DNA of 64,000 nucleotides. Origin: Syntrophomonadaceae bacterium. Lineage in GTDB: Bacteria > Bacillota > Syntrophomonadia > Syntrophomonadales > Syntrophomonadaceae. The notes under the pieces were generated by a model, which ran no database searches, had not been told where the DNA came from, and worked only from the letters and a program-made list of their open reading frames with translations. Shown piece after piece: positions 1 to 64,000 of the stretch. Every line of letters starts with the position of its first letter. Within the stretch, counting starts at the first letter, position 1. The position numbers were made by a program, and so were the translations under genes. Location: assembly GCA_028706315.1 (NCBI GenBank), contig JAQWBP010000007.1, positions 1-64,000 on the forward strand. The letters are read 5' to 3'.

Positions 1-648
1 ACTCTTCCAACTCTTCCAACTTTCCACCTTCCAACTTTTATCTAGTTTTGAGCTTTTCGCTGCGTCCGTATATAATATTGCCATACTTAGTAGAAAAAAG
101 GAAGATAGTGGTTGCCCTTTGGGGGTAGAGGGGAATGAATTCCCCTCTACACGGGGCGGGGGATACCGGACATATTCCGCCACGCACCCCTGGGCACCTA
201 CACGGGGCGGGAGTAGTGTAGCCGGGAATTCATTCCCGGTATCCAGTAGCCCGGAATTCATTCCGGTATCCAGTAGCCCGGAATTCATTCCCGGTATCCA
301 GTAGCCCGGAATTCATTCCGGTATTCAGTAGCCGGGAATTCATTCCCGGTATCCAGTAGCCCGGAATTCATTCCGGGTATTCAGTAGCCCGGAATTCACC
401 CTTTACGGGCACAGGCATTCCCGGTATCCAGTAGCCCGGAATTCATTCCGGGTATCCAGTAGCCCGGGAATTCATTCCGGGTATTCAGGGGGATCCCGGT
501 ATTTAGTAGCCCGGAATTTACCCTTTACGGGCAGAGGCATTCCGGGTATTCGGGGGTGCTGAGTATGGCTTAGTTCACGAGTAAGGAAATCCATAAGCAG
601 GAATATTAAGCCTGGGGTCGTATTTTATTTTAAGGGGAGGTAGTCGAA
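1..648. repeat. Hairpin repeat array A1 in gene-free DNA
   Basis: No credible gene lies here. From about 119 to 557 there are roughly ten head-to-tail units of about 27-30 bp built on CCCGGAAT-TC-ATTCCGGG followed by TATCCAGTAG. Each unit is an inverted repeat with 8-bp arms. Two units (near 390-425 and 520-550) carry a ~20-base insert (ACCCTTTACGGGCACAGG type) in the hairpin centre. A related stronger palindrome, GTAGAGGGGAAT-GA-ATTCCCCTCTAC, is at 125-150. Bases 1-45 hold short CTTCCAACT tandem repeats. Units have no unique spacers, so this is not CRISPR. The same motifs recur at 1208-1515, 35041-35110, 35598-35702, 41167-41295 and 46421-46613. Confidence 0.85.
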
Positions 649-1212
649 ATGCGCATGGCTAAAAAGAAAGTTTTTATCGGAATAGGAATTGCGGTTAATT
701 TGCTTTTGCTGCTGGTGATTTTTGCGAATTATCAGCTGAATAATATAGTTGACAGCTTAAATATGCCGCTAAGTGTAAATGAAGATACTTCCCGGTTAGG
801 ACCGGAAGATGAGAATCAAAAGTGGAATATAGATGCGGTAAAAAAGGATGCTCTGGACTGGGCAGGCCATCGGGAAGGTAAGTCAGCAGATACTCCCGGG
901 GCGGTTAAAAATCCTCAGGGTAAACAGGATAATGAGATTGTCAGAAGTGTACAAAGTAAGCTCGACCGTCCCGTAGAGAAAAAAGACCTCCTAAAAGCCG
1001 GGGTAATTATCCTACGTAAGCTGGATACCGATGAGATTCAATTTTTATATAACGTGGGAAAAAGCAGCAGCCCCACCCGGGAAGAACTCATCCTTTCCCG
1101 GGAGATACTTTTAGGTAAGCTCACCAGCGAAGAGATTAATACCCTGCGTCAGCTGGGCGGCAAATACGGCAAGTCCCTGCGGATTCTCGATAATGATGTC
1201 CCGATCCAGTAG
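649..1212 (+). CDS. Hypothetical membrane-anchored protein
   Basis: A 187-residue protein that I do not recognise. Residues 7-27 form one hydrophobic segment after a basic start, so it is probably anchored in the membrane with a soluble, charged domain outside (type II signal anchor). The C-terminal half is predicted helical and rich in Glu, Lys and Leu. The start ATG at 649 has AGGGGAGG 10 bases upstream; an in-frame ATG two codons later is an alternative. It is the only gene on the plus strand in the first 15 kb and converges on the SLH gene. Its last codons and TAG stop (GATCCAGTAG) match the flanking repeat unit, so the natural 3' end may have been replaced by repeat DNA. Real gene likely, function unknown. 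Confidence 0.7.
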   Translation: MRMAKKKVFIGIGIAVNLLLLLVIFANYQLNNIVDSLNMPLSVNEDTSRLGPEDENQKWNIDAVKKDALDWAGHREGKSADTPGAVKNPQGKQDNEIVRSVQSKLDRPVEKKDLLKAGVIILRKLDTDEIQFLYNVGKSSSPTREELILSREILLGKLTSEEINTLRQLGGKYGKSLRILDNDVPIQ

Positions 1213-1515
1213 CCACGGAATTCATTCCCGGTATCCAGCCATATTCCGCCGCGTAGCCCGGAATTCATTCCGGGTATCCCACCGGGGGTAGAGGGGAATG
1301 AATTCCCCTCTACACGGGTCGGGAGTGTAGCCCGGAATTCATTCCCGGTATCCAGCCATATTCCACCACGTAGCCCGGAATTCATTCCGGCGGTATCCCC
1401 CCGGGGGTACCGGGGAATGAATTCCCCTCTACACGGGTTGGGAGTGTAGCCCGGAATTCATTCCCGGTATCCAGCCATATTCCACCGCGTAGCCCGGAAT
1501 TCATTCCGGGCGGTA
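1208..1515. repeat. Hairpin repeat array A2
   Basis: About eight units of the CCCGGAATTCATTCCGGG family, mixed with the GTAGAGGGGAAT-GA-ATTCCCCTCTAC palindrome (1288-1313) and a related copy near 1408-1432. A longer module (AGTGTAGCCCGG..., then TATCCAGCCATATTCC, then CACGTAGCC) is repeated at least twice, at about 1325-1375 and 1440-1495. It begins inside the stop of the preceding gene. An open frame runs through on the minus strand but is made only of repeats. Confidence 0.85.
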
Positions 1516-1544
1516 GAACCCTGGGGATAATTTCTAAAGATATA

Positions 1545-1581
1545 AAGACGCTAGACGGTTATATTTCACGTCTAGCGTCTT
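1545..1581 (-). terminator. Terminator-like hairpin between convergent genes
   Basis: Perfect 13-bp inverted repeat AAGACGCTAGACG / CGTCTAGCGTCTT with an 11-base loop, just past the stop of the minus-strand SLH gene at 1591. The T-tract is short (TTTATATCTTT on the minus strand), so termination is probable rather than certain; it could serve both strands. Confidence 0.7.
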
Positions 1582-1590
1582 GTATTGCTG

Positions 1591-3240
1591 CTACATTTGA
1601 CTATACATCCTTAATATCATCACCGCTGCCTCAGCACGGGTGGCGTTAGCTGCGGGAGCAAATAGACCATTATCCCGACCTGATACAATATTTTGCTGTA
1701 CTGCGGCAGCTACACTAGTTCTCGCCCAGGAAGAAATAACGTTCTGATCAGTAAATCTTGCCAGGCTGGCAGTCACTGCCTCAGTCGTCGGTTCAACATC
1801 TTTCCCTTTATAGGCTAGAGCCCGCTTAATCATCACCGCCATCTGTTCACGGGTAACCGGGTCCTGGGGGGCAAAGGTAGTGGCAGTATAGCCGCTGACC
1901 AGACCTGCATCGGCAGCTGTATTTACAATGTTAAAATACCACTGGTCAGCAGGTACATCATAGAAACGCCCTTTATACAGGGTACCAGGCTGCAAGCCTA
2001 CTGCCCGGGAGAGCAATGTAACAAACTCGGCCCGGCTGATGTTTTTCTGCGGAGCAAATTCGGTAACGCTTACACCTTTTACCAGATCCATCTCTACCAT
2101 TTTGTAAATATCCGCTTCAGCCCAGTGCCCATTTAAGTCATTAAACTCAATCTGGGGCAGAGGCTTTTCTGGTTCTGGTTCTGGCTCCACTACTGCCGTA
2201 CTATCCTGAGTTTTATCTGCCATAAGGGTGTATTTACTAAAGTGGGTAGTAGTAAAAGTTACTGTGTCTTGCTTAGTATTAAGCTCACCCTTTAGCTGCT
2301 GCCATTCCTTTTTACCGTCATTATAGTAAAAAGCATCCAGGGTTTCTTCGTCCAGTCCCTCTATATCAGTTTTTGCATAAGAGAGCACCACGGTTACCGG
2401 CTTAGCAAAAGTTACCCCACTGACGCTCTCTTCGGTAGTAAGGTTAATTTCATAAACTGGTCCGACTACCGTTTTATCAGCGGCAATTTTGCTTAAAACT
2501 ATTTTTGCTTTGCTTTCGCTGAGCGTTTGGATACTGATATTTAATTTATTATCTTTAGATAGTTGCAAGGCTCTAGCTGGTATGGTCAGTTTTACCCCGT
2601 CTCTTGTTACCTCTATGTCTTTGCCGGCCTTGTTGATGTCTTTAAGAACATCCGCCTCAATACTCAGCTCATCATTTTTTCCCAGGTCAAGAGATATTAC
2701 TGGTTCATTCCGGTTGAGCTGTTTTTTGATTTCTTTGGTTACGGGGGAAGAAGGCGTAATTCCTCCGCCTCTAGGACCAGTAGTAGTCTCAGAAGTGCTG
2801 CCATTGTTCAGTACACTGGCTTTGACTGCATTTCTCAATGGGATTAGATTATTATGTAAAGAATTATTTTTTAAGGTATAATCAATTTCTTCTGGGAAAC
2901 TGTCCAACATAGCCTCAAAAACTGCGCGGTGTTTTTCCCAGATTATTACCTCTTTTAAGGAATCGAACATAACCGAATTAAAATTAGCCTCGGTTAAAGT
3001 TCCCCGGTTCTTTACCTCGGTATCTAAGTCATCTAAAAAGTTCCTGATTTCAGCCTCAGTTGCCCCACCGGCAATAATTTTTTCCACATACCCACTATAT
3101 TGACCTTTGAGTTCATTGTAACTGGAGCTAATATCCCCGGCATAAACTTCTTTGACCTCGGGATTAACCATCATAATTCCCAGCGCCAGAAATAATGATA
3201 CAAATATAACTACAACCCGGGAGAAAATATTTTTAACCAT
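1591..3240 (-). CDS. Secreted SLH-domain surface protein
   Basis: A 549-residue exported protein with a signal peptide (hydrophobic stretch, then cleavage near EVYA-GD). The middle, about residues 205-345, resembles the beta-sandwich module following surface proteins (FAKPVTVVLSY, then a THFSKYTLM segment), also seen in its neighbour. The last ~180 residues are three S-layer homology repeats (GHWAEADIYK, DQWYFNIVNT, SSWARTSVAA, each followed by an SRAEF/TREQM/TRAEA turn), which bind pyruvylated secondary wall polymer. I placed the start at the ATG at 3240, with GAAAGGAAGG just upstream; a longer frame to 3345 would put 35 charged residues before the signal peptide. It follows a terminator, so it probably has its own transcript. 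Probably an S-layer or surface-adhesion component; ligand unknown. Confidence 0.85.
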   Translation of the reverse strand: MVKNIFSRVVVIFVSLFLALGIMMVNPEVKEVYAGDISSSYNELKGQYSGYVEKIIAGGATEAEIRNFLDDLDTEVKNRGTLTEANFNSVMFDSLKEVIIWEKHRAVFEAMLDSFPEEIDYTLKNNSLHNNLIPLRNAVKASVLNNGSTSETTTGPRGGGITPSSPVTKEIKKQLNRNEPVISLDLGKNDELSIEADVLKDINKAGKDIEVTRDGVKLTIPARALQLSKDNKLNISIQTLSESKAKIVLSKIAADKTVVGPVYEINLTTEESVSGVTFAKPVTVVLSYAKTDIEGLDEETLDAFYYNDGKKEWQQLKGELNTKQDTVTFTTTHFSKYTLMADKTQDSTAVVEPEPEPEKPLPQIEFNDLNGHWAEADIYKMVEMDLVKGVSVTEFAPQKNISRAEFVTLLSRAVGLQPGTLYKGRFYDVPADQWYFNIVNTAADAGLVSGYTATTFAPQDPVTREQMAVMIKRALAYKGKDVEPTTEAVTASLARFTDQNVISSWARTSVAAAVQQNIVSGRDNGLFAPAANATRAEAAVMILRMYSQM

Positions 3241-3345
3241 CTTTTCCTTCCTTTCTTTTTTAACTTTAGCCATTAGATGCTCGCAGTAGACATGCCAGAT
3301 TCCACGTTTTACCTTAACCGCCTGGCTTTTTGCGCTGCACCTCAT
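3241..3345 (-). promoter_or_regulatory. Possible structured 5' leader of SLH gene
   Basis: Between the upstream terminator and the start codon the minus strand carries nested complementary segments: GCAGCGCA pairing imperfectly with TGCGAGC, and inside it GCCAG with CTGGC. It contains GCAAAAAGCC but I could not match it to a known riboswitch. It is open in the reading frame of the gene, which may be chance. Confidence 0.25.
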
Positions 3346-3348
3346 GGC

Positions 3349-3388
3349 AAAAAGTCCCCCTGCATAAGGCGCTGCAGAGGGACTTTTT
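3349..3388 (-). terminator. Strong bidirectional terminator
   Basis: AAAAAGTCCCCCTGCA / TGCAGAGGGACTTTTT, 16-bp arms with one mismatch and an 8-base loop, 15 bases past the stop of the 872-residue SLH gene and before the next SLH gene. A/T tails on both sides give a T-run in either direction. Confidence 0.9.
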
Positions 3389-3403
3389 ATCTAAGGTACT
3401 AAC

Positions 3404-6022
3404 CTAGGGTAATGCGAGTACGATTACGGTCACTGCTTCAGCTCTGGTAGCGCTGCCCTGAGGTTTAACCGTATTGTCAGGGTAGCCTTTGATTATATTA
3501 TTCTGGGTAGCTGTGGCTACTGCACCTTTAGCCCAAGCTGAAATCTTCGCATTGTCCGCAAAGGCTGTTTCATCGGTAGCTGCAGTTAATTTCGCGGCTT
3601 TTACAATCATGACCGCCATTTGCTCACGGGTGATAAGATCATCCGGACCGAACTGGGTGTCACTATAGCCGTTAACAATACCATTAGCTGCTGCAACTGC
3701 TATATAATCTTTAGCCCAATGGTTAGCAGTATCGTTAAATACTTTGCCGCCAGCTGTTTCCAGCTCAAAGGCTTCAACTAAGACCTTCGCAAATTCTGCT
3801 CTGGTGATAGTATTATCCGGTTTAAAGGTTTTGTCCGGATAGCCAGCAATCGCTTCTAATGCTACCAGGTTCTTAATATTAGCTTCTGCCCAATGTCCGG
3901 CAATGTCAGTCAGGACTACCGGAGTTGGAGTTACTACATCATCTATAATTTCTTCCTTCTCGATAGCAATCAGGGCAAATTTAGTAAAGTGGTCGATTTC
4001 CCCACTTACTTTCCCGTTCTTAAGGTCAACTTTAATATTGTCGAGTTTTTCCCAGGTATCAGTTTTTTCATTCAGCCAGTAAATAGCCAAATCATACTTA
4101 TCAGTATCTACCTGAGATTGCCTATATTTAATTGTAATAGTTACCGGTTTCTTAAAGCTGCCTGATTTGTTTTTAGTGATTTCTAATACATCACCAACCA
4201 GCTTACTCTTTTGCGGCATAGTTAAATCAGATGTATCTCTTACTTTTTCTACTTTTACTTTAATAGTTTTTGCTACTGCATTAGCTGGGATGTCAATGGT
4301 AGCACTGTATTTTTCTACTGATCCGCCTTTAGTCGTGATGGTGGTTCCGGTGGAACCTCCGCCGCCGGGGCCGCCACCGGGGCTGTCGGACACTGTTTTA
4401 GCTGTATAAGCAATAAATTGAGTAAAGTGTTTGGTCCAGATCACCAGGTCATTATTTACATCAATTTTGCCGTCTCCATACCCTGTAATGTCTTTTGTAG
4501 CTGCTTCTAGGGTATCCGCGCTAATTGTTTTGTCGATTGCAACTACTTTTCCACCTCTTACATAAACAGCTTTTTTGCCTGCCTGTCCGGGAATGAGCAG
4601 TCTTACCGGTTTACTAAATGTAAGTTCAGTATCCCCAAAGCCTACTTCGATTACGGCATTAACTTTTTCTGCATTAGCCGGGGTAGCTGCCGGTTCTGAT
4701 TTTACAGTCGGGAGATTTATGGTTCCAGTCCAACCTGCCGGGCCAGTAATTGTAGTGCCGAAAGGTATAGTTAGGGGAATTTGGACTTTTTCACCATTCA
4801 GAGTATCCGTCACTATAGCTTTGACTTCAACAGGAACAACTGCTTGGCCTGATTTTGGTGCTAATTTTATAGCCGGATTATTTACATTCTCATCAAATGT
4901 AAGTTCAGTAGACTCTGTTAGTTCAGATACGTCATATTCTGGTTCCGTTACTGTGATCTTGTCTGGTTCGTTGACCTTTACCTGGAAACGAACTAGCCAG
5001 TCATTTTCTGCTGTGCAGCCTTCTCCGCTCCTATAAGCATAAACTGTAGTTTCTCCAGGTTTTACAGCAGTTAACTTTATAGTACTAGTAGAATTATCTA
5101 CGGTTACGATATCGGCATTACCAGACTTCCACCCTACGAAAGTACTTACGTTTACATTTCTAAGTATTAACTGATAGCCAACGCTTTCACCTTTTTCGAG
5201 GAGTCCAACATTTATCGTTCCATTAGAGTTTTCAATTTTTTTACTCGTGTCCCCTTCTTCATAAACATCAATCTGAGAACGAACTGCGGCTTTAGCCAGA
5301 GCATATTCGGCCTTAAAATATGGGTCTACTGATTGCGCAAGTGTCTGCTGCTGCTGAATTAACAAATCTGTACTCCAGCCTATAGCAGTTAGTTTTCCTC
5401 TAAGTTTAGAATACTCGCTCTCAGCTAAAACTTTATTCATAGCATCTTTGGTATAGCCAGATATTACTTCAATTACTTCTGCATTACTTTGACCTTTTAT
5501 ATCATTATAAAGAGTAGCGGCAGTTACTACTTTCGGTAATTCCTCCCGTGTAGCTACCATAAAATCATATAGTTCCTTAACAGATATATCATCACCAAAT
5601 AGTGTTTGAAAATCTCCCTTATAGAAATCTTTAAAACTAGTTAGGTTTGTCTGCAACTGATCCGCATCAGTAGAATAAGAAATTGTGGCTATTCCTTGGG
5701 CGAAAGCAATGACTGCATCCTCAGCCTCTGATTTGTTGTTACCGAATTTTTCTTTAACAAGCTTTTCAGTAATTAATGGGGCAATAACCGGGGACCAGAT
5801 GGGATCGTCCGTACTTAAATTTCCCAGCTTAGTTCTGGCAGCGTCTATCGCCTGGTGATCACCAGCATCTAAATAAGGATAAATAACTTGAATTTTGGCA
5901 ACCGCTTGTTCTATAGCATAGTCACTATCCGTTGCTAAAGCTGGTGCTGCACTAACTAATGGGCTCATACATAAAAAAGCAAAAGCTATTATCATGAGCC
6001 ATGTAATAGGTCTACTCTTCAT
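3404..6022 (-). CDS. Large secreted SLH-domain protein with Ig-like domain
   Basis: An 872-residue exported protein. The signal peptide spans residues 1-30 (ITWLMIIAFAFLCMSPLVSA, cleavage after ALA). Residues ~30-250 are helical and unassigned. Residues ~270-350 look like a bacterial Ig-like group 2 (BIG2) domain (SGNADIVTVDNSTSTIKL, TAVKPGETTVYAY). Beta-sandwich modules follow up to a Gly/Pro-rich linker near 545-556 and then a ZU5-like module (~565-690). The C-terminus carries three SLH repeats (~703-872) that tether it to pyruvylated wall polysaccharide; csaB at 30205 supplies that modification. The start is fixed by AGGAGGT ahead of ATG 6022. It shares architecture with the downstream SLH gene, suggesting paralogues, but a terminator separates them. 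Confidence 0.88.
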   Translation of the reverse strand: MKSRPITWLMIIAFAFLCMSPLVSAAPALATDSDYAIEQAVAKIQVIYPYLDAGDHQAIDAARTKLGNLSTDDPIWSPVIAPLITEKLVKEKFGNNKSEAEDAVIAFAQGIATISYSTDADQLQTNLTSFKDFYKGDFQTLFGDDISVKELYDFMVATREELPKVVTAATLYNDIKGQSNAEVIEVISGYTKDAMNKVLAESEYSKLRGKLTAIGWSTDLLIQQQQTLAQSVDPYFKAEYALAKAAVRSQIDVYEEGDTSKKIENSNGTINVGLLEKGESVGYQLILRNVNVSTFVGWKSGNADIVTVDNSTSTIKLTAVKPGETTVYAYRSGEGCTAENDWLVRFQVKVNEPDKITVTEPEYDVSELTESTELTFDENVNNPAIKLAPKSGQAVVPVEVKAIVTDTLNGEKVQIPLTIPFGTTITGPAGWTGTINLPTVKSEPAATPANAEKVNAVIEVGFGDTELTFSKPVRLLIPGQAGKKAVYVRGGKVVAIDKTISADTLEAATKDITGYGDGKIDVNNDLVIWTKHFTQFIAYTAKTVSDSPGGGPGGGGSTGTTITTKGGSVEKYSATIDIPANAVAKTIKVKVEKVRDTSDLTMPQKSKLVGDVLEITKNKSGSFKKPVTITIKYRQSQVDTDKYDLAIYWLNEKTDTWEKLDNIKVDLKNGKVSGEIDHFTKFALIAIEKEEIIDDVVTPTPVVLTDIAGHWAEANIKNLVALEAIAGYPDKTFKPDNTITRAEFAKVLVEAFELETAGGKVFNDTANHWAKDYIAVAAANGIVNGYSDTQFGPDDLITREQMAVMIVKAAKLTAATDETAFADNAKISAWAKGAVATATQNNIIKGYPDNTVKPQGSATRAEAVTVIVLALP

Positions 6023-6540
6023 TTAAAAATTACCTCCTATATTATAAATCAACTCTCCCTTATAAAAATGTCAAGAATTTGTTTATGTAGTATGGTTCTC
6101 TTATCCCTCCTTCGGCACTCATAACCTATATCCGCTCATTACATTATTTTTTAGAAGAAATTAGCAGCGTTCCCTATTAAATCAACTTCTATCTGCCAAG
6201 ACTTCTACTATTATTAGGCTATATGTCCTACTTAGTCATATAGTCTTCTACGAAATAAACTATTCTTCCTTTTAAGTGATATTATCATAATCTCCTTAAG
6301 GTGTAAATGTTTGTCAATAGAAGGGAACGAGGGGTATTTACCTTTTTATAAGCACATAAATTTTCCCATATTAGCAGAATAGCCCGAAACTTTAAGTTCG
6401 GGCTAGATTTTAGCTAAGTAACCTTATACTACATTATACACTATCATTATTGTTGTTCTCATTAAGTATCAATTTTTCCGAAAACTGTAATCTTATGCAA
6501 CCGCACTACCATTTATGAAAATTCCGCGAATTTAGTTTCT
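6023..6540. other. Gene-free region, probable promoter and leader of SLH gene
   Basis: No gene seen. Two TTGACA hexamers lie on the minus strand (at 6312-6317 and 6069-6074), but neither has a well-spaced -10 box. The minus strand at about 6080-6115 carries GTGCCGAAGGAGG between GGTTATGA and AGAGAACC, a purine-rich stretch of the sort found in riboswitch cores, but the rest does not fit a class I can name. A hairpin is annotated separately at 6381-6404. Confidence 0.5.
6381..6404 (-). terminator. Hairpin after the polysaccharide block
   Basis: AGCCCGAA / TTCGGGCT with an 8-base loop (extendable by AC/GT with a bulge). It lies past the phosphomannomutase remnant and probably ended the old transcript; T-tracts are weak on both sides. 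Confidence 0.5.
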
Positions 6541-6771
6541 TTAATTTTCTATGGTTAAACCCCTACCCTGTAAATATCCGAATAATTCACTCTTTATCTC
6601 TGCAAGTACTTCCGGGGTTTTTCCTTCACAACGCACAATAAGTTCCGGTCCAGTATTAGATGCCCGGACCAACCCCCAGCCATCCGGGAATAATATCCTG
6701 GCTCCGTCAATATCTATAATTTCGTATTTGTTACGAAAATGCTCCAGAACCTGATTAACCTTCTTAAATTT
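6541..6771 (-). pseudogene. C-terminal remnant of phosphomannomutase/phosphoglucomutase
   Basis: Reading the minus strand gives 76 codons ending in TAA at 6541 with no start codon: three stops lie in the same frame immediately upstream (6772-6780). The peptide contains DGARILFPDGWGLVRASNTG and PELIVRCEGKTPEVL, the phosphate-binding fourth domain of the alpha-D-phosphohexomutase family (RASNTGP motif), the last ~15% of a ~450-residue enzyme. The other domains are absent from the window. It follows the flippase gene on the same strand, so the polysaccharide operon once ended with, or lay next to, a full sugar-phosphate mutase. The reading frame and motif are well preserved, so the loss looks recent. 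Confidence 0.85.
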
Positions 6772-6818
6772 CTATCATCAGCCCTAAAATAGTATTTATG
6801 TGTAAATTTTCTATACCT

Positions 6819-8366
6819 TTATTTTTGTTTTAGCCGAAGTATACTTATTAGCCATTCTAATTCTTCTACCCGCAAAAGCTTTATTAATATAAAATAGAGC
6901 GATACCCCTATTACCCCGCAAACACCTAATATTACTACATCTCCTAATATACCAATCCCAGTAAACTTTCCTACCATAATATAGTTAAATAAGTAGTATA
7001 CTGTAATTCCCATAGCAAGAGTAGCAATCATAACTTTACAACCGGTTAATAAAGCTCCTCCCAGACTGCCAACTTGCCTACGCAAACTCCAGAGCAACAT
7101 AAATAGCCCTATAATTATTGAAATGGAAGTAGCTAAAGCTAGTCCTCCATGAGCCAAATACCTTATTAATATAAAGTTAAATACTATATTCAATACCACT
7201 GTACCTATTCCATTTAGCATAGGAGTCATGGTGTCTTGTAAAGAATAAAAAGCTCGCAATACTACTTCTCTCAGCGCTATCGCAGGAAGCCCTACAACAT
7301 AGAATGTTAAAGCACATGTGGTCAATTTTGTAGCTTGAGCATCAAAAGCCCCATGCTCAAATAAAATCCTCACCAGCGGCTCTCCTAAAATAATTATACC
7401 AACAGCAAGAGGCAAGCATATAATAAACAGCAAATTAATGCTATATAGTATACCTCTTCGGAAACGTTCAATATCCTTAGTAATGACACTCTCAGCAAGC
7501 CCAGGATATATTACACTAGCAATTGCCATAGCAAATATCCCTACAACTAACATGTTTAATCGGTTGGCAAAGTTTAAGGCAGTTATGCTACCTTCTATTA
7601 GCCCTGATGCCATGATTCGGTCAACCATGGTATTAATTTGAATTGCTCCTAAACTTACTAATACAAGTGGTACTGAAGTAAGAATTTTTTTTAATGCAGC
7701 ATTATGCCTGTTAAGATTAAAACTAAAATGTATCCCTAATTTTTTTATATCTAATACCTGAAAAAGCCACTGGCAAATTATTCCCAATAAGGTTCCTATT
7801 GCCAGCCCAGTGATTCCCATAATTTTGCCTAAAATGAATATAGACCCTAAGATAATAAGATTATATGGAATACTGCTAAAGGCAGGATATATAAATCTCT
7901 TATGCGATTGCAATATACCAGTAGCAATACCAGCCATTACCATAAATATACTCATAGGAAACATTATTCTAAATAAATATATAGCTAACGGAATTGCCTG
8001 TTCCGAAAATTGAGGAGCAACCAATCCTACTATCTTTTCAGCAAAAACTTCTGCAATAATAGTTACTATTAATAACAAAATAATTAAAGCAGAAGTTAAT
8101 AAATTAACTATTTTTATTTCAGATTCTAGTCCATCCTTTTCCCTGTATTCCGTTAATACAGGAATCATAGAGGTAGTTACAGCAACCCCACCTACTTGAA
8201 AGAATAGATTAGGAATAGTAACAGCTATTAAATATGCATCCGTAACTAAAGAAACACCAAATACCGCTGCAATGGACATTTCTCGAATAAATCCCAGTAA
8301 TTTACTGATAGCCGTTCCTGCAACTAAAGCTGTTGTATTATATATATATTCAGAACTCTTTCTCAT
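6819..8366 (-). CDS. MurJ/MviN-family lipid-linked glycan flippase
   Basis: A 515-residue polytopic membrane protein with about 13-14 hydrophobic segments and the MurJ/MviN signature near the start (TALVAGTAISKLLGFIREM, residues ~12-30; ALREVVLRAFYSLQDTM near 375). The family moves undecaprenyl-linked precursors across the membrane. Because it closes a run of polysaccharide genes and no peptidoglycan genes are near, I infer it acts as the Wzx-type flippase of this cluster rather than the housekeeping lipid II flippase. AGGAAAC precedes ATG 8366; the upstream gene ends 12 bases away, so they are probably co-transcribed. Confidence 0.85.
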   Translation of the reverse strand: MRKSSEYIYNTTALVAGTAISKLLGFIREMSIAAVFGVSLVTDAYLIAVTIPNLFFQVGGVAVTTSMIPVLTEYREKDGLESEIKIVNLLTSALIILLLIVTIIAEVFAEKIVGLVAPQFSEQAIPLAIYLFRIMFPMSIFMVMAGIATGILQSHKRFIYPAFSSIPYNLIILGSIFILGKIMGITGLAIGTLLGIICQWLFQVLDIKKLGIHFSFNLNRHNAALKKILTSVPLVLVSLGAIQINTMVDRIMASGLIEGSITALNFANRLNMLVVGIFAMAIASVIYPGLAESVITKDIERFRRGILYSINLLFIICLPLAVGIIILGEPLVRILFEHGAFDAQATKLTTCALTFYVVGLPAIALREVVLRAFYSLQDTMTPMLNGIGTVVLNIVFNFILIRYLAHGGLALATSISIIIGLFMLLWSLRRQVGSLGGALLTGCKVMIATLAMGITVYYLFNYIMVGKFTGIGILGDVVILGVCGVIGVSLYFILIKLLRVEELEWLISILRLKQK

Positions 8367-8378
8367 TTGTTTCCTACT

Positions 8379-9599
8379 CTACTTTAAAACTTTTTTTATT
8401 TCTGATACTACACGTTTACAATTTTTAGTATCAACAAATGTATTATATTTCTTCTGGGCAATTATTCTTGATTCTCTAAACTCATCTTTACCTGCCAGAA
8501 CTGTGTCAAGAACATTCATCAGGTCATTCCAATTTTCACATTTAGGCCCTACAATTGCTTTATCATAGTCTTCATAAAGATCACGATCTCCAATGACATA
8601 TTCTTTCAAATCAAATGGCGCAAAAATAATGGGCCGGTTTAACAGTAAATAATCAAAATAAACTCCTGAATAATCCGTTATTAACACATCAACATATGGA
8701 AGCAACTCATTTATATCAGGAGCTGCTTCCTCAGAGAGCCATACTATCTGTGATTCCTTAAGTTCATTAATAACGGGTTTTAAAGCTCTATGTACATAAT
8801 GCCATTTAACAAGTAAAACGGCATTATGTACTGCTAAACAACGCTCCATCCTATTCCGGTCTAACTCTGAAAATAATTCTATAGCTTCTTCATTTCCTTT
8901 TCTCCAGGTAGGCGCATATAAAATAACCTTTTCAACTTTCTTGTTCTCTTTGAGAAATTGTATAATTGAAACTTTCGCTGGATTTGAAGCAAGAATAACA
9001 TCTCCCCTGGGAGAACCTGTAACTTTAACATTTGATTTTGCAACTCCAAAAGCAGTTACAAAACGTTCGCTAATAACAGGACTTGGTGACACAATAATAT
9101 CCCATTCAGGTAAACGATAAGGAAATATTCTTTGTAATACATTAACAATAATTCGATACTTTTTAGAATATTCATCTAATCTAATCTTCTTTAAAGGACT
9201 TCCATGCCACAATTGTATCTTTTTAGCACGGGAAATACCAAGCTGGTTTATATCTTGAGTACTCACATTTACTATTACTGTTCCTGCTAAACATGAAAGC
9301 AAATACCCTTTAATACTATTAATGAGATATGCTTCCCCATTTCTTTGACGAACCATATTTACTAAGCTATTTTCCCTGCTTAACCAAACAGCACGGATAT
9401 CTGGTTCATTTGCACAGACATATTCAAATAAATATCGACTGCTATCTGTGTATCGATGGCCTTCCCATGCACCAAACAACCATAGTTTCTTATTTCTAGG
9501 AAAAATATAACTTAACCAGTACAACGGTAAAAATATAAATAAATATACTGGAGCTATTAATAAATTTCTTATTACTTTTTTAATTTCTCTAAATTTCAT
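8379..9599 (-). CDS. CDP-glycerol glycerophosphotransferase (TagB/TagF) family protein
   Basis: A 406-residue protein with a hydrophobic N-terminal segment (~10-30) that probably attaches it to the inner face of the membrane. Family marks are HGSPLKKIRLDE (~132), ILYAPTWRKGNEE (~226) and the DVLITDYSGVYFDYLLL region (~307) followed by DLYEDYD. Known members transfer glycerol- or ribitol-phosphate from CDP-alditols to a lipid-linked glycan. No tagD-type glycerol-3-phosphate cytidylyltransferase gene is nearby; instead a nucleotidyltransferase is fused to PEP mutase at 14495. I infer it may transfer a CMP-activated phosphonate alcohol to the glycan, by analogy only. Confidence 0.85.
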   Translation of the reverse strand: MKFREIKKVIRNLLIAPVYLFIFLPLYWLSYIFPRNKKLWLFGAWEGHRYTDSSRYLFEYVCANEPDIRAVWLSRENSLVNMVRQRNGEAYLINSIKGYLLSCLAGTVIVNVSTQDINQLGISRAKKIQLWHGSPLKKIRLDEYSKKYRIIVNVLQRIFPYRLPEWDIIVSPSPVISERFVTAFGVAKSNVKVTGSPRGDVILASNPAKVSIIQFLKENKKVEKVILYAPTWRKGNEEAIELFSELDRNRMERCLAVHNAVLLVKWHYVHRALKPVINELKESQIVWLSEEAAPDINELLPYVDVLITDYSGVYFDYLLLNRPIIFAPFDLKEYVIGDRDLYEDYDKAIVGPKCENWNDLMNVLDTVLAGKDEFRESRIIAQKKYNTFVDTKNCKRVVSEIKKVLK

Positions 9600-9654
9600 A
9601 ACATTAGCTCACTTCTTTTTTAATATTCTGTATATGTAAATAATATTGGTATTA

Positions 9655-10764
9655 TTAAATCCCATACAATATTGATATTTGTCTGTCAAATCTTTCAAAT
9701 GAGTAATACTTCGCAATAAGTTGCTTAGATTTTTCGCTTTGTAATTGATACTCCGTTCCATCTTTTAAGATATTTAAAATACCTGCAGCTATTTCTTTTT
9801 CATCTACTCCTCCGACAAAATATCCTCCCTGGTCATCTGTTACCCCATTAATTTCTTTAAAAACTATCGGTAAGCCAAATGCCGCTGCCTCAAGCACCGA
9901 ATACGGTGGCCATGCTTCCCATAGTGCAGTATGGACATAAATATCTGAATTAGATAAAAATGTATACACTTCATCTGTACTTAGCCATCCTGTGATTTCA
10001 ATATTTACTTTCAGTTTCTCTGATTCTTCTATAAATTGCTGCTTTAGATCTCCATCTCCAACCCAAACAAAACTCGCCTCCGGTAAAGATTGTTTAATTA
10101 AATTGCATATTCTAACAAACTCCAGGGGATTTTTTGCATTACTTAGTCTACCTACTGATATAATGACCGGCCCTTTATCAGAAAAAATATTTTGGATGTT
10201 AGACTCATTACAAATATCAACACAATGTTCAATTAGTTCAGGCTCTTTTACTATTTGCTTTGCTTGCTCTTGTTCAGCCAGACTAGAAGCAACAATCTTT
10301 CCTCCAAATCGGGCACCCAGAAGTTCAATTTTTCTATACAATAATCTTTTTACTTTAGAAACATCTGTACGTAAAAAAGAAAATCCATGTGGTGTATAGA
10401 ACACCTCTGCAGAAACAGCAGCAAGGCAACAGGCCACCCTGCCTAAAAATCCAGCTTTAGAGGAATGTAAATGCACAATATCCGGATTCAATTTCTTAAT
10501 TACCTTGATTAATTTTATAAGACTCATAGTATCAGTTAATATACTAATCTCTCTGCACATAGAGAGATAGATGAACTGTATCCCCGAAGGGAATAACTCT
10601 TTAAAATTTTCAGGTGTATCTGGACGAATCGAATAAATCACGGTTACCTTTACAGATTTATCCTTCAGCGCTTTGCACATGTTTACTAAATATGTAAGTA
10701 CCCCCCCTGCAGGGCATTCTACAACATGTACACTGTGCTTTTTCCCCGGATGTGGTAAATTCAT
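9655..10764 (-). CDS. Glycosyltransferase family 4 (GT-B fold)
   Basis: A 369-residue cytoplasmic protein of the WaaG/RfaB type. The N-terminal domain has the Gly-rich ECPAGGVLTYLVNMCKAL (~16) and HLHSSKAGFLGRVAC (~96) acceptor-side motifs; the C-terminal half has VGRLSNAKNPLEFVRIC (~203) and the nucleotide-sugar site SDIYVHTALWEAWPPYSVLE (~272), an EX7E variant. Sugar donor and acceptor cannot be read from sequence. Its ATG overlaps the stop of the upstream polymerase-like gene (10761), so translation is coupled. It is part of the surface glycan operon. Confidence 0.85.
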   Translation of the reverse strand: MNLPHPGKKHSVHVVECPAGGVLTYLVNMCKALKDKSVKVTVIYSIRPDTPENFKELFPSGIQFIYLSMCREISILTDTMSLIKLIKVIKKLNPDIVHLHSSKAGFLGRVACCLAAVSAEVFYTPHGFSFLRTDVSKVKRLLYRKIELLGARFGGKIVASSLAEQEQAKQIVKEPELIEHCVDICNESNIQNIFSDKGPVIISVGRLSNAKNPLEFVRICNLIKQSLPEASFVWVGDGDLKQQFIEESEKLKVNIEITGWLSTDEVYTFLSNSDIYVHTALWEAWPPYSVLEAAAFGLPIVFKEINGVTDDQGGYFVGGVDEKEIAAGILNILKDGTEYQLQSEKSKQLIAKYYSFERFDRQISILYGI

Positions 10765-11903
10765 CTATCCAATTCACCTTCTTCTTCCAAATTACTTTTT
10801 TTAGTTATGATAAACTCCCTCGATTTTGATGTAGGAATACGAAACAATAACCAATAGAGTAAAGATATAAGAGCAACAGAATGCTTTAATACCGAACCGT
10901 AGTCTGGTTCAAATAATGCTTGTGTTGCTATAAAGGATAATATAAACAGAACAATCTGTTTATTATTTTTACCATTCTTTTTGATAGCAAATAAGGCGCG
11001 AATTAAACAAATTGAAATAAAACATTGCCATATAACATAAGCAGCTTTAGATATACTCATAAATTTAAGCAAGTGAACCGGGAACATAATTTTTAACAAC
11101 ATACTAAACCAGTTAACAAAAAAAGTCCCTATCCCCGAAACATAGCATGTATTATTTATAATGGAATTTGCATCAGAACTGCCAATTCTTCCCGCATTAG
11201 TTAATACTCTAACGTTACCAATGCTCTCGAAAGCACCAAATTTACCATCGATATAAATAGATATTATAAGCAGACCGATACATATAAAAAAAAGTTTCAG
11301 CCACTTTTTTTTGTGAATTAATTCCGCTGATAATTTACAAAATAGAAAAATGCAAAGTGTAATGCTCCAATAAATACGTACAAAATAACTATATGCAATT
11401 AAAATAATTGATATCCATAACCATGCTAATTTCTTCTGAGAATTCAATGCCGGTAGAATAAATACAATTGCCAAAAATGCAATAAGTTCTTTACTCAATT
11501 GGCCAAGATATACAACCCCAACCAGCCATAAAACTACAGCAAAAATCCAATAGCCCCTTCTATGCAATAGCGGCGGATATCTCAGCATTACTAAACTGAT
11601 AGTTAGCCAGTAAGCCGCAAATGAAACTATCCCAGCTAAGTTGTTTTTAATCAAAGGAGCAAATCCTAATATGTGATAAATCCATGCAGTAACAATAAAA
11701 GAATTTCTATCAAATTTAACTTCATCCAACACAAGAATATTAATACGCTCTGCGTCAAAAAAATATTTCGCAGGAAGCATTTCAGGGAGAAACAAAACCA
11801 ACAGTAATCCAACCATAAATCCAAGTGAAACAAAGCACATATATAAATTGGTACTTTCTTTAACACTATGCAATCTTACATGCTTTTCCCTGAAATTTAC
11901 CAT
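10761..11903 (-). CDS. Polytopic membrane protein, probable polysaccharide polymerase (Wzy/EpsG-like)
   Basis: A 380-residue protein with about 9-10 hydrophobic segments, a long polar loop around residues 50-65 and another near 225-245. No clear family motif, but size, topology, the LSKELIAFLAIVFILPAL helix and position between glycosyltransferase and precursor genes fit a Wzy- or EpsG-type polymerase. ATG 11903 has no good ribosome binding site of its own; it overlaps the stop of a nine-codon open frame that has one (see 11897-11926). An alternative start is Met22. Function moderately uncertain. Confidence 0.6.
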   Translation of the reverse strand: MVNFREKHVRLHSVKESTNLYMCFVSLGFMVGLLLVLFLPEMLPAKYFFDAERINILVLDEVKFDRNSFIVTAWIYHILGFAPLIKNNLAGIVSFAAYWLTISLVMLRYPPLLHRRGYWIFAVVLWLVGVVYLGQLSKELIAFLAIVFILPALNSQKKLAWLWISIILIAYSYFVRIYWSITLCIFLFCKLSAELIHKKKWLKLFFICIGLLIISIYIDGKFGAFESIGNVRVLTNAGRIGSSDANSIINNTCYVSGIGTFFVNWFSMLLKIMFPVHLLKFMSISKAAYVIWQCFISICLIRALFAIKKNGKNNKQIVLFILSFIATQALFEPDYGSVLKHSVALISLLYWLLFRIPTSKSREFIITKKSNLEEEGELDR

Positions 11904-11926
11904 ACTAATCGTGAGTATCTACTCAT
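11897..11926 (-). promoter_or_regulatory. Nine-codon mini-ORF overlapping the next start
   Basis: On the minus strand AAAGGAG is followed 11 bases later by ATG and the peptide MSRYSRLVW, whose TAA overlaps the ATGGTAA start of the polymerase-like gene. This would let ribosomes reinitiate on a start lacking its own binding site. Chance cannot be excluded. Confidence 0.35.
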
Positions 11927-12120
11927 TTATATTTTTACTCCTTTAGTCTATTTCTATGGGAACAAGAAGACTCCAGCTATCTTTACTCATTTTTTAAAAA
12001 ATATTCTCGTACTAACAGCCTTAATGTTAACCATCATATGGCTTATTCAGGACAGGCAAAACTTCTTAGAATGCATAATACCAAAAAGGTATGTGAAAGA
12101 TCGCACTCTATCTAAGCGTA

Positions 12121-13257
12121 CTAATTAAATATCGACCCAATTGCTGAACTCAGTATTTTTTGAGCCATAGTGTTAGTGATTGTGACTAAATTATTATCTG
12201 CCCTTCCTGGTGTAATATAATCTACTTCCACTTCATTAAATTTCTTCTTATCCATATATTTGTTTAATAATTTATTAATCCCAACATTCAGTACCAGGGT
12301 ATTCATAGTGGCTGAAGCATCCTCAATGGAACTGCATCCTAAAGCTTTTACAATTATGTCAATTCGATCAGGAAAATCTTTGCCGTTCACTTTAATTATC
12401 TCTGCTAAAGTTATACTGGCAGCAATCCCATGCGGTATCCCAAAAATTCCTGTCAAAGGATAAGAAATAGAATGAGCTATTGCTGTTCTGGTATTACTAA
12501 AAGCTAGTCCTGCTTTTAGGCTAGCATAATGTAATTCAGCTCGTGTTTCCTTATTATATGGGTTTAACATCACCGTTTTTAGATTTTCAGGAATTACTGA
12601 AATTGCTTGACTTGCCAGTGTATCCGAAATTGGGTTAGCATTCTTATTCCAAATAGCTTCCATAGCATGTGATAATGCATCTAATGCTGTTGTAACTGTT
12701 ATTTCTTCCGGCAGCGTTAAAGTAAGTTCAGGATCAACGATAGTAACTTCAGGGTACAACGCTATATGTGCAAGTGAGTATTTTTGTCCGGTTGCTTCAT
12801 CCCATATAGTAGCCCACATTGTTACTTCGCTGCCAGTTCCTGCAGTTGTTGGAATAGCAATTAAAGGTAACGGCGAAAATTCTTCTGGGAACAAATTCCC
12901 TTCCTTTAAATGTAATGATAACCAGTCCTTCTGCAAACCCGGATGATGTATTGCAGCTACAGCCTTAGCCGTATCAATAACACTTCCTCCTCCAATAGCA
13001 ACCAGAACGTCAGTATTAATAGCATTAATTATCTCTGACGCTTTTGTTACGGATGCAATAGTAGGATTAGGTAAAACATCTAGATATATCGTTGTAATTT
13101 TATCTCCGCAAAGATTTTTTATCTTATCAATGGTACCTCTGTTTTTCATCCCCACAGTGGAAATGATGATGCATTTCCTATTTCCGAGTATATCTGGTAG
13201 CTTATGTATACTACCTGATCCCATAAAAACCTTAACAGGATTATAGAAGTAAGTCAT
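12121..13257 (-). CDS. Phosphonoacetaldehyde reductase (iron-type alcohol dehydrogenase)
   Basis: A 378-residue group III (iron-containing) alcohol dehydrogenase. The NAD(P) site GGGS is at 89-92, TTAGTGSE at 137-144, and the metal ligands are D193, H197 (DALSHAME), H262 and H276 (GIPHG). In phosphonate operons this family reduces phosphonoacetaldehyde to 2-hydroxyethylphosphonate, the PhpC-type step. Assignment rests on the two genes directly upstream, which make phosphonoacetaldehyde. GAGGAG precedes ATG 13257; the gap to the decarboxylase gene is 45 bases. No aminotransferase (2-aminoethylphosphonate route) or phosphonatase is present in the window. A 217-base gap separates it from the next gene downstream. 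Confidence 0.85.
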   Translation of the reverse strand: MTYFYNPVKVFMGSGSIHKLPDILGNRKCIIISTVGMKNRGTIDKIKNLCGDKITTIYLDVLPNPTIASVTKASEIINAINTDVLVAIGGGSVIDTAKAVAAIHHPGLQKDWLSLHLKEGNLFPEEFSPLPLIAIPTTAGTGSEVTMWATIWDEATGQKYSLAHIALYPEVTIVDPELTLTLPEEITVTTALDALSHAMEAIWNKNANPISDTLASQAISVIPENLKTVMLNPYNKETRAELHYASLKAGLAFSNTRTAIAHSISYPLTGIFGIPHGIAASITLAEIIKVNGKDFPDRIDIIVKALGCSSIEDASATMNTLVLNVGINKLLNKYMDKKKFNEVEVDYITPGRADNNLVTITNTMAQKILSSAIGSIFN

Positions 13258-13302
13258 TTATGGCCCAACTCCTCACGGTACAAATTATTCCGTATTTAGC
13301 TA

Positions 13303-14460
13303 TCAGTTACTGTTTTTTAGCCACATCATAAACTGTTCTTTTACTTCAATAGGCGTAAGGTTAGGCCGTCCCAGTTTTGGATCAGAACCTAAAGCAACTT
13401 TAACATGAATAAAGGATGGCCCTTCCGTATTTATTGATTCTTTTACAATTTTATTTAGGGTATCAATTTTGTCTACACGCCAAACATTTTTATATCCACA
13501 TGCAGATGCAACTCCAGCCAAATCTGTGGTTGATGATACAGTAGCTTGACCTCCTGTTGATTCATGGACTTCATTATCTAGCACTATATGTACTAATCCT
13601 TTGGGTTGGTAATGGCCAATCGTTGCAAGAGTGCCCATTTTCATAAGTACAGCACCATCTCCATCAAGTACTACTACTTTTCGCTGAGTAGTTGCCTGGC
13701 AAATACCTAATCCAATTCCTGCTGCACATCCCATAGAACCAACCATATATATTTGATTATTTCTATGTCCAAGAGAAAACAACTCTCTTCCGATCTTCCC
13801 TGTAGTAGCTACTATCGTTTCGTTACCAGAAATATTGTCTTTTATGGCCTTAATAATTGAAAACCTTGAAATTCGCTGGTCTGGTAAACAAGCAAAATTC
13901 CCTGCCGGGCTATCTCCACCGATGTACTGATTTGGGGATAACTCCCCTGTCAACGAATATGCTTCTACTGAACCCTTGCTCATAACGAATGCATATGGAA
14001 GACCGTTTGAACACATATAGTCATCTGCACGTTGCAGAGCAGCTTCAATTTGTGAAATGGTTTGTGGAAAAGGTTCCCATGGTATTCTTAAAACATCTAA
14101 TAGTTCCCCGGTAATTTGACCCATTAACTCATGCTGGGGCTCATCGTTTAGCCCTAGTGCCCCGCGATGCGTTACTATCAACATTGTAGGGATACGAAAA
14201 GGGAAGTTTAATGAAGTTAAAGGATTAACTGTATTACCTAACCCTGAATTCTGACACATCACCACAGTTTTACGACCTGCTAAATAAGCTCCTGCAGCAA
14301 TCCCCACAGCTTCTCCCTCACTAGTTGCTCCGATATAATCTAGATTAGGGTCCTGTAAAACATAGTTTATCAACGGTTTAATAAATGAACATGGTACACC
14401 TGTCCAAAAATTATACCCGCGTTTCAAAGCCGAGTTCACAAAGTCTTGCGCTTTAATCAT
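13303..14460 (-). CDS. aepY: Phosphonopyruvate decarboxylase
   Basis: A 385-residue thiamine diphosphate enzyme, the usual length for the family. The N-terminal pyrimidine-binding domain has the catalytic Glu region ATSEGEAVGIAAG (45-57); the C-terminal domain has the ThDP-Mg motif DGDGAVLMKMG (266-276) ending at N296. The family converts 3-phosphonopyruvate to phosphonoacetaldehyde, the irreversible step that pulls the unfavourable PEP mutase equilibrium forward. The separate but adjacent mutase and reductase genes make the assignment firm. GGAAGGTGA precedes ATG 14460; it lies 34 bases after the mutase gene, same operon. Confidence 0.93.
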   Translation of the reverse strand: MIKAQDFVNSALKRGYNFWTGVPCSFIKPLINYVLQDPNLDYIGATSEGEAVGIAAGAYLAGRKTVVMCQNSGLGNTVNPLTSLNFPFRIPTMLIVTHRGALGLNDEPQHELMGQITGELLDVLRIPWEPFPQTISQIEAALQRADDYMCSNGLPYAFVMSKGSVEAYSLTGELSPNQYIGGDSPAGNFACLPDQRISRFSIIKAIKDNISGNETIVATTGKIGRELFSLGHRNNQIYMVGSMGCAAGIGLGICQATTQRKVVVLDGDGAVLMKMGTLATIGHYQPKGLVHIVLDNEVHESTGGQATVSSTTDLAGVASACGYKNVWRVDKIDTLNKIVKESINTEGPSFIHVKVALGSDPKLGRPNLTPIEVKEQFMMWLKNSN

Positions 14461-14494
14461 TTACTTCACCTTCCATACGATAAATATCCTTTTT

Positions 14495-15805
14495 TTAAAT
14501 TCCATTAGGGATCAAAGTTATAATCTCTTTAATAGGCATAATTTTACTATTAACTTCATAAGCCCTTTCATTTTCAAGTATCATCTTTGCCGTTTCTACC
14601 ATTGCTGGATATGCACTTCTTAATAGGTGATTAGCATATATTACTATGTTGACCCCTGCATCGATAAGCTCTGATTCATATATTACGTTATAGCTAGTCG
14701 GTACGGCTACGAGCGGTACCCTCCGTTCCAATTTCTTATATTCACAACAAAACTCTAAGAATTCAGCCGGTTCCTTTTCTTTACTATGAATCATAATCCC
14801 ATCTGCTCCAGCTTCTATGTACGCCTTTGCTCTATTAATGGCATCGTCTATACCTTTTTTTAAAATTAAGCTCTCAATTCTTGCAATTATCATAAAATCA
14901 TCGGTTATCTGCGCTTTTTTGCCCATCGAAATCTTGTAGCAGAAGTTCTCTATTGAATCTTGTGTTTGCGGTACATCAGTTCCAAAAAGGGAATTTTGTT
15001 TCAAGCCAATTTTATCCTCAATTATTATAGCGGAAACCCCAAGTCTTTCCAGAGACTTAACAGTAAAGACAAAATGTTCAGTTTTTCCACCTGTATCTCC
15101 ATCATAAATTATCGGCTTTGTAGTAACCTCTAGTATTTCATTTACAGTTTGCATTCTCGATGTTAAATCTACTGCCTCAATATCGGGTTTACCCTTCGCA
15201 GTTGAATCTGTTAAACTGCTTAACCACATACCGTCGAATTCCCTGGGACTTGTTTTTTGAGTTACTTTCAAATTCTCGATAATTAGACCAGATAAACCAT
15301 TATGAGCTTCCATAATCCTAACTATAGGCTTTGCATCTATTAATCTTCTAAGAGTTTTCATTCGAATTTCTGGGGTTGTCCCAATCTCTTTCAAGCTTTT
15401 GTTAAGTTGTGTGGAAGATATCCCTTTTGTATATTCCACCTCAACAAGTTCTCCACCCCATTCTTTTAGTGTATCAATAACCTTCTGGCGAACTTCTCTT
15501 TGAACCCCATCTCTCCAATCATCCCCATGGACTACGTAGTCCGGTTTATATGTTCTTAGATTAGGAACATAATCCAAGGTCTCCTGTGGAACTACCCTTG
15601 ATACTCCTTTGATATTTTCTATAACTGTTCTTCTTTGCTCGAAAGACATATAGGGAAGCCGTTTATAACTGGCAATCGCCTCATCTGTTAACAGCCCTAC
15701 AGTTACTTCACCTAGTTTCCTTGCCTCATTTATCACGTTTAAATGCCCCGGATGCACTAAATCAGCACTCATCCCAACGTAAACTTTTTTGGGGTTCCCA
15801 CTCAT
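14495..15805 (-). CDS. aepX: PEP mutase with N-terminal nucleotidyltransferase domain
   Basis: A 436-residue two-domain enzyme. Residues 1-140 are a cytidylyltransferase-like fold: HPGH at 18-21 (HxGH) and GISSTQL at 128-134. Residues ~150-436 are phosphoenolpyruvate mutase: DGDTGG at 235-240 and [10 protein letters not shown] at 263-272, the EDKx5NS signature that separates PEP mutases from isocitrate and methylisocitrate lyases. The mutase makes the C-P bond (PEP to phosphonopyruvate). Fused nucleotidyltransferases are known in this family, and PntC-type domains activate 2-aminoethylphosphonate with CTP. Here an alcohol, not an amine, should be the end product, so CMP-hydroxyethylphosphonate is my inference. 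CGAGGAGGAG precedes ATG 15805; it starts the phosphonate operon, divergent from the 15910 gene. Confidence 0.93.
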
Positions 15806-15909
15806 AAATTACTCCTCCTCGAATATTCCGAAAAACACCGCTTAGTATGTTAAACTCAACTATAGATGTGTTTATCGAATATGTCTCTTTTATAAAGGGG
15901 TGGTATTTC

Positions 15910-16230
15910 GTGTTTAATATGTTTCTATTTCTTCTGGCATTGCATTGTATTGCAGATTTTCTTCTACAGTTACCGCCCAAACTTAGGATCCTAAAACGGG
16001 CTTCTTTATTATGGATAGCCGTACACGCTTTAATATGGACATTTATAATTACCGCAGGTTTAATATATCTACAATTTTTTTCTATTTGGAAAGTTTTCTT
16101 TTTATTCCTTTCACACTTTTTAATTGATTACTTTCGATGTAAATACGTCAAAGATTCTTTAGCTTTCGGTCCTTTGCTTATTGACCAAGCATTACATATA
16201 GTTACGATCGTTTTAGTAATAATTCTTTAG
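15910..16230 (+). CDS. DUF3307 family membrane protein
   Basis: A 106-residue protein with four hydrophobic segments and the DUF3307 marks HCIADFLLQ, VHALIW, SHFLIDYFRCKY and DQALHI. The conserved His/Asp residues in or beside membrane helices suggest metal or proton handling, but no function is established. I chose GTG 15910 because AAAGGGGTGG lies 6 bases upstream; a longer frame from ATG 15847 has no ribosome binding site and would add 21 residues. It stands alone on the plus strand between the phosphonate operon and the sugar transferase gene, sharing a divergent promoter region with the PEP mutase. Confidence 0.75.
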   Translation: MFNMFLFLLALHCIADFLLQLPPKLRILKRASLLWIAVHALIWTFIITAGLIYLQFFSIWKVFFLFLSHFLIDYFRCKYVKDSLAFGPLLIDQALHIVTIVLVIIL

Positions 16231-16316
16231 AGTTGCTCACAATATTGGGCACCATATCTTTTAGGTAGAAGGATATGTAAGTCACTATATATTCACTTTT
16301 CTATTCTATCAAGCAG

Positions 16317-17846
16317 TTAATATGCACCCTTCTTGCCTAAAACTACCCCCACGGTACGAAATAGGAGTGAAATATCAAGCCATAATGACCAGTTACGAAC
16401 ATACCAGGCTTCTAAACGTAACCGTCCATCAAAATCTATTTCGTTTCTGCCGCTAACCTGCCAAAGCCCTGTTATCCCAGGATTACCAAGAAGTATAGTA
16501 TCTGCATATACCCCCATTTGCTCCTTTTCACGTGGCAAATAAGGCCTTGCCCCTACTAAGCTCATATCGCCCTTCATAACATTTAAGAGCTGTGGTAGTT
16601 CATCAAGGCTAAATTTTCTCATCCATTTGCCGGAATTCGTTACCCGCGGGTCATATTCCCTGAGTTTTGCATATGTTTCCCATTCCTCTCTCGCCTTTGG
16701 ATTCTTCTCCAAATATTCTTCTAGTATTTTATCGTTTTCCTGATACATCGTTCGGAATTTATAACATTTAAACTGTTTTGCTCCTTTGCCAATTCTATTG
16801 CCAGAAAAAACAGCAGGCCCGGGAGAATCCAGCTTAATTATTAATGCTAAAATTAGCATTAGCGGCGCTGCCGGGATTAACATAATAAATCCAATAAATA
16901 AATCAAACAACCTTTTTGTTACAATATTTGCCCTGCTAGCCAGGTTATTCCGGGTACGGAAGGCGATTATTTGCTCATCAAAAAAATAATCTACTTCCCC
17001 ACTTATACCTGGAATTCCAAATAAATCTGGTACAACTAGTATCGAGCGGGTATAGGGCTGTAATTGATTAGTTAAAGCTACCAATTCATGTCCTGGTAAT
17101 TCCGGAGCGGCAACTACCACTCTCCTTATCCCTGTAGTATTCAAAATACTGGGTGTCTCAGTAAACCGGCCTAATACTGGATATTTGTTTCCATTCAGTT
17201 TAAGGCTCCTTTTTTTCCTTTGAGTATCATCCGATACAAAACCGGCTATAGTATATCCCAGATATTTATCATTAGCTAGAGCTTCTGCTACTATCTGCCC
17301 AGTTTTACCAGTTCCCATTATGATAAGTGATTCTTTCCATATACCTGCTTTTGCCAAAATAGTTTTTCCCAGATACCTGCTCAAAGGAAGGATAAATAAA
17401 GTAATGATATATGCGCCAACCAGTACGGTTCTGGATACCTCTCCACCGAGTTTGGCCAGGGAAACAGCGGCAAGTACTAATATAAAAGCCAGAGAAACAG
17501 CACCTAACATGCGTTTAATTTCCCTCCAGAATGGCAACCGTTTGGTGTAAAGTCCGGCATATGCCAGACATAATATATTAACGCCCAATACCCAGTATAT
17601 TTTGTCTGCTAGTTCAGGGGGCATGGCTGCAGGAAAAGCCGGAAATAATCCAGGTAAGATATGTATACGAAAATGATAACTTAAAGCCAGTGCTGCAAGA
17701 AGCCCAGCTATGTCTATTAACACTAGACTAGTAACGGCAATTACTTTTAATACTGATTGTCTAAAGCTAACCATTGGGGCTGTTAGGCCCTCTACCGGTG
17801 GTTCAATAACTATACCATTTTCTGCTTCACATATCAGCTTAGACAT
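16317..17846 (-). CDS. Undecaprenyl-phosphate sugar phosphotransferase (WbaP/PglC-type)
   Basis: A 509-residue polyprenyl-phosphate hexose-1-phosphate transferase. About five N-terminal membrane helices (30-160), a Rossmann-like CoA-binding region with MGTGKTGQIVAEAL (~178), then the C-terminal catalytic domain: KRLFDLFIGF (~308), YKFRTM (~363), KFSLDELPQLLNVMKGDMSL (~415) and GITGLWQVSGRN (~455). It loads the first sugar on the lipid carrier and so starts a surface polysaccharide. The WbaP-like length with a full N-terminal domain fits galactose or glucose, but the sugar is not decidable. It lies 20 bases downstream of the ligase gene and is probably co-transcribed with wzz. Confidence 0.9.
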   Translation of the reverse strand: MSKLICEAENGIVIEPPVEGLTAPMVSFRQSVLKVIAVTSLVLIDIAGLLAALALSYHFRIHILPGLFPAFPAAMPPELADKIYWVLGVNILCLAYAGLYTKRLPFWREIKRMLGAVSLAFILVLAAVSLAKLGGEVSRTVLVGAYIITLFILPLSRYLGKTILAKAGIWKESLIIMGTGKTGQIVAEALANDKYLGYTIAGFVSDDTQRKKRSLKLNGNKYPVLGRFTETPSILNTTGIRRVVVAAPELPGHELVALTNQLQPYTRSILVVPDLFGIPGISGEVDYFFDEQIIAFRTRNNLASRANIVTKRLFDLFIGFIMLIPAAPLMLILALIIKLDSPGPAVFSGNRIGKGAKQFKCYKFRTMYQENDKILEEYLEKNPKAREEWETYAKLREYDPRVTNSGKWMRKFSLDELPQLLNVMKGDMSLVGARPYLPREKEQMGVYADTILLGNPGITGLWQVSGRNEIDFDGRLRLEAWYVRNWSLWLDISLLFRTVGVVLGKKGAY

Positions 17847-17865
17847 GTTCTCTCCCTCCCCAGAG

Positions 17866-20796
17866 TTACTTTACCTTTAACAACTTTTCGAAAAGTTCAC
17901 TTGCTCTGCCGGAAGACATATCTTTTATAATCTGGTCCGGCTGGTCTGATTGTCCTGAACGAGCCAGAGCAGCTGCATACCACACCATATCATCCTCATG
18001 CTCGGTTCCTGTGTATACTGCATAGTTAAGTGGTGTATATTTCATGTAATCAACCTGGTATACAGTTCCTGATTTTACGCTTCCGGTACCAAGGTTAAAG
18101 TGCCGATGAATAACATCTTCAGGTACTCGTTCAATATTAGTATAAATTTGCCAATCACTAGACGAGTTAGATTTAAAACCATCCCAGAATAGCAAGTCAC
18201 GTGGTACAGACTTCTCCTTTGTATGCCAGTGAGACCAGACTGCCAGCTTATTATGTACACGCTCCCCAGCAGGGTTATCTTTACAGTTAAGCACCTTATA
18301 CCTTAATTCAAATTCATACTCACAACCTGGTTTTACCGGTATCTCCTTAGCTATAGTTATAGCTGTTGGGAAGTTTACCATGTCTTTTTTAGCTTCTATT
18401 TGCACACACTTACCATTAATCGCATCTTTATCTATTACTACGCTAACTTTCCAGTTTTCATCTTCAAATTCTGTTTTTCCAAAATCGACATCATCAAACT
18501 CTAATGCCAGTAGATTAGTAGCTAGTGGTTCAAGCTTATCTATTGTTGCTTGGTAATCCCCCAGTAAGTAGGCTGCTTTACCAATAGACATCCTGCGTTC
18601 TGGGGTAAGTCTTAGCTCTTTACCCTGCCATATATCACGATCAGGATTTAGCTTATCTTTTTGCTTTTCAATTTGTTTTTCTATGTTAACTAGTTTTTTA
18701 CTGTATTCTTTAGCTTTATCATACTGCCCGGCTTTAAAATAGTTGTCAATTGTCCCCCATAAAACTTTGCCTATTCCTATATAAGCATTTATATCATTAG
18801 GGCTAGTTTTAAGTGAGGCCTCTGCCTGTCTGATTATGCCTTCTACGTTTCCAAGTTTGGAACAGGTATTTAATAGTGAATTTCTTATACGAATATTATA
18901 GGGGCTTAACTTTTCTGCCTGTGTAACTTCATTTATTGCTTTTTGGTAATATTGCTGAGCTATTGCCTGGTTAGTATTGCGTAACTGGTTAACTCTGATG
19001 GCATACACCTGTGCCAGGTTAGCATGGTATGTGGCACTATGCGAGTCCAGGTTTACCGCCTTTGTATATTTTTGTTCGGCTAGCATAAGTTTTTCATTCT
19101 GTTTTTTAGCATCTTTTGAATTAGCAAAATCCTGGATGACTTTGTCACCTTGCTGGCAGGCACTATGTGCTGCAGTATAGCTGCTGCCGCAAACTAGAAT
19201 GACTAGTGCCAATACTGATGCTATAGCAATATTTATAACTGGCTTTTGAGGTAAAAATTTATAAGTGACTGCTTCGATATTATTTGTTGAATTTATAAGG
19301 GCAAATAATACCCAAAGTAGTATCGCTAAAGCTGCCAGAGATAAGTCAAAATCAAAGCTGGCATGCAGACCAAAAGCTAAGGCAGTACTAACAGTTCCCC
19401 AGGTAAGTATCCACTGGTCAGTTGCTTTAACCTGGTCATTTGCATCTATAGGCTTTTGTTTACGAGCTTTATAAATCTTATATACAGCTATGAGCAGCAG
19501 TATCCACATGGATAAGAAGGCTAATAAACCAATGGTACCTGCCTCTACCCATACCTGAATAAAATGGTTATGGGCCTCGGTAGTCCAGAAGAGATAATCC
19601 TGGTACTGATGGTAGAGTGCATTCCAACCACCTGCTCCTGTGCCTACTAGGGGATAGTCTTTAACTATGGCCATACCCCAGCGGGCAAAGTCATAGCGGG
19701 TTATATAGCTGGTATCTTGTAAGTCAGTTATCTGACTTATTTCTGTTGTGATATTTTCCGGGGTAAGGCTGGTGCTAGTTGGGGAAACTGCACCTTTTAA
19801 TGGAATTAGTACAGCAATTATACTTATGGCTAATACTCCGGTAACAACAAGAGCTGCGATCTTTTTCCCTTTATTTTGATAGATATATTGCAATATTTCC
19901 CATAAGCCCTGACCAGCTAGAATGATTAATACGCCGATAAGTACCAGGGGTAAACCACTAGCCTGGGTTTCTCCCGTTATGGCCGGAATGAAACGTGAGG
20001 CAGTAATTACTGCGGCCGCTATGGCTATACCCAGGTTATAGATGGATTTTAGCCGATATATTCCGGGCATACCGATTAAGAGTAAGACGGCACCGGCTGC
20101 GAATATGAGCCAGGCACCTTTGGATACTGCTCCTAATACTACCAGTATCATTATGTATGTAGATAGGCCATAGACAAATTTCATGACCAGATTTTTTTCT
20201 CGTATCCAGAGAGTTACCCCAATAAAGCTTAATACAGCTAGATAGGCAGCTGTGGCGTTAACATATTGCAGAGTAGACATGATTTGCTTGCCATCAAAAG
20301 CTGATGGGTAATTCGAATACCCGGTAGCAGCCATTATTCCTATTACAGCTACACCAACACCGGCGGCCAGAAGTACCCGTAATATATTTTCATAGGCCCG
20401 GTAGTCTTTTACTACCTGGGTTACCATCCAGTAGACCATGAAGAAATTAAGGGCTTTTAAAAAACCATAAAAAGCTTCGCCTGAATGAACGGCGCCGAGT
20501 AAGGAGAGCAGGTAGGCTATGGCATAAGCCAGTACTGCTAGATCCAACGGACTTTGGATTAAGGAGTAGTCTTTGCGGTGGATTTTATCAGCCCAGACCA
20601 GGATGAAGGCCAGGGCGGTAAATATGTGGTAGACGAACATGTCTTCAGGAAAGAAGAGCCCCCGGAAAAATGGGGGGTAAAAAATTATAAAGCCCACTGC
20701 AATGAAGGCTGCTATTGACAGCCATTTATTTAAATGCGTAGATTTATTTGCTAATTTTATTTGTTCTTTTTTTTGTTTCTTCCTCTTTTTTGACAT
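17866..20796 (-). CDS. O-antigen ligase/polymerase family protein with TPR and C-terminal beta domain
   Basis: A 976-residue membrane protein. Residues ~25-500 hold about 12 hydrophobic segments with the Wzy_C/WaaL core near 370-440 (ARWGMAIVKDYPLVGTGAGG, then TEAHNHFIQVWVEAGTIGLL). Residues ~560-760 are tetratricopeptide repeats (KYTKAVNLDSHSATYHANLA, AEKLSPYNIRIRNSL). The last ~200 residues are a beta-rich domain resembling a carbohydrate-binding module. The start is ATG 20796, with GGGGAG 7 bases upstream; a TTG five codons earlier is less likely. It probably polymerises or ligates glycan repeat units outside the membrane; the TPR part may guide chain length or partner proteins. Confidence 0.85.
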   Translation of the reverse strand: MSKKRKKQKKEQIKLANKSTHLNKWLSIAAFIAVGFIIFYPPFFRGLFFPEDMFVYHIFTALAFILVWADKIHRKDYSLIQSPLDLAVLAYAIAYLLSLLGAVHSGEAFYGFLKALNFFMVYWMVTQVVKDYRAYENILRVLLAAGVGVAVIGIMAATGYSNYPSAFDGKQIMSTLQYVNATAAYLAVLSFIGVTLWIREKNLVMKFVYGLSTYIMILVVLGAVSKGAWLIFAAGAVLLLIGMPGIYRLKSIYNLGIAIAAAVITASRFIPAITGETQASGLPLVLIGVLIILAGQGLWEILQYIYQNKGKKIAALVVTGVLAISIIAVLIPLKGAVSPTSTSLTPENITTEISQITDLQDTSYITRYDFARWGMAIVKDYPLVGTGAGGWNALYHQYQDYLFWTTEAHNHFIQVWVEAGTIGLLAFLSMWILLLIAVYKIYKARKQKPIDANDQVKATDQWILTWGTVSTALAFGLHASFDFDLSLAALAILLWVLFALINSTNNIEAVTYKFLPQKPVINIAIASVLALVILVCGSSYTAAHSACQQGDKVIQDFANSKDAKKQNEKLMLAEQKYTKAVNLDSHSATYHANLAQVYAIRVNQLRNTNQAIAQQYYQKAINEVTQAEKLSPYNIRIRNSLLNTCSKLGNVEGIIRQAEASLKTSPNDINAYIGIGKVLWGTIDNYFKAGQYDKAKEYSKKLVNIEKQIEKQKDKLNPDRDIWQGKELRLTPERRMSIGKAAYLLGDYQATIDKLEPLATNLLALEFDDVDFGKTEFEDENWKVSVVIDKDAINGKCVQIEAKKDMVNFPTAITIAKEIPVKPGCEYEFELRYKVLNCKDNPAGERVHNKLAVWSHWHTKEKSVPRDLLFWDGFKSNSSSDWQIYTNIERVPEDVIHRHFNLGTGSVKSGTVYQVDYMKYTPLNYAVYTGTEHEDDMVWYAAALARSGQSDQPDQIIKDMSSGRASELFEKLLKVK

Positions 20797-20812
20797 TCTA
20801 CTTCTCCCCAAT

Positions 20813-20862
20813 TTAAATGGCCACAGATCACACGGATTGCACTGATGATTACACGGTTTTTG
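20813..20862. repeat. CCACGGATTACACGGATT-family repeat copy
   Basis: ATGGCCACAGATCACACGG followed by a 10-12-base-period run of GGATT/GATTACACGG. It lies at the wzz/ligase junction and overlaps the last codons of the wzz gene. Other copies: 22264-22385, 23843-23876, 24293-24400. Confidence 0.7.
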
Positions 20863-22147
20863 GTCCCTTTATTTCTTTCTGCTCTTCTCCGTTGCGCATG
20901 TATTCCATGAAGAATACTGCAAAGGTGGAGAGCATTAGGCCAAGGACGGCAGCTATGGCTATATTTAATGCCTTTTTAGGTTTTACTGGTGTTTCTGGGG
21001 CAATCGCATCAGCTACAGTTGTTATGTTATTTTCGGCTATGTCTATAGCCTGGGTTATTTTTAGATCAGCTATTTTTGAGGTTAAGAGAGTAACTACTTT
21101 TTCTCTTCTGTCTACCTCATCCTGTAGTTTCTTTTCTTCAATCTGGTTATTTATAAGTTCACCTTCGAGTTCACGGATTTCGGCTTCTAACTGGCCAGTT
21201 TTCTGTCTGGCAGTAGCTATAGCTGATTCAGTCCCGGCCAGTGCTGTTGATTTTTCATTATAAGAATTAACTGCGGCCACATACGCTTCGTTAAGATTTT
21301 CGCTGGTTACCTGGCCGTTTTGTATGTCCAGGCCATTAGTTTGTAATGATAATATACCCTGGGCTGAACTGTTCGTAGTTATAGTTGCCGGGGTATTTTC
21401 TATATTCTTTTTTTCCTGCTGGATGCCCTGTCTAAGAGCACCCTGTTGAATTTCGGCACCTATGATTTGCGATTGGAATAGAGCTAGGTCTTCGTTTTTC
21501 TGCTGCAGCTGAGTAGTTAAGAATTCAATAGATCTTGACTGTAGTTTATAGTTTTTGAGATCCTCAGTAGCTAGCTTTAATTGTTCTTCTTCCTTGGCCA
21601 GCAGCTCTTTTTCCATCATTCCCAAAGAACGTTCCATTTTGCGAGCATTTATGATATTAACATTAGCAACGACTTTTTCCCTGATGGTATTGGCAACAGA
21701 GGCTGCCTGTTCAGGATCGCTGTTGCTCACAGTAATCGTTATCAGGTTAGTGCCTTTAGGGTTTTCAGTTTTTATGCTTTCACTCAGCTCGCGTCTTTTA
21801 CAATCTAACCCCAATTCCTTGATAGTAGCCTGCAGTATGGAGGGTGATTTCACCTGATGCTGACAGGCCTCCACACTCATCTGGGGTATTTCTCCCAGTT
21901 CCTGGACGACATCTTCAATATCACCTGTCGCTTGCCGGGTATCCTGCTGTTGGTTTACTGATATAACGGTGCTGGCCTCATAAACGGGATCAATTACAAA
22001 AAAGCTTAGGATTCCGCTAATAAGCATACAGATTACGGTTACAGCAATGATAGTAAATCTTCTTTTATGTAAAGTATTAAATATTTCTCTGAGGTCAATT
22101 TCTTCGAAGTCGGTATGGATAGGGTTGTTGTTGTCAGGTTGGGTCAT
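20849..22147 (-). CDS. Wzz-type polysaccharide chain-length determinant / co-polymerase
   Basis: A 432-residue protein with two membrane helices (about 33-54 and 385-408) framing a long extracytoplasmic coiled-coil region (~185-370), the Wzz/PCP layout. The N-terminal EEIDLREIFNTLHKRRF and the Pro-rich APETPVKPKKALN just before the second helix are typical. It sets glycan chain length with the polymerase. No BY-kinase domain or adjacent CpsB/CpsD kinase-phosphatase genes are in the window. AGAGGTG precedes ATG 22147. It is the first gene of a three-gene run with the ligase and sugar transferase. Confidence 0.88.
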   Translation of the reverse strand: MTQPDNNNPIHTDFEEIDLREIFNTLHKRRFTIIAVTVICMLISGILSFFVIDPVYEASTVISVNQQQDTRQATGDIEDVVQELGEIPQMSVEACQHQVKSPSILQATIKELGLDCKRRELSESIKTENPKGTNLITITVSNSDPEQAASVANTIREKVVANVNIINARKMERSLGMMEKELLAKEEEQLKLATEDLKNYKLQSRSIEFLTTQLQQKNEDLALFQSQIIGAEIQQGALRQGIQQEKKNIENTPATITTNSSAQGILSLQTNGLDIQNGQVTSENLNEAYVAAVNSYNEKSTALAGTESAIATARQKTGQLEAEIRELEGELINNQIEEKKLQDEVDRREKVVTLLTSKIADLKITQAIDIAENNITTVADAIAPETPVKPKKALNIAIAAVLGLMLSTFAVFFMEYMRNGEEQKEIKGPKTV

Positions 22148-22263
22148 GGTGCACCTCTTTTTGGTTTTTTTCTACTTCTATCGGTATATTTTAGCATATT
22201 TTGATAGGGAAAGAAGGACTAATTTGTGTTTTGTATGCGGGCTGCGGGGGGTTTACTTTTTTA

Positions 22264-22385
22264 ATAGCCACGGATAGCACGGATTACGCGGATTTTTTCT
22301 TCCCTTTTAATGGCCACGGATGGCACGGATTTCACGGTTTTTTATTCCTTTTTAAATAGCCACAGATTACGCGGATTTCACTGTT
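22264..22385. repeat. Three tandem-like copies of the CCACGGATTACACGGATT family
   Basis: ATAGCCACGGATAGCACGG, ATGGCCACGGATGGCACGG and ATAGCCACAGATTACGCGG, each followed by GGATTTCACGG-type runs and T-rich tails, about 45-50 bp apart. Gene-free DNA between wzz and the stalk-domain gene. Confidence 0.8.
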
Positions 22386-22402
22386 TTTCTTTTATTATAT
22401 AT

Positions 22403-22432
22403 ATTGCCGGGAATGCCTCCATTCCCGGCAAT
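22403..22432. terminator. Hairpin after stalk-domain gene
   Basis: ATTGCCGGGAAT / ATTCCCGGCAAT, perfect 12-bp arms and a 6-base loop, 14 bases past the stop at 22446. There is no clean T-run, and the core resembles the CCCGGAAT hairpin family, so it may be a lone repeat copy with terminator activity. Confidence 0.55.
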
Positions 22433-22445
22433 GTGGTTGGTATTA

Positions 22446-23822
22446 TTATTTGGTTAACTTACCGTTTGTGTCGAAGGTTATTATGGTTCCGCCGGTTACA
22501 TTTTGGTAGGTGCCGTCGGCGGCGGGTAGGGAGGTGGTGTTTAGTATGGTGCCGCTGCTGATGTAACCGTTATCGTGGAAGGTAACTGCGGTTTCTTTTT
22601 TAAATATGGCTTTTAAGGCTTCGGTATAAGGTAGTGAGGTATCGTCAGTTAAGGTACCTGTTTTAACGTAGCCATCAGGGCCGAAACTTATTGAGGTATC
22701 TTTTTTGAATTTAACGGTTCCGACATAACCGCCCTGGTGTTCTAGTTCGGTATCTTGTTTAAGGGTACCAGTTATAACATGGCTGTCCTCGTTTAATTCT
22801 ACCGTAGTGTTTTCTTTGAGCATAACTAGTTTGTTGTCCCGGTAGGGAAGGCTGGTACTATCTCTTAATGTTCCGCTGGTTACATAACCTTTGTCATTAA
22901 AGATTACCGGGGTATCGCCGGCAAAGGATAAGGCGTTATATTCTGCATAGGGAAGTACAACGTTACCGGCTATTATGCCGCTGGCCACATAGCCTTTTTC
23001 GTTAAAGTTTATGCTGGTGCCAGCTTTGAAGTTTACCACGTTACGATCACGGGAGGGGATTAATGATAGCTCTACGTTGTTAATATGAGCGTATTTTAAG
23101 CCAACTTCATTTAGTAAGGTACCACTTTTAAGGTTGCCATTGGCAAAGAAGGTGGCTTCTGTCCCCGCTTTGAATCTGACCTGGCCACCGTTGGCACTGC
23201 GGTCAGCAGCAGGTGATAACCAGCAGTCATCATTTATAATGCCGCTTTTTACATAGCCATTGTCATAGAGGTTTATAGTAGTGCCTTTTTTAAATTCAGC
23301 GGCACAACCTGCCCGGTATTCCAGGCTGGTGTCTTTGTCCAGAGTGTATTCGGTTACGATAGGCGGTTTTTCTTCTTTAACTGGTGCAGTTTTACTACCT
23401 ATATAGACTATGCGGGCGTTTGCATCCCAGTCGACTTTTTCCCCCAGACTTTCAGCTATAAAGCGGACGGGGACCATGGTATGACTGTCGATTATTATTG
23501 GAGCGGAATCCAGGGTTCTTTCGTTTCCGTTGATGTAGGCTAATTTGCTGTTGATGCGTATGGAGACTTTGGTGTCGCCTTTTACGGCTGAGACCAGGTT
23601 CATGTTAGCATCCCAGTCGATATCTGCTCCCAGGGCTTCGAATATGCCCCGCATGGGGACCATGGTGCGGTCGTTGATTATGGTCGGGTAGACATCAGTT
23701 TTTAAATCAGTACCGTTGATTTTTACCTTGATAGGGTTGGCTGCATCTGCACCGGCCGGGGCAAATGCCACGGATATTACCAGGCACAGGGCCACGGTTA
23801 TAGCAATACAGGCTTTTTTCAT
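22446..23822 (-). CDS. Secreted stalk-domain protein with internal repeats
   Basis: A 458-residue exported protein. The signal peptide ends near SVAFAPAGADA. Residues ~32-145 form the domain named copper amine oxidase N-terminal (stalk) domain: PTIINDRTMVPMRGIFEALG, DWDANMNLVSAVKG and PIIIDSHTMVPVRFIAESLG. From ~155 to the end there are about eight imperfect repeats of ~37 residues with the pattern F-K-x-GT-x-I-x-F-x-x-x-GYV-x-SGT-I/L, resembling MORN-like or phage-fibre beta repeats. No amine oxidase catalytic domain exists. Probably a surface or cell-wall protein. AGGAGG precedes ATG 23822. Repeats of the CCACGGATT family flank it on both sides. Confidence 0.75.
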   Translation of the reverse strand: MKKACIAITVALCLVISVAFAPAGADAANPIKVKINGTDLKTDVYPTIINDRTMVPMRGIFEALGADIDWDANMNLVSAVKGDTKVSIRINSKLAYINGNERTLDSAPIIIDSHTMVPVRFIAESLGEKVDWDANARIVYIGSKTAPVKEEKPPIVTEYTLDKDTSLEYRAGCAAEFKKGTTINLYDNGYVKSGIINDDCWLSPAADRSANGGQVRFKAGTEATFFANGNLKSGTLLNEVGLKYAHINNVELSLIPSRDRNVVNFKAGTSINFNEKGYVASGIIAGNVVLPYAEYNALSFAGDTPVIFNDKGYVTSGTLRDSTSLPYRDNKLVMLKENTTVELNEDSHVITGTLKQDTELEHQGGYVGTVKFKKDTSISFGPDGYVKTGTLTDDTSLPYTEALKAIFKKETAVTFHDNGYISSGTILNTTSLPAADGTYQNVTGGTIITFDTNGKLTK

Positions 23823-23842
23823 GTTAAGAACCTCCTATTTTT

Positions 23843-23876
23843 TTAATAGCCACGGATTACGCGGATTACACGGATC
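23843..23876. repeat. CCACGGATTACACGGATT-family repeat copy
   Basis: ATAGCCACGGATTACGCGG then ATTACACGGAT and a T-rich tail, between the stalk-domain gene and the GxxExxY gene. Confidence 0.8.
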
Positions 23877-23887
23877 TTTTTTTTCTT

Positions 23888-24277
23888 TTATTTTTTCGGG
23901 GTTAGTATTTTGCGTTTTATTTTTATTTCATCGCCAAAGTTAATAATTAAACCTACTTCTTTTTCTGTAGCTTTTAAGTAGTTTATAAGTTGTGCTTCAT
24001 GAGCTTTAGTTAATTCACTTATAGCCTTTAGTTCTACGATTACTTTGTCTTCTATTAAAAGGTCAGCAAAGTATTCACCTACTATTTTTTCATCATAATA
24101 TACATTTATTGGATGTTGCTGTATTGTTTTTAATCCTTGCTTTTCTAATTCAACTACTAAAGCATTTTCATAAATTTTCTCTAAAAATCCTGCTCCTAAT
24201 ATGTTATACACCCTGTAAGCGGCACCTATGATTTCTTTTGTCAGGTTTTCGTATAAGAGCTTTGTTGTGTTTACCAC
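23888..24277 (-). CDS. GxxExxY family protein
   Basis: A 129-residue protein with the family signature GFLEKIY at residues 30-36. D72 and E82-x-K84 (VGEYFADLL, then VIVELKA) match a PD-(D/E)XK nuclease-like core. Family function is not established; members are scattered through genomes, often in several copies. The start is GTG 24277, with AAGGAG 6 bases upstream. It is flanked within 20 bases on both sides by CCACGGATTACACGGATT repeats, unlike its neighbours, which suggests that gene and repeats travelled together. It shows no link to polysaccharide synthesis beyond location. Confidence 0.85.
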   Translation of the reverse strand: MVNTTKLLYENLTKEIIGAAYRVYNILGAGFLEKIYENALVVELEKQGLKTIQQHPINVYYDEKIVGEYFADLLIEDKVIVELKAISELTKAHEAQLINYLKATEKEVGLIINFGDEIKIKRKILTPKK

Positions 24278-24292
24278 AATGGTCTCCTTTTT

Positions 24293-24400
24293 TAATAGCC
24301 ACGGATTACACGGATTTCACGGATTTTTCTTCCTTTATTAATAGCCACGGGTTACACGAGTTAGGATCTGTGTAATCCGTGGTATCTGTGGCTATTTATT
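24293..24400. repeat. CCACGGATTACACGGATT-family repeats, last copy palindromic
   Basis: Two direct copies start at about 24293 and 24340. The second runs into an inverted copy so that ATAGCCACGGGTTACACGAG pairs with TGTGTAATCCGTGG...GTGGCTAT, a long imperfect hairpin directly after the amidase stop, which could end its transcript. Confidence 0.75.
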
Positions 24401-27065
24401 TTCCCATGTATTCGGCGATGCCTTCGGCTATACCTTCGGCGGCTAGGTTTTTGAATTCGGTTCGGGTTAGTAGTTCAGCTTCTTCGGGGTTGCTGATGAA
24501 TACTACTTCGGCTAGAACCGAGGGCATCTGGGTGTTCCTGAGTACGGAGAAGTTAGATTGTTTTACTCCCCGGTTAATGCGTTTGAGGTTACTCATCATA
24601 TGTTTCTGGATTACAGTTGCCAGTCTTTCTCTTTCGGCTTTCTGCAGGAAGAGTTCCGGATTATCAACTGGAGCATAGTAATGCGTTTCAGTTCCCTGTT
24701 TGTCATTCGAACCATTAGCATTATTATGTATGGATACGAATAATGCGGCATTAAGCCGGTTAGCTATTTTACTACGTTCTTCCAGGCCTACAGTGGCATC
24801 CGTAGTACGAGTATATTCTACTTCTATACCTTTCTTTTCCAGAATCTTGCCCACCCGCAGGGCTATATCGAGATTAACATCTTTTTCTAAAAGTCCGTTA
24901 CCTCTGGCTCCAGATTCTGTTCCTCCATGACCAGGGTCAATTACGACCAGATTCTCTTTGACAGGTTTGATGTTTTTCTTGCCGGTTAAAATGATGTTCA
25001 GGTCATTGCCATCTCCGCCGGCACCAAAGGCATATTTGCCTAAATCTTTTGTTTCTATAATTAGGATAGTGTTTTTTCCATCTTCTTTTACAGTCATGCC
25101 ATCTAATAGTTCACTTTTGTATTCGTATTCTCCGCGGGCTTTACCCATGAGGACGTTTTCTAGTGTTACTTCGAGGCGATCGTTCTTTTCGCTGGCACTC
25201 GATTTAACTGGAGCGATAGTCTTTATTATTACTCTTTCTCCGCCACTGCCAAAGGGCTTTCTTTCGACTCCAGAAATGAAGTTCGGTACGGTGAATATTT
25301 CTTTGCTGCCGCCAGTTTCACTGCTAGTCAGGTATTCGGTTCCGGAAGGGAATTCTATTTCTACTATAGCATTATCTCCCTCGTTTCTACCTTTAACTTT
25401 CATGTCTTTTCCGGCTACTGTTTCTTTTATAAAGTTTAGTCCGTCGATTTTGCGGTCTTCAAATGTATAAGTTACGTTAGTTTTAGTTTCTTTTATATCA
25501 GCTTTAAGTTTTTTCCCGGATGCCATAATTATTTTTATGCCATTTTCATCTTTACTGCTGGAAAGCCAGATTACATCTGCCGATGGTTTGTCTGGTTTTA
25601 CTATCGGGTCTGGATCTGGTTTAGGCTTTTCCGGCTCCTGGGAAGTAACCGGAGGAATGACCGGCTCACCTTCCTGCCAGGCGACATCTACCATCCAGCC
25701 GGCCAGCCAAGCTCGGGTTCCGCCGCGGCTAACCTGGTACCAGCCATCTTTTTCGTCCAGAACTACTAGTTTTTCACCCGGATAAGCCGTGTCAATTTTA
25801 TCATAAGCATTGGCTGGGCCCGAGCGCAGGTTTACCTGGGCTTCATTTATTTCGGCCACTTGATATTTTTTATCATTACCGGAGTTTACTGGATTATCAG
25901 GTTTTGCCGGAGGGGTAATAACCGGGCTGGTAATAGTAATAGTCCGGGTATTATTATCCCATCCTACCTTACCCCCAAAGGCTTCGCCTACAAAGCGCAG
26001 GGGGGCCAGGGTGCGATCATTTACTATTTTAGCTGGTACATCAATTTTTTGGGTAATGCCATTAACTACCGGGTTAGTTGAACCTATGGGTAAAACTACC
26101 GTAGTAGTGCCTTTAGTCGATGTAACGGTACGAGTATCATTATTCCAATTTACACTGGCACCCATGGCTTCGAATATAGCTCTTAATGGTACCAAGGTGC
26201 GATCATTTTCAATTACTGGCGGTACTTCAAAGCTCAACTGTTTACCATCCAGAAAAACTACTGGTGCATTAGAGCTATTACCTGGTTGCGGTTGTGGTAC
26301 TGGTTGTGGCTGCGGAGCCGGGCTGCTGCTTTCTACTACTTTAACTAACCAGCCAGCTACCCAAGCAGTGCGGCCATCAGCCAGCTGAATTTTATACCAG
26401 TTAGCCTCCTGACCTAGAACCGAGAAAACTGCCTGATCTCCTACCATCCCCACCTGGTCATGGTTAGTCCCGGGGCCACTGCGAACATTAATGGGACCTG
26501 AGAGTATTTGGATCTTTTTTTGTCCATCTACCGACGGTGCTGGGTTGTTTTGACCACTTGCATTTCCTGGGGTAGTGCTAGCATCAATTTTTTGTGCCAG
26601 GAAAGTAGCTATGTAGTGCGTATTGCCGCCATTATCTGTTACTTTGTACCAATCATTTTCCGTACTTATGAGGGTAAAAATATCTCCTTTTACGGCTGAA
26701 CCACTTTTATCATAAGTAGTCCCCGGGCCAGACCTTAAGTTTACCAAATCTCCTGTCACTTTTACCTTGACTGTTTGTTTAATATTAATCAGGGACGTAG
26801 AAACCCAGCCGGTCAAGTTGCCCAGCTGAACTTTAGACCAGCCATTCTGACTAGCTAGAATGGTAACTTCGGTATCCTGGTAAATGGTGCCAGCGATATC
26901 GAAGTTGGTACCTGGTCCTGACCTGACATTTACCACACTGCCGTTTATTACGCCCGTATCTGCCCGGGCCAGGGGTGGCTGTATGAGCAGGGTGGCAGAT
27001 ATTATAAAGACTGCAATTACTAAATAGGTTATTTTTATGTATGCTGATGTATGTTTGAAATCCAT
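24396..27065 (-). CDS. N-acetylmuramoyl-L-alanine amidase with SH3b, stalk and AMIN domains
   Basis: An 889-residue exported cell-wall hydrolase. Domains in order: signal peptide (cleavage near LARA-D), three bacterial SH3 domains (~37-240, each with VNVRSGPGTN or VNLRSGPGT), a stalk domain (~270-372: VIENDRTLVPLRAIFEAMG), a fourth SH3b (~395-460), an AMIN-like region (~500-690) and a C-terminal Amidase_3 domain (~710-889). Zinc-site motifs are DPGHGG, GLLEKDVNL, VSIHNNA and AEVVFISNPEEA. It cuts the amide between MurNAc and the stem peptide. Four SH3b plus AMIN suggests targeting to wall polymer or septum. A start at ATG 27065 is preceded by GAAGGGAACGG. Single gene between repeats. Confidence 0.93.
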   Translation of the reverse strand: MDFKHTSAYIKITYLVIAVFIISATLLIQPPLARADTGVINGSVVNVRSGPGTNFDIAGTIYQDTEVTILASQNGWSKVQLGNLTGWVSTSLINIKQTVKVKVTGDLVNLRSGPGTTYDKSGSAVKGDIFTLISTENDWYKVTDNGGNTHYIATFLAQKIDASTTPGNASGQNNPAPSVDGQKKIQILSGPINVRSGPGTNHDQVGMVGDQAVFSVLGQEANWYKIQLADGRTAWVAGWLVKVVESSSPAPQPQPVPQPQPGNSSNAPVVFLDGKQLSFEVPPVIENDRTLVPLRAIFEAMGASVNWNNDTRTVTSTKGTTTVVLPIGSTNPVVNGITQKIDVPAKIVNDRTLAPLRFVGEAFGGKVGWDNNTRTITITSPVITPPAKPDNPVNSGNDKKYQVAEINEAQVNLRSGPANAYDKIDTAYPGEKLVVLDEKDGWYQVSRGGTRAWLAGWMVDVAWQEGEPVIPPVTSQEPEKPKPDPDPIVKPDKPSADVIWLSSSKDENGIKIIMASGKKLKADIKETKTNVTYTFEDRKIDGLNFIKETVAGKDMKVKGRNEGDNAIVEIEFPSGTEYLTSSETGGSKEIFTVPNFISGVERKPFGSGGERVIIKTIAPVKSSASEKNDRLEVTLENVLMGKARGEYEYKSELLDGMTVKEDGKNTILIIETKDLGKYAFGAGGDGNDLNIILTGKKNIKPVKENLVVIDPGHGGTESGARGNGLLEKDVNLDIALRVGKILEKKGIEVEYTRTTDATVGLEERSKIANRLNAALFVSIHNNANGSNDKQGTETHYYAPVDNPELFLQKAERERLATVIQKHMMSNLKRINRGVKQSNFSVLRNTQMPSVLAEVVFISNPEEAELLTRTEFKNLAAEGIAEGIAEYMGK

Positions 27066-27352
27066 TTATTAACCGTTCCCTTCAGTAGTTTTTTCCGTAA
27101 GGTGTGATTTCACTATATAAAAGCCGCTATTCGACATTTTCCTGTGTTAGTCCTGCTATCCTAGTGAGGAAAATCGTGGCAACCATTCACTATGATATAC
27201 TATCTTAAAGCTATATTTCTTACATTTCGGTTACATTTTTTATTTTAATATTAGCTATAAATTTAAGGGCCCTGCTGGTAGCAATTTCAGCATATATTTA
27301 CTTATTCTACCAGCAAGGTGCATTTCCTGCTAAATATTTTCTTTTTAAGCGT

Positions 27353-27439
27353 GATTCCACTGCGCAAGTATTAATTATGCACCGGGCTCGGGTAATTCAA
27401 CGCGGAATGCGCGGATTTTTCAAGGAATGACGCGGCTTT
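27353..27439 (+). repeat. Partial copy of ~135-bp dispersed repeat
   Basis: Begins GATTCCACTGCGCAAGTATT and contains AATTATGCACCGGGCT, AATTCAACGCGGAA and CAAGGAATGACGCGGCTT. It matches the first two-thirds of the copies at 41025-41159 (same orientation) and 46765-46900 (inverted), with several changes. Confidence 0.85.
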
Positions 27440-27455
27440 GTCTTCGGCAGTAAAG

Positions 27456-27488
27456 AAAAAGGAAATGCGTTTAAGCATTTCCCTTTTT
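27456..27488 (-). terminator. Terminator after LCP gene
   Basis: AAAAAGGAAATGC / GCATTTCCCTTTTT with a 6-base loop and one bulge; A and T tails make it bidirectional. It lies 38 bases past the stop at 27526. Confidence 0.85.
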
Positions 27489-27525
27489 TAAAATTCAAAA
27501 TTCAAAATTATTGCCGCTCCGGCAA

Positions 27526-28686
27526 CTAGATGTAGCCCTCGGGGCCGGTTCCGCTGCCTGAACCGTTATTGTTCTGGGTGGTATCAGGTACCGGCGCATT
27601 TACTTCAGCATGATTGCCCCTGTGCTCGTGGCCGGGGCTGGGTAGTTTAGAGCGTTCTTCATTAATCCGGGTCTGTTCTTCCGGAGTAACGGTATTTTCG
27701 CTGCTTTCATCCTCGGTTTTAGTCTTTTTTGGCGGCGTACTTACCGGATAAGGTGATTGCTGGATGGCGGCGGCAATAGCCTCTCCGGCAAACATTTTAT
27801 CAATTAATTCGGTCGCCACTTTTTTGTCTGCTACCCAGTAGCTCTCGGCCAGATTGCCGTCCTCATCGCGTACATCATAGAAGTACCCGGGCAGAGTCTG
27901 GGTCAGAATTGATTCTTTAGTAAATCCAGGTGCCCAACTGGCCATGCGAACCATATCTGTGAAGCCCAAATCAGTGTCCAGATAAGGTTTAACTTCTTTA
28001 AACAGTTTAGGAATTTTAGGAATCGTTTTAGCCTGCAGGGCTTGATCGGCTAAAATCTTGATAAATTCCTGCTGTTGGGCTGTCCGCTGAATATCACCAA
28101 ATTCATAATCCCGGAAACGGACGTAACCTAAGGCCTGTTTACCATTTAACTTCTGGGTTCCGGATTTAAGATCGATGCCCTCGTAAGGTTTGTACATGCG
28201 CTGGGGTACATTAATAGTTACTCCCCCCAGAGTGTCAACTACCTTAGTGAAGGCTTTAAAATCCATTTCTACATAATAATCTATTTTCGTATCTAAAAGT
28301 TCTTCTACCAGTTGTTTCGCATATTTGGGGCCGCCGACATAGTTAGCGGTACATATTTTTTCGTTAGAGCTGCCTTTTACTTTTACCTTAGTATCGCGAG
28401 GAATGGATATGACCGCCATTTTATCCAGCTTGGGGTCGATGGAAACTAACATCATGGTATCAGAACGGGAATGGGTTTCTCCGGGCCGGGCATCAACTCC
28501 CAGCATCAGTATGTTAGTCCGTTCTCCATCCTGCTTTTTCTCGGCAACGGTTTCTTCCTCATCCGTATTAGCAACAGTTTGTGCTTTATGAAAAAAGTTG
28601 CTTAATCCTGATCCCATGCCAAAAAAGAGGCCAAAAATCAAGCCGGATACCAGCATAAATCTAAAATATGGTTTAACCTTACGCAT
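27526..28686 (-). CDS. LytR-CpsA-Psr (LCP) family glycopolymer ligase
   Basis: A 386-residue type II membrane protein: one anchor helix (residues ~10-27) and an extracellular LCP domain (~55-250) with TNILMLGVDARPG, HSRSDTMMLVSIDP, SIPRDTKV and ALGYVRFRDYEFGDIQRTAQ; the Arg/Asp residues bind the pyrophosphate of polyprenyl substrates. LCP enzymes move wall teichoic acid-type or capsule chains from the lipid carrier to peptidoglycan. The Pro/Ser/Gly-rich tail (~300-386) is probably disordered. GGAGAGGAG precedes ATG 28686. It follows the WecA/TagO-like gene by 58 bases, so initiation and attachment enzymes are likely co-expressed. Confidence 0.9.
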   Translation of the reverse strand: MRKVKPYFRFMLVSGLIFGLFFGMGSGLSNFFHKAQTVANTDEEETVAEKKQDGERTNILMLGVDARPGETHSRSDTMMLVSIDPKLDKMAVISIPRDTKVKVKGSSNEKICTANYVGGPKYAKQLVEELLDTKIDYYVEMDFKAFTKVVDTLGGVTINVPQRMYKPYEGIDLKSGTQKLNGKQALGYVRFRDYEFGDIQRTAQQQEFIKILADQALQAKTIPKIPKLFKEVKPYLDTDLGFTDMVRMASWAPGFTKESILTQTLPGYFYDVRDEDGNLAESYWVADKKVATELIDKMFAGEAIAAAIQQSPYPVSTPPKKTKTEDESSENTVTPEEQTRINEERSKLPSPGHEHRGNHAEVNAPVPDTTQNNNGSGSGTGPEGYI

Positions 28687-28744
28687 AATGACTCCTCTCC
28701 AACTTTCCCCTGTTTGGCAGGCATTTATATTAGACCAGCTTTTT

Positions 28745-29821
28745 TTACAGCTTTAGTCGGTGAGTCTGGCCCTGCCTTACTATACCAGACCTGGCACGAG
28801 ATTTTTCACCGGTAAACATTCCTATTTTATCTGCTGCCAGAACTACAATGGTCAGCAGCAGCAGCGCTATTATCAATGTAAGGTTCGGACTAGTAACAAA
28901 AGTTAGAAATACTGCTACGGCACTGAAAAACGCGCTGATTCCATATATTATTAATACACTGCGCCGGTGGCTCATCCCCAAGGCTAAAAGCCGATGATGT
29001 AAGTGAGCCTTGTCCGGCAGAAAAATCGGAGTTCTATTATTTATCCGCCTGATAATAGCGAAAAAGGTATCGAAAATCGGAATTCCCAGTATAACTATAG
29101 GTACAAATAATGATATTACCGCAGCGCTTTTAGCCGTACCCATTATAGACAGGCAGGCCAGCACAAACCCCAGGAAGTTAGAACCTCCATCTCCCATAAA
29201 TGTTTTGGCCGGGTGGAAATTGTACGGTAAAAATCCGGCTAAAGCGGCTACCAGGATGAAGGCGGCCAGAGCCACAGTTATCTGTCCCTGCATTAAGGAT
29301 ACAATACCTAAGGTAGTGGCAGCAATGCCTGAAACACCTGCTGCCAGGCCATCCAGGCCATCTATGAGGTTGATAGCATTACTTACCCCTACTATCCATA
29401 AAAACGTTAGTGGCAGGCTGAGTATTCCTAGTTCAAACCAGCCATCAAACGGGTTAGTTACAAAGTGAACTACTACGCCATAATGTATAGCAACTGCTGC
29501 AGCAATAATTTGCCCGATTAGTTTTACCAGCGGGGAAAGTTGAAATATGTCATCAAGCATCCCTACGATAAATATAATCACAGCACCATATACTACCCCC
29601 AGCAGGGGTCCGGCTACTTTACCAGATAGCAGCAGGCATATAATAAAAGCCAGGAATATGGCCATTCCTCCCAGCCGTGGCATGTTATGTTTGTGCACTT
29701 TACGCTGGTCGGGTTGGTCTATAGCTCCAACTTTATAAGCAATTTTTATTACCAGGGGCATAGAACAGAACGCTATGACAAATGCTGACAATAATATCGC
29801 TACAAATAAGAGAATGGGCAT
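28745..29821 (-). CDS. WecA/TagO-like undecaprenyl-phosphate N-acetylhexosamine phosphotransferase
   Basis: A 358-residue MraY-family enzyme with about 10-11 membrane helices. Motifs: DQPDQRKVHKHNMPRLGG (~22), DDIFQLSPLVK (~85), NAINLIDGLDGLAAG (~145; catalytic Asp), GDGGSNFLGF (~203) and the loop HLHHRLLALGMSHRR (~268). The HxHH loop and lack of MraY-specific residues favour the WecA/TagO branch (UDP-GlcNAc transfer to undecaprenyl phosphate), which starts wall polymers. I used ATG 29821, placed after GGGGGG; an ATG nine codons upstream (29848) has no binding site. Together with LCP and csaB it suggests synthesis of the SLH-binding secondary wall polysaccharide. Confidence 0.9.
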   Translation of the reverse strand: MPILLFVAILLSAFVIAFCSMPLVIKIAYKVGAIDQPDQRKVHKHNMPRLGGMAIFLAFIICLLLSGKVAGPLLGVVYGAVIIFIVGMLDDIFQLSPLVKLIGQIIAAAVAIHYGVVVHFVTNPFDGWFELGILSLPLTFLWIVGVSNAINLIDGLDGLAAGVSGIAATTLGIVSLMQGQITVALAAFILVAALAGFLPYNFHPAKTFMGDGGSNFLGFVLACLSIMGTAKSAAVISLFVPIVILGIPIFDTFFAIIRRINNRTPIFLPDKAHLHHRLLALGMSHRRSVLIIYGISAFFSAVAVFLTFVTSPNLTLIIALLLLTIVVLAADKIGMFTGEKSRARSGIVRQGQTHRLKL

Positions 29822-30204
29822 TATGAAACAAACCCCCCATAATTTCATACTAGATCTATTTTATCACCGGATATGGTTGCTTGTCTATATAGCAAGTTAA
29901 GGGTGATTTTGTAGAATTATCTGCCCGGGTTTGTGTTTATTCATAGGATACGACATAATAAATTATAAACTTTCATTAGATTCCCTAAAAAATTAGAACC
30001 AGGCAGTTAATATTGCCATATCGATTAGACAAATACTATAATTAGTACGTACAATATAAGACGCTAGAAACAGACGTAAGATGATTCTAGATTTGTGAGC
30101 GGAGATTTTGCCTCTCAGGGGTATAAGTATCTGTAGATCTTATCTGGATTCGAGAGACTTACGAGGAAATATGTCTGGCATTTAACGGTCAAGGAGTAAG
30201 CTTT
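29822..30204 (+). promoter_or_regulatory. csaB promoter and leader in divergent gap
   Basis: TTGCCA (30013-30018) and TATAAT (30037-30042) with an 18-base spacer form a good sigma-A-type promoter towards csaB. The ~155-base leader after it has nested pairing: CTCTC (about 30111-30115) with GAGAG (about 30151-30155) enclosing ATAAG with CTTAT, so a structured 5' UTR is possible. AAGGAG ends 8 bases before ATG 30205. I see no clear promoter for the minus-strand gene. Confidence 0.6.
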
Positions 30205-31269
30205 ATGAAGATTGCCCTGTCAGGTTATTATGGCTTTGATAATGCTGGTGACGAGGCTTTGTTATCAGCTATTACATCTACTATAAAGCGGCTGCAACCA
30301 GCGGCTCGTTTTGTAGTTTTATCGGGCTACCCGGGGAAAACGGCTCGTCTACACGGGCTGCGCGCGGTTAACCGTATTAATCCTTGGTCAGTCACCCGGG
30401 AGCTTTTAGAATCAGACCTTTTAATCAGCGGTGGGGGCAGTCTCTTCCAGGATGTTACCGGGCCTTTTTCTCTTCCCTATTATATAAGTGTAGTAGCTCT
30501 GGCGAAAATGCTGGGTAAGCCGGTAATTTTTTACGCCCAAGGTGTCGGACCCATAGACCGCTGGTACAGTAAATTGCTTATGCGCCTGATTGCTAACCGG
30601 GTGGAGATAATTACCTTAAGGGATGAAGATTCAGCCCGACTTCTTAGAGAAATAGGCGTTACCCGGCCTCCGATAAAAGTTACGGCTGATCCGGTTTTTA
30701 CCCTGGAACCTGGAGCTGAAGCCAGCGCAAATATGCAGGAACTGCTGAATAGTTATTTCCCGTCAGGTAAAATCGTAGGAGTATCAGTGCGTAAATGGGA
30801 GCCTTTAGGGGAATACCAGCCTGATTTGGCTCTGGTATTAGACCGGTTAGTAAGACAAGGTTACCAGATTCTCTTTATTCCTATGGATTATCCGGCTGAT
30901 TTAGAAGAATCACATAAAGTAGCCAGTTTGATGCAGGAAGAATCGGTGGTGCTGGAGCGAAATTTCAGCAGTGAGGAACATGTGGCCCTGATAGCTAATC
31001 TGGAGTTAATGATAGGCATGCGCCTGCACTCGCTTATTTTTGCCGCCAGCCAGAATACCCCTTTCCTGGGTATTTCTTATGATCCTAAGATAGATGCTTT
31101 TTTAAAATTATTTGATCTTAAGCCCTTAAGTAGGAATGTTGAAGAGATAAACCAGCAGGTTGATGAACTGCTGCAAAATAATGAGACCCGCTTAAGAATT
31201 GCCACCCGGGCTGCCGAATTAAGAGCCCTCGCCGAAGAAACCGCTCACTTGGCACTATCGTTGGTGTAG
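30205..31269 (+). CDS. csaB: Polysaccharide pyruvyl transferase CsaB
   Basis: A 354-residue cytoplasmic enzyme of the CsaB/polysaccharide pyruvyl transferase family. It adds ketal pyruvate from PEP to a sugar of the secondary wall polymer, the ligand of SLH domains. Marks: GYYGFDNAGDEALLSAI (~7), ISGGGSLFQDVTGP (~74), PVIFYAQGVGPIDRWYS (~106) and IGMRLHSLIFAASQNTPFLG (~271). The two SLH proteins at 1591-6022 are plausible clients. It is alone on the plus strand, with its own promoter upstream and a 42-bp palindrome downstream shared with the convergent glycosyltransferase. Confidence 0.93.
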   Translation: MKIALSGYYGFDNAGDEALLSAITSTIKRLQPAARFVVLSGYPGKTARLHGLRAVNRINPWSVTRELLESDLLISGGGSLFQDVTGPFSLPYYISVVALAKMLGKPVIFYAQGVGPIDRWYSKLLMRLIANRVEIITLRDEDSARLLREIGVTRPPIKVTADPVFTLEPGAEASANMQELLNSYFPSGKIVGVSVRKWEPLGEYQPDLALVLDRLVRQGYQILFIPMDYPADLEESHKVASLMQEESVVLERNFSSEEHVALIANLELMIGMRLHSLIFAASQNTPFLGISYDPKIDAFLKLFDLKPLSRNVEEINQQVDELLQNNETRLRIATRAAELRALAEETAHLALSLV

Positions 31270-31273
31270 GACG

Positions 31274-31360
31274 TGCAATGGGGACGTGCAATGGGGACGG
31301 TTCCTGGTGCATTTTGAAAAAATGCACCAGGAACCGTCCCCATTGCACGTCCCCATTGCA
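31274..31360. repeat. 42-bp perfect palindrome, GGGGACGGTTC family (P1)
   Basis: Two 42-base arms (31274-31315 and 31319-31360) match perfectly around a 3-base loop. The arm contains TGCAATGGGGACG twice and ends GGTTCCTGGTGCATTTT. It sits exactly between the convergent csaB and glycosyltransferase genes (1 base from the latter's stop) and could terminate both. Confidence 0.95.
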
Positions 31361-32512
31361 TCACGTTTGCATAATCAGATCGCCCATTACTTCTACCCGT
31401 TTTTCCCAGGAGTGCTGCTGGGAGAGGGTTAGACGGGCTGTGATTTTTTCCGGGGAGTCGTTGAGGGCTCTTTCTATGGCCTGGATGAATTCGTCCCGGC
31501 CTTCACCTATCTCTACCATGCCTTCCAACATATCCATCTCTGGCATAGGAGTGGAGACTATTGGTTTACCTGCAGCCAGGTATTCATAAAACTTGAGGGG
31601 ATTTACCGCATTAGATAATTTACTAGTTCTAAACGGGTTTAGACATACAGCAAATTTTTTTAAGTAACCGGGGAGCTCTTCTTTGGCACGGCTGCCGATA
31701 AAGTGGACATTTTTAAGCTCGCTAAATTGGCTGATGTCCGCATCCAGCTCCACCGGTCCTACCATAATAATCGACCAGTCAGGCCGCGCTTCGGCCACCT
31801 GCTTAATTAATTCCAGGTCAATCCATTCCTTAATCCGGCCAATAAAACCGAGCACCGGCCCGGGGATATCCTTTACATCATCGGGAATAACCGTATCATC
31901 TGCCATGGCCAAGTTGAAGTTGGCCACATCAGCCGCATTGCGCAGCATGTGGATATTATCCGTAAACTGGCTTTTATCATCATATAATGGCTGGGCAGTA
32001 ACGAAGACTAAATCAGATTTTTGCAGCAAATCTATTTCCATCTGTCTAACTAGCTCCGGGTTAAAACCTAGAAAAGCCGAATGTTCATCAACACAATCAT
32101 AAATCAGGAGTTTTTCTCCCAGTTTTCCCGCCATATCAGCTGTGTTAGGTAAATAGGTAAGCAGGAGCGGGTCTTTAAAACCCAGCTGCCGGCATACTTT
32201 GCGTAAAGAGCAGGCCATTAAAGATTGATTGATCCGATTTATAAAGCGGTAACGGTTAGCCAGGGGTAAAAGCAACGGAGGTGAAAAAAGATAAAGATTA
32301 TCTTTAAGTTTCCGAACTCCCTGCCGCCATAGGCGCCATTTATACCACAAGGTCTTATCTTTGAAAGGCGATAATATGCTTAAGGGTGTTTCTACATATA
32401 ATATCCGGTTAGATGTAGGCATGCGCCACACCAACTGCTGGGTTCTGGCCCACAGCGGCTCAAAATCTACCCCGGCGATACACACTATATCTTGATTTTC
32501 CATTTTTCTCAT
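31361..32512 (-). CDS. Glycosyltransferase (TuaH-like, GT-B fold)
   Basis: A 383-residue cytoplasmic protein. The N-terminus (DIVCIAGVDFEPLWARTQQL, then ILYVETPLSILSP) matches a family that includes the teichuronic acid enzyme TuaH; YDCVDEHSAF (~117), GPVLGFIGRIKEWIDLELI (~213) and the donor-site AVNPLKFYEYLAAGKPIVST (~294) complete it. Substrate unknown. ATG 32512 has AAGGAG 7 bases upstream; a longer frame would run into the palindrome at 32537. The stop is 1 base from palindrome P1. It lies downstream of another glycosyltransferase, with palindrome P2 in the gap. Confidence 0.85.
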   Translation of the reverse strand: MRKMENQDIVCIAGVDFEPLWARTQQLVWRMPTSNRILYVETPLSILSPFKDKTLWYKWRLWRQGVRKLKDNLYLFSPPLLLPLANRYRFINRINQSLMACSLRKVCRQLGFKDPLLLTYLPNTADMAGKLGEKLLIYDCVDEHSAFLGFNPELVRQMEIDLLQKSDLVFVTAQPLYDDKSQFTDNIHMLRNAADVANFNLAMADDTVIPDDVKDIPGPVLGFIGRIKEWIDLELIKQVAEARPDWSIIMVGPVELDADISQFSELKNVHFIGSRAKEELPGYLKKFAVCLNPFRTSKLSNAVNPLKFYEYLAAGKPIVSTPMPEMDMLEGMVEIGEGRDEFIQAIERALNDSPEKITARLTLSQQHSWEKRVEVMGDLIMQT

Positions 32513-32536
32513 GTCAGTTCTCCTTATACCAGTTAG

Positions 32537-32622
32537 GGTGACAGTTCGTGCCAAGGGGACGGTTCTGCTGACACTTTTTCAAAAGTGTCAGCAGAACCGT
32601 CCCCTTGGCACGAACTGTCACC
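32537..32622. repeat. 42-bp perfect palindrome, GGGGACGGTTCT family (P2)
   Basis: Arms 32537-32578 and 32581-32622 pair perfectly around a 2-base loop. The arm reads GGTGACAGTTCGTGCC, AAGGGGACGGTTCT, GCTGACACTTTT. It lies 1 base from the stop of the upstream gene (32624) and 25 bases before the next start, so it divides the glycosyltransferase pair. Confidence 0.95.
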
Positions 32623-32623
32623 T

Positions 32624-33742
32624 TTATTTTGCGATTAGCTCTTCATATATGTTTTCCACCTGACAGGCCATTTTCTGCCGGGTAAAATTATTGACGGTGG
32701 CCTGGCCATTTTTACACAGGAAACGGGCCAGATCGGAATCTATTAATACATTCATTATTTCATTAGCTAGGGTCTGATAATCCCGGGGCTTTACCAGCAG
32801 GCCATTGACGCGGTGCTCAACTATTTCTGGTATCCCGCCAACTTCACTAGCTACAACTGGCACATTAAAATACATGGCTTCCAGTATCACCATGCCTAGC
32901 CCCTCCATGAGTGAAGGAACACAAACTAGATCAGAGAGAGCATATATATCTTCAACCGGGCTGTAGTAGCCGGGCATTTTAACTTTATTTTGCAGCCCCA
33001 GTTCTCGCACTTTTTTCTCCAGTTTAGGCCTTTCAAATCCTTCCCCGACGATTAAAAACTCTGCCTTTAAGCCAGTATCCACGATTTTGCGGGCTGCCTG
33101 CAGAAAGTACTCATGCCCTTTGACCGGGTGTAGGCGAGCAATCATGGTTACTACTGGTAAGCCGGGCTCTATGCCCAGCTCTTTTTTCATCTCATCTGGA
33201 TCACGGGGCTGGGTAAATTTAGATGTATCTAGCCCGTTATGAATGATAGCGATTTTCTCATCCGGGACCTGCATAGTTTTAATTTCATCAGCTATGGCCC
33301 GTGATATAGCAATAAATTTATCCGTATGGTGGTTAGTCATCATGGTTATACAACGAGCAAAAGCCGCTTTATACCAGGTATCATAATCATAGCGCAGTAC
33401 GCTGTGTACGGTAGTTACGACCGGCAGTTTTTCTTTTTTCGCCGCTATCCGGGCCACCAGATTAGCCCTGACTCCATGGGTATGGACAATATTGATGCGG
33501 TTGGTACGGATATACTCCTGCAAAGGAGCAATAGTAGATACATCCAGCCGATGCCGCATAAGGATAGTACTCGCCTTAAATTCCTGCTCCTGGGCTACCT
33601 GCACAAATGGTCCCGGGCAAAGGCAGACTAAATGGGGCTCATATTTATCCTTATCCAGGAGATGCATGAGAGCGAGAACTAACTCTTCGGCGCCCCCGAT
33701 TTCTCCTCCCCCAATGACATGGAGTATTTGGATTTTACCCAT
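32624..33742 (-). CDS. Glycosyltransferase family 4
   Basis: A 372-residue GT-B enzyme. Motifs: LHVIGGGEIGGAEELVLALM near the start, NIVHTHGVRANLVARIAAKK (~83), ATMIARLHPVKGHEYFLQAA-type C-domain entry (VVTMIARLHPVKGHEYF, ~196) and the donor-site SLMEGLGMVILEAMYFNVPV (EX7E, ~280). Sugar unknown. ATG 33742 is 8 bases after GGAGGG; an ATG two codons earlier sits too close. The start overlaps the end of the ligase gene (33735), so translation is coupled. Confidence 0.88.
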   Translation of the reverse strand: MGKIQILHVIGGGEIGGAEELVLALMHLLDKDKYEPHLVCLCPGPFVQVAQEQEFKASTILMRHRLDVSTIAPLQEYIRTNRINIVHTHGVRANLVARIAAKKEKLPVVTTVHSVLRYDYDTWYKAAFARCITMMTNHHTDKFIAISRAIADEIKTMQVPDEKIAIIHNGLDTSKFTQPRDPDEMKKELGIEPGLPVVTMIARLHPVKGHEYFLQAARKIVDTGLKAEFLIVGEGFERPKLEKKVRELGLQNKVKMPGYYSPVEDIYALSDLVCVPSLMEGLGMVILEAMYFNVPVVASEVGGIPEIVEHRVNGLLVKPRDYQTLANEIMNVLIDSDLARFLCKNGQATVNNFTRQKMACQVENIYEELIAK

Positions 33743-34982
33743 GTTCATTTCCCTCCATGGTTTTATCCTGAATTAGCGGCAGAGCTGCCAAAAGTCCCAG
33801 GAGAAACCAGAAATAAGTTGCCATCAGCGGGAATTCAAACATATTCTCTACCATATTATGACCGAGCACCGCTACTAAACCGACAAATATACCGGTACCC
33901 AGAGTTTTTAAATAGTTATCCTTAACCTGCTCAATCGAACGCCGCCCTAGTCGCAGAGCGGAAAATATTAGTAATAGAAAAGCTCCCAGACCCATGAGTC
34001 CCGTTTCTGTAGCCAGTTTTAGATAAAAATTATCTACACTATAGGCGCTATTAGGGAAATTAGCTATAGCTACACCGCCGCCGAATCTCCCCAGACCCAG
34101 GCCAGTAGCGGGATCTGCCTCCCAGTAGTCAACTGCCTGCGACCACCGGGCGATTCTGCCACCCTCTGCTGCAGAGGCTGCATACTCAGGACTTAACATA
34201 TAAGCCACCCGGTTATAAACGGAAGGCACAGCAACTGGAGTTATCAGAGCTAGTATTACCAGGGCGATAAGAATCCTTTTATCAAGCCATAACGCCAACA
34301 GGAGAAAGGCGAAAAAGAATACTATCCAGGCGCCGCGGGAAAAGGTAAATATTAGGCAGAGCATAGATGTTCCGGTAATACCCAGGTAAACTCTTTTCTT
34401 AAACCAGTGTTGGGCAGCCATAAATGAACCAAACGCCATACTAATATGCAAGATAAGAAAACTGCCCAGTACATTCGGACTGCCGATAAAGGAAAAAGCT
34501 CTGGTGCGCAGGCTTTCTTCGGCTTTATCTACCCAGGTGGAAGGGATTTCTGCCCCGGTGACATACTGGAATATGCCGTATAAAGCTACTATCAGGCCTA
34601 CGGCCATAAAAATATCACAAATATTTTTAACCTGCTGCCGGCTGTTGATAAGGTTTAAGCCGACAAAGAACCAGAAAGTGTATTGCAAGAGCGCCCTGAG
34701 TTCCATGAAGGCTACCCCCGGTTCCGGGCTTTTAGTCAGATAGATATAAGTTATTACGGCATAAAAAATTAGTAAGGGGATTAAAAGGGTGCTGGCCCGT
34801 GGTTTTAGCCCTTTAATTCCTGCCAGCAGTATCCAAGTGCCAACTAGAAGGATAAATAAGGTTTCATCCCACAGACTGGCCATAAAAGATACGCCTGATA
34901 ATCTCAAGAAATAGTCTACCAGCACATAGCCAGTTACAATATATAATAGATAGCGGTTAATGATTTCTAATATTCGCTGCAT
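33735..34982 (-). CDS. O-antigen ligase/polymerase family membrane protein
   Basis: A 415-residue protein with about 11-12 membrane helices and the Wzy_C/WaaL region: FTFSRGAWIVFFFAFLLLA (~215), RWSQAVDYWEADPATGLGLG (~285), then NSAYSVDNFYLKLATETGLM (~315). It is a second ligase-family gene, distinct from the one at 17866 and lacking the TPR part. It probably polymerises the glycan made by the two downstream glycosyltransferases. AAGGTG precedes ATG 34982. Confidence 0.85.
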   Translation of the reverse strand: MQRILEIINRYLLYIVTGYVLVDYFLRLSGVSFMASLWDETLFILLVGTWILLAGIKGLKPRASTLLIPLLIFYAVITYIYLTKSPEPGVAFMELRALLQYTFWFFVGLNLINSRQQVKNICDIFMAVGLIVALYGIFQYVTGAEIPSTWVDKAEESLRTRAFSFIGSPNVLGSFLILHISMAFGSFMAAQHWFKKRVYLGITGTSMLCLIFTFSRGAWIVFFFAFLLLALWLDKRILIALVILALITPVAVPSVYNRVAYMLSPEYAASAAEGGRIARWSQAVDYWEADPATGLGLGRFGGGVAIANFPNSAYSVDNFYLKLATETGLMGLGAFLLLIFSALRLGRRSIEQVKDNYLKTLGTGIFVGLVAVLGHNMVENMFEFPLMATYFWFLLGLLAALPLIQDKTMEGNEHG

Positions 34983-35031
34983 TATATCTACACCTTATCA
35001 ATAAATTTATTAGTAGCGGGGAATTTACCTT

Positions 35032-35112
35032 CAGGGCCCCCCGGGAATACCCGGAATGAATTCCGGGCTACGCTACGCGGTATGTGTAGAGGGGAATTTA
35101 TTCCCCGGCACC
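35032..35112. repeat. Hairpin repeats, CCCGGAAT family (A3)
   Basis: CCCGGAAT-GA-ATTCCGGG at 35050-35067, then GTAGAGGGGAATTTATTCCCC-type sequence to about 35108. Same motifs as arrays A1 and A2, in opposite orientation; gene-free gap. Confidence 0.85.
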
Positions 35113-35131
35113 CACAACATCTCGGTGCCCT

Positions 35132-35554
35132 TTAATCCGTCCGCGCCCACCAGGCAATACACCGGTATATAATACTTCCCCGCCATAGGCCGGGGGCATG
35201 TTTTAAAAGTGGTAGTAATAAACCGGTTACGGCCAGGAGTATGCCTATGATAATTCTCCCGGTTTGATAATCATGCAGGTTAATAATCAGGTCAAAACCA
35301 AAGTAAAAGAATATAAATAGACCTATAAAGCCGACCGGGTTTTTTATTAGCATACTACCAGTTTCCTGCTTTTTTACCCCTTGTCCAGCTTTCTGCAGCC
35401 ATTTACAAAGGCTATTGACCAGCTTATCAGCCCCGCGGTAGCTCCAAGAATTTTTATAGTAATGGGATATATCGGCTGGAGCAGTAATTAGCCAGCTAAA
35501 AAACCAGCTGCCTGCCAGCATCCGATAGATTAAACTATGTTCCCAATAATGCAT
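35132..35554 (-). CDS. Hypothetical membrane protein
   Basis: A 140-residue protein I do not recognise. The first ~30 residues are aromatic-rich (YRMLAGSWFFSWLI), residues 70-90 and 97-116 are clear membrane helices, and the tail is short and basic. AAGAGG precedes ATG 35554. It precedes the ligase gene at 34982 on the same strand, but hairpin repeats fill the gap between them. Membership of the polysaccharide pathway is only suggested by location. Confidence 0.6.
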   Translation of the reverse strand: MHYWEHSLIYRMLAGSWFFSWLITAPADISHYYKNSWSYRGADKLVNSLCKWLQKAGQGVKKQETGSMLIKNPVGFIGLFIFFYFGFDLIINLHDYQTGRIIIGILLAVTGLLLPLLKHAPGLWRGSIIYRCIAWWARTD

Positions 35555-35597
35555 TACGATTCCTCTTTCTTAAACGATCTATATATATTAGGTGGTT

Positions 35598-35702
35598 TAC
35601 CGGGGAATGCCTGTGCCCTTAAGGGTAAATTCCCCTCTACGTTTGTTTGTTGCATTGTATTGTAGTACCCCCACCGTGTAGCCCGGAATTCATTCCGGGT
35701 TC
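35598..35702. repeat. Hairpin repeats, CCCGGAAT family (A4)
   Basis: Starts with the long variant (CCGGGGAATGCCTGTGCCC, TTAAGGGTAAATTCCCC) and ends with CCCGGAATTCATTCCGGG at about 35681-35698, just before the stop of the DUF4330 gene. Confidence 0.85.
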
Positions 35703-35705
35703 TTA

Positions 35706-36182
35706 TTATTTATGAATTTTTACTTCAAGAATTTCGCCTTCAGCCTCAAACCGCTGGGTTTTAACAATATATTTGTCTAGGCCGGCACGAACTTGCTGCC
35801 CGGCCAGATTAATTTCTGCTCCCGTATAGGAAACTGGACCTTCCAGGGTGAGATAGACATCTTTTCTAAAAGGGTGCTCTTGTAATACTAGTTCACCATC
35901 AGCTCTAGTATTTGAATCCCGGGCATTAACTACTTCTAGTTTTTTTACATAGACAGGCTGCAGCTGTCCCCGGGCCAGCATCTGATCTCCCTCATGTATC
36001 TGCTCGGCCACTTCCGGGCGCATGTATGGGCAAAGAACTTTGATCGTCGCTGTAGGCGTTTCAGCCACCCCGGTGTCTTTATCCCGAGTGAAAAATCCGA
36101 CTGCTACAATTGCTATCACTACAATAACAATGAGGTCGATAATATTTATTACCCCAAATAACCTTCCTTTATCATCGATCAC
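35706..36182 (-). CDS. DUF4330 family membrane-anchored protein
   Basis: A 158-residue protein with N-terminal DDKGRLFGVINIIDLIV leading into one membrane helix (~12-31) and an extracytoplasmic beta-rich domain, the DUF4330 layout. Function unknown; the family is common beside polysaccharide polymerases and glycosyltransferases in Clostridia, as here. The start is GTG 36182, fixed by GAGGAGG 8 bases upstream; the first ATG in frame is further inside. It is the first gene of this polysaccharide run and is separated from lysS by a GGGGGCAGTTCT-type hairpin. Confidence 0.8.
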   Translation of the reverse strand: MIDDKGRLFGVINIIDLIVIVVIAIVAVGFFTRDKDTGVAETPTATIKVLCPYMRPEVAEQIHEGDQMLARGQLQPVYVKKLEVVNARDSNTRADGELVLQEHPFRKDVYLTLEGPVSYTGAEINLAGQQVRAGLDKYIVKTQRFEAEGEILEVKIHK

Positions 36183-36269
36183 CAGTTATTCCTCCTCAAT
36201 CTAAGGCTATATTCTCTAGTATAATATAGCATATCCGTTCCTGCCGCAAGTAAAACAGAACGAAACAAA

Positions 36270-36316
36270 GGGGGGCAGTTCTTGGTGTCAAAAAAGTTAA
36301 CACCAAGGACTGTCCC
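36270..36316 (-). terminator. Hairpin of GGGGACGGTTC type after lysS (P3)
   Basis: GGGGGCAGTTCTTGGTGT pairs with ACACCAAGGACTGTCCCCC apart from a few mismatches, loop A-rich. It lies 19 bases past the lysS stop and may act as its terminator. It is a degenerate relative of P1 and P2. Confidence 0.65.
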
Positions 36317-36334
36317 CCTGTTTTAACGTTTAAG

Positions 36335-37819
<1,485 letters not shown>

Positions 37820-37858
37820 TTACTGCCTGTAAAAAATTACCAGGCATAACTAAAAACA

Positions 37859-37892
37859 AAACCCAAGGGGTATTTAACTGACTCCCCGGGTT
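37859..37892 (-). terminator. Terminator between greA and lysS
   Basis: AACCC-AA-GGGG and CCCC-GGGTT arms around a 13-base loop, followed on the minus strand by TTTTGTTTTTAG. 11 bases past the greA stop; some read-through into lysS is likely since no other lysS promoter is obvious. Confidence 0.65.
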
Positions 37893-37903
37893 AAAACCAT
37901 TTC

Positions 37904-38383
37904 TTATCGTTCAACTTTTATTATCTTATATTGTATAATTCCGGCCGGAGCTTCGACTTTAACCACAGTGTCTACTTTTTTCCCGATTACCGCTTTTCCT
38001 ACTGGTGATTCATCCGATATTTTGCCGTCTTTGAGTTTTGATTCAACTGATGATACCAGAGTTACAAATACTTGCCGTCCTGATTTCATTTCCTGTAAGG
38101 TAACTTTAGATCCGAGCGATACAACATCAGTACGGATATCGTTATCTTCCATTAAGCGAGCCTTTTTAAGTATTTTTTCCAGGGTGATGATCCGGCCTTC
38201 GATAAATGCCTGTTCATTTTTCGCATCTTCATACTCGGAGTTTTCTGATATATCACCAAAAGCTATGGCCTGTTTTATCCGTTCAGCAACATCTTCCCTT
38301 CTGGCTGATTTAAGATGTTCCAGTTCCGTTTCCAGTTTTTCCAGGCCTTCTTTAGTTAATATAACTTCTTTCTCTTCTACCAT
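37904..38383 (-). CDS. greA: Transcription elongation factor GreA
   Basis: A 159-residue protein of normal length. The N-terminal antiparallel coiled coil (~5-78) has the tip acidic residues in DISENSEYEDAKNEQAFIEG; the C-terminal FKBP-like domain has ISDESPVGKAVIGKK. It enters the RNA polymerase secondary channel and stimulates cleavage of backtracked RNA. AGGAG precedes ATG 38383. Confidence 0.96.
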   Translation of the reverse strand: MVEEKEVILTKEGLEKLETELEHLKSARREDVAERIKQAIAFGDISENSEYEDAKNEQAFIEGRIITLEKILKKARLMEDNDIRTDVVSLGSKVTLQEMKSGRQVFVTLVSSVESKLKDGKISDESPVGKAVIGKKVDTVVKVEAPAGIIQYKIIKVER

Positions 38384-38506
38384 GTAATCGCTCCTAACTT
38401 AATGATAATAACTTATAAAAGCGAGATCTACTCGCTTGCTGCTGCTTTATACCCTTTTACCATAAATTGTTCTGACTCTAATTTCCTTTATGGTATTATA
38501 AAGACC

Positions 38507-39418
38507 TCATATGACCTTGTCAAGGAAGAAGTCCCAGAACCCGAGCTGTTCCCCCGCCTCCTCCAGCTGAATGAACTTGTTCCCGGCATTTATCTCTTCC
38601 GGCTTAATCTGTTCGGCATTAAGTGTAATATTTCCTGCCTGCAACTCAAGATAGGTTTCCATGATCGGGGCCAGGGTATACATATTAGCCTCCAGTCCGC
38701 TTTGCATGAGACTGTTTTCCAGTTCCGGAGCCAGACCCGCATAATCATTGGCGAGTTTCAGGCAAAAGGACCCGGGAGCATGAACTGCCATCTGGTTCTG
38801 ATCTGGATCAAGCATAATAATGAAGTCACCTGCCTCCCAGCTGGCCGGATTAAAGTAGCTGGTACTAACGGCACTGCCTTTTTCGTAAAGTAGCCGGTAA
38901 GCCAGGATTTCGTAATGGGTGGGATTATAATTTTGAATAGAAACTGGTCGGCCAAAGCGAGCGATGTGTTCAATGAAGTTCATAAAATATTCAGTCTCCC
39001 CGGCAATGATTATTTTTTTAATAGCTCTTACTCCGAGCCATTTTTTAATATATGCACAGGCTAGTGCCTTGATAAAATTATCCCCAAATATTAAGGGGAA
39101 ATCGTTGGATAATTTAAGCAATTGTTCTTTGAGCCGGCGATCTACTGCCAGAGCCGGCAGGTTAAATTCGCTGCTCATATGAATGGAATAGTTGAATAAG
39201 TCCTGCTGTTTGTCTTCCTCCAGCAGCTGGAAATTACCTCTTCCCAGCGGTAAAACTATGTTACACCCTTTGAGATGGACGTCAGCCAGATCTATTAACC
39301 TGGCGATGCGAGGGCGGAAAAAAATCGGGGCTAACTTTTCCAGAAAAAATTTCCGGTAGGCTAACCCCCGTTTGTCGGTATTTATAAGGTTAAAGAAAGC
39401 GAAATCAAGTTCAAGCAT
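38507..39418 (-). CDS. Conserved hypothetical protein, Rossmann-like
   Basis: A 303-residue soluble protein without signal peptide. I do not recognise a named family. There are alternating beta-alpha segments (GCNIVLPLGRGNFQLLEE, KKIIIAGETEYFMNFIEHIA, AGDFIIMLDPDQNQMAVHAP) suggestive of a Rossmann-type fold, but no glycine-rich nucleotide motif is convincing. Its start overlaps the stop of the 39411 gene by 8 bases, so it is translationally coupled to it and belongs to the three-gene set with the HTH regulator. It could be an enzyme or sensor partner of the dehydrogenase-like protein. Confidence 0.6.
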   Translation of the reverse strand: MLELDFAFFNLINTDKRGLAYRKFFLEKLAPIFFRPRIARLIDLADVHLKGCNIVLPLGRGNFQLLEEDKQQDLFNYSIHMSSEFNLPALAVDRRLKEQLLKLSNDFPLIFGDNFIKALACAYIKKWLGVRAIKKIIIAGETEYFMNFIEHIARFGRPVSIQNYNPTHYEILAYRLLYEKGSAVSTSYFNPASWEAGDFIIMLDPDQNQMAVHAPGSFCLKLANDYAGLAPELENSLMQSGLEANMYTLAPIMETYLELQAGNITLNAEQIKPEEINAGNKFIQLEEAGEQLGFWDFFLDKVI

Positions 39419-40325
39419 TAAATTTCTCCAGGTCTACCACCCCCGGCTTTATATCGAGCTCCTGCAATATATGGTAGTAGTCTGCTGGTGTTATTTCTTC
39501 CAGTGGGCGATCCATTATAGCTACAATCAAAGCTTCGATAACATTAGTTCCAAAGGAACGCCCGCCCATGTCAGGAGTAGTAGTTATCACTTTGCTTACA
39601 CCTCGCTCTTTAAGAAGTTTCATGTCATCCCGGGTAGTAGTATTTGTTATCACCACCTGCCCATTTAGTTTATCTGGCAAGTAGCGGCGAATGTAATTAA
39701 AGTCTCCGGCTAAAACATCTGCTTCATAATAGTATTGTGAATGTTTCGGAATTATGACATTCTGCTTATCCCCGGTGGGATATAATTTATCAAAAGGCAT
39801 TTTTACCACAAAAGGTGCCGCGATTTGCCCGAAAATTTTCAAAGTCTTCAGGGAATGTAGAGGCAGCGGAATTCCTACTGTGTAAATGAAATCACCCAGG
39901 GTGAGCCGGGCTCCTACTTCCTCAAAGGCCTCGGCCATACCAAAACGGTCTACCGCACATACCATGAGGACTTTTTTGTCTTTTAGATCATAAATTCCAT
40001 CCCGCTGAATGTCTAAGATGCATTTGCGTTCCAGCGTGTTTTTTAGGCCACTGCCATCCAGCATGGGCGTTTTTTTAGCTTCCACCACCAGGCGCTGGGC
40101 ATCTTTTATGATATATCTTTTCCCGGCAATATAAATATAGAGGTCAATGCCACCCATACCAAAGGCGTCTATCTTCCCATCTAGTTGTCTGATTAAGTTT
40201 ATGGCTTTATCCCAGTCACCATCAGTTCCTATACGCTCTATATGGAAACTTTCTCCTAGAAATTCAGTATCAAAGGCATGATCCCTTTTCGAGGAACCCA
40301 GGCTAACGCTGACTATTCGTTTCAC
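39411..40325 (-). CDS. Quinate 5-dehydrogenase-annotated family protein, function uncertain
   Basis: A 304-residue soluble protein. Its features (MKRIVSVSLGSSKRDHAFDT start, IDAFGMGGIDLYIYIAGKRY at ~53, then KKVLMVCAVDRFGMAEAFEE at ~117 and TPDMGGRSFGTNVIEAL at ~260) match a clostridial family commonly labelled quinate 5-dehydrogenase. That label is weakly founded: I see no clear shikimate/quinate dehydrogenase catalytic Lys-Asp pair. VLMVCAVDRFGMAEA resembles a Rossmann dinucleotide turn. Coupled to the 38507 gene and preceded by an HTH regulator at 54 bases, suggesting a regulated operon of unknown substrate. Confidence 0.5.
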   Translation of the reverse strand: MKRIVSVSLGSSKRDHAFDTEFLGESFHIERIGTDGDWDKAINLIRQLDGKIDAFGMGGIDLYIYIAGKRYIIKDAQRLVVEAKKTPMLDGSGLKNTLERKCILDIQRDGIYDLKDKKVLMVCAVDRFGMAEAFEEVGARLTLGDFIYTVGIPLPLHSLKTLKIFGQIAAPFVVKMPFDKLYPTGDKQNVIIPKHSQYYYEADVLAGDFNYIRRYLPDKLNGQVVITNTTTRDDMKLLKERGVSKVITTTPDMGGRSFGTNVIEALIVAIMDRPLEEITPADYYHILQELDIKPGVVDLEKFNA

Positions 40326-40378
40326 GGGCGTGAACCTCCTTAAGCGCTGGTAGCGCCTCTTTCTTTTTCTGTATTTTT

Positions 40379-40909
40379 TTATCTGGCTGCTTTAATGGAG
40401 CGCATTATTGTCTTTATTTCCTGCGGATCTACCCATTTGTCCTCGGTTATAGGTGAAGAACCAATCTCCAGGGAGATAACCTGCCCATCCAGAACTGCTT
40501 CCGACAACCTTAAACGTTCATCCGACCCGAGGAGAATAACTACTTCATAATTTCTCACCCGAGCAATTAAGTCCATTATTTCGTTTAATAGTTCTTTGCC
40601 GCTGCGGTTATTAACGAAGTCAAGCCTTTCTTTTTCGGTCATCAGGAAGATAAAGTCAACCCCGGCTTTCTCCAGCACCTCAGCTATTTCATCCTTATTA
40701 AGTATGGGAAAACCTAAACAGGCTACTGACTGGCCTTTACGCACTTCGCCAATTCCCTCCAGGCGGGATATGAAGGTGCGGTCAACCTGCAGGCGGTCTG
40801 CGGTCTCCTGCTGAGAAAACCCCCGGGAACGAAGCATAAGTATTTTTCTCAAGGTTTTGTCAATCTTCTGCCAGCTTATTATTTTGTCTTGAATCCGATA
40901 AAATTCCAT
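40379..40909 (-). CDS. HTH transcriptional regulator
   Basis: A 176-residue protein with an N-terminal helix-turn-helix (residues ~31-52: FSQQETADRLQVDRTFISRL) preceded by a helix, and a C-terminal alpha/beta domain (~60-170) with VACLGFPILNKDEI and YEVVILLGSDERLR that may sense a ligand. ATG 40909 is preceded by AAGGAG 8 bases upstream; a TTG seven codons earlier overlaps that site. It heads the operon with the quinate-dehydrogenase-like and Rossmann-like genes, and probably controls it. Ligand unknown. Confidence 0.75.
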   Translation of the reverse strand: MEFYRIQDKIISWQKIDKTLRKILMLRSRGFSQQETADRLQVDRTFISRLEGIGEVRKGQSVACLGFPILNKDEIAEVLEKAGVDFIFLMTEKERLDFVNNRSGKELLNEIMDLIARVRNYEVVILLGSDERLRLSEAVLDGQVISLEIGSSPITEDKWVDPQEIKTIMRSIKAAR

Positions 40910-41024
40910 GGATATTCTCCTTGCGCACAAAGTTGTTCACAATGATTTTTTGTTAATTTTATACTACTTTCTGTTTATTAGCAACTCCAGTGCGGGGCAC
41001 GGGGGTTTTTTAATTTTTAATTTT

Positions 41025-41159
41025 GATTCCACTGCGAAAAGTATTAATTATGCACCGGACTTGAGTAATTCAACGCGGAACCCGCGGATTTTCAAGGAAT
41101 TACGCGGCTTGGTTAACGTTAAAAAAGAGCTAAATAGGGATTATCCCTGCTATAATTTA
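41025..41159 (+). repeat. ~135-bp dispersed repeat, full copy
   Basis: From GATTCCACTGCGAAAAGTAT to TATCCCTGCTATAATTTA. Nearly identical to the inverse of 46765-46900; the copy at 27353-27439 is partial. All three are intergenic at operon ends. It contains a -10-like TATAAT near its right end. Confidence 0.9.
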
Positions 41160-41166
41160 TATGGAC

Positions 41167-41295
41167 CCGGCGGGGTTCTACCGCCCGGAATGCCTGTGCC
41201 CCTAAAGGGTAAATTCCAGGCTACACGAATATGCCTAATACCAGCAATATGTCCGGTACCCCCCAACCCGTGTAGAGGGGAATTCATTCCCCTAC
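41167..41295. repeat. Hairpin repeats, CCCGGAAT family (A5)
   Basis: GCCCGGAATGCCTGTGCC, CCTAAAGGGTAAATTCC, then AATATGCCTAATACCAGC, and GTGTAGAGGGGAATTCATTCC. About 110 bp of it matches 46428-46540. Confidence 0.85.
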
Positions 41296-41318
41296 GGCGC
41301 CACCAGGCAACAAAAAAA

Positions 41319-41336
41319 GGGAAACGCTAGTTTCCC
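41319..41336 (-). terminator. Terminator of coaX-dusB
   Basis: GGGAAAC / GTTTCCC with a 4-base loop, followed on the minus strand by seven T residues. It ends 44 bases past the dusB stop. Confidence 0.85.
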
Positions 41337-41379
41337 TTCATTAATTAAAAATTAACGCACTCGCGTGCACGTTCTTAAG

Positions 41380-42363
41380 TTAAAATTCAAAAATAGCTTT
41401 GCTGCCCGTATGTATTCGTTTGATAATAGTGATGAGTTCGCGTCTGGTGGTGGCCTGGTTTATGTCCTGGCGGATTTTGGCTGCTCCGGACATGCCTTTG
41501 ATGTACCAGGAAAAATGCTTGCGCATTTCGCGGACGGCTACTAGTTCTCCTTTATAAAGGCAGGCTAAATCCAGGTGTTTAATAGCCATGGAGATCCTTT
41601 CTTCCGTAGTTGGTGGCTCGATTTTTCGGCCGTTTTCTACCAGCTCTACTGTTTCGCGGAAGATAAAGGGGTTACCCATGGCAGCGCGCCCAATCATGAC
41701 TGCATCACAGCCGGTATAATCCAGCATGTGCAAGGCATCTTGTGCCGTCCATATATCCCCATTACCTATAACTGGAATGTTAACATGCTTTTTCATCTCT
41801 TTAATCATGTCCCAGTCGGCCTGGCCCGAGAAAAACTGCATACGGGTTCGGGGGTGCAAGGTTACTGCGCTGGCACCTTCCTGTTCTGCTGCTCCGGCCA
41901 AATCAATACAGGTGATATGATCATCATCCCAACCTTTGCGCATTTTTATAGTTACCGGGACTTTAACGGCTTTTACTACTTCTCTTATAATGGTTCTGCT
42001 TTTTTCAATATCGAGCATTAGAGCGGAGCCTTCTCCGTTTTTGATTATCTTAGGAGTGGGACAGCCCATATTTATGTCTATGATGCTGGCGCCCATAGTT
42101 TCAATAATTTTTGCCCCTTTTATCATGGGCTCTACCTCGGAACCAAATATTTGCACGGCAATAGGCCTTTCTTCATTAATCAAGTCGGCCATACGCCTAG
42201 TTCTTTCCTGATCATAAACTAGCCCCATATCACTGATCATCTCGGTAAAGGTCATACCACACCCGCAGGAGCGGGCTATAATGCGGAATGCTTTGTCAGT
42301 AACTCCTGCCAGAGGAGCAGCCAGCACCCGGTTATTAATTGCTACGTTACCTATAAGGAACAT
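41380..42363 (-). CDS. dusB: tRNA-dihydrouridine synthase (DusB type)
   Basis: A 327-residue FMN-dependent TIM-barrel enzyme that reduces uridine to dihydrouridine in tRNA. Marks: PLAGVTDKAFRIIARSCGCG (~16), INMGCPTPKIIKNGEGSALM (~96; catalytic Cys), KMRKGWDDDH (~140), HPRTRMQFFSGQADW (~168) and GCDAVMIGRAAMGNPF (~215). The start is 3 bases after the coaX stop, with GGGGGT as binding site, so the two are co-transcribed. Confidence 0.95.
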   Translation of the reverse strand: MFLIGNVAINNRVLAAPLAGVTDKAFRIIARSCGCGMTFTEMISDMGLVYDQERTRRMADLINEERPIAVQIFGSEVEPMIKGAKIIETMGASIIDINMGCPTPKIIKNGEGSALMLDIEKSRTIIREVVKAVKVPVTIKMRKGWDDDHITCIDLAGAAEQEGASAVTLHPRTRMQFFSGQADWDMIKEMKKHVNIPVIGNGDIWTAQDALHMLDYTGCDAVMIGRAAMGNPFIFRETVELVENGRKIEPPTTEERISMAIKHLDLACLYKGELVAVREMRKHFSWYIKGMSGAAKIRQDINQATTRRELITIIKRIHTGSKAIFEF

Positions 42364-42366
42364 TTC

Positions 42367-43137
42367 TTACCCCCGGTTTAGTTCATATATTAGTCGTAGA
42401 CCATCTAGTGTAAGAAATTCGTCTACTACATTTATTACGTCTGTTTCCCTGGCGATTACAGCAGCCAGTCCACCTGTGGCTACTACCAGGAGATCCCCTG
42501 CAATCTCTTTTCTCATCCGGTTGATGATGCCTTCAACCTGCCCGACAAAACCATAAACTATACCTGCCTGCATACTGGCTACGGTGTTTTTGCCAATCAG
42601 GCTTTTAGGCTTAATTAGTTCTACCCGGGGAAGTTTGGCTGCCCGTGAGACGAGGGCTTCGGTTGATATTCTTATGCCTGGTGCGATAGCTCCGCCCAGG
42701 TATTCCCCTCTGGCATTGACGACACAAAAGGTGGTGGCAGTACCAAAATCAACTATGATTAAGGGCCGTCCGCCATATTTATGATAAGCGGCAACAGCAT
42801 TAACTACCCGATCTGCCCCTACTTCGCGCGGGTTTTCATATTTTATATCCAGGCCAGTTTTGATTCCCGGTCCTACTACCAGTGGCCGGCAGGAAAAATA
42901 GTTGTGGCACATGGTCTCCATTTCCAGCATTAGAGAAGGAACTACGGAAGCGATAGTAACTGCCTTAATCTTTTTTGCGTCGAGCTTGTTATAGTCAAAC
43001 AGAGCATTGATCATGATACCATATTCGTCACAAGTGCGCAGGGTATCAGTGCGAATTCTCCAGTGGGTGAGGAGTTTATCACCATTAAAGACTCCCACTA
43101 CCGTATTAGTATTGCCAATATCAAAAACGAGTACCAT
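42367..43137 (-). CDS. coaX: Type III pantothenate kinase
   Basis: A 256-residue enzyme of normal length for the first step of CoA synthesis. N-terminal [12 protein letters not shown] (ATP phosphate site, D6), [18 protein letters not shown] (~104) and [12 protein letters not shown] (~129) are the ASKHA-fold marks of CoaX. Works with the panBCD genes at 50445-52528. GGGGGGAG precedes ATG 43137. Its upstream region carries six palindromes of one type (43254-43561), so expression may be controlled by a repressor not encoded here. Confidence 0.95.
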
Positions 43138-43964
43138 TACGCTCCCCCCTTTTTATTAAACAACGATGTTATCTGACGTTCTCCTTGCGTTACGTTCCGA
43201 TAATAAATTACCAGCTCATAAATGTTGTTATACAGGCGTTTGTGAGGGTTTATCTAAACAAATGTTTAGGCTCTAAACATTTGTTTAGATAAATCGGCTT
43301 TAAGCCCGATATATCAAGGATCTGAGCCTGGGTTTTAATGGTATTTTGCCTGTCAGGCTGCTGGGCGTTGCGCTTTTTAGACGTTATGTCTTGTTTTTCA
43401 CGGTTCCGATAATAAATTTACACCAGTTGAAACGTTGTTATATCGGCTTTTGCGGCTGTTCTTCTAAACAAATGTTTAGAATCTAAACATTTGTTTAGAC
43501 GCCTGCATTTTTTGTTGAATTTTCATCTAAACATTTGCTTAGTCTCTAAACATTTGTTTAGATAAACCTGCTTTAAGCCCAGTATAGCAAGAGTTTAATT
43601 TTGCTGTTATTTATGACCGATATTTACCTATTGTCTAAATATTAGTTTTTTAGAGTCTTTTTCAGGAGTTAGTATTTTCAGGATTGCGAGCCCTGCTCGG
43701 GTCTAATTATATGAGAGTTTTGCTTTACAGTATATAATCTTAGTGCATAATCACCAGTTAATTTTTGGATAATTATGTTTTTAGGATTAATAGAAGTATT
43801 GAGTTTCCCTAAAAATGTGCAAAGGAGGTGATTAAATGATGTATGATGACTAGCAGCGTTTTTTAGAAATCGGATGACAACTTTGCGATTTGCCGATACT
43901 GCCTGATGACGAACCATAGAGCTTATAGAGTGGTAACGCTAATTTCGTTGGCCGTGGCACAATT
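43138..43964. other. Gene-free region with operator-like palindromes
   Basis: No convincing gene in 827 bases. The left part carries a diverged duplication: TTCCGATAATAAATT at about 43196 and 43405, each leading to GTTGTTATA and then a palindrome pair. The right part has a stray consensus ribosome binding site (AAAGGAGGTGAT, 43821-43832) before ATG 43836 whose frame stops after five codons and then shows three further stops, possibly a decayed gene. Confidence 0.6.
43254..43561. promoter_or_regulatory. Three pairs of 16-bp palindromes (operator candidates)
   Basis: CTAAACAAATGTTTAG or CTAAACATTTGTTTAG at 43254-43269, 43273-43288, 43464-43479, 43483-43498, 43546-43561 and, with one change, 43527-43542. 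Each pair is separated by exactly 3 bases (19-bp period). Pair starts are 210 and 63 bp apart. Size and symmetry fit a dimeric TetR- or MarR-like regulator; the nearest downstream gene is coaX (minus strand, start 43137). Confidence 0.75.
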
Positions 43965-44267
43965 TCACAGGAGCCATTCATAATTGCGTTTGCCATAGAG
44001 AATACGGCGAATCTGTACGGTGTCACCCTTCACAACATAAAACACAAGGTAGTTTTCCACAACCAGACAGCGGTAGCCCTTCACTTTCAGAGAATTGTTG
44101 CGCACATAAGGGCAACGCTCTGGCATCTGCGAAAGATTGCCGATTTTTTCGATAATCAGATCATAGTACCGGAGTGCGGCATCGGCAGAAAGGGTGTTGA
44201 GATAGTTGATGAGGTCCTTCAGATCCCGCTTGGCAGCGGGATATATCTTCACCTTATAGCCGTCCAT
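43965..44267 (-). CDS. RelE/ParE-family toxin
   Basis: A 100-residue toxin of a type II pair. Features: YKVKIYPAAKRDLKDLINYL at the start, SQMPERCPYV (~52), VENYLVFYVV (~75) and VQIRRILYGKRNYEWLL at the end, the ParE/RelE fold. The C-terminal RILYGKRNYEWLL is typical of the ParE branch (gyrase poisons), but an mRNA-interferase role cannot be ruled out. Its start overlaps the antitoxin gene by 14 bases, the usual coupled layout. No transfer genes are near. Confidence 0.88.
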   Translation of the reverse strand: MDGYKVKIYPAAKRDLKDLINYLNTLSADAALRYYDLIIEKIGNLSQMPERCPYVRNNSLKVKGYRCLVVENYLVFYVVKGDTVQIRRILYGKRNYEWLL

Positions 44268-44526
44268 GAACCGTATCCCTTAACTGCTTCGATATCTCAA
44301 AGAAATCCTCGCCCTGTGCCCCGCTTATGATTTCTTCCTCCGCCTCGGCTAGTTTTGCGTATAGGTTGATCAGCGCCTGCTGGCGCTCATAAGCCTCCAC
44401 GCTCATCACAACCATATCTCCCACACCGTTTTTGGTGATGAAAACCGGCTCACGGGTCTGATGGCAAATTTCCGAAATATCGTTGGCATTGTTCCTTAAA
44501 TCCGAAATGGGTCGTATATTTGGCAT
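44254..44526 (-). CDS. Phd/YefM-family antitoxin
   Basis: A 90-residue protein. The N-terminal domain PISDLRNNANDISEICHQTR with PVFITKNGVGDMVVMSVEAY (~27-46) is the Phd/YefM DNA-binding fold; the acidic C-terminal tail (~55-85) should wrap the toxin. Such proteins repress their own promoter. GAGGAGG precedes ATG 44526. The gene pair looks more GC-rich than the flanking AT-rich DNA, consistent with acquisition. Confidence 0.9.
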   Translation of the reverse strand: MPNIRPISDLRNNANDISEICHQTREPVFITKNGVGDMVVMSVEAYERQQALINLYAKLAEAEEEIISGAQGEDFFEISKQLRDTVHGRL

Positions 44527-44682
44527 TTCAAAACCTCCTCACTCAATATTTGCACCCATATTATATCAGAATCTTGAGCATTTATCAACAAGGGAGGGGG
44601 TGGCCATCATCTACATCCTCATGTGCAAGCAGCGGTTCTAACAGCCTTGTTATTTATAATTACTCTGCTCGCCATTCCTTTT

Positions 44683-45636
44683 TTAATCCTTCCAGCATTT
44701 TATTCCCTGAATAGTTTCGGCTTTGTAAACTGCCCGTAAGATAGCCTGGGATAATACTTCTGCGGCCAGGTAACCTACTAGGTTAATATCGGCAGTTAGC
44801 TCCCCGGTAGCTAGGGCAAAGACGGTATCACCATCGAACATGGTATGAACCGGGTTAATCACTTTGACCAGGCCGTTTTGAGCCATCTGGGCTACTTTAG
44901 TAGCGCCGGCTTTGTCTAGCCTGGCATTAGATGCTACTACCGCAATAGTTGTATTAGTTCCGGCCCGGGGGTTAAGTATGCCGTTTTTCTCCTGCTCCCA
45001 GACCTGTGGAGTTCCGAGAAAACCTTCTTTTCCTCGTACACCAGCAATAATTTTGCCCTGATCGGGATCTATAACATCCCCTAGGGCATTTACTGCGGCT
45101 ATGGCACCTATGGTTAAGCCGGATTCCAAAGTAATCGACCAGCTGCCCAGGCCGCTTTTTGTACCGTATTTGACGCCTTTTATCTTGCCTACGGTCGCCC
45201 CGGCTCCAGCTCCCACATTGCCTTCCCGCACCTGGACCCCGGCTTTCTGACACGCCAGGTAGCCCATTTGACGGTCAGGACGTACCCGCCAGTCACCAAC
45301 TCCCAGATCGAAGAGAATGGCTGCCGGTACAATAGGTACTACGGTAAATCCTACCGGGTGGCCGGTGCCATGTTCTTCCAGGAAGTTCATCACTCCCCCA
45401 GCGGCATCTAGACCATAAGCACTCCCCCCGCTTAACAGAATCGCATGTACCTTTTCAATGGCGGTAAGCGGGGAAAGCAGATCGGTTTCCCTTGTTCCCG
45501 GGCCGCCTCCCCTTACATCAACCCCGCAGACTGCCCCCTCGGTCCCGGTGAGGATGACGGTACATCCGGTTAAAGCGTTAAGATCTTCTACGGAACCAAC
45601 TTCGATTCCTTTTACATCAGTAATTGAGTTAGCCAT
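44683..45636 (-). CDS. P1 (DmpA/L-aminopeptidase D-esterase) family peptidase
   Basis: A 317-residue N-terminal-nucleophile hydrolase of family S58/P1. Marks: GCTVILTGTEGAVCGVDVRG (~24), LLSGGSAYGLDAAGG (~68), GNVGAGAGATVGK (~139), and GTNTTIAVVASNARLDKAGA (~231), where self-cleavage before a Thr would give two chains. Members release N-terminal residues from peptides or amides; the substrate is unknown. GGAGGGTGA precedes ATG 45636. Between the toxin-antitoxin pair and bioY; no functional link evident. Confidence 0.9.
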   Translation of the reverse strand: MANSITDVKGIEVGSVEDLNALTGCTVILTGTEGAVCGVDVRGGGPGTRETDLLSPLTAIEKVHAILLSGGSAYGLDAAGGVMNFLEEHGTGHPVGFTVVPIVPAAILFDLGVGDWRVRPDRQMGYLACQKAGVQVREGNVGAGAGATVGKIKGVKYGTKSGLGSWSITLESGLTIGAIAAVNALGDVIDPDQGKIIAGVRGKEGFLGTPQVWEQEKNGILNPRAGTNTTIAVVASNARLDKAGATKVAQMAQNGLVKVINPVHTMFDGDTVFALATGELTADINLVGYLAAEVLSQAILRAVYKAETIQGIKCWKD

Positions 45637-45688
45637 TTACTTCACCCTCCAGCCGAAGCCTGAGCTTTAACCCCGGCTCCGTAAATCC

Positions 45689-46255
45689 TTACGCTTTAAT
45701 TTCTCTTTTAACATTTAATCTCCTGCTCAATTCTAGAGCAAGCAGGGCGGCAATTACGATTTTGAGCAGGTCAAATGATATGAAGGGGAAGAAACCCCAC
45801 TGTAACACTTTCATAATATTAACAGCCTGGCCGAGATAGAAATTTAGTATTATATACATATAAGGTAGTCCAACCAGGTATAAAACTATGATACCGGCAC
45901 ATCCGGCCAGGATAAAATTAATCAGGTTAACCTTTTTTATTAAGCGGGACTGTACCCAGGCACTGAGCGGAAAAGCCAGGAGAAACCCGGCGCTGGGCAT
46001 TAAGAAGTAGGCCAGCCCTCCATAGGGAGGAACTGATAGAACCGGAAGGCCTATAAGACCCATAACTACGTATGCCAGCATGCTGAGAAATGCTGCGGTG
46101 GGTGAAAGTACACAGGCAGCAATCAGCATAATCAGCGGTTGCAGACTAAAGGGGATAACTACAACTGGTTGAAAAACTCGTACCAGGATAGTTACTGTGC
46201 ACATTAAAGCAGTGAATAGGGCAGCCATTACCATTTCTTTAGTTGTAATCTTCAT
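45689..46255 (-). CDS. bioY: Biotin transporter substrate-binding protein BioY
   Basis: A 188-residue membrane protein with six hydrophobic segments, the S-component of an ECF-type biotin importer. BioY marks: SLQPLIMLIAACVLSP (~37), AYVVMGLIGLPVL (~60) and FLMPSAGFLLAFPLSAW (~86). The energising EcfA/EcfT genes are not in the window, so it may use a shared module elsewhere. No biotin synthesis genes are nearby, suggesting uptake. A BirA operator lies 21 bases upstream of the start. Confidence 0.93.
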   Translation of the reverse strand: MKITTKEMVMAALFTALMCTVTILVRVFQPVVVIPFSLQPLIMLIAACVLSPTAAFLSMLAYVVMGLIGLPVLSVPPYGGLAYFLMPSAGFLLAFPLSAWVQSRLIKKVNLINFILAGCAGIIVLYLVGLPYMYIILNFYLGQAVNIMKVLQWGFFPFISFDLLKIVIAALLALELSRRLNVKREIKA

Positions 46256-46275
46256 CTGTCTACATCTCTCCTCTT

Positions 46276-46312
46276 AGTTGTTAACCAATATAATACTACA
46301 CGGTTAACAACT
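46276..46312 (-). promoter_or_regulatory. BirA operator of bioY
   Basis: AGTTGTTAACC (46276-46286), 15-base spacer, GGTTAACAACT (46302-46312): a perfect inverted repeat matching the Gram-positive BirA site TTGTTAACC-N14/15-GGTTAACAA. The spacer contains a -10-like TATTAT on the minus strand, so bound BirA-biotinyl-AMP would block the promoter. Confidence 0.92.
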
Positions 46313-46367
46313 GCGCAATAAAAACGTGCAACGTTGGTTCTAATTTTATTTTATATTCTAACTAAAA

Positions 46368-46399
46368 AAGAGAACCTCACACCTCAGGAGAGTTCTCTT
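46368..46399 (-). terminator. Terminator upstream of bioY promoter
   Basis: AAGAGAAC / GTTCTCTT, with six T residues following on the minus strand. It isolates bioY from the cofactor operon. Confidence 0.75.
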
Positions 46400-46420
46400 G
46401 CATGCTGTACATTTGATTAT

Positions 46421-46613
46421 ATCGGGGTACCGCCCGGAATGCCTGTGCCCCTAAAGGGTAAATTCCGGGCTACGCGAATATGGCTAATACCAGCAATATG
46501 TCCGGCACCCCCCAACCCGTGTAGAGGGGAATTTATTCCCCGGTATGGTTTACCCGGCGGGGTACCGCCCGGAATGCCTGTGCCCCTAAAGGGTAAATTC
46601 CGGGCTACACGAT
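46421..46613. repeat. Hairpin repeats, CCCGGAAT family (A6)
   Basis: Two long-variant units (GCCCGGAATGCCTGTGCC, CCTAAAGGGTAAATTCCGGG), at about 46432-46470 and 46566-46604, bracket a spacer with GTGTAGAGGGGAATTTATTCC. Closely matches 41167-41295. Confidence 0.85.
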
Positions 46614-46627
46614 AGGGAAATAGAAAA

Positions 46628-46647
46628 AGGAATGCGTTCGCATTCCT
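46628..46647 (-). terminator. Terminator after nadC
   Basis: AGGAATGC / GCATTCCT with a 4-base loop, followed by TTTTTC on the minus strand; distal end of the pan-nad operon. Confidence 0.75.
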
Positions 46648-46764
46648 ACATTAATTAAAAATTTAAAATTGATTCCCCTGCGGAAACCCCTTTCCCAATG
46701 CAACTTAATGAATACGTAGTTTAAAAATGGTGTTAAATCTTTTGTATTTGGCAATTATAAATTC

Positions 46765-46900
46765 TAAATTATAGCAGGGATAATCCCTATTTCGCTCTTT
46801 TTTAACGTTAACCAAAGCCGCGTAATTCCTTGAAAATCCGCGGGTTCCGCGTTGAATTACTCAAGCCCGGTGCATAATTAATACTTTTTGCAGTGGAATC
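46765..46900 (-). repeat. ~135-bp dispersed repeat, inverted full copy
   Basis: Reverse complement runs from GATTCCACTGCAAAAAGTAT to TATCCCTGCTATAATTTA, nearly identical to 41025-41159. It lies just past the nadC stop. Confidence 0.9.
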
Positions 46901-46937
46901 AAAATTCAAAATTAAACAGCTGCCCCAGCAGCTATTT

Positions 46938-47768
46938 TTATTGCAGGTTAAAGCTTATATCCAGGCTGGTTACTGAATGGGTCAGGGCGCCTACGGAGAT
47001 AAAGTCTACTCCGGTTTTAGCTACTTCTACCAGAGTACTTTCGTTTATGCCTCCTGAGGCTTCCAGTAAAGCTTGTCCCGCTGTGATTTCCACTGCTTTT
47101 TTCATAGTTTCTATATCCATGTTATCCAGCATAATAATATCAGCCCGGGATTCTAGAGCTTCCTGCAGCTGATCCAGGTTTTCTACTTCTACTTCAATTT
47201 TAACCGTATGCGGTACTTTGATGCGCAGGGTAGATACTGCTTTTTGAATGCTACCTACTGCTTTGATATGGTTATCTTTGATCATAACCCCATCATAAAG
47301 CCCGAAACGGTGATTACGAGCTCCACCAACAGCTACCGCATATTTTTCCAGGACTCTTAATCCAGGAGTAGTTTTACGAGTATCAACTAACTCGGCTTTA
47401 AAGTATTTGATCGCTGCCGCCATGGCATGAGTTTTGCTGGCAATGCCGGAAAGATGTTGTAAAAAGTTAAGGGCCGCTCTTTCCCCGGTCAATAGGGTAG
47501 CAGTGCTGCCAGCAACTTCAGCTATAATGTCGCCCGGATTTATTTCACTGCCATCTTCCTTATATATAGTAAATTTTACTTCTGGGTCCAAGTATTTAAA
47601 AACTGCCTGGCTAACTTCCACACCAGCTACTACACCAGGTGATTTAGCATAAAAAATTCCCCGGGATTGATGATCAACCGGGATCAGATTCTGGGTAGTA
47701 ATGTCTGCATGACCTATATCTTCTTCCAGAGCTCTTTTTATAAGCTCATTTAATCCCAAATATTGCAT
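46938..47768 (-). CDS. nadC: Nicotinate-nucleotide pyrophosphorylase (carboxylating)
   Basis: A 276-residue enzyme that converts quinolinate and PRPP to nicotinate mononucleotide and CO2. Marks: ALEEDIGHADITTQN (~8), TGERAALNFLQHLSGIA (~88), VDTRKTTPGLR (~122), GGARNHRFGLYDGVMIKDNH (~143) and VEVENLDQLQEAL (~180). ATG 47768 follows GGAGG by 6 bases; a frame opening seven codons earlier lacks a site. Last gene of the pan-nad run. Confidence 0.96.
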   Translation of the reverse strand: MQYLGLNELIKRALEEDIGHADITTQNLIPVDHQSRGIFYAKSPGVVAGVEVSQAVFKYLDPEVKFTIYKEDGSEINPGDIIAEVAGSTATLLTGERAALNFLQHLSGIASKTHAMAAAIKYFKAELVDTRKTTPGLRVLEKYAVAVGGARNHRFGLYDGVMIKDNHIKAVGSIQKAVSTLRIKVPHTVKIEVEVENLDQLQEALESRADIIMLDNMDIETMKKAVEITAGQALLEASGGINESTLVEVAKTGVDFISVGALTHSVTSLDISFNLQ

Positions 47769-47830
47769 CCTATGCCTCCACATCCACAAATGTTAAATAA
47801 CTAAAAAGCAAAAGTAGCTGGGTGCAATTC

Positions 47831-47857
47831 AAGTCAAGAACCGTCCCTACTTGACTT
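47831..47857. repeat. GGGACGGTTCT hairpin at the nadB stop (P4)
   Basis: AAGTCAAG / CTTGACTT arms enclosing, on the minus strand, TAGGGACGGTT; extendable by TTC/GAA with a bulge. The nadB TAG stop (47847-47849) lies inside the loop. Same core as P1, P2 and P5. Confidence 0.8.
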
Positions 47858-49448
47858 CGAATGACTTATGTTTTATCCAGTTTATGTCGTCTCTAGTCGG
47901 GTAATCGGAGCGGAAATGCCCACCCCGGCTCTCTTGGCGCCAGAGAGTTGCCTGAATTATTACATGGGCTACTGTTAACATGTTAACGATTTCAAAATAA
48001 CTCAAAATATCGTCACCACAGGCCAGGTTACGGTAGAGGTATTCTACCTCCTGGTTAGCTTTTTTAAGCTCGGTTTCATTTCTTATTATACCCACATTTT
48101 CCCACATAATATTCTGGAGCCTGGTTTTAGCCGTAAAGGGGTCAATTTTTTGCTTTTCAGGACTATACACCTGACTATTATCAAATTCGTCAAAGATTTC
48201 TTCTTCCCGGATACGCTGCCGGCTAAGAATTTCTTCGACTTTATCAATGATTCTGTTCCCGAAAACAATTCCTTCTAATAAGGAATTGCTGGCCAGACGA
48301 TTAGCTCCATGTACACCAGTACAGGCTGCTTCACCACAGGAATAAAGCCCATGAAGGTTCGTTGCTCCATAAGTATTAGTAGTAATACCCCCCATGGTGT
48401 AATGGGCCGCCGGTGATACCGGAACATAATCTCTAGTTATGTCTATGCCTCTTTTCAGGCAGGTGCGGTAAATGTTAGGAAACCGCTCTTTTACGCCGGG
48501 TATGCCCCTCATGTCGAGGTGAACATATTCGGTGTTAGACATAGCCATTTCATTTACAATAGCGCGGGATACCACATCCCGGGGTGCCAGTTCTTCCATG
48601 CGATGATACTGGTGCATAAAACGCTCGTTTTTAGCATTGTAAAGCAGACCTCCTTCTCCTCGCACAGCTTCGGAGATAAGAAAGCGCTGGGTATCATGGC
48701 TAAAAAGAACAGTTGGATGAAATTGTATAAATTCCAGGTCACTAAGTTGTCCACCGGCACGAAAACATGCTGCCATGCCATCAGCGGTAGCCACATCAGG
48801 ATTAGTCGTATATTTATAAAGTTGTCCAGCTCCACCTGTAGCTACTATTAATGCCCGGGCTATATAGATCAGCTTGTCCCCGGTTTTGGCATCATAAACA
48901 AGTGCGCCATACGTTTCTTTACGCTGCTTACTGCCTAGTATATCTATTAAAAATTGGTTTTCAATAATGGTAATATCCGGATTACTTTCACAACTCGTGA
49001 CTAGCGCTTGACGGATAGCTTCACCAGTAGCATCAGCGGCATGCAGGATGCGCGCTCTGCTGTGGGCACCTTCCCTGGCCAGGGAAATACTGCCATCCTT
49101 CATGTCAAACTTCGCTCCCGCCTGCATAAGCTCCCTTACTCTGTCCGGCCCCTCAGAAACTAGAACATCAACCGCCTCGACATTACAAAGCCCGGCACCA
49201 GCTTCCAAGGTATCTTCGAGATGTAAAAAAGGGGAATCCTCCTCATGTACGGCAGCGGCAATTCCCCCCTGAGCTAATCCGGTATTGGAATCTTTTATGG
49301 TTTTTTTAGTAAGTACTACTACTTTCCCATATTTGGCAGCCTTTAATGCTGTAAAAAGACCAGCAATTCCTCCACCTATAATTAGAAAATCAGTTGGTGT
49401 AATGGGAGTTTGCTTATCCAGACCCCCTATATATCTTGTAATGATCAT
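47847..49448 (-). CDS. nadB: L-aspartate oxidase
   Basis: A 533-residue FAD enzyme that oxidises L-aspartate to iminoaspartate, the first step of NAD synthesis; normal length. Marks: IIGGGIAGLFTALKAAKYG (~23; dinucleotide site), NTGLAQGGIAAAV (~55), EGAHSRARILHAADATG (~131), SEAVRGEGGLLYN (~275) and HYTMGGITTNTYGATNLHGL with the SCGEAACTGVHGANRLASNS region (~350-395). Its last codons and stop fall inside a GGGACGGTTCT hairpin, so the C-terminus (FEVK) may be partly element-derived. Confidence 0.96.
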   Translation of the reverse strand: MIITRYIGGLDKQTPITPTDFLIIGGGIAGLFTALKAAKYGKVVVLTKKTIKDSNTGLAQGGIAAAVHEEDSPFLHLEDTLEAGAGLCNVEAVDVLVSEGPDRVRELMQAGAKFDMKDGSISLAREGAHSRARILHAADATGEAIRQALVTSCESNPDITIIENQFLIDILGSKQRKETYGALVYDAKTGDKLIYIARALIVATGGAGQLYKYTTNPDVATADGMAACFRAGGQLSDLEFIQFHPTVLFSHDTQRFLISEAVRGEGGLLYNAKNERFMHQYHRMEELAPRDVVSRAIVNEMAMSNTEYVHLDMRGIPGVKERFPNIYRTCLKRGIDITRDYVPVSPAAHYTMGGITTNTYGATNLHGLYSCGEAACTGVHGANRLASNSLLEGIVFGNRIIDKVEEILSRQRIREEEIFDEFDNSQVYSPEKQKIDPFTAKTRLQNIMWENVGIIRNETELKKANQEVEYLYRNLACGDDILSYFEIVNMLTVAHVIIQATLWRQESRGGHFRSDYPTRDDINWIKHKSFEVK

Positions 49449-49520
49449 TTTACACTTCTCACTCTAAACATATTTGCTCTAAAATATTAATTTTAGCTCT
49501 CCTTGATTTTACTCTTATTC

Positions 49521-50429
49521 TTATGCAATAGAAAGCATTTTTTCCAGAGATTGATGAGCTTTTTGCCGTATTGCCTCGGGGACTTCCACCTGATATTGCA
49601 TTTCCCGGAGTGCATTAGCTAGTTTCTCCAGAGTAATATATTTCATATCCTGACACATGAATTCGGTACGGGCCAGATAAAGGTTTTTATCCGGGCACTT
49701 TTTCTGCACAGTATGTAAAAAACCTTCCTCGGTGCCAATGATGAATTCTTGTCCCGGAGTGGACTGCACATATTGTAATATACCCGCAGTTGAGCGAACT
49801 GCATCAGCTTTGGCAATTACCTCTGGCGGACATTCCGGGTGAACTACTACTTTAGCTCCGGGATGTTTTTGCATCTGCTCTTCGATCTCCTGTGCAGTTA
49901 AGATATTATGTACCGGGCAGTATCCTTCCCACAAGATCATTTCCCGCCCCGTCTGGCTCTGGACATATGCACCCAGATTACGGTCAGGTACGAAAATAAT
50001 CTCACGATCTTCGGGAATAGATTTTACTACATTTACTGCATTAGAAGATGTACAGCAAATGTCGCTTTCAGCCTTAACTTCGGCAGAAGAGTTCACATAG
50101 CAAACTACTACCGCACCAGGATACCGAGCTTTTGTCTCCCGCAGCTGTTCAGCCGTAATCATATCAGCCATCGGGCAACCAGCTTCTATATCAGGTAGTA
50201 ACACAGTTTTTTCCGGGCTTAATATTTTGGCGCTTTCCGCCATAAAACTGACCCCGCAAAATACGATTACATCAGCATCAGTCTCAGCTGCCTGTCTGGC
50301 CAGCTGCAGCGAGTCGCCAATAAAATCAGCCGCATCTTGTATTTCCGGTAACTGGTAATAATGAGCCATGATCAATGCATTAATTTCTTTCTTCCTCCGG
50401 GCTATATACTCTAGTGCATCTCTTGACAT
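49521..50429 (-). CDS. nadA: Quinolinate synthase A
   Basis: A 302-residue 4Fe-4S enzyme condensing iminoaspartate with dihydroxyacetone phosphate. Marks: LIMAHYYQLPEIQDAADFIG (~18), CGVSFMAESAKILSP (~58), CYVNSSAEVKAESDICCTSS (~110), FVPDRNLGAYV (~145) and HPECPPEVIAKAD (~197); the three cluster Cys residues are among these and a final one near CPDKN/EFMCQDM (~245-260). AGGAGG precedes ATG 50429, 15 bases after panD. Works with nadB and nadC downstream. Confidence 0.96.
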   Translation of the reverse strand: MSRDALEYIARRKKEINALIMAHYYQLPEIQDAADFIGDSLQLARQAAETDADVIVFCGVSFMAESAKILSPEKTVLLPDIEAGCPMADMITAEQLRETKARYPGAVVVCYVNSSAEVKAESDICCTSSNAVNVVKSIPEDREIIFVPDRNLGAYVQSQTGREMILWEGYCPVHNILTAQEIEEQMQKHPGAKVVVHPECPPEVIAKADAVRSTAGILQYVQSTPGQEFIIGTEEGFLHTVQKKCPDKNLYLARTEFMCQDMKYITLEKLANALREMQYQVEVPEAIRQKAHQSLEKMLSIA

Positions 50430-50444
50430 AACCAGCGTATCCTC

Positions 50445-50816
50445 CTATTCGTAACATCCCTGGCAAACCTTTTTAATCTCATTATTTTGATTGACATATA
50501 CTAGCCGGGGTTTGTGCTTTTGGCATTCTTCATCTTCTAATATAGTATAAGTAAGAATGATTATTACATCGCCTTTTTGCACCAGGCGAGCCGCAGCCCC
50601 ATTCAGGCATATTATCCTTGATCCAGCCTTTCCTTCGATGACGTAAGTCTCGAAACGTTGGCCATTATTATTATTGACAATCGTGACTTTTTCATTCGGT
50701 AATATGTCTGCAGCTTCCATCAAATCCCTGTCAATGGTTATGCTCCCTACATAGTTTAGATCCGCCTCTGTAACTACAGCGCGATGTATCTTTGACTTGA
50801 GCATGTAACGAAGCAA
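50445..50816 (-). CDS. panD: Aspartate 1-decarboxylase
   Basis: A 123-residue pyruvoyl enzyme giving beta-alanine for pantothenate. The self-cleavage site is NYVGSITID (Gly-Ser), preceded by the typical [17 protein letters not shown] chose TTG 50816: GGAGGTG ends 7 bases upstream, while the next ATG (50804) is 19 bases away. The binding site overlaps the panC stop (GAGGTGTAA), so translation is coupled. Confidence 0.92.
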
Positions 50817-50820
50817 TTGA

Positions 50821-51669
50821 TTACACCTCCACAATCAGGTTGTCAATTAACCTGGTACTCCCAAATTTAACTGCAAGTGCTATTAACACCTGCCCCCTTA
50901 TTTTTTGGAGATCCGCCAGATCAGATGCATTATATATTTCTATATAATCAATCTGCGCCTGCGGACAAGCTACGATCATTTGCTTAATCTGTCGCCTGAC
51001 TGTTTCCACATTCGTCTCCCCACTCCGGATGCTCTCTTGCGCTTTTTGCAGTGCCTGCCACAATATCAGAGCTTCATGGCGCTGCTCATGATCAAGATAT
51101 ACATTCCGGGAACTCATAGCTAACCCATCTTCCTCCCTGACTATGGGCACCCTCACTATTTCCAGGGGAAAGTTGAGTTCTTTTACCATTTTTTCTACTA
51201 TTAAGGCCTGCTGGGCATCTTTCTGGCCAAAAAAGGCCTTATCCGGCAGGCATATGTTAAATAATTTGCTAACTACGGTAGTAACACCCCTGAAATGCCC
51301 GGGACGCCTAGAACCGCAAAGCTTGCCGGGGATTTCTCCCAAAACCTCTACATAAGTATTATAGCCGCCCGGGTACATTTCTTTTATGGCCGGTGCAAAT
51401 ATGGCATCAGCTTTTTCTGCTTCCAGCCGCAATTGATCCCTTTGAATATCACGCGGATATTCATCGAAATCTTCGTTAACACCAAACTGTATGGGGTTAA
51501 CAAAAATACTGACTATTACTATATCGCATTGTTTCCTGGCTTCTCTTACCAGTGAAAGATGCCCATTATGTAGGTAACCCATAGTAGGTACAAGCCCGAT
51601 AGTTTTACCCTGTTTTTTGTTCTGCAGGGACCATTGTTGTATTTCTTTAATACTATTAAATACCTGCAT
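50821..51669 (-). CDS. panC: Pantothenate synthetase
   Basis: A 282-residue enzyme joining pantoate and beta-alanine with ATP. Nucleotidyltransferase motifs: [15 protein letters not shown] (HNGH at 34-37), [18 protein letters not shown] (~60), [16 protein letters not shown] (~123), [12 protein letters not shown] (~146) and the KMSKS-like AMSSRNVYL (~185). AGAGGAG precedes ATG 51669. Middle gene of panBCD. Confidence 0.97.
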
Positions 51670-51697
51670 TTTTACTCCTCTTTATTATGAAATTAAT

Positions 51698-52528
51698 TTA
51701 ATAAAGTTTTTCCAGCACTTCTTCGTTTATAGAAAAGCCGTGCTCTTTACCTGGGAAAGTACCTTCTTCAACTTCTTTTTTATAACTTTTTATAGCTTCC
51801 ATGATAACTGGCTGCAGGTTAGCATATTGTTTGACGAATTTAGGTGTATGCCCTTTAAACATCCCTAAAACATCATTTATTACTAATACCTGACCATCAC
51901 AGTAGTGTCCTGCACCAATTCCGATAGTTGGAACTGATACTTCTTCCGTGATTTTACGGGCCAGCCCGGTAGGAACACATTCCAGCGTTATAGCAAAAAC
52001 TCCAGCCTCATCGAGGGCTTTAGCGTCTTCTATTAATTTGCTGGCTGTCTCAAAATCCTTGCCCTGAACTCTAAAACCTCCCAGTTGGTTAACTGATTGA
52101 GGCGTAAGCCCTATATGCCCCATCACGGGAATCTGAGCATCAAGTATAGCTTTTATCGTATCTATCCTTTCAGTTCCGCCCTCCAGTTTTACTGCCTGTG
52201 CACCGGCCTCCTGTAAAAATCTGCCGGCATTACGGACTGCTTCTTTAAAGGATACATGGTAGGATAGAAAAGGCATATCCCCAACTACCATGGCATGGCT
52301 AGTTGCTCCGGCTACTGCCCGGGTATGATGAATCATGTCATTCATGGTCACTGCCAAGGTATTCTCATAACCGAGTACTACCATACCAAGCGAATCGCCT
52401 ACCAGTATCATATCAATCCCTGCTTCGTCAACCATAGCTGCAGTAAAACAATCATAGGAGGTTAGCATAGTAATCTTTTCCTGTTTCTGTTTTTTCTCTT
52501 TTAAGCTAACCGTAGATATTCTGGCCAT
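51698..52528 (-). CDS. panB: 3-methyl-2-oxobutanoate hydroxymethyltransferase
   Basis: A 276-residue TIM-barrel enzyme making ketopantoate with methylenetetrahydrofolate. Marks: [20 protein letters not shown] (~23), [15 protein letters not shown] (~42), [19 protein letters not shown] (~84), VKLEGG (~113) and [19 protein letters not shown] (~137). AAGGAGGG precedes ATG 52528. Its folate cofactor links it to the folKBP genes directly upstream. Confidence 0.97.
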
Positions 52529-52584
52529 ATTAAATACCCTCCTTAAATCCCTGTCGTCATCGATTCGATAAGTACCATACTTTA

Positions 52585-53481
52585 TTAACTAGCCGATGCT
52601 ATACGTGCAATTTCCGTCATAAATACATTTTGAAATTCTTCCATACTGTCGGTATCAATAGTACCCTTTTCCAGAGCAATCTGGGCAGTATAAAAGCCCA
52701 ACCAGCTGTAGAGTTTGATGAGTTCAGGTGCCATCTCTTCCAGGCAGGTCAGGTGTTTCAAAATAGTACCAAGATCCCCACGCGCAATCGGACCGGTTAA
52801 CGCCTTTGGTATACCGATCTTCTCAACATTATTAACAGTTCCATTAATTAGTGGCATCAAAGCCTTTACAGCAGACTCCCGAGGTATACCTGTTGATTCT
52901 AAAAACCTTACCCCAAAGTCTATCAGGGTAACTAGATAATTAGAAACTACACAAGCCCCGGCGTGATATAATGGCTTGGCCTTTCGATCTATGAAGAAAT
53001 ATTCCCCCTGCAGGGTTTCAACGATGCATACAGCAACCTCATACGCGTCCTTATCCCCTTCAATGCTGAATACAGACCCGGGAAGATTTTCAATCGCCTG
53101 GTCTACACTAGCAAAGGATTGCAAAGGATGCACTGATGCGACAATGGCGCCAAATTCTTTAGCTCTATCAAGTATTTCTGATGACTGGGCACCACTCATG
53201 TGCACAATAATCTGCCCGAGGGAAAAGTCACTGCTATCAGCCAGATTATTGACAACATCCTCAATAGCGGTGTCACAGGTAGTGATAAACAAAATATCTG
53301 CCGAGTGAGAAACTTCTTGAGGTGATGCATAAGCCTTACATCCGATCCGTTCCACAAGCTGTTTTGTAGATTCGGATTCTATATCATGTACACCCGTAAT
53401 CTCATAACCTTTTCTGGACAGTACCACCCCAACTGCCGTTCCTACCACTCCCGCCCCGATAATACCTATCCTGGCCTTCAT
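52585..53481 (-). CDS. DUF2520 Rossmann-fold reductase, candidate ketopantoate reductase (PanG-like)
   Basis: A 298-residue protein with an N-terminal dinucleotide site [20 protein letters not shown] (~6) and the Rossmann-like/DUF2520 pair of domains (SGAQSSEIL, then [15 protein letters not shown], ~115; [19 protein letters not shown], ~172). Similar proteins occur next to panBCD in many Clostridia. No panE is seen here, and the step from ketopantoate to pantoate needs a reductase; PanG of Francisella is an alternative ketopantoate reductase of this general kind. That function is inference from context. GGAGGGGGG precedes ATG 53481; 57 bases before panB. Confidence 0.8.
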
Positions 53482-53587
53482 TAATCAAACCCCCCTCCGG
53501 GTAGGTAAAATACCTTACCCTCGATAACCATACTGTCTTGCTCCCTTAAAGGGATACAAGCAGTAACTCAACGGCGGGAGACGCCAT

Positions 53588-54082
53588 TCACATTCGCCTA
53601 ATTTTTTCGTTTCCATCTCGGGCTTTAGCTCTACTCAACACCTCCTCTAATATGGCCCCATCATCAGGAAATACTAATTCCGCATCAATCTCCTGCAATG
53701 GGATCAGTACAAACAACCTTTCCCTCATGTAAGGATGAGGTACTTTTAATTCCTCTGAGTTTAACACTTCTTCCCCATATAAAAGAATATCTAAGTCTAT
53801 AATCCGGGGCCCCCACTTTTCTTTACGCTGGCGGCCCATTTTAATTTCAATTTCTTGTAACCGATGTAATAGTTCACCGGCGGGTAGACTCGTAATTATT
53901 CTGGCGACCTGGTTGACAAAATCCTCCTGATCAGTCTTGCCCCAAGGGGCGGTCACATATAGTGATGAAACACTATCTAGCTTAACTCCTGTAATCTGGT
54001 TTATTTCTGCCCGCGCATTTTCCAAATTCTGCGCTTTTTCGCCGATATTCGAGCCTAGTCCGATGTATGCTCTTGTTTCCAT
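53588..54082 (-). CDS. folK: 2-amino-4-hydroxy-6-hydroxymethyldihydropteridine pyrophosphokinase
   Basis: A 164-residue enzyme that pyrophosphorylates hydroxymethyldihydropterin for folate synthesis; normal length. Marks: AYIGLGSNIGEKAQNLENA (~5), SSLYVTAPWGKTDQEDFVN (~39), and GPRIIDLDILLYGEEV (~90) with PHPYMRERLFVLIPL (~114). AAAGGGG precedes ATG 54082; 122 bases after folB, in the same direction. Confidence 0.96.
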   Translation of the reverse strand: METRAYIGLGSNIGEKAQNLENARAEINQITGVKLDSVSSLYVTAPWGKTDQEDFVNQVARIITSLPAGELLHRLQEIEIKMGRQRKEKWGPRIIDLDILLYGEEVLNSEELKVPHPYMRERLFVLIPLQEIDAELVFPDDGAILEEVLSRAKARDGNEKIRRM

Positions 54083-54204
54083 TTGTTCCCCTTTAAATTA
54101 GCATATAGATTATTATAGAGCAAGAAGTTTATTCGGTAATTCTACTTATTAAATCGATGTTTATCGACATTTTTATCGAGTACCGGAAAACTCTTGCCCA
54201 TATT

Positions 54205-54561
54205 TTACCTTGTTCGTTTTATAGTTACAGCAAAGTAGTCAAAGTCTCCCTCCACTGGCGCGTCTGGTTTGTATACGGTAACTTCAACTGCCTGCAGCGG
54301 GAACCTGGCTAATAACTCGGCGGCGATCTTTTCTGCCAGGGCTTCGATTAAATTATATGTTTCTTTTTCTACTATGTTCTCTACCTGGTGAAAAACCTCA
54401 TCATAATTAACTGTTAATTTTAGATCATCTTTTAGCCCTGCTGCTCGCAGGTCAAGGAACATGCCCAGGTCAACTATAAATTCCTGAGGAGTTGTTTTCT
54501 CCTGGGTAAGAACGCCATGGCAACCTTTAAACTTTAGGCCTTTGGCCGTGATTTTATCCAT
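54205..54561 (-). CDS. folB: Dihydroneopterin aldolase
   Basis: A 118-residue enzyme cleaving dihydroneopterin to hydroxymethyldihydropterin. Marks: AKGLKFKGCHGVLTQEKTTP at the start, NYDEVFHQVENIVE (~68), TYNLIEALAEKIAAELL (~82) and VEVTVYKPDAP (~100). Its ATG overlaps the folP stop (TAATG), with only weak GAGAGC upstream, so translation probably depends on folP. The bases around its start are duplicated just upstream (see 54545-54640). Confidence 0.94.
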   Translation of the reverse strand: MDKITAKGLKFKGCHGVLTQEKTTPQEFIVDLGMFLDLRAAGLKDDLKLTVNYDEVFHQVENIVEKETYNLIEALAEKIAAELLARFPLQAVEVTVYKPDAPVEGDFDYFAVTIKRTR

Positions 54562-54640
54562 TAGCTCTCAACGCCGGTGTCAAGGGGACGGTTCTCTTGA
54601 CACCCATCTGCCATGATTTTATCCTCAGCTCTCAACGCCG
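54545..54640. repeat. Direct duplication flanking a GGGGACGGTTCT hairpin (P5)
   Basis: GCCGTGATTTTATCC...GCTCTCAACGCCG (54545-54576) recurs as GCCATGATTTTATCC...GCTCTCAACGCCG (54610-54640), differing by two substitutions or so and a short indel. Between them lies GTGTCAAG (54577-54584) / CTTGACAC (54596-54603) with GGGGACGGTTCT in the loop. The arrangement looks like a target duplication around an inserted element at the folP/folB junction. Confidence 0.85.
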
Positions 54641-55811
54641 CATCAGTTATTAGGGCTGCACGTTTAGTTGCAGTTACATCATGTACCCTGACAATGTCGG
54701 CCCCGTTTATAATACCCATAACGGCAGCTGCCAGACTAGCTTCAAGTCGTTCGTCTACTTCCAGTCCCAAGGTTTTACCGATAAAGGATTTGCGTGATAC
54801 TCCTAGTAAAACTGGTTTACCCAGGCTTCTGAATTCGCGTAATCTGTTTATAATCGCCAAATTTTCCTCCGGGGTTTTTCCGAAACCTACCCCCGGGTCA
54901 ATTATTATTTTATCTGCGCTTAAACCGGCCTTAACTGCCTGCTCAATCGATTCTTCTAGTTCCTCACATATATCGGCCACCAAATCGTTGTACGGCTCTC
55001 CAGCGCGAAACTGCATGCGGTTGTGCATTAATATGACTGGAGCCTGATGTTTTACCAGCACTCCCAGAAGGTCTGGATCAAGCTGCAACCGACCAATATC
55101 GTTAATAATGTGGGCGCCTTTTTCCAGACAAGCCTTGGCTACTCCGGCCCGGAAGGTATCAATGGAGATAATAGTCTTTTCCCGGGCTAAGCGCTCGACT
55201 ACCGGCAGAACCCGGCGTATTTCCTCGGCCTCATCAGCCATTTCGGAATCCGGTCGGGAAGATGCTCCTCCAATATCGATGATGTCTGCACCCTGTTCCA
55301 GCATTTCTAGAGCATGCTTTATCGCTATTTCTTTATCATAGAACTTGCCCCCGTCGGAAAAGGAGTCGGGGGTAACATTTAATATGCCCATAACCAGAGT
55401 TTTTTGCCCGAATTCTAGAGTTCCTCCATTAGCCAACTGCATAGTTTGCCTGGCTGGCTCTAGGTTATTCAGAATAGCCTGAATTTCATCGGCCAGCTCC
55501 CGGAGCCCCAGAGGCTGAACCTTTAGCTTTTTTATTAGGAGGCGGTAATGTTTCAGAGTTCCCATCAAGAGGACATCCGTATGTCCTTGCCCAAACAGCG
55601 TATCTTTTTTTACTGCTGCTTCTCCACCCTTAGAGAGCATTTCTTGCTTAATTATATTAGCAGCCCTACACTGTATATGCTTAAGTTTTATACAATGAAA
55701 TACTGCTTTGGGAACCATATAGGCAAAAGCCCGGGGGTCAATATCTATTTCGGCGAGAAATTTTTTTGCTTCTTCTTGGTTGTGAATAAATATCGCATGA
55801 TTGCTACTCAT
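54561..55811 (-). CDS. folP: Dihydropteroate synthase with N-terminal extension
   Basis: A 416-residue enzyme; the DHPS barrel (~135-400) joins pterin pyrophosphate and p-aminobenzoate. Marks: MGILNVTPDSFSDGGKF (141-157), DIIDIGGASSRPDSE (~175), INDIGRLQLDP (~245), ILMHNR (~267), IIDPGVGFGKTPEENL (~307) and SRKSFIGKTLGL (~342). The first ~130 residues are an extra domain seen in some clostridial FolP proteins, function unknown. The last ~17 residues (MADGCQENRPLDTGVES) are encoded by the inserted hairpin and duplication, in a shifted frame; the original stop was probably in ATGGATAA over the folB start. AAGGAG precedes ATG 55811. Confidence 0.94.
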   Translation of the reverse strand: MSSNHAIFIHNQEEAKKFLAEIDIDPRAFAYMVPKAVFHCIKLKHIQCRAANIIKQEMLSKGGEAAVKKDTLFGQGHTDVLLMGTLKHYRLLIKKLKVQPLGLRELADEIQAILNNLEPARQTMQLANGGTLEFGQKTLVMGILNVTPDSFSDGGKFYDKEIAIKHALEMLEQGADIIDIGGASSRPDSEMADEAEEIRRVLPVVERLAREKTIISIDTFRAGVAKACLEKGAHIINDIGRLQLDPDLLGVLVKHQAPVILMHNRMQFRAGEPYNDLVADICEELEESIEQAVKAGLSADKIIIDPGVGFGKTPEENLAIINRLREFRSLGKPVLLGVSRKSFIGKTLGLEVDERLEASLAAAVMGIINGADIVRVHDVTATKRAALITDAALRAEDKIMADGCQENRPLDTGVES

Positions 55812-55883
55812 ATTAGTGCTCCTTGTTATTAGTAAGTGATTGACCTGCTTATATGGACTTGTCCGTGTAAGCTTGTTCAGCCA

Positions 55884-56408
55884 TCAATATTCAAAGTTAG
55901 ATAAGTTTATTTCCTGTTTATGGATTTTTGGGCACTGGCTGCGCTGCTCGCACTTTTGACAGACTCGGGAAAGATTGTCTGCCCGATGAAGTCTTTCGCC
56001 TAAAAAGCTCATATCCCGACTTATGTTACGATGTTCGTATATGGCCTGGCAAATTAAATCTACCTCATTAGAGCTAAAGAAAGCCCGGGGCAGTATTTCC
56101 CGCGCCAGCCGGGCACCAAAGGCAGCATGGTCAACTCCTACTTTATACTCTTTCCATTTACCAATGTCATGCAAGAGTCCCGCAGCGTAGATGACTTCCT
56201 TGGCCGCCAGTTTGCCACTCACACCACTATCTTTGATAAAGTAATTCAAATCATTATTTTCTAGAACCAGGATGTAAACTATTCTGGCTACATCCAGATG
56301 ATGGTGGAAATCATGCTGGCAAGACTTGGGTTCCTGTTCCGCTTCGATATTACGCTGAATATATTCTTTGTAAAGCGTATCGTTTATTAATAACTCTACC
56401 CTTTTCAA
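55884..56408 (-). CDS. HD-domain phosphohydrolase
   Basis: A 174-residue soluble protein with an HD domain: HHHLDVARIVYIL (~37), AAGLLHDIGKW (~75; HD pair), GVDHAAFGARLAREILP (~92) and ICQAIYEHRN (~118). The tail has a Cys cluster, CQKCEQRSQCPK (~155), that may bind metal. Substrate unknown; HD proteins act on nucleotides or cyclic dinucleotides. I chose TTG 56408, since GAGGTGA lies just upstream; the GTG three codons earlier is inside that site. Between ftsH and folP. Confidence 0.8.
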   Translation of the reverse strand: MKRVELLINDTLYKEYIQRNIEAEQEPKSCQHDFHHHLDVARIVYILVLENNDLNYFIKDSGVSGKLAAKEVIYAAGLLHDIGKWKEYKVGVDHAAFGARLAREILPRAFFSSNEVDLICQAIYEHRNISRDMSFLGERLHRADNLSRVCQKCEQRSQCPKIHKQEINLSNFEY

Positions 56409-56580
56409 ATTATTCACCTCAATAAAGTTTATTATTATCTTTCCTGGTATTTATTATATTAAACGGCATTAGCAAAAATCCTTCACATCACGATAAAATA
56501 ATGTGATAATACTGCAAAAAGCACCAAAAAGGCTGTTTTGATGTACTCTTTTTATGTGTTAATGTGACTAGAAAAGATTT

Positions 56581-56601
56581 AACCGGGCCCCTGGCCCGGT
56601 T
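56581..56601 (-). terminator. Terminator of ftsH
   Basis: AACCGGGCC / GGCCCGGTT with a 3-base loop; T-rich sequence follows on the minus strand. It is 64 bases past the ftsH stop. In the gap is also a short AAATCCGCGTATTCCGCG stretch (56636-56660) recalling the ~135-bp repeat. Confidence 0.8.
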
Positions 56602-56664
56602 ATTTTAAAAAGAAATATCCGCGTTAATCCTATAAAATCCGCGTATTCCGCGTTGAATTTATAT

Positions 56665-58521
56665 TTACTCAGCGTCCTCCTGGTTTTCACTCGCAACCAC
56701 TTCTTCAGCAGCAGGAATATATTCCTCTCCGCTCATAATCGCTTCGAACTCACTGGCTTCCATGGTCTCGTTTTCCATAAGTTTAGCCGCTACTTGATGG
56801 AGTTTATCCATATTTTCCTGTAAAATATGTTCCGCTTTTTTATAGCTATTTTCCATATATATGCTGGCTTCTTTATCTATGGCGTAAGCTATAGCATCAG
56901 AATAATTTCTATCCCGGGAAATATCCCGGCCCAGGAAGACTTCTTCACTTTTATGCCCGAAAGTAAGGGGACCAAGTTCGTCTGACATACCATATTCGGT
57001 AATCATTTTGCGCACGATCCCGCTGGCACGTTCCAGGTCATTTTGGGCACCAGTGCTGATATCATTTAGTACTAGTGCTTCCGCTACTCGCCCACCTAAC
57101 AGGGTAGTAATTTCATTGAGTAAATGCGATCTGGTCATATAATTACGGTCTTCTTCAGGCAGCAATAGGGTATATCCGCCTGCTCTTCCCCGGGGTATGA
57201 TAGAAATTTTATGCAGTTTATCAGTATCCGGTAGAAAATAGCTTACTAAAGCATGACCAGCTTCGTGGAAAGCCACCAGACGTTTTTCCTTTTCGGAAAT
57301 AACCCGGGTCTTTTTTTCGGGTCCGGCTAGTACTCTCTCGATAGATTCTTCCAGTTCGTTCATAGTGATTTCTTCTTTGTTACGGCGCGCTGTTAAGAGG
57401 GCCGCCTCATTAACTACATTGGCCAGGTCAGCTCCGGTAAAACCGGGGGTACGCTTGGCCAGGATCCCTAGATTAACATCTTCCTCTATCGGTTTATCTT
57501 TTATATGCACTTTAAGAATAGCTTCCCTGCCTCTGACATCCGGCCGGTCGATTAATATATGCCGGTCAAATCTACCTGGACGCAAAAGGGCCGGGTCTAG
57601 TATATCGGGACGGTTCGTAGAGGCCATAACTATGATCCCTTCATTCGTACTGAAACCATCCATCTCTACCAGCAGCTGGTTTAAGGTCTGTTCTCTTTCG
57701 TCATGTCCTCCGCCCAGGCCGGCTCCACGCTGTCTGCCCACGGCGTCAATTTCGTCAATAAATACTATACAAGGTGCACTCTTCTTGGCCTGCTCAAATA
57801 AGTCCCTTACCCGGGCAGCACCAACACCGACAAACATTTCTACAAAGTCAGAACCGCTAATGGAAAAGAAAGGCACTCCAGCTTCGCCTGCTACTGCTCT
57901 GGCCATTAAAGTTTTACCTGTACCCGGGGCGCCATATAGTAAAACACCTTTAGGTATACGCGCCCCAATTTTGATAAATTTCTGCGGATTTTTTAAGAAT
58001 TCCACTACTTCTTGCATTTCTTCTTTGGCTTCTTCGGCCCCAGCAACATCATTAAAGCTGATTTTGACATCTTCGCCGTCCATTAGACGTGCCTTGCTCT
58101 TGCCAAACTGCATTACCCGATTACCACCACCCTGGGTCTGATTCATGATAAAGATTAAAAACGCTATCAGAATTATAATGGGTAGTAATGTGGTCAAAAG
58201 CGACATCCAGAAAGGTGGCGGTGGCACCTCCTGGGTGGAAACGTTAATTCTTTTCTCCCGCAGGAGTTTAATAATATCGCTTTCCCGGGAGACAGTGGTA
58301 GTATATTTGTTACTATTTTTGAGAGTTCCTGATATTTTATAGATATTATCATCTACTTCGACCAGCGCAGTGGCAACTTCGTTTTGTTCAACTTTGTCGA
58401 AGTATTCCAGCTCAGTAAACTCAGTGGCCCGCTGTTCAGGTCGAGATGCTACCTGCATTGCAAAAACAGCCAGCAGGACGATTAGAACATATATAGCTAT
58501 ATTTTTGAGAGCTTTATCCAA
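56665..58521 (-). CDS. ftsH: ATP-dependent zinc metalloprotease FtsH
   Basis: A 618-residue membrane protease. Helices at ~8-25 and ~105-127 flank the small extracytoplasmic domain; then AAA+ with Walker A GAPGTGKT (197-204), Walker B IVFIDEID (252-259) and SRH around [11 protein letters not shown] (310-320); then the M41 peptidase with HEAGH (419-423). It degrades misfolded and short-lived membrane and regulatory proteins. The start is TTG 58521 after AAAGGAGAGG. Downstream of tilS, the common Firmicute order, although hpt is missing between them. Confidence 0.97.
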
Positions 58522-58614
58522 AATAATTCCTCTCCTTTGGAACCTTAAGAATTTTCGTCATATTTTAGCATACCCGCCAATCGTTTTCAATCTAAATGCA
58601 CGCCTATGGATTTT

Positions 58615-59985
58615 TTAGACTACACCCTCCTTTTTTATTACAAGAATTCGTCTGGTGTGTGCGTCTACCAGCACGTCCTCAGCCAAGCGCATTCCGAGGA
58701 TAGCATAGACTTTTTCTTCCGCTGCTAATAGGGGTATTTTATCCCTTGCGGCCGAGGGTATTTTTAAATCAATAAAAAAATCTTTTAGTTTTTTATGCCC
58801 CCCGAGCCCTGCCGGTTTAAAAACATCCCCGGTCCGGCGGGACCGCAGTTCGAGTTCAGGGCTCAGTTTATCATAATCAAGATAAATATCTCCCGCCTGT
58901 AGTTTGTAGTTTTCTCTTGGTACCAGGATAAATACATATTTCTCCCCGGTTTCAGTAATATATACTTCTCCCGGGATGGTAACTGGATAGGCAAAGGAAA
59001 TATGTTTTTCCGGCCGGGTATCAATTACTAGGTGGTCGTAACAAGTACCAGCTCTGACGCCTTTTTTTAAATAAACTTTCTTACTTGATCCCTTTTTACC
59101 AGCCATATCCATGATGATATTTATATCGGACATATTCCAGCCTGGTTCACCTTTGAGTAGGGCCAGGGATTTTAATATTATGCGGCGCTGGAAAGCCTTA
59201 TGCAGCCCTAATAGGGCCTGTCGGTCCAGGATAATATGATCAATAGCGTTCTTGATAATTATTTTATCCCATAACTGGTCAGTTTCATATTCTATGGCGT
59301 CATTTTCTTCTCTGGCTATATCTGCCAGCTGATTGAGATTTTGTATTATGCGGGGGTTGAAATCTGCCTGCAAACCAGGTATTAACTGATGTCTAATCCG
59401 GTTGCGCATATAGAATGGGTCATAGTTACTTTTATCCAGGCAATAATTTATACCATTGGCCTGCAAATAATTAATGAGTTGTTCTTTATCAACAGCTAAA
59501 AGCGGCCTGATTATGCTGCCATTGACTGGTAAGATGCCCCGCAGACCTTTGATGCCACTACCTCTTAAAAGGTGCATGAGGACAGTTTCTGCCACATCAT
59601 CCTGATGGTGGGCAGTAGCAATGCGCTGTCCACCCAGGTTATTGAGCAGATCATTAAAAAACCGGTAGCGATATTCTCTCCCGGTTTCTTCTAGAGACTT
59701 TTTTTCGTCTGCAGCCAGTTTTTTAATATCTAGCTGCCGGGAATAGAAAGGTACCTGCCACTGCTGGCAGTATTCCCGCACGAAAAGTTCTTCCGCATCC
59801 GCCTCATCCCGAATCTGGTGGTTAAGGTGTGCAGCAGTAATGCTAAAATTCATCCTCGTACTAAGTACTTTGAGAATATGGAGCAGGGCCATAGAATCAG
59901 GCCCCCCAGAAACGCCCGTAACAACCATCTCTCCCGGGTTTATCAGACGGTGCTTTTTAATATAGTTTTTTACCTTTTCCTGCAT
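58615..59985 (-). CDS. tilS: tRNA(Ile)-lysidine synthetase
   Basis: A 456-residue enzyme that changes C34 of the AUA-reading tRNA-Ile to lysidine. The PP-loop SGGPDS is at 26-31, followed by AHLNHQIRDEADAEELFVRE (~57) and TAHHQDDVAETVLMHLLRGS (~140); the C-terminal TilS domains include SRRTGDVFKPAGLGGHKKLK (~385). Normal length. Essential in most bacteria. It sits between spoIIE and ftsH. Confidence 0.96.
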   Translation of the reverse strand: MQEKVKNYIKKHRLINPGEMVVTGVSGGPDSMALLHILKVLSTRMNFSITAAHLNHQIRDEADAEELFVREYCQQWQVPFYSRQLDIKKLAADEKKSLEETGREYRYRFFNDLLNNLGGQRIATAHHQDDVAETVLMHLLRGSGIKGLRGILPVNGSIIRPLLAVDKEQLINYLQANGINYCLDKSNYDPFYMRNRIRHQLIPGLQADFNPRIIQNLNQLADIAREENDAIEYETDQLWDKIIIKNAIDHIILDRQALLGLHKAFQRRIILKSLALLKGEPGWNMSDINIIMDMAGKKGSSKKVYLKKGVRAGTCYDHLVIDTRPEKHISFAYPVTIPGEVYITETGEKYVFILVPRENYKLQAGDIYLDYDKLSPELELRSRRTGDVFKPAGLGGHKKLKDFFIDLKIPSAARDKIPLLAAEEKVYAILGMRLAEDVLVDAHTRRILVIKKEGVV

Positions 59986-60102
59986 AAATATTTACCTGCG
60001 TCTTAGGAATTTATAAGCTTTGTTGAAAAATTTCGGGTAAAACTAAAATATCCTTATACTAATGCTACCCAAGTTTAGCTGTATGTCAAACCCCTTTTGT
60101 AA

Positions 60103-60146
60103 AAATAACTCAACAAAAGCACCGCAGCACTTTTGTCGAGTTATTT
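60103..60146 (-). terminator. Terminator of spoIIE
   Basis: AAATAACTCAACAAAAG / CTTTTGTCGAGTTATTT, 17-bp arms with one mismatch and a 10-base loop, then TT on the minus strand; 16 bases past the stop. Confidence 0.9.
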
Positions 60147-60162
60147 GGAGGGAGGATACTCT

Positions 60163-62619
60163 TTATATATCTATGTACATGCAAATAGCAGTCATATCAT
60201 CGGCAGGTTTGCCTTTGCACAGACCTAAGGCTTTGTTGATTATCATTTCCGCAATTATCTGGGGATCTTTTTCCTCGATAGCAGATAGAAATTGCTGCAG
60301 CCACATTTCACCTCCGGAACCCCTTGCTGCCTCAAGCACTCCATCAGAAACCATGACGAGCAGATCACGCGGACAGAGGCAGCGTTTTTCACTAATAACA
60401 TCCAGATTATCTAGAATCCCTATCGGCAGGGAATTCGATGTTACTACCCCCACTTTTTTACCTCTTTTTATAAAGGAAGGGGCACTGCCAACTTTTATGA
60501 AATCAACTTCAGCTGTGTAAAGGTCAACCATGACCATATCAACCGTAGCAAATGTCTCGGCAGTCGAGCGGAGTAGGAGGACAGAATTAATAGTTTTTAG
60601 CGCTGTTTCCCGGCTGTAACCAGTACTTAAGAGATTTTCTAATAGTCTTACTGCCGCCTGGCTTTCATTGCAAGCTTTTTCTCCTACCCCCATGCCATCG
60701 CTTAAGGCCACTAATTCTTTGCCTTCTTTGAGGGTCGCTATGGTGAAACTATCACCACAGACAGTTTCTTTGCCTACCTGGGCAGCACCACTTAAAACTT
60801 TATAAGTAAAAGCCCGGGTCAGGGTAAATTCACATGGGCCTTTGCCCATAAACCGGGGGCATTCTTTGCTACATACCTCCATTTTCTCCCCGGTAACTCC
60901 GGAGACAAACATGGCCACGGCATTCTCACAAGCCTGTCCATCAGAACAAGAATCAGCCACTATATTAATGTAGAGCTGATCTCTGCTAGCACGTACCGGT
61001 ACAATATCCTTTATTTTGAAATCCAGGCGCCGGCTTTCGCGCATTAATTTTTCCCGGAGGGGAAAATCAACTGTAGTATTAATATCTATCTCTTCGGCCA
61101 GATTTTTCATCACCTGGCTGACACCGTGCAGTTGGGTAGAAACTAGGTCGCGTGACTGATCGAGTTTATGGACCCAGTATTCATTTATGCGCAGATTATC
61201 AAAAAGGTAGTTTATGGTGTTAATTATTTCCCGCCCGTAGATACATCTTCGGCGGAATTCTACCGGGCATTCTTCATATTTTACTTCACTGCCTGCTTCC
61301 GCCAAGGCGAATATCTCCAGTATTTCCTGGGAGGTATTATAACAATCCTTGCCCCAGCAGGCATCGTAACGCGAACAACTGGTACAAAACCCCTGGGAGA
61401 TTTCATCATACAGATAATTAAGATAAGCAGTTGGGTCTACTCCCTGCCTCGCACCGGCGTTTCCGATAAAGGTACTGCTCAGTTCCTCGAAAACACTGGC
61501 TAGATGTTCGATGCGACTGCGGGCGCTGGCTTTGATGCGTTCATCTACTAACTGCACTTCATTTTCTTTAAGGTTATGGATGGGACCTAGTGATTGCACG
61601 GGCACCTTTTCTTTAAGTGAGTGCGGCAATAAGAAAAATAGGACACAGGCTATGCCGCTTTCCCATATACCTAAAATGGTGGCCTGGGTTTCAGTGATAA
61701 CTATAGATAACGCCAGGTTACCCATTAAAAATCCCACCATAACTCCTAGCCGGCCAAAGTTTTTAAATAGTCCGGCCAGCAATCCGGAAAAAGCATACAG
61801 CCCCACGCTCTGGGCAAAGACACTGGAAGTAATCGAAGGTATAATACCTGTCATTACCCCGACCATAGTTCCCCCGCCACTTCCCCAGAGGAAGGCGGCA
61901 ATCAGAATGCCCAGGCGGCATAAAATACTGCTGATACTTAGCCCGGCAATGCTTATACCATTTAGCCCCATAATGATACCAACCCCGAGAACCATAAAAG
62001 CGGCAATATCTTCAAAGGTAAAGTTAACTAAAGCTTTCTTCTGTTTAAGGGTATCACTAGCTACTAGAAAAACGAAAGTTAATACGCCGGCTATCAAGGC
62101 CTCGAATACTATCACCATTTCCCCATAAAAGGTCATACCATTTATAAAAAGCAGGATAGTTTTAGACAAGAATATAGCCGCTATAGTAAGGATGGGCAGC
62201 CCCCACCAAACTTTATCCCGAGGGATACTAATGTAAGTTATCAACCCCACTAAAACGCACAGGGCAAGGATATTAGACCCCAGAGCAAAACCATTTACTG
62301 CACTAATAAACCCGGGAATGGCAAAGCACGCCATAAGCATGGCCCGCTGTTTTTCCTGATATCCAAATGCGGCCACACAGGCAAAAATAAAAGGTAACAG
62401 CTCACCTAACACGAATCCTCTCGCCATAATGACTGCGATAACTGCAAAAGCGATATTTTCCAGGGTTGCCACCTGTTTTATAGCTGCTGCTAATTCCGGG
62501 CTGCCAGCTTTTAAAGCCCTGGCCAGAGATTTTATAGTTACTTTTTTATTGCGAGCCTTTTGTCTGGCTGATGGCTCTATTATGCGCTGATAAGGGTATA
62601 TTTCGATTTTATCAAGCAT
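60163..62619 (-). CDS. spoIIE: Stage II sporulation protein E
   Basis: An 818-residue membrane-bound PP2C-type phosphatase. It has about ten N-terminal membrane helices (~55-335), a central regulatory region with a Cys-rich segment CTSCSRYDACWGKDC (~412-426) and a C-terminal phosphatase with GDSF (~622), SDGMGVGEKA (~640) and MVSDGVLEAARG (~770), whose Asp residues bind Mn. In sporulating Firmicutes it dephosphorylates SpoIIAA to activate sigma-F in the forespore and acts at the asymmetric septum. ATG 62619 is 7 bases after GGGGG; two earlier ATGs in line are too close. It shows that the host forms endospores. Confidence 0.97.
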   Translation of the reverse strand: MLDKIEIYPYQRIIEPSARQKARNKKVTIKSLARALKAGSPELAAAIKQVATLENIAFAVIAVIMARGFVLGELLPFIFACVAAFGYQEKQRAMLMACFAIPGFISAVNGFALGSNILALCVLVGLITYISIPRDKVWWGLPILTIAAIFLSKTILLFINGMTFYGEMVIVFEALIAGVLTFVFLVASDTLKQKKALVNFTFEDIAAFMVLGVGIIMGLNGISIAGLSISSILCRLGILIAAFLWGSGGGTMVGVMTGIIPSITSSVFAQSVGLYAFSGLLAGLFKNFGRLGVMVGFLMGNLALSIVITETQATILGIWESGIACVLFFLLPHSLKEKVPVQSLGPIHNLKENEVQLVDERIKASARSRIEHLASVFEELSSTFIGNAGARQGVDPTAYLNYLYDEISQGFCTSCSRYDACWGKDCYNTSQEILEIFALAEAGSEVKYEECPVEFRRRCIYGREIINTINYLFDNLRINEYWVHKLDQSRDLVSTQLHGVSQVMKNLAEEIDINTTVDFPLREKLMRESRRLDFKIKDIVPVRASRDQLYINIVADSCSDGQACENAVAMFVSGVTGEKMEVCSKECPRFMGKGPCEFTLTRAFTYKVLSGAAQVGKETVCGDSFTIATLKEGKELVALSDGMGVGEKACNESQAAVRLLENLLSTGYSRETALKTINSVLLLRSTAETFATVDMVMVDLYTAEVDFIKVGSAPSFIKRGKKVGVVTSNSLPIGILDNLDVISEKRCLCPRDLLVMVSDGVLEAARGSGGEMWLQQFLSAIEEKDPQIIAEMIINKALGLCKGKPADDMTAICMYIDI

Positions 62620-62776
62620 CATCATTCCCCCAACTCGAAAGTCTTGTCCAACAATTATAGCAAGGTTACCTGGTAAAATTTGTCATTAGAGGGAAGGACA
62701 TTATTTTTTATTCGAACAAAATTCAGTTATAAATTCGATGGGGATACACTTTCTGCATGGATTCTACACAAAAAAA

Positions 62777-62801
62777 GAGATCACTTACAATTTGTGATCT
62801 C
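62777..62801 (-). terminator. Terminator, distal, of the transporter gene
   Basis: GAGATCAC / GTGATCTC with a 9-base loop, followed by seven T residues on the minus strand. Confidence 0.85.
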
Positions 62802-62919
62802 CTGATGGATTTATTTAATTACTTTTTAATTCACCTACAGGCTATGAATTAGGCCAGACTACCTTTACAGGGAGCCATGCGCAATAAAAGTGAGGCAGCA
62901 TAGAACCTAACAGCTCTAT

Positions 62920-62940
62920 AGCCCACCCGGTGGGTGGGCT
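62920..62940. terminator. GC-rich hairpin after the transporter gene
   Basis: AGCCCACCC / GGGTGGGCT with a 3-base loop, 27 bases past the stop; no T-run, so perhaps an mRNA-stabilising hairpin. Confidence 0.6.
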
Positions 62941-62966
62941 CAAATATTTTAATTTATAAAGTCTAT

Positions 62967-63836
62967 CTATTTTTTTCTCAGATAGATCAAATAATAAAAA
63001 CCACCTACAAACAAAGCGCCACCTACTATGTTACCGAGGGTAACCGGAATTAGGTTGGCAGAAATAAAAGTTCCGTAGCTAAAGAAAGATGCTACTGCAT
63101 CAGGAGCCATCGCGAACTTTTCAGCTGCTGCAGCAGGAGCAGCATTAGCAACAGTAATACCCATGGGGATGAAGAACATATTAGCAACACTATGCTCAAA
63201 GCCGCTGGCTACGAAAGCCATGATGGGGAAGAAGATACCAAAGATTTTACCGACAACATCTTTGGCAGCAAATCCTAGCCATACAGCCAGACATACTAGC
63301 CAGTTACAACAGATAGCACGGCAGAAAGCCTCTCCCCAGGTGAGGCTCATTTTGGCTTTGGCAATTCCCGCAGCTTTACCGCCAATAGCACTGAGCCCAA
63401 TGGCACCCGTAGCCGGATCTGCCGCCATCCAGAAGCCCCCTTGAAAGATAATATAAACCAGCAGAAGGGAACCGAGGAAGTTAGCAAAAAAGACTACTAC
63501 CCAGTTATAAAGCAGTCCACCCCAAGTGGCCTGTCCATTACATGCCGAGATAAAGCATGCCATGTTATTTCCGGTAAAGAGCTCCGCTCCACAAATAACA
63601 ACCAGCATCAGGCCGACAGAGAAGACGGCCCCGAATAATACTATACCCATAGCTGAATCAGCATCAGGAGCTGCACCTACTTTAGTAGCCAAGTTAGCTC
63701 CAAATCCGATATAAACACCAGCCAGGATTCCTAATAAAACCATTTTCATGAATGATAACTCAGTTTTGGCTTTACCTGCATTAGCTGCAGCTGCCGCAAT
63801 TTCACCCGGAGTCATAAAATTCATGCTCACATTCAC
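62967..63836 (-). CDS. Formate/nitrite transporter (FNT) family protein
   Basis: A 289-residue membrane protein with six main helices, the FocA/NirC aquaporin-like pentamer fold. Marks: SFMKMVLLGILAGVYIGFGA (~28), GAELFTGNNMACFISACNGQ (~83), NWLVCLAVWLGFAAKDVVGK (~173) and GFEHSVANMFFIPMGI (~213) with its central His. In an anaerobe formate is the likely substrate, but nitrite or hydrosulfide cannot be ruled out. AAAGGAGAG precedes ATG 63836. No formate dehydrogenase or pyruvate-formate lyase gene is visible in the window. Confidence 0.93.
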   Translation of the reverse strand: MNVSMNFMTPGEIAAAAANAGKAKTELSFMKMVLLGILAGVYIGFGANLATKVGAAPDADSAMGIVLFGAVFSVGLMLVVICGAELFTGNNMACFISACNGQATWGGLLYNWVVVFFANFLGSLLLVYIIFQGGFWMAADPATGAIGLSAIGGKAAGIAKAKMSLTWGEAFCRAICCNWLVCLAVWLGFAAKDVVGKIFGIFFPIMAFVASGFEHSVANMFFIPMGITVANAAPAAAAEKFAMAPDAVASFFSYGTFISANLIPVTLGNIVGGALFVGGFYYLIYLRKK

Positions 63837-64000
63837 TCTCCTTTATGTGTTTTTAGTTCACTACTCTAGAATGCAGGTTACCTCCCAACCCCTCCTTTCC
63901 CATCTTCAAGGTAACTGCCTAACTCATAGCCAGTGACATCTAAAACATATATACTAGCCTGCCCCCTCACCCCTATAGGCAGGTTAATAAACACAAAAAT
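63837..64000. other. Upstream region of the transporter gene, window edge
   Basis: An inverted repeat GCAGGTTACCT (63872-63882) / AAGGTAACTGCC (63908-63919) lies about 35-80 bases before the transporter start, and could be an operator or leader hairpin. No gene. Confidence 0.4.

Follow-up and report, generated by a model that had tools for sequence, protein, structure and literature searches.

A TagF-like protein in a phosphonate gene cluster of a Syntrophomonadaceae bacterium, proposed to transfer 2-hydroxyethylphosphonate to a surface glycan

We analyzed a 64,000-nucleotide stretch of a Syntrophomonadaceae genome (the window), in which a TagB/TagF-like gene lies in a cluster of phosphonate and polysaccharide genes. 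Our main conclusion is that the encoded enzyme probably transfers 2-hydroxyethylphosphonate (HEP) from CMP-HEP, and not glycerol phosphate, onto a lipid-linked glycan. The gene content, the gene order, the conserved catalytic motifs and the recurrence of the cassette can be read directly from the DNA. The genes from the cytidylyltransferase-mutase fusion to the MurJ-like gene are given here in order of transcription, followed by one gene that lies upstream of them.

14495..15805, minus strand: Fom1-like cytidylyltransferase fused to PEP mutase (CyT-PepM), 436 aa (TIGR02320, 422 bits, cut-off 319.55)
13303..14460, minus strand: phosphonopyruvate decarboxylase (TIGR03297, 436.5 bits, cut-off 312.5)
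12121..13257, minus strand: Fe-dependent alcohol dehydrogenase (Fe-ADH), proposed phosphonoacetaldehyde reductase yielding HEP (TIGR03405, 335.5 bits, under the cut-off of 423.7)
10761..11903, minus strand: membrane protein, possibly a Wzy-type polymerase (6 hydrophobic segments in a simple hydropathy scan)
9655..10764, minus strand: GT4-type glycosyltransferase (PF00534/PF13692)
8379..9599, minus strand: TagB/TagF-like transferase (PF04464), proposed CMP-HEP:glycan 2-hydroxyethylphosphonate transferase (TagF structures 3l7i-3l7m match the predicted model best)
6819..8366, minus strand: flippase of the MurJ family, next gene after the TagF-like one with a 12-base gap (TIGR01695, 361 bits)
16317..17846, minus strand: WbaP-type initiating sugar-phosphate transferase, upstream (TIGR03022, 445 bits)

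From CyT-PepM to the MurJ-like gene, the intergenic gaps are 34, 45, 217, 55 and 12 bases and there is one 4-base overlap, so these genes likely form a single operon. The membrane protein had no Pfam or NCBIfam match, and the Segatella counterpart of the Fe-ADH is annotated as a phosphonoacetaldehyde reductase. A promoter scan found 34 sites, compared with 41.7 in shuffled sequences. The phosphonate locus looks horizontally acquired: the GC content is 33-38% at 6-16 kb, compared with 39-46% at 16-40 kb and 40-50% before 6 kb, the only one of 63 genomes of the class with a PepM above the cut-off is the host's own, and in a tree the CyT-PepM protein clusters with three Bacteroidota proteins (support 91/94). 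Elsewhere in the window we noted an LCP-type ligase, a WecA-type transferase and a polysaccharide pyruvyl transferase at 27526-31269, as well as an SLH protein at 1591-3345 and one at 3404-6022 that looks similar by eye, so the envelope may include an S-layer anchored by a pyruvylated wall polymer.

An earlier note on this DNA had called the product of 8379-9599 a TagB/TagF-like protein, and this was confirmed. A 406-aa open frame fills these positions exactly and matches PF04464 with 232 bits (cut-off 22.1) over residues 29-401 and profile positions 5-365 of 367. No other protein of the host genome (2.5 Mb, 94 contigs, 99.9% complete) matches PF04464 at E 0.001. The AlphaFold model has a mean pLDDT of 86.2 and a pTM of 0.87, and in a Foldseek search against the PDB its best match is 3l7l (E 1.8e-24), with TagF chains taking all of the top 11 places. 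By profile coverage, both essential histidines and a predicted GT-B fold like that of TagF, the protein belongs to the PF04464 superfamily, yet it fails the classical TagB/TagF/TarF tests, missing the equivalog cut-offs for TarF (157 bits of 550), TarL (101.6 of 1000) and TarB (39.2 of 500). The residues of interest in its active site are the following.

9204..9206, minus strand: His132, equivalent to TagF His444, putative base (alignment to 3l7i and the H444N variant 3l7j)
9195..9197, minus strand: Pro135, equivalent to TagF Pro447, flanking the small glycerol pocket (alignment; rule from PMC10299916)
8799..8801, minus strand: His267, equivalent to TagF His584 (alignment to TagF structures)
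8664..8666, minus strand: Gly312 in DYSG, DYSS in 63 of the 66 rows not linked to a mutase (alignment; found by column scan, lead only)

Both histidines are kept in all five rows of our PF04464 alignment whose genes are linked to a mutase and in all 66 of the other rows, and their columns are the ones mutated in the PDB variants 3l7j and 3l7m (the title of 3l7m prints H548A). In TagF, Pro447 borders the small glycerol pocket, and ribitol-phosphate enzymes have Gly there, according to PMC10299916. A hydroxyethyl group is smaller than glycerol and so would fit a pocket of the Pro135 type. Among the other mutase-linked proteins, introduced below, this residue is Pro in L014 and L120, Ala in L072 and Gly in L082. 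Pro135 also agrees with the enzymes that handle glycerol phosphate, and polysaccharide loci gather transferases of that kind, so we weighed the alternative of an ordinary teichoic-acid-like transferase that draws CDP-glycerol or another CDP-alditol from an unrecognised cytidylyltransferase, with the phosphonate genes at this locus just because they serve a common polysaccharide. We consider this unlikely.

The nucleotidyltransferases of the host bear directly on the CDP-alditol alternative. The earlier note had claimed that TagD, the glycerol-3-phosphate cytidylyltransferase, is absent and that no nucleotidyltransferase lies nearby except the one joined to the mutase. The first claim stands for the whole genome, where none of the four PF01467 (CTP_transf_like) matches is a TagD: they are NadD, CoaD, an NF010191 nucleotidyltransferase and the fused domain itself at 15404-15769, which reaches 51.5 bits with TIGR01518 (cut-off 165.4). 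The second is true for the operon. Six proteins genome-wide match PF12804, which covers the other nucleotidyltransferase fold, namely a MobA-like protein, GlmU, three that resemble mannose-1-phosphate guanylyltransferases, all under their NCBIfam cut-offs, and a 271-aa NTP_transf_3 protein (L215). The existence of L215 favors the CDP-alditol alternative, since it could be a CTP enzyme making another CDP-alcohol; it lies on this contig beyond the window (G000:C56, about 81124-81528), adjoining glmU, and had no NCBIfam match at E 1e-10. Against that alternative, TagD and a second PF04464 protein are missing genome-wide and there is no TarI-like gene within 8 kb of the TagF-like gene. We also noted one WecG/TagA-family gene, on another contig of the host genome.

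The chemistry predicted for the operon leads to HEP. Among solved structures, the fused cytidylyltransferase is nearest to that of Fom1 (PDB 5x3d, 209 bits, E 9.5e-61), and it carries the nucleotidyl motifs HxGH and GxSST as HPGH and GISST. The mutase half has the PepM motif EDKXXXXXNS as [10 protein letters not shown] and is a true PEP mutase. Fom1 makes CMP-HEP and serves fosfomycin synthesis, as stated in PMC6697681. Given a Fom1-like cytidylyltransferase, a decarboxylase and an Fe-ADH, with no transaminase among the operon ORFs, we predict that the operon product is CMP-HEP. The Pfam-scanned ORFs of the window include no Aminotran_5, and the operon has no separate PntC. This content counts against a second alternative, that the TagF-like enzyme uses another CMP-phosphonate such as CMP-AEP or a further modified HEP, as does the Fom1-like cytidylyltransferase with its motifs present. 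We regard that alternative as improbable, although AEP is the best-known surface phosphonate (PMC6697681) and AEP clusters hold PF04464-like proteins of a divergent branch. A third alternative is that the operon makes CMP-HEP on the way to a small secreted phosphonate, much as Fom1 does for fosfomycin, with the TagF-like gene belonging to the neighboring polysaccharide genes. Among the scanned operon ORFs we recognised nothing like Fom3 or FomD, radical-SAM genes included, and the glycan genes are interleaved with the phosphonate genes, so we think this very unlikely.

Transfer of HEP by the TagF-like enzyme is also what the comparison of gene clusters suggests. A pattern search of 84,980 species genomes returned 11 loci with TagF-like relatives, of which the nearest (37%) is in a Bacteroidetes MAG (L014), the only one of these 11 genomes with a PepM above the cut-off. 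There the TagF-like gene is directly behind those for CyT-PepM, decarboxylase and Fe-ADH. Finding the nearest relative within this cassette in a different phylum argues against the CDP-alditol alternative. The four genes are contiguous in L014 and in Segatella copri DSM 18205 (L120), a genome of the window's phylum (L072) has them in another order, and L082 has them with one nucleotidyltransferase gene in between. In L014, L120 and L072 the PF04464 gene adjoins the HEP reductase and no TagD- or TarI-type gene is found within 8 kb, which again speaks against a CDP-alditol donor. Other nucleotidyltransferases are present in L072 and L082, and a CDP-alcohol transferase in L072, which count against our reading. 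Within the phylum sample, the proteins closest to ours are from G316 (31%), which is TagD-linked and so favors the CDP-alditol alternative, and the second copy of G419 (32%, 16 kb from PepM); the PepM-adjacent G419 copy is 26% identical. The closest proteins in this sample are thus not those encoded next to PepM, which counts against HEP transfer.

We compared 26 PepM clusters: 16 from the window's phylum including the window (16/398 genomes had a PepM above the cut-off), 9 from Bacteroidota including L014 (9/395), and that of Segatella copri, which gave the best fusion match among 402 plasmid records and was matched by the TagF-like query too. Clusters with an Fe-ADH reductase were typed as HEP and those with a transaminase as AEP, giving 10 HEP-type, 15 AEP-type and one left untyped. 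Strong PF04464 neighbors (>100 bits) are found in half of the HEP-type clusters (5/10: the window, L014, L072, L082 and L120), in none of the 15 AEP-type clusters and not in the untyped one, a gene counting as adjacent if it fell in the region retrieved with PepM, which extends about 10 kb at most to each side; strong PF04464 proteins on other contigs of AEP-type genomes (G389 C22, G423 C129) are thereby excluded from the count. Of the remaining HEP-type clusters, L137 has no PF04464 neighbor, L133 has a weak one (29 bits), and L071, L079 and L084 have none on contigs shorter than 10 kb, so that the HEP count, with 3/8 HEP contigs this short, is a lower bound. The window and L014 were both reached through the TagF-like protein, and without them the comparison is 3/8 with 0/15 (p 0.03); leaving out Segatella as well, which was picked partly since both queries matched there, it is 2/7 with 0/15 (p 0.09). 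At the genome level, TagF-like matches occur in 7/15 genomes with PepM (window excluded) and in 27/382 without (Fisher 7e-5).

Weak PF04464 neighbors (28 to 49 bits) occur in L133, which is HEP-type, and in 3/15 AEP-type clusters, a point in favor of the CDP-alditol alternative. The three are divergent PF04464-like proteins at 5854-7146 in L075, 14005-15249 in L078 and 14198-15367 in L080, and are candidates for an AEP transferase branch.

The cytidylyltransferase motifs vary among the HEP-type fusions. Both are kept in the window, L014, L133 and L137, L072 has GVSIT, and GISST is missing from L120, L082, L084, L071 and L079, with L120 lacking HxGH too. The fused chain of L120 contains an additional MobA-like stretch, L082 encodes an NTP transferase as a protein of its own, and in these two the other nucleotidyltransferase may carry out the activation. 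Following the phosphonoglycan genes of L120, at 21516-25290, are genes for an adenylation protein, an acyl carrier protein, an AAC(3)-family acetyltransferase and an alanine racemase, and a similar adenylation/ACP/AAC(3) set is near the TagF-like gene of the Solidesulfovibrio plasmid pDMC1 (L210).

The earlier note had proposed a phosphonate-transferring branch of the family. We placed 71 PF04464 domains in a "quick" tree, several of whose branches are long, excluding domains with less than 60 bits on a seed profile built from the five mutase-linked proteins or of at most 250 aa, which removed L075, L078, L080 and L133; L024 and L177 have no row. A PepM counted as a neighbor within 8 kb and a cytidylyltransferase within 4 kb, so rows labeled "none" may have partners farther away. 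The TagF-like protein and L014 are sisters (SH-aLRT 99), the TarF row L122_4812 lies elsewhere, the partner of L072 is a Roseovarius protein linked to TagD (97), and L082 and L120 are placed among TagD- and TarI-linked rows. The five strong mutase-linked proteins require 4 changes on the tree, and a single phosphonate-specific clade of the five was rejected (AU test, p-AU 2.17e-5). Therefore the proposed branch holds for the window and L014 as a pair, and not for all five, while the phosphonate side of the proposal gained from the recurrence of the cassette in another phylum and the Fom1-like cytidylyltransferase. Of the two findings that were to count against the proposal, a tagD gene elsewhere and grouping with classical teichoic acid enzymes, we saw neither, as the genome has no TagD and the protein stands apart from the TarF row. 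That one clade is rejected suggests that HEP clusters acquired TagF-like enzymes more than once, and an association made several times argues for function even as it weakens the idea of a branch. Whether the TagF fold was recruited several times (four places in the tree, five clusters) to transfer CMP-activated HEP to surface glycans, by Bacteroidota such as Segatella copri, by anaerobes of the phylum to which the window belongs and perhaps, as a distant relative, on a large viral contig, is in our judgment evenly balanced; if it was, bacteria would have arrived repeatedly at phosphonate counterparts of teichoic-acid decoration.

We also considered Gly312 as a residue diagnostic for phosphonate and dropped it to a lead. 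The second Ser of DYSS is present in 63/66 rows that are not mutase-linked. Gly occupies the column in 3/5 mutase-linked rows and 1/66 others, and any residue other than Ser in 4/5 and 3/66. The column was chosen after a scan of all columns, two of the three mutase-linked Gly rows are sisters, and Gly occurs both with and without PepM nearby: in the divergent weak branch it is found beside PepM (L075, L078, L080) and also away from it (L205/L009, L207, and L060, where PepM is in the genome 64 kb off).

In the pathway that we propose, PepM would convert PEP to phosphonopyruvate, the decarboxylase would convert this to phosphonoacetaldehyde, the Fe-ADH would reduce the aldehyde to HEP, and the fused Fom1-like cytidylyltransferase would activate HEP to CMP-HEP. 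The WbaP-type protein, which likely builds the lipid carrier end, and the GT4 protein would make an undecaprenyl-linked saccharide, and the TagB/TagF-like enzyme would move HEP from CMP-HEP to a hydroxyl of that saccharide as TagF does, with two histidines and CMP as the displaced group, except that the donor would be a C-P and not a C-O-P compound. The MurJ-like protein would possibly flip the decorated unit, with polymerisation next, although it could instead be the general MurJ of the cell. The substrate of each enzyme, the acceptor, and the order of transfer and flipping are what we infer from the genes.

Phosphonate-bearing exopolysaccharides are made by bacteria, as in the phosphonoglycans of Glycomyces and Stackebrandtia, and it is this feature that our proposed product would have in common with them. 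With TagF, TarF, TarL and CroT (Bcs3) of PF04464, the TagF-like protein has in common the fold and both catalytic histidines and, presumably, the CMP leaving group and a polymer acceptor, but it has no TagD partner, falls below the equivalog cut-offs and has Gly for the second Ser of DYSS. CyT-PepM has the same fusion order as Fom1 of fosfomycin synthesis, cytidylyltransferase then PEP mutase, but is set among polysaccharide genes, with no methylase or hydrolase recognised in the operon. As PMC6697681 describes them, Pnt clusters have a Ppm with a fused nucleotidyltransferase and are thought to serve cell-surface glycans or lipids; they have an AEP transaminase, a LicC-like and a LicD-like protein, whereas our operon has an Fe-ADH route to HEP, a Fom1-like cytidylyltransferase and a TagF-like candidate, and no LicD was seen among the Pfam-scanned ORFs of the window. 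The same paper (Rice 2019, PMC6697681) found that about two-thirds of the phosphonate clusters of bacteria have nucleotidyltransferases. Among the matches listed in the open-access literature, no report ties PF04464 or TagF to phosphonate synthesis, and phosphonate and glycerophosphotransferase appear together only in single co-mentions (C. difficile flagella, rumen ryegrass, Erysipelothrix).

Relatives of CyT-PepM are also found in IMG/VR contigs (L224-L244), where 21 of the 26 loci returned have a full-length protein that is 58-69% identical to that of the window, with EDKXXXXXNS present; HxGH and GxSST are kept in 18/21, and some contigs are near-copies. By BLAST, a decarboxylase half-gene is nearby in 10/21 and a short Fe-ADH in 17/21. 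A virus-encoded HEP pathway is possible, the viral origin resting on the collection, and among the literature matches listed, the one paper that combines all four topics does not name pepM as a virus-encoded gene in its matching passages. On the large viral contigs L227 and L228, a 348-aa PF04464 relative (68 bits) at 8956-10002 ends one base before CyT-PepM, and split TPP-enzyme genes and a short Fe-ADH come next; its sequence reads DLSS in place of DYSS and lacks WHG. Scanning the viral collection with the TagF-like protein and its Segatella counterpart returned no relative. Of two fecal "phage" scaffolds, L251 is AEP-type, and L250 has only a decarboxylase-like frame in its ORF list, its PepM frame being hidden by a longer overlapping frame.

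The four-gene cassette with a TagF-like gene beside an HEP reductase, present in Segatella copri and in the window's lineage, is a concrete candidate that can be assayed. If our reading is correct, the donor range of this cell-wall enzyme family would grow from phosphate esters to phosphonates.

Follow-up and report, generated by a model that had tools for sequence, protein, structure and literature searches.

Tandem double operators, which are bound by two dimers, are known from many phage-type and TetR/XRE-type repressors. The array of paired palindromes described here, located upstream of the coaX gene of a Syntrophomonadaceae bacterium, is like them in that short palindromes stand in close pairs that are repeated several times near a gene, but it is not adjoined by a repressor gene, and the sites found in related genomes are operon-internal. 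Another system with a similar layout is that of the arginine repressor, for which the ARG-box consensus half-site is TGAAT. ArgR of E. coli binds two 18-bp boxes that are 3 bp apart (PMC6640053). Pairs of ArgR/AhrC boxes and the array have in common two AT-rich palindromes and, in the relatives, an association with arginine genes. The spacer of the array also measures 3 bp, but its boxes are 16 bp instead of 18 bp long and their centres are separated by 19-20 bp instead of 21 bp. In addition, the half-site is TAARCA and not TGAAT, and the arg operon of the same genome is devoid of a pair. NiaR (YrxA), which was considered because of nearby nad genes (nadB and nadC), shares an ACA/TGT half-site with the array; its motif in the Bacillus/Clostridium group is TGT-N4-ACA (PMC7713382), to which the ACA-N2-TGT of the array does not conform. 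REP/BIME elements and MITE foldbacks are likewise intergenic inverted repeats with local duplication, but the array differs from them by its single locus, the lack of mobile copies, the fixed pair spacing and the orthologous positions in relatives. The core of the palindrome, in any of six spellings, did not occur in the open literature searched. As set out below, the paired palindrome is real, resembles an operator, is largely confined to the family and was amplified in place upstream of coaX; we predict a role as an operator for it.

Sequence and copy number of the palindromes

The window, a stretch of 64,000 nucleotides from contig JAQWBP010000007.1, contains six copies of the 16-bp palindrome CTAAACA-(AA/TT)-TGTTTAG, five of which are exact and one of which (43527-43542, CTAAACATTTGCTTAG) has a single mismatch. 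The other copies are found at 43254-43269, 43273-43288, 43464-43479, 43483-43498 and 43546-43561. Together, the six copies form three pairs. Measured from the start codon of coaX (43137, minus strand), they occupy the upstream region between 117 and 424 bp; the centres are spaced 19 bp apart in all three pairs, and the pair starts are separated by 210 and 63 bp. Sequence inspection and a pattern search thus bear out the sequence-only reading of this DNA, which had reported six copies in three pairs of identical 19-bp spacing. The pattern search revealed no further copy with 0 or 1 mismatch in the window, and with up to three mismatches it yielded seven matches, a number that none of the shuffled sequences reached (mean 2.06).

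Pair 1 (43254-43288, CTAAACAAATGTTTAG-GCT-CTAAACATTTGTTTAG) and pair 2 (43464-43498, CTAAACAAATGTTTAG-AAT-CTAAACATTTGTTTAG) each consist of two 16-bp palindromes that are mirror copies, with an AA centre followed by a TT centre, and hence each of these pairs is at the same time one perfect inverted repeat, with arms of 16 bp and a loop of 3 nt. Folded as RNA, pair 1 has a free energy of -16.5 kcal/mol. In pair 3 (43527-43561, CTAAACATTTGCTTAG-TCT-CTAAACATTTGTTTAG), each site is near-palindromic, but TT/TT centres and one C interrupt the long hairpin, and the pair is not a perfect inverted repeat.

Elsewhere in the genome of this bacterium (2.52 Mb in 94 contigs, 99.9% complete), no copy of the palindrome with 0-1 mismatch was present, the four additional matches with two mismatches equalled the number obtained with a reversed-pattern control, and the 481-bp locus had no second copy. 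The genome scan for the 16-mer that the sequence-only reading had proposed therefore returned a single locus, and a high-copy genomic repeat, which that reading had named as its refutation, is ruled out by this sole occurrence in 2.52 Mb.

Duplications and helical phasing

Self-comparison of the locus revealed one tandem duplication, of unit A (approximately 43175-43318; left flank, pair 1 and right arm) into unit B (approximately 43380-43593; left flank, pair 2, a 28-bp linker, pair 3 and right arm), followed by a doubling of the pair inside unit B. The left flanks (43175-43252 and 43380-43462) are identical at 60 of 76 aligned bases (79%), which confirms the earlier observation that a block of about 75 bp is duplicated along with pairs 1 and 2. 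Two features had been overlooked: behind pair 3 (43563-43611) there is a second copy of the right flank of pair 1 (43290-43345), and each composite is built as an imperfect inverted repeat, the arms of which measure 45 bp. These arms start with TTGnTATA, which resembles an extended -10 element; around pair 1 (43225-43317), they are 76% complementary in an ungapped alignment. Despite the divergence of the flanks, all 32 palindrome bases are identical between pairs 1 and 2. Given that this would be expected in only about 1 in 2000 cases at the rate of change seen in the flank (0.79 to the power of 32, our own arithmetic), the comparison suggests that the palindromes of both pairs were kept by selection or by local gene conversion.

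The sequence-only reading had interpreted the distances between the pairs as a design for cooperative binding with looping. While its arithmetic is correct, with 210/10.5 equal to 20 and 63/10.5 equal to 6 helical turns, both distances are the periods of the tandem and the internal duplication, and the phasing does not require looping as an explanation. By our own calculation, two distances that both fall within 1 bp of whole turns are expected by chance in approximately 8% of cases; moreover, the palindromes within a pair are 1.8 turns apart and hence not in phase. Looping of the DNA between the pairs is possible, but the spacing lends it no support, and helical phasing was discarded as an argument for it.

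The coaX locus and its neighbourhood

The gene nearest to the array, at a distance of 117 bp, is coaX (42367-43137, minus strand), which encodes a type III pantothenate kinase (Pfam Pan_kinase, E 7e-84). It is followed after 3 bp by a dusB-like gene for a tRNA-dihydrouridine synthase (41380-42363, minus strand; Pfam Dus), and the two genes are likely co-transcribed. On the opposite side of the array, Pfam identified a ParE-type toxin (43965-44267) and a Phd/YefM antitoxin (44254-44526), both encoded on the minus strand, and, further away, an S58 peptidase and BioY; nadB and nadC also belong to the neighbourhood. The earlier statement that no regulator gene is adjacent was nearly right, with the qualification that the antitoxin gene lies only about 0.7 kb upstream and that Phd/YefM antitoxins are usually DNA-binding autorepressors. 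Between the array and the toxin gene there is a decayed 90-bp fragment of an insertion sequence (IS; 43732-43821), which is 76% identical to positions 19472-19561 of contig C59, the DNA just past the stop codon of a DDE transposase reading frame. A second Phd/ParE-like toxin-antitoxin pair is found close to that transposase frame on C59, and it seems that IS scars and toxin-antitoxin loci move about this genome together.

In many relatives, a short gap separates coaX from a preceding S58, bioY or nadC gene, and coaX is kept within a nad/bioY/S58 operon. Since the toxin-antitoxin locus and the IS scar separate the S58 gene from coaX in the genome studied here, the array is, as judged from gene order, situated in inserted or rearranged DNA, where it may today serve in place of the operon promoter that was lost. 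The coaX start was located in 29 relatives, and in none of them is the palindrome present at this position; a conserved coaX operator was therefore rejected, and the idea of a conserved role at this gene finds no support. A promoter-like site with an extended -10 element (ATAACA-18-TATACT, 43581-43610, minus strand) reads toward pair 3 and coaX; this call is weak, given that the number of promoter-like sites in the gap equals the mean of shuffled sequences. The promoter scan of the gap upstream of coaX detected no strong sigma-A promoter.

Paired palindromes in related genomes

The exact double palindrome was found in one record of a collection of 84,980 genomes, which belongs to the Syntrophomonadaceae. 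When inner gaps of 2-30 bases were allowed, exact pairs occurred among 54 genomes of the family in three genera, always with a centre spacing of 19 or 20 bp, and a reversed-pattern control gave zero matches. With up to three mismatches, pairs were detected in 7 of the 54 genomes at a spacing of 19 bp and in 11 of the 54 at 20 bp, some of the latter matches being coding, and in none with the respective controls. In a sample of 398 genomes of the phylum, such pairs with a spacing of 19 bp were present in five genomes from outside the family (control, two), and exact pairs in none from outside the family. The paired design is real and largely restricted to the family.

The argC|argJ junction carries pairs in three genera. 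They are near-identical to those of the window in G013 and G014 (genus g7) and have diverged in G015-G017, in G040-G042 (g19) and in G035-G037 (g17; CCAACATTTGTTTAG...ATAACAAATGTTGG). Pairs are also present at argJ|argB in g7; neither junction has one in the genome that carries the array. In all five g7 genomes, a pair covers the ribosome-binding site and the start codon of a gene for an ABC-class ATPase (Pfam PF09818). G042 carries a pair upstream of mqnC that adjoins the small reading frame (MTNFLPAG...) preceding the ATPase gene in g7, and the succession of an MTNFLPAGxINE reading frame and a paired palindrome is thus found before the ATPase gene in g7 and before mqnC in G042. In G047, a pair is located 3' of htpG. 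Because a scan of about 1.06 Mb of G016 with a paired matrix returned only the pairs at argC|argJ, argJ|argB and the ATPase gene, they are considered rare and specific there. The recurrence at orthologous positions that an operator would lead one to expect is hence seen at argC|argJ and at the ATPase start, but not at coaX.

Other matches were set aside. What looked like a further pair within argJ, in G042 and in g17, reflects the conservation of the coding sequence, and the matches found within rpoB, ppdK and cggR-like genes fall in coding DNA as well. The half-site logo leaves out the hits at the 3' end of icd in g21 and at that of a dehydrogenase gene in g22, which have the appearance of ordinary hairpins.

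Possible functions of the paired palindromes

We consider it about 50% probable that each pair is a double operator for a putative dimeric DNA-binding protein. One dimer would bind each 16-bp palindrome, for which the family logo is approximately N-Y-H-A-R-C-A-W-W-T-G-Y-T-D-R-N, and two dimers would be accommodated side by side at a distance of 19-20 bp, slightly less than two helical turns. In the Syntrophomonadaceae, such pairs are placed at a few operon junctions; at the locus described here, a unit of flank, arm, pair and arm was duplicated in tandem and the pair of the second unit duplicated again, giving three pairs in the gap of about 830 bp that now parts coaX-dusB from the ancestral nad/bioY/S58 operon. 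On account of this position, their most likely role would be to repress or roadblock transcription into coaX-dusB. The operator proposed by the sequence-only reading is plausible in view of the single locus, the fixed and recurring 19-20 bp spacing and the palindromes that outlast their flanks, while looping and the parts specific to coaX are left unproven.

The half-site logo, N-Y-H-A-R-C-A-W, was derived from 82 half-sites and is biased, because a search for the core brought up many of the sites. Departures from CTAAACA are distributed unevenly: positions 1-3 are variable, position 5 changes nearly always from A to G (16 of 17), and positions 4, 6 and 7 are almost fixed. This position-specific variation resembles a protein-recognition logo. 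Against an operator stand the lack of a regulator gene next to the sites, the single locus in this genome and the lack of a pair at its own arg operon, the failure to detect a strong sigma-A promoter in the gap, the sites of the relatives, which are not placed at clear promoters but inside operons, across a ribosome-binding site or on the 3' side of genes, and the fact that pairs 1, 2 and most intergenic pairs are near-perfect long hairpins as well.

The last point would be accounted for if the pairs acted as stem-loops in RNA, or in extruded DNA, with a 16-bp stem and a loop of 3-4 nt that affects the processing, stability, termination or translation of mRNA at cistron junctions. Near-perfect hairpins are predicted for pairs 1 and 2, for argC|argJ of G013 and for htpG of G047 (-15.8 to -19.6 kcal/mol, z -5.5 to -9.4), and the sites between operon genes and over the ribosome-binding site of the ATPase gene are suitably placed. 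The AA/TT centres are not self-symmetric and appear in mirrored order at several loci, which is the main source of a borderline excess of arm complementarity over reshuffled arms (p 0.02-0.07, permutation test); in G035, arm pairing is kept with CCAACA/TGTTGG. However, the centre of the hairpin is broken in pair 3 and in all five ATPase pairs, and most changes at position 5 of the half-site place C opposite A on the mRNA strand, which would break an RNA stem. The spacing of 19-20 bp is held even where the arms no longer pair (G041; argJ|argB of G016), and no T-run follows the hairpins on the coaX side. The terminator scan called no intrinsic terminator at a palindrome pair, its two hits lying elsewhere on the plus strand, and Rfam gave no match above the gathering score, the sub-threshold match being a plant microRNA (27.6 versus 90 bits). 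We favour a DNA operator over an RNA hairpin, which appears rather unlikely. About equally unlikely is the view that the array is a small foldback or palindromic repeat of the MITE/REP type, or another mobile remnant, that came in with the toxin-antitoxin and IS debris and then multiplied by duplication at the site without regulating coaX. The locus is indeed an insertion relative to the relatives, whose coaX genes lack such sites, it adjoins the IS scar and the toxin-antitoxin locus, and the composite has 45-bp inverted arms. Nevertheless, neither the unit nor the palindrome has another copy in the genome, none exists in plasmids or phages, and no target-site duplication was obvious on inspection, as reading beyond the TTGnTATA arms of either unit (A or B) revealed no repeat. 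The better conservation of the palindromes compared with their flanks and the pairs at orthologous positions in relatives, which have drifted independently in sequence, also make a mobile remnant an unlikely explanation. An origin from a phage or plasmid was rejected, given that no similar DNA was present in either and that viral contigs do not contain the strict pair; the only looser hit (L137) has direct repeats on a viral-looking contig and shows no link to the array locus. Operators of ArgR itself are very improbable, notwithstanding the layout of two palindromes set 3 bp apart and the conservation of the relatives' pairs at argC|argJ and argJ|argB: the half-sites of the array do not match TGAATWW, the half-site of the 18-bp box, the sites of G016 are not upstream of argC, and neither the ATPase gene nor coaX is an arginine gene. 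ArgR was discarded since neither sequence nor distribution fits.

Returning to the double operator, we tentatively suggest, as a bolder extension that is more doubtful than the operator itself, that the pairs represent a new family of cis-elements of the Syntrophomonadaceae. Such an element would be a palindrome within a palindrome with a fixed spacing of 19-20 bp. At operon junctions, for example argC|argJ, it would serve a lineage-specific regulator (or act as a stem in RNA), and here it would have been captured and amplified to three copies, providing new control of coaX-dusB after an insertion had cut these genes off from their ancestral operon. If real, this would define an operator family in hard-to-grow syntrophic bacteria, offer the 35-bp pair as a concrete bait to fish out the regulator, and show an essential gene, the pantothenate kinase gene coaX, gaining a new and amplified control region after an insertion broke its operon.

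Other repeats and reading frames

The small reading frame mentioned above encodes about 105 amino acids starting with MTNFLPAGxINE, has no Pfam match and follows ddl-like genes (L086:1113-1430, L085:1616-1930, L074:1608-1913). In G013 and G014, the palindrome recurs between convergent aminotransferase and TetR genes (L029/L036, G013:C146:31038-31107; L030, G014:C17:31767), on G013:C146 within a 44-bp perfect palindrome and on G014:C17 followed by a T-run, in a terminator-like manner. Since g22 genomes (L045, L047) carry a different, long and G+C-rich palindromic repeat upstream of coaX (GGGGACGGTTCC.../GGACCGTCCCC...), this junction collects repeats in several genera. Within the window, 46334-46615 and 40908-41330 contain repeat-derived reading frames with the common motif PPGMPVPLKGKFRATR ... 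PPNPCRGEFIP, which suggests that this genome harbours a family of dispersed intergenic repeats. A tandem array with an 11-bp unit (GTTAAACAATG/A) is located at L221:12835-12980 (G037:C1, approximately 92.8 kb).
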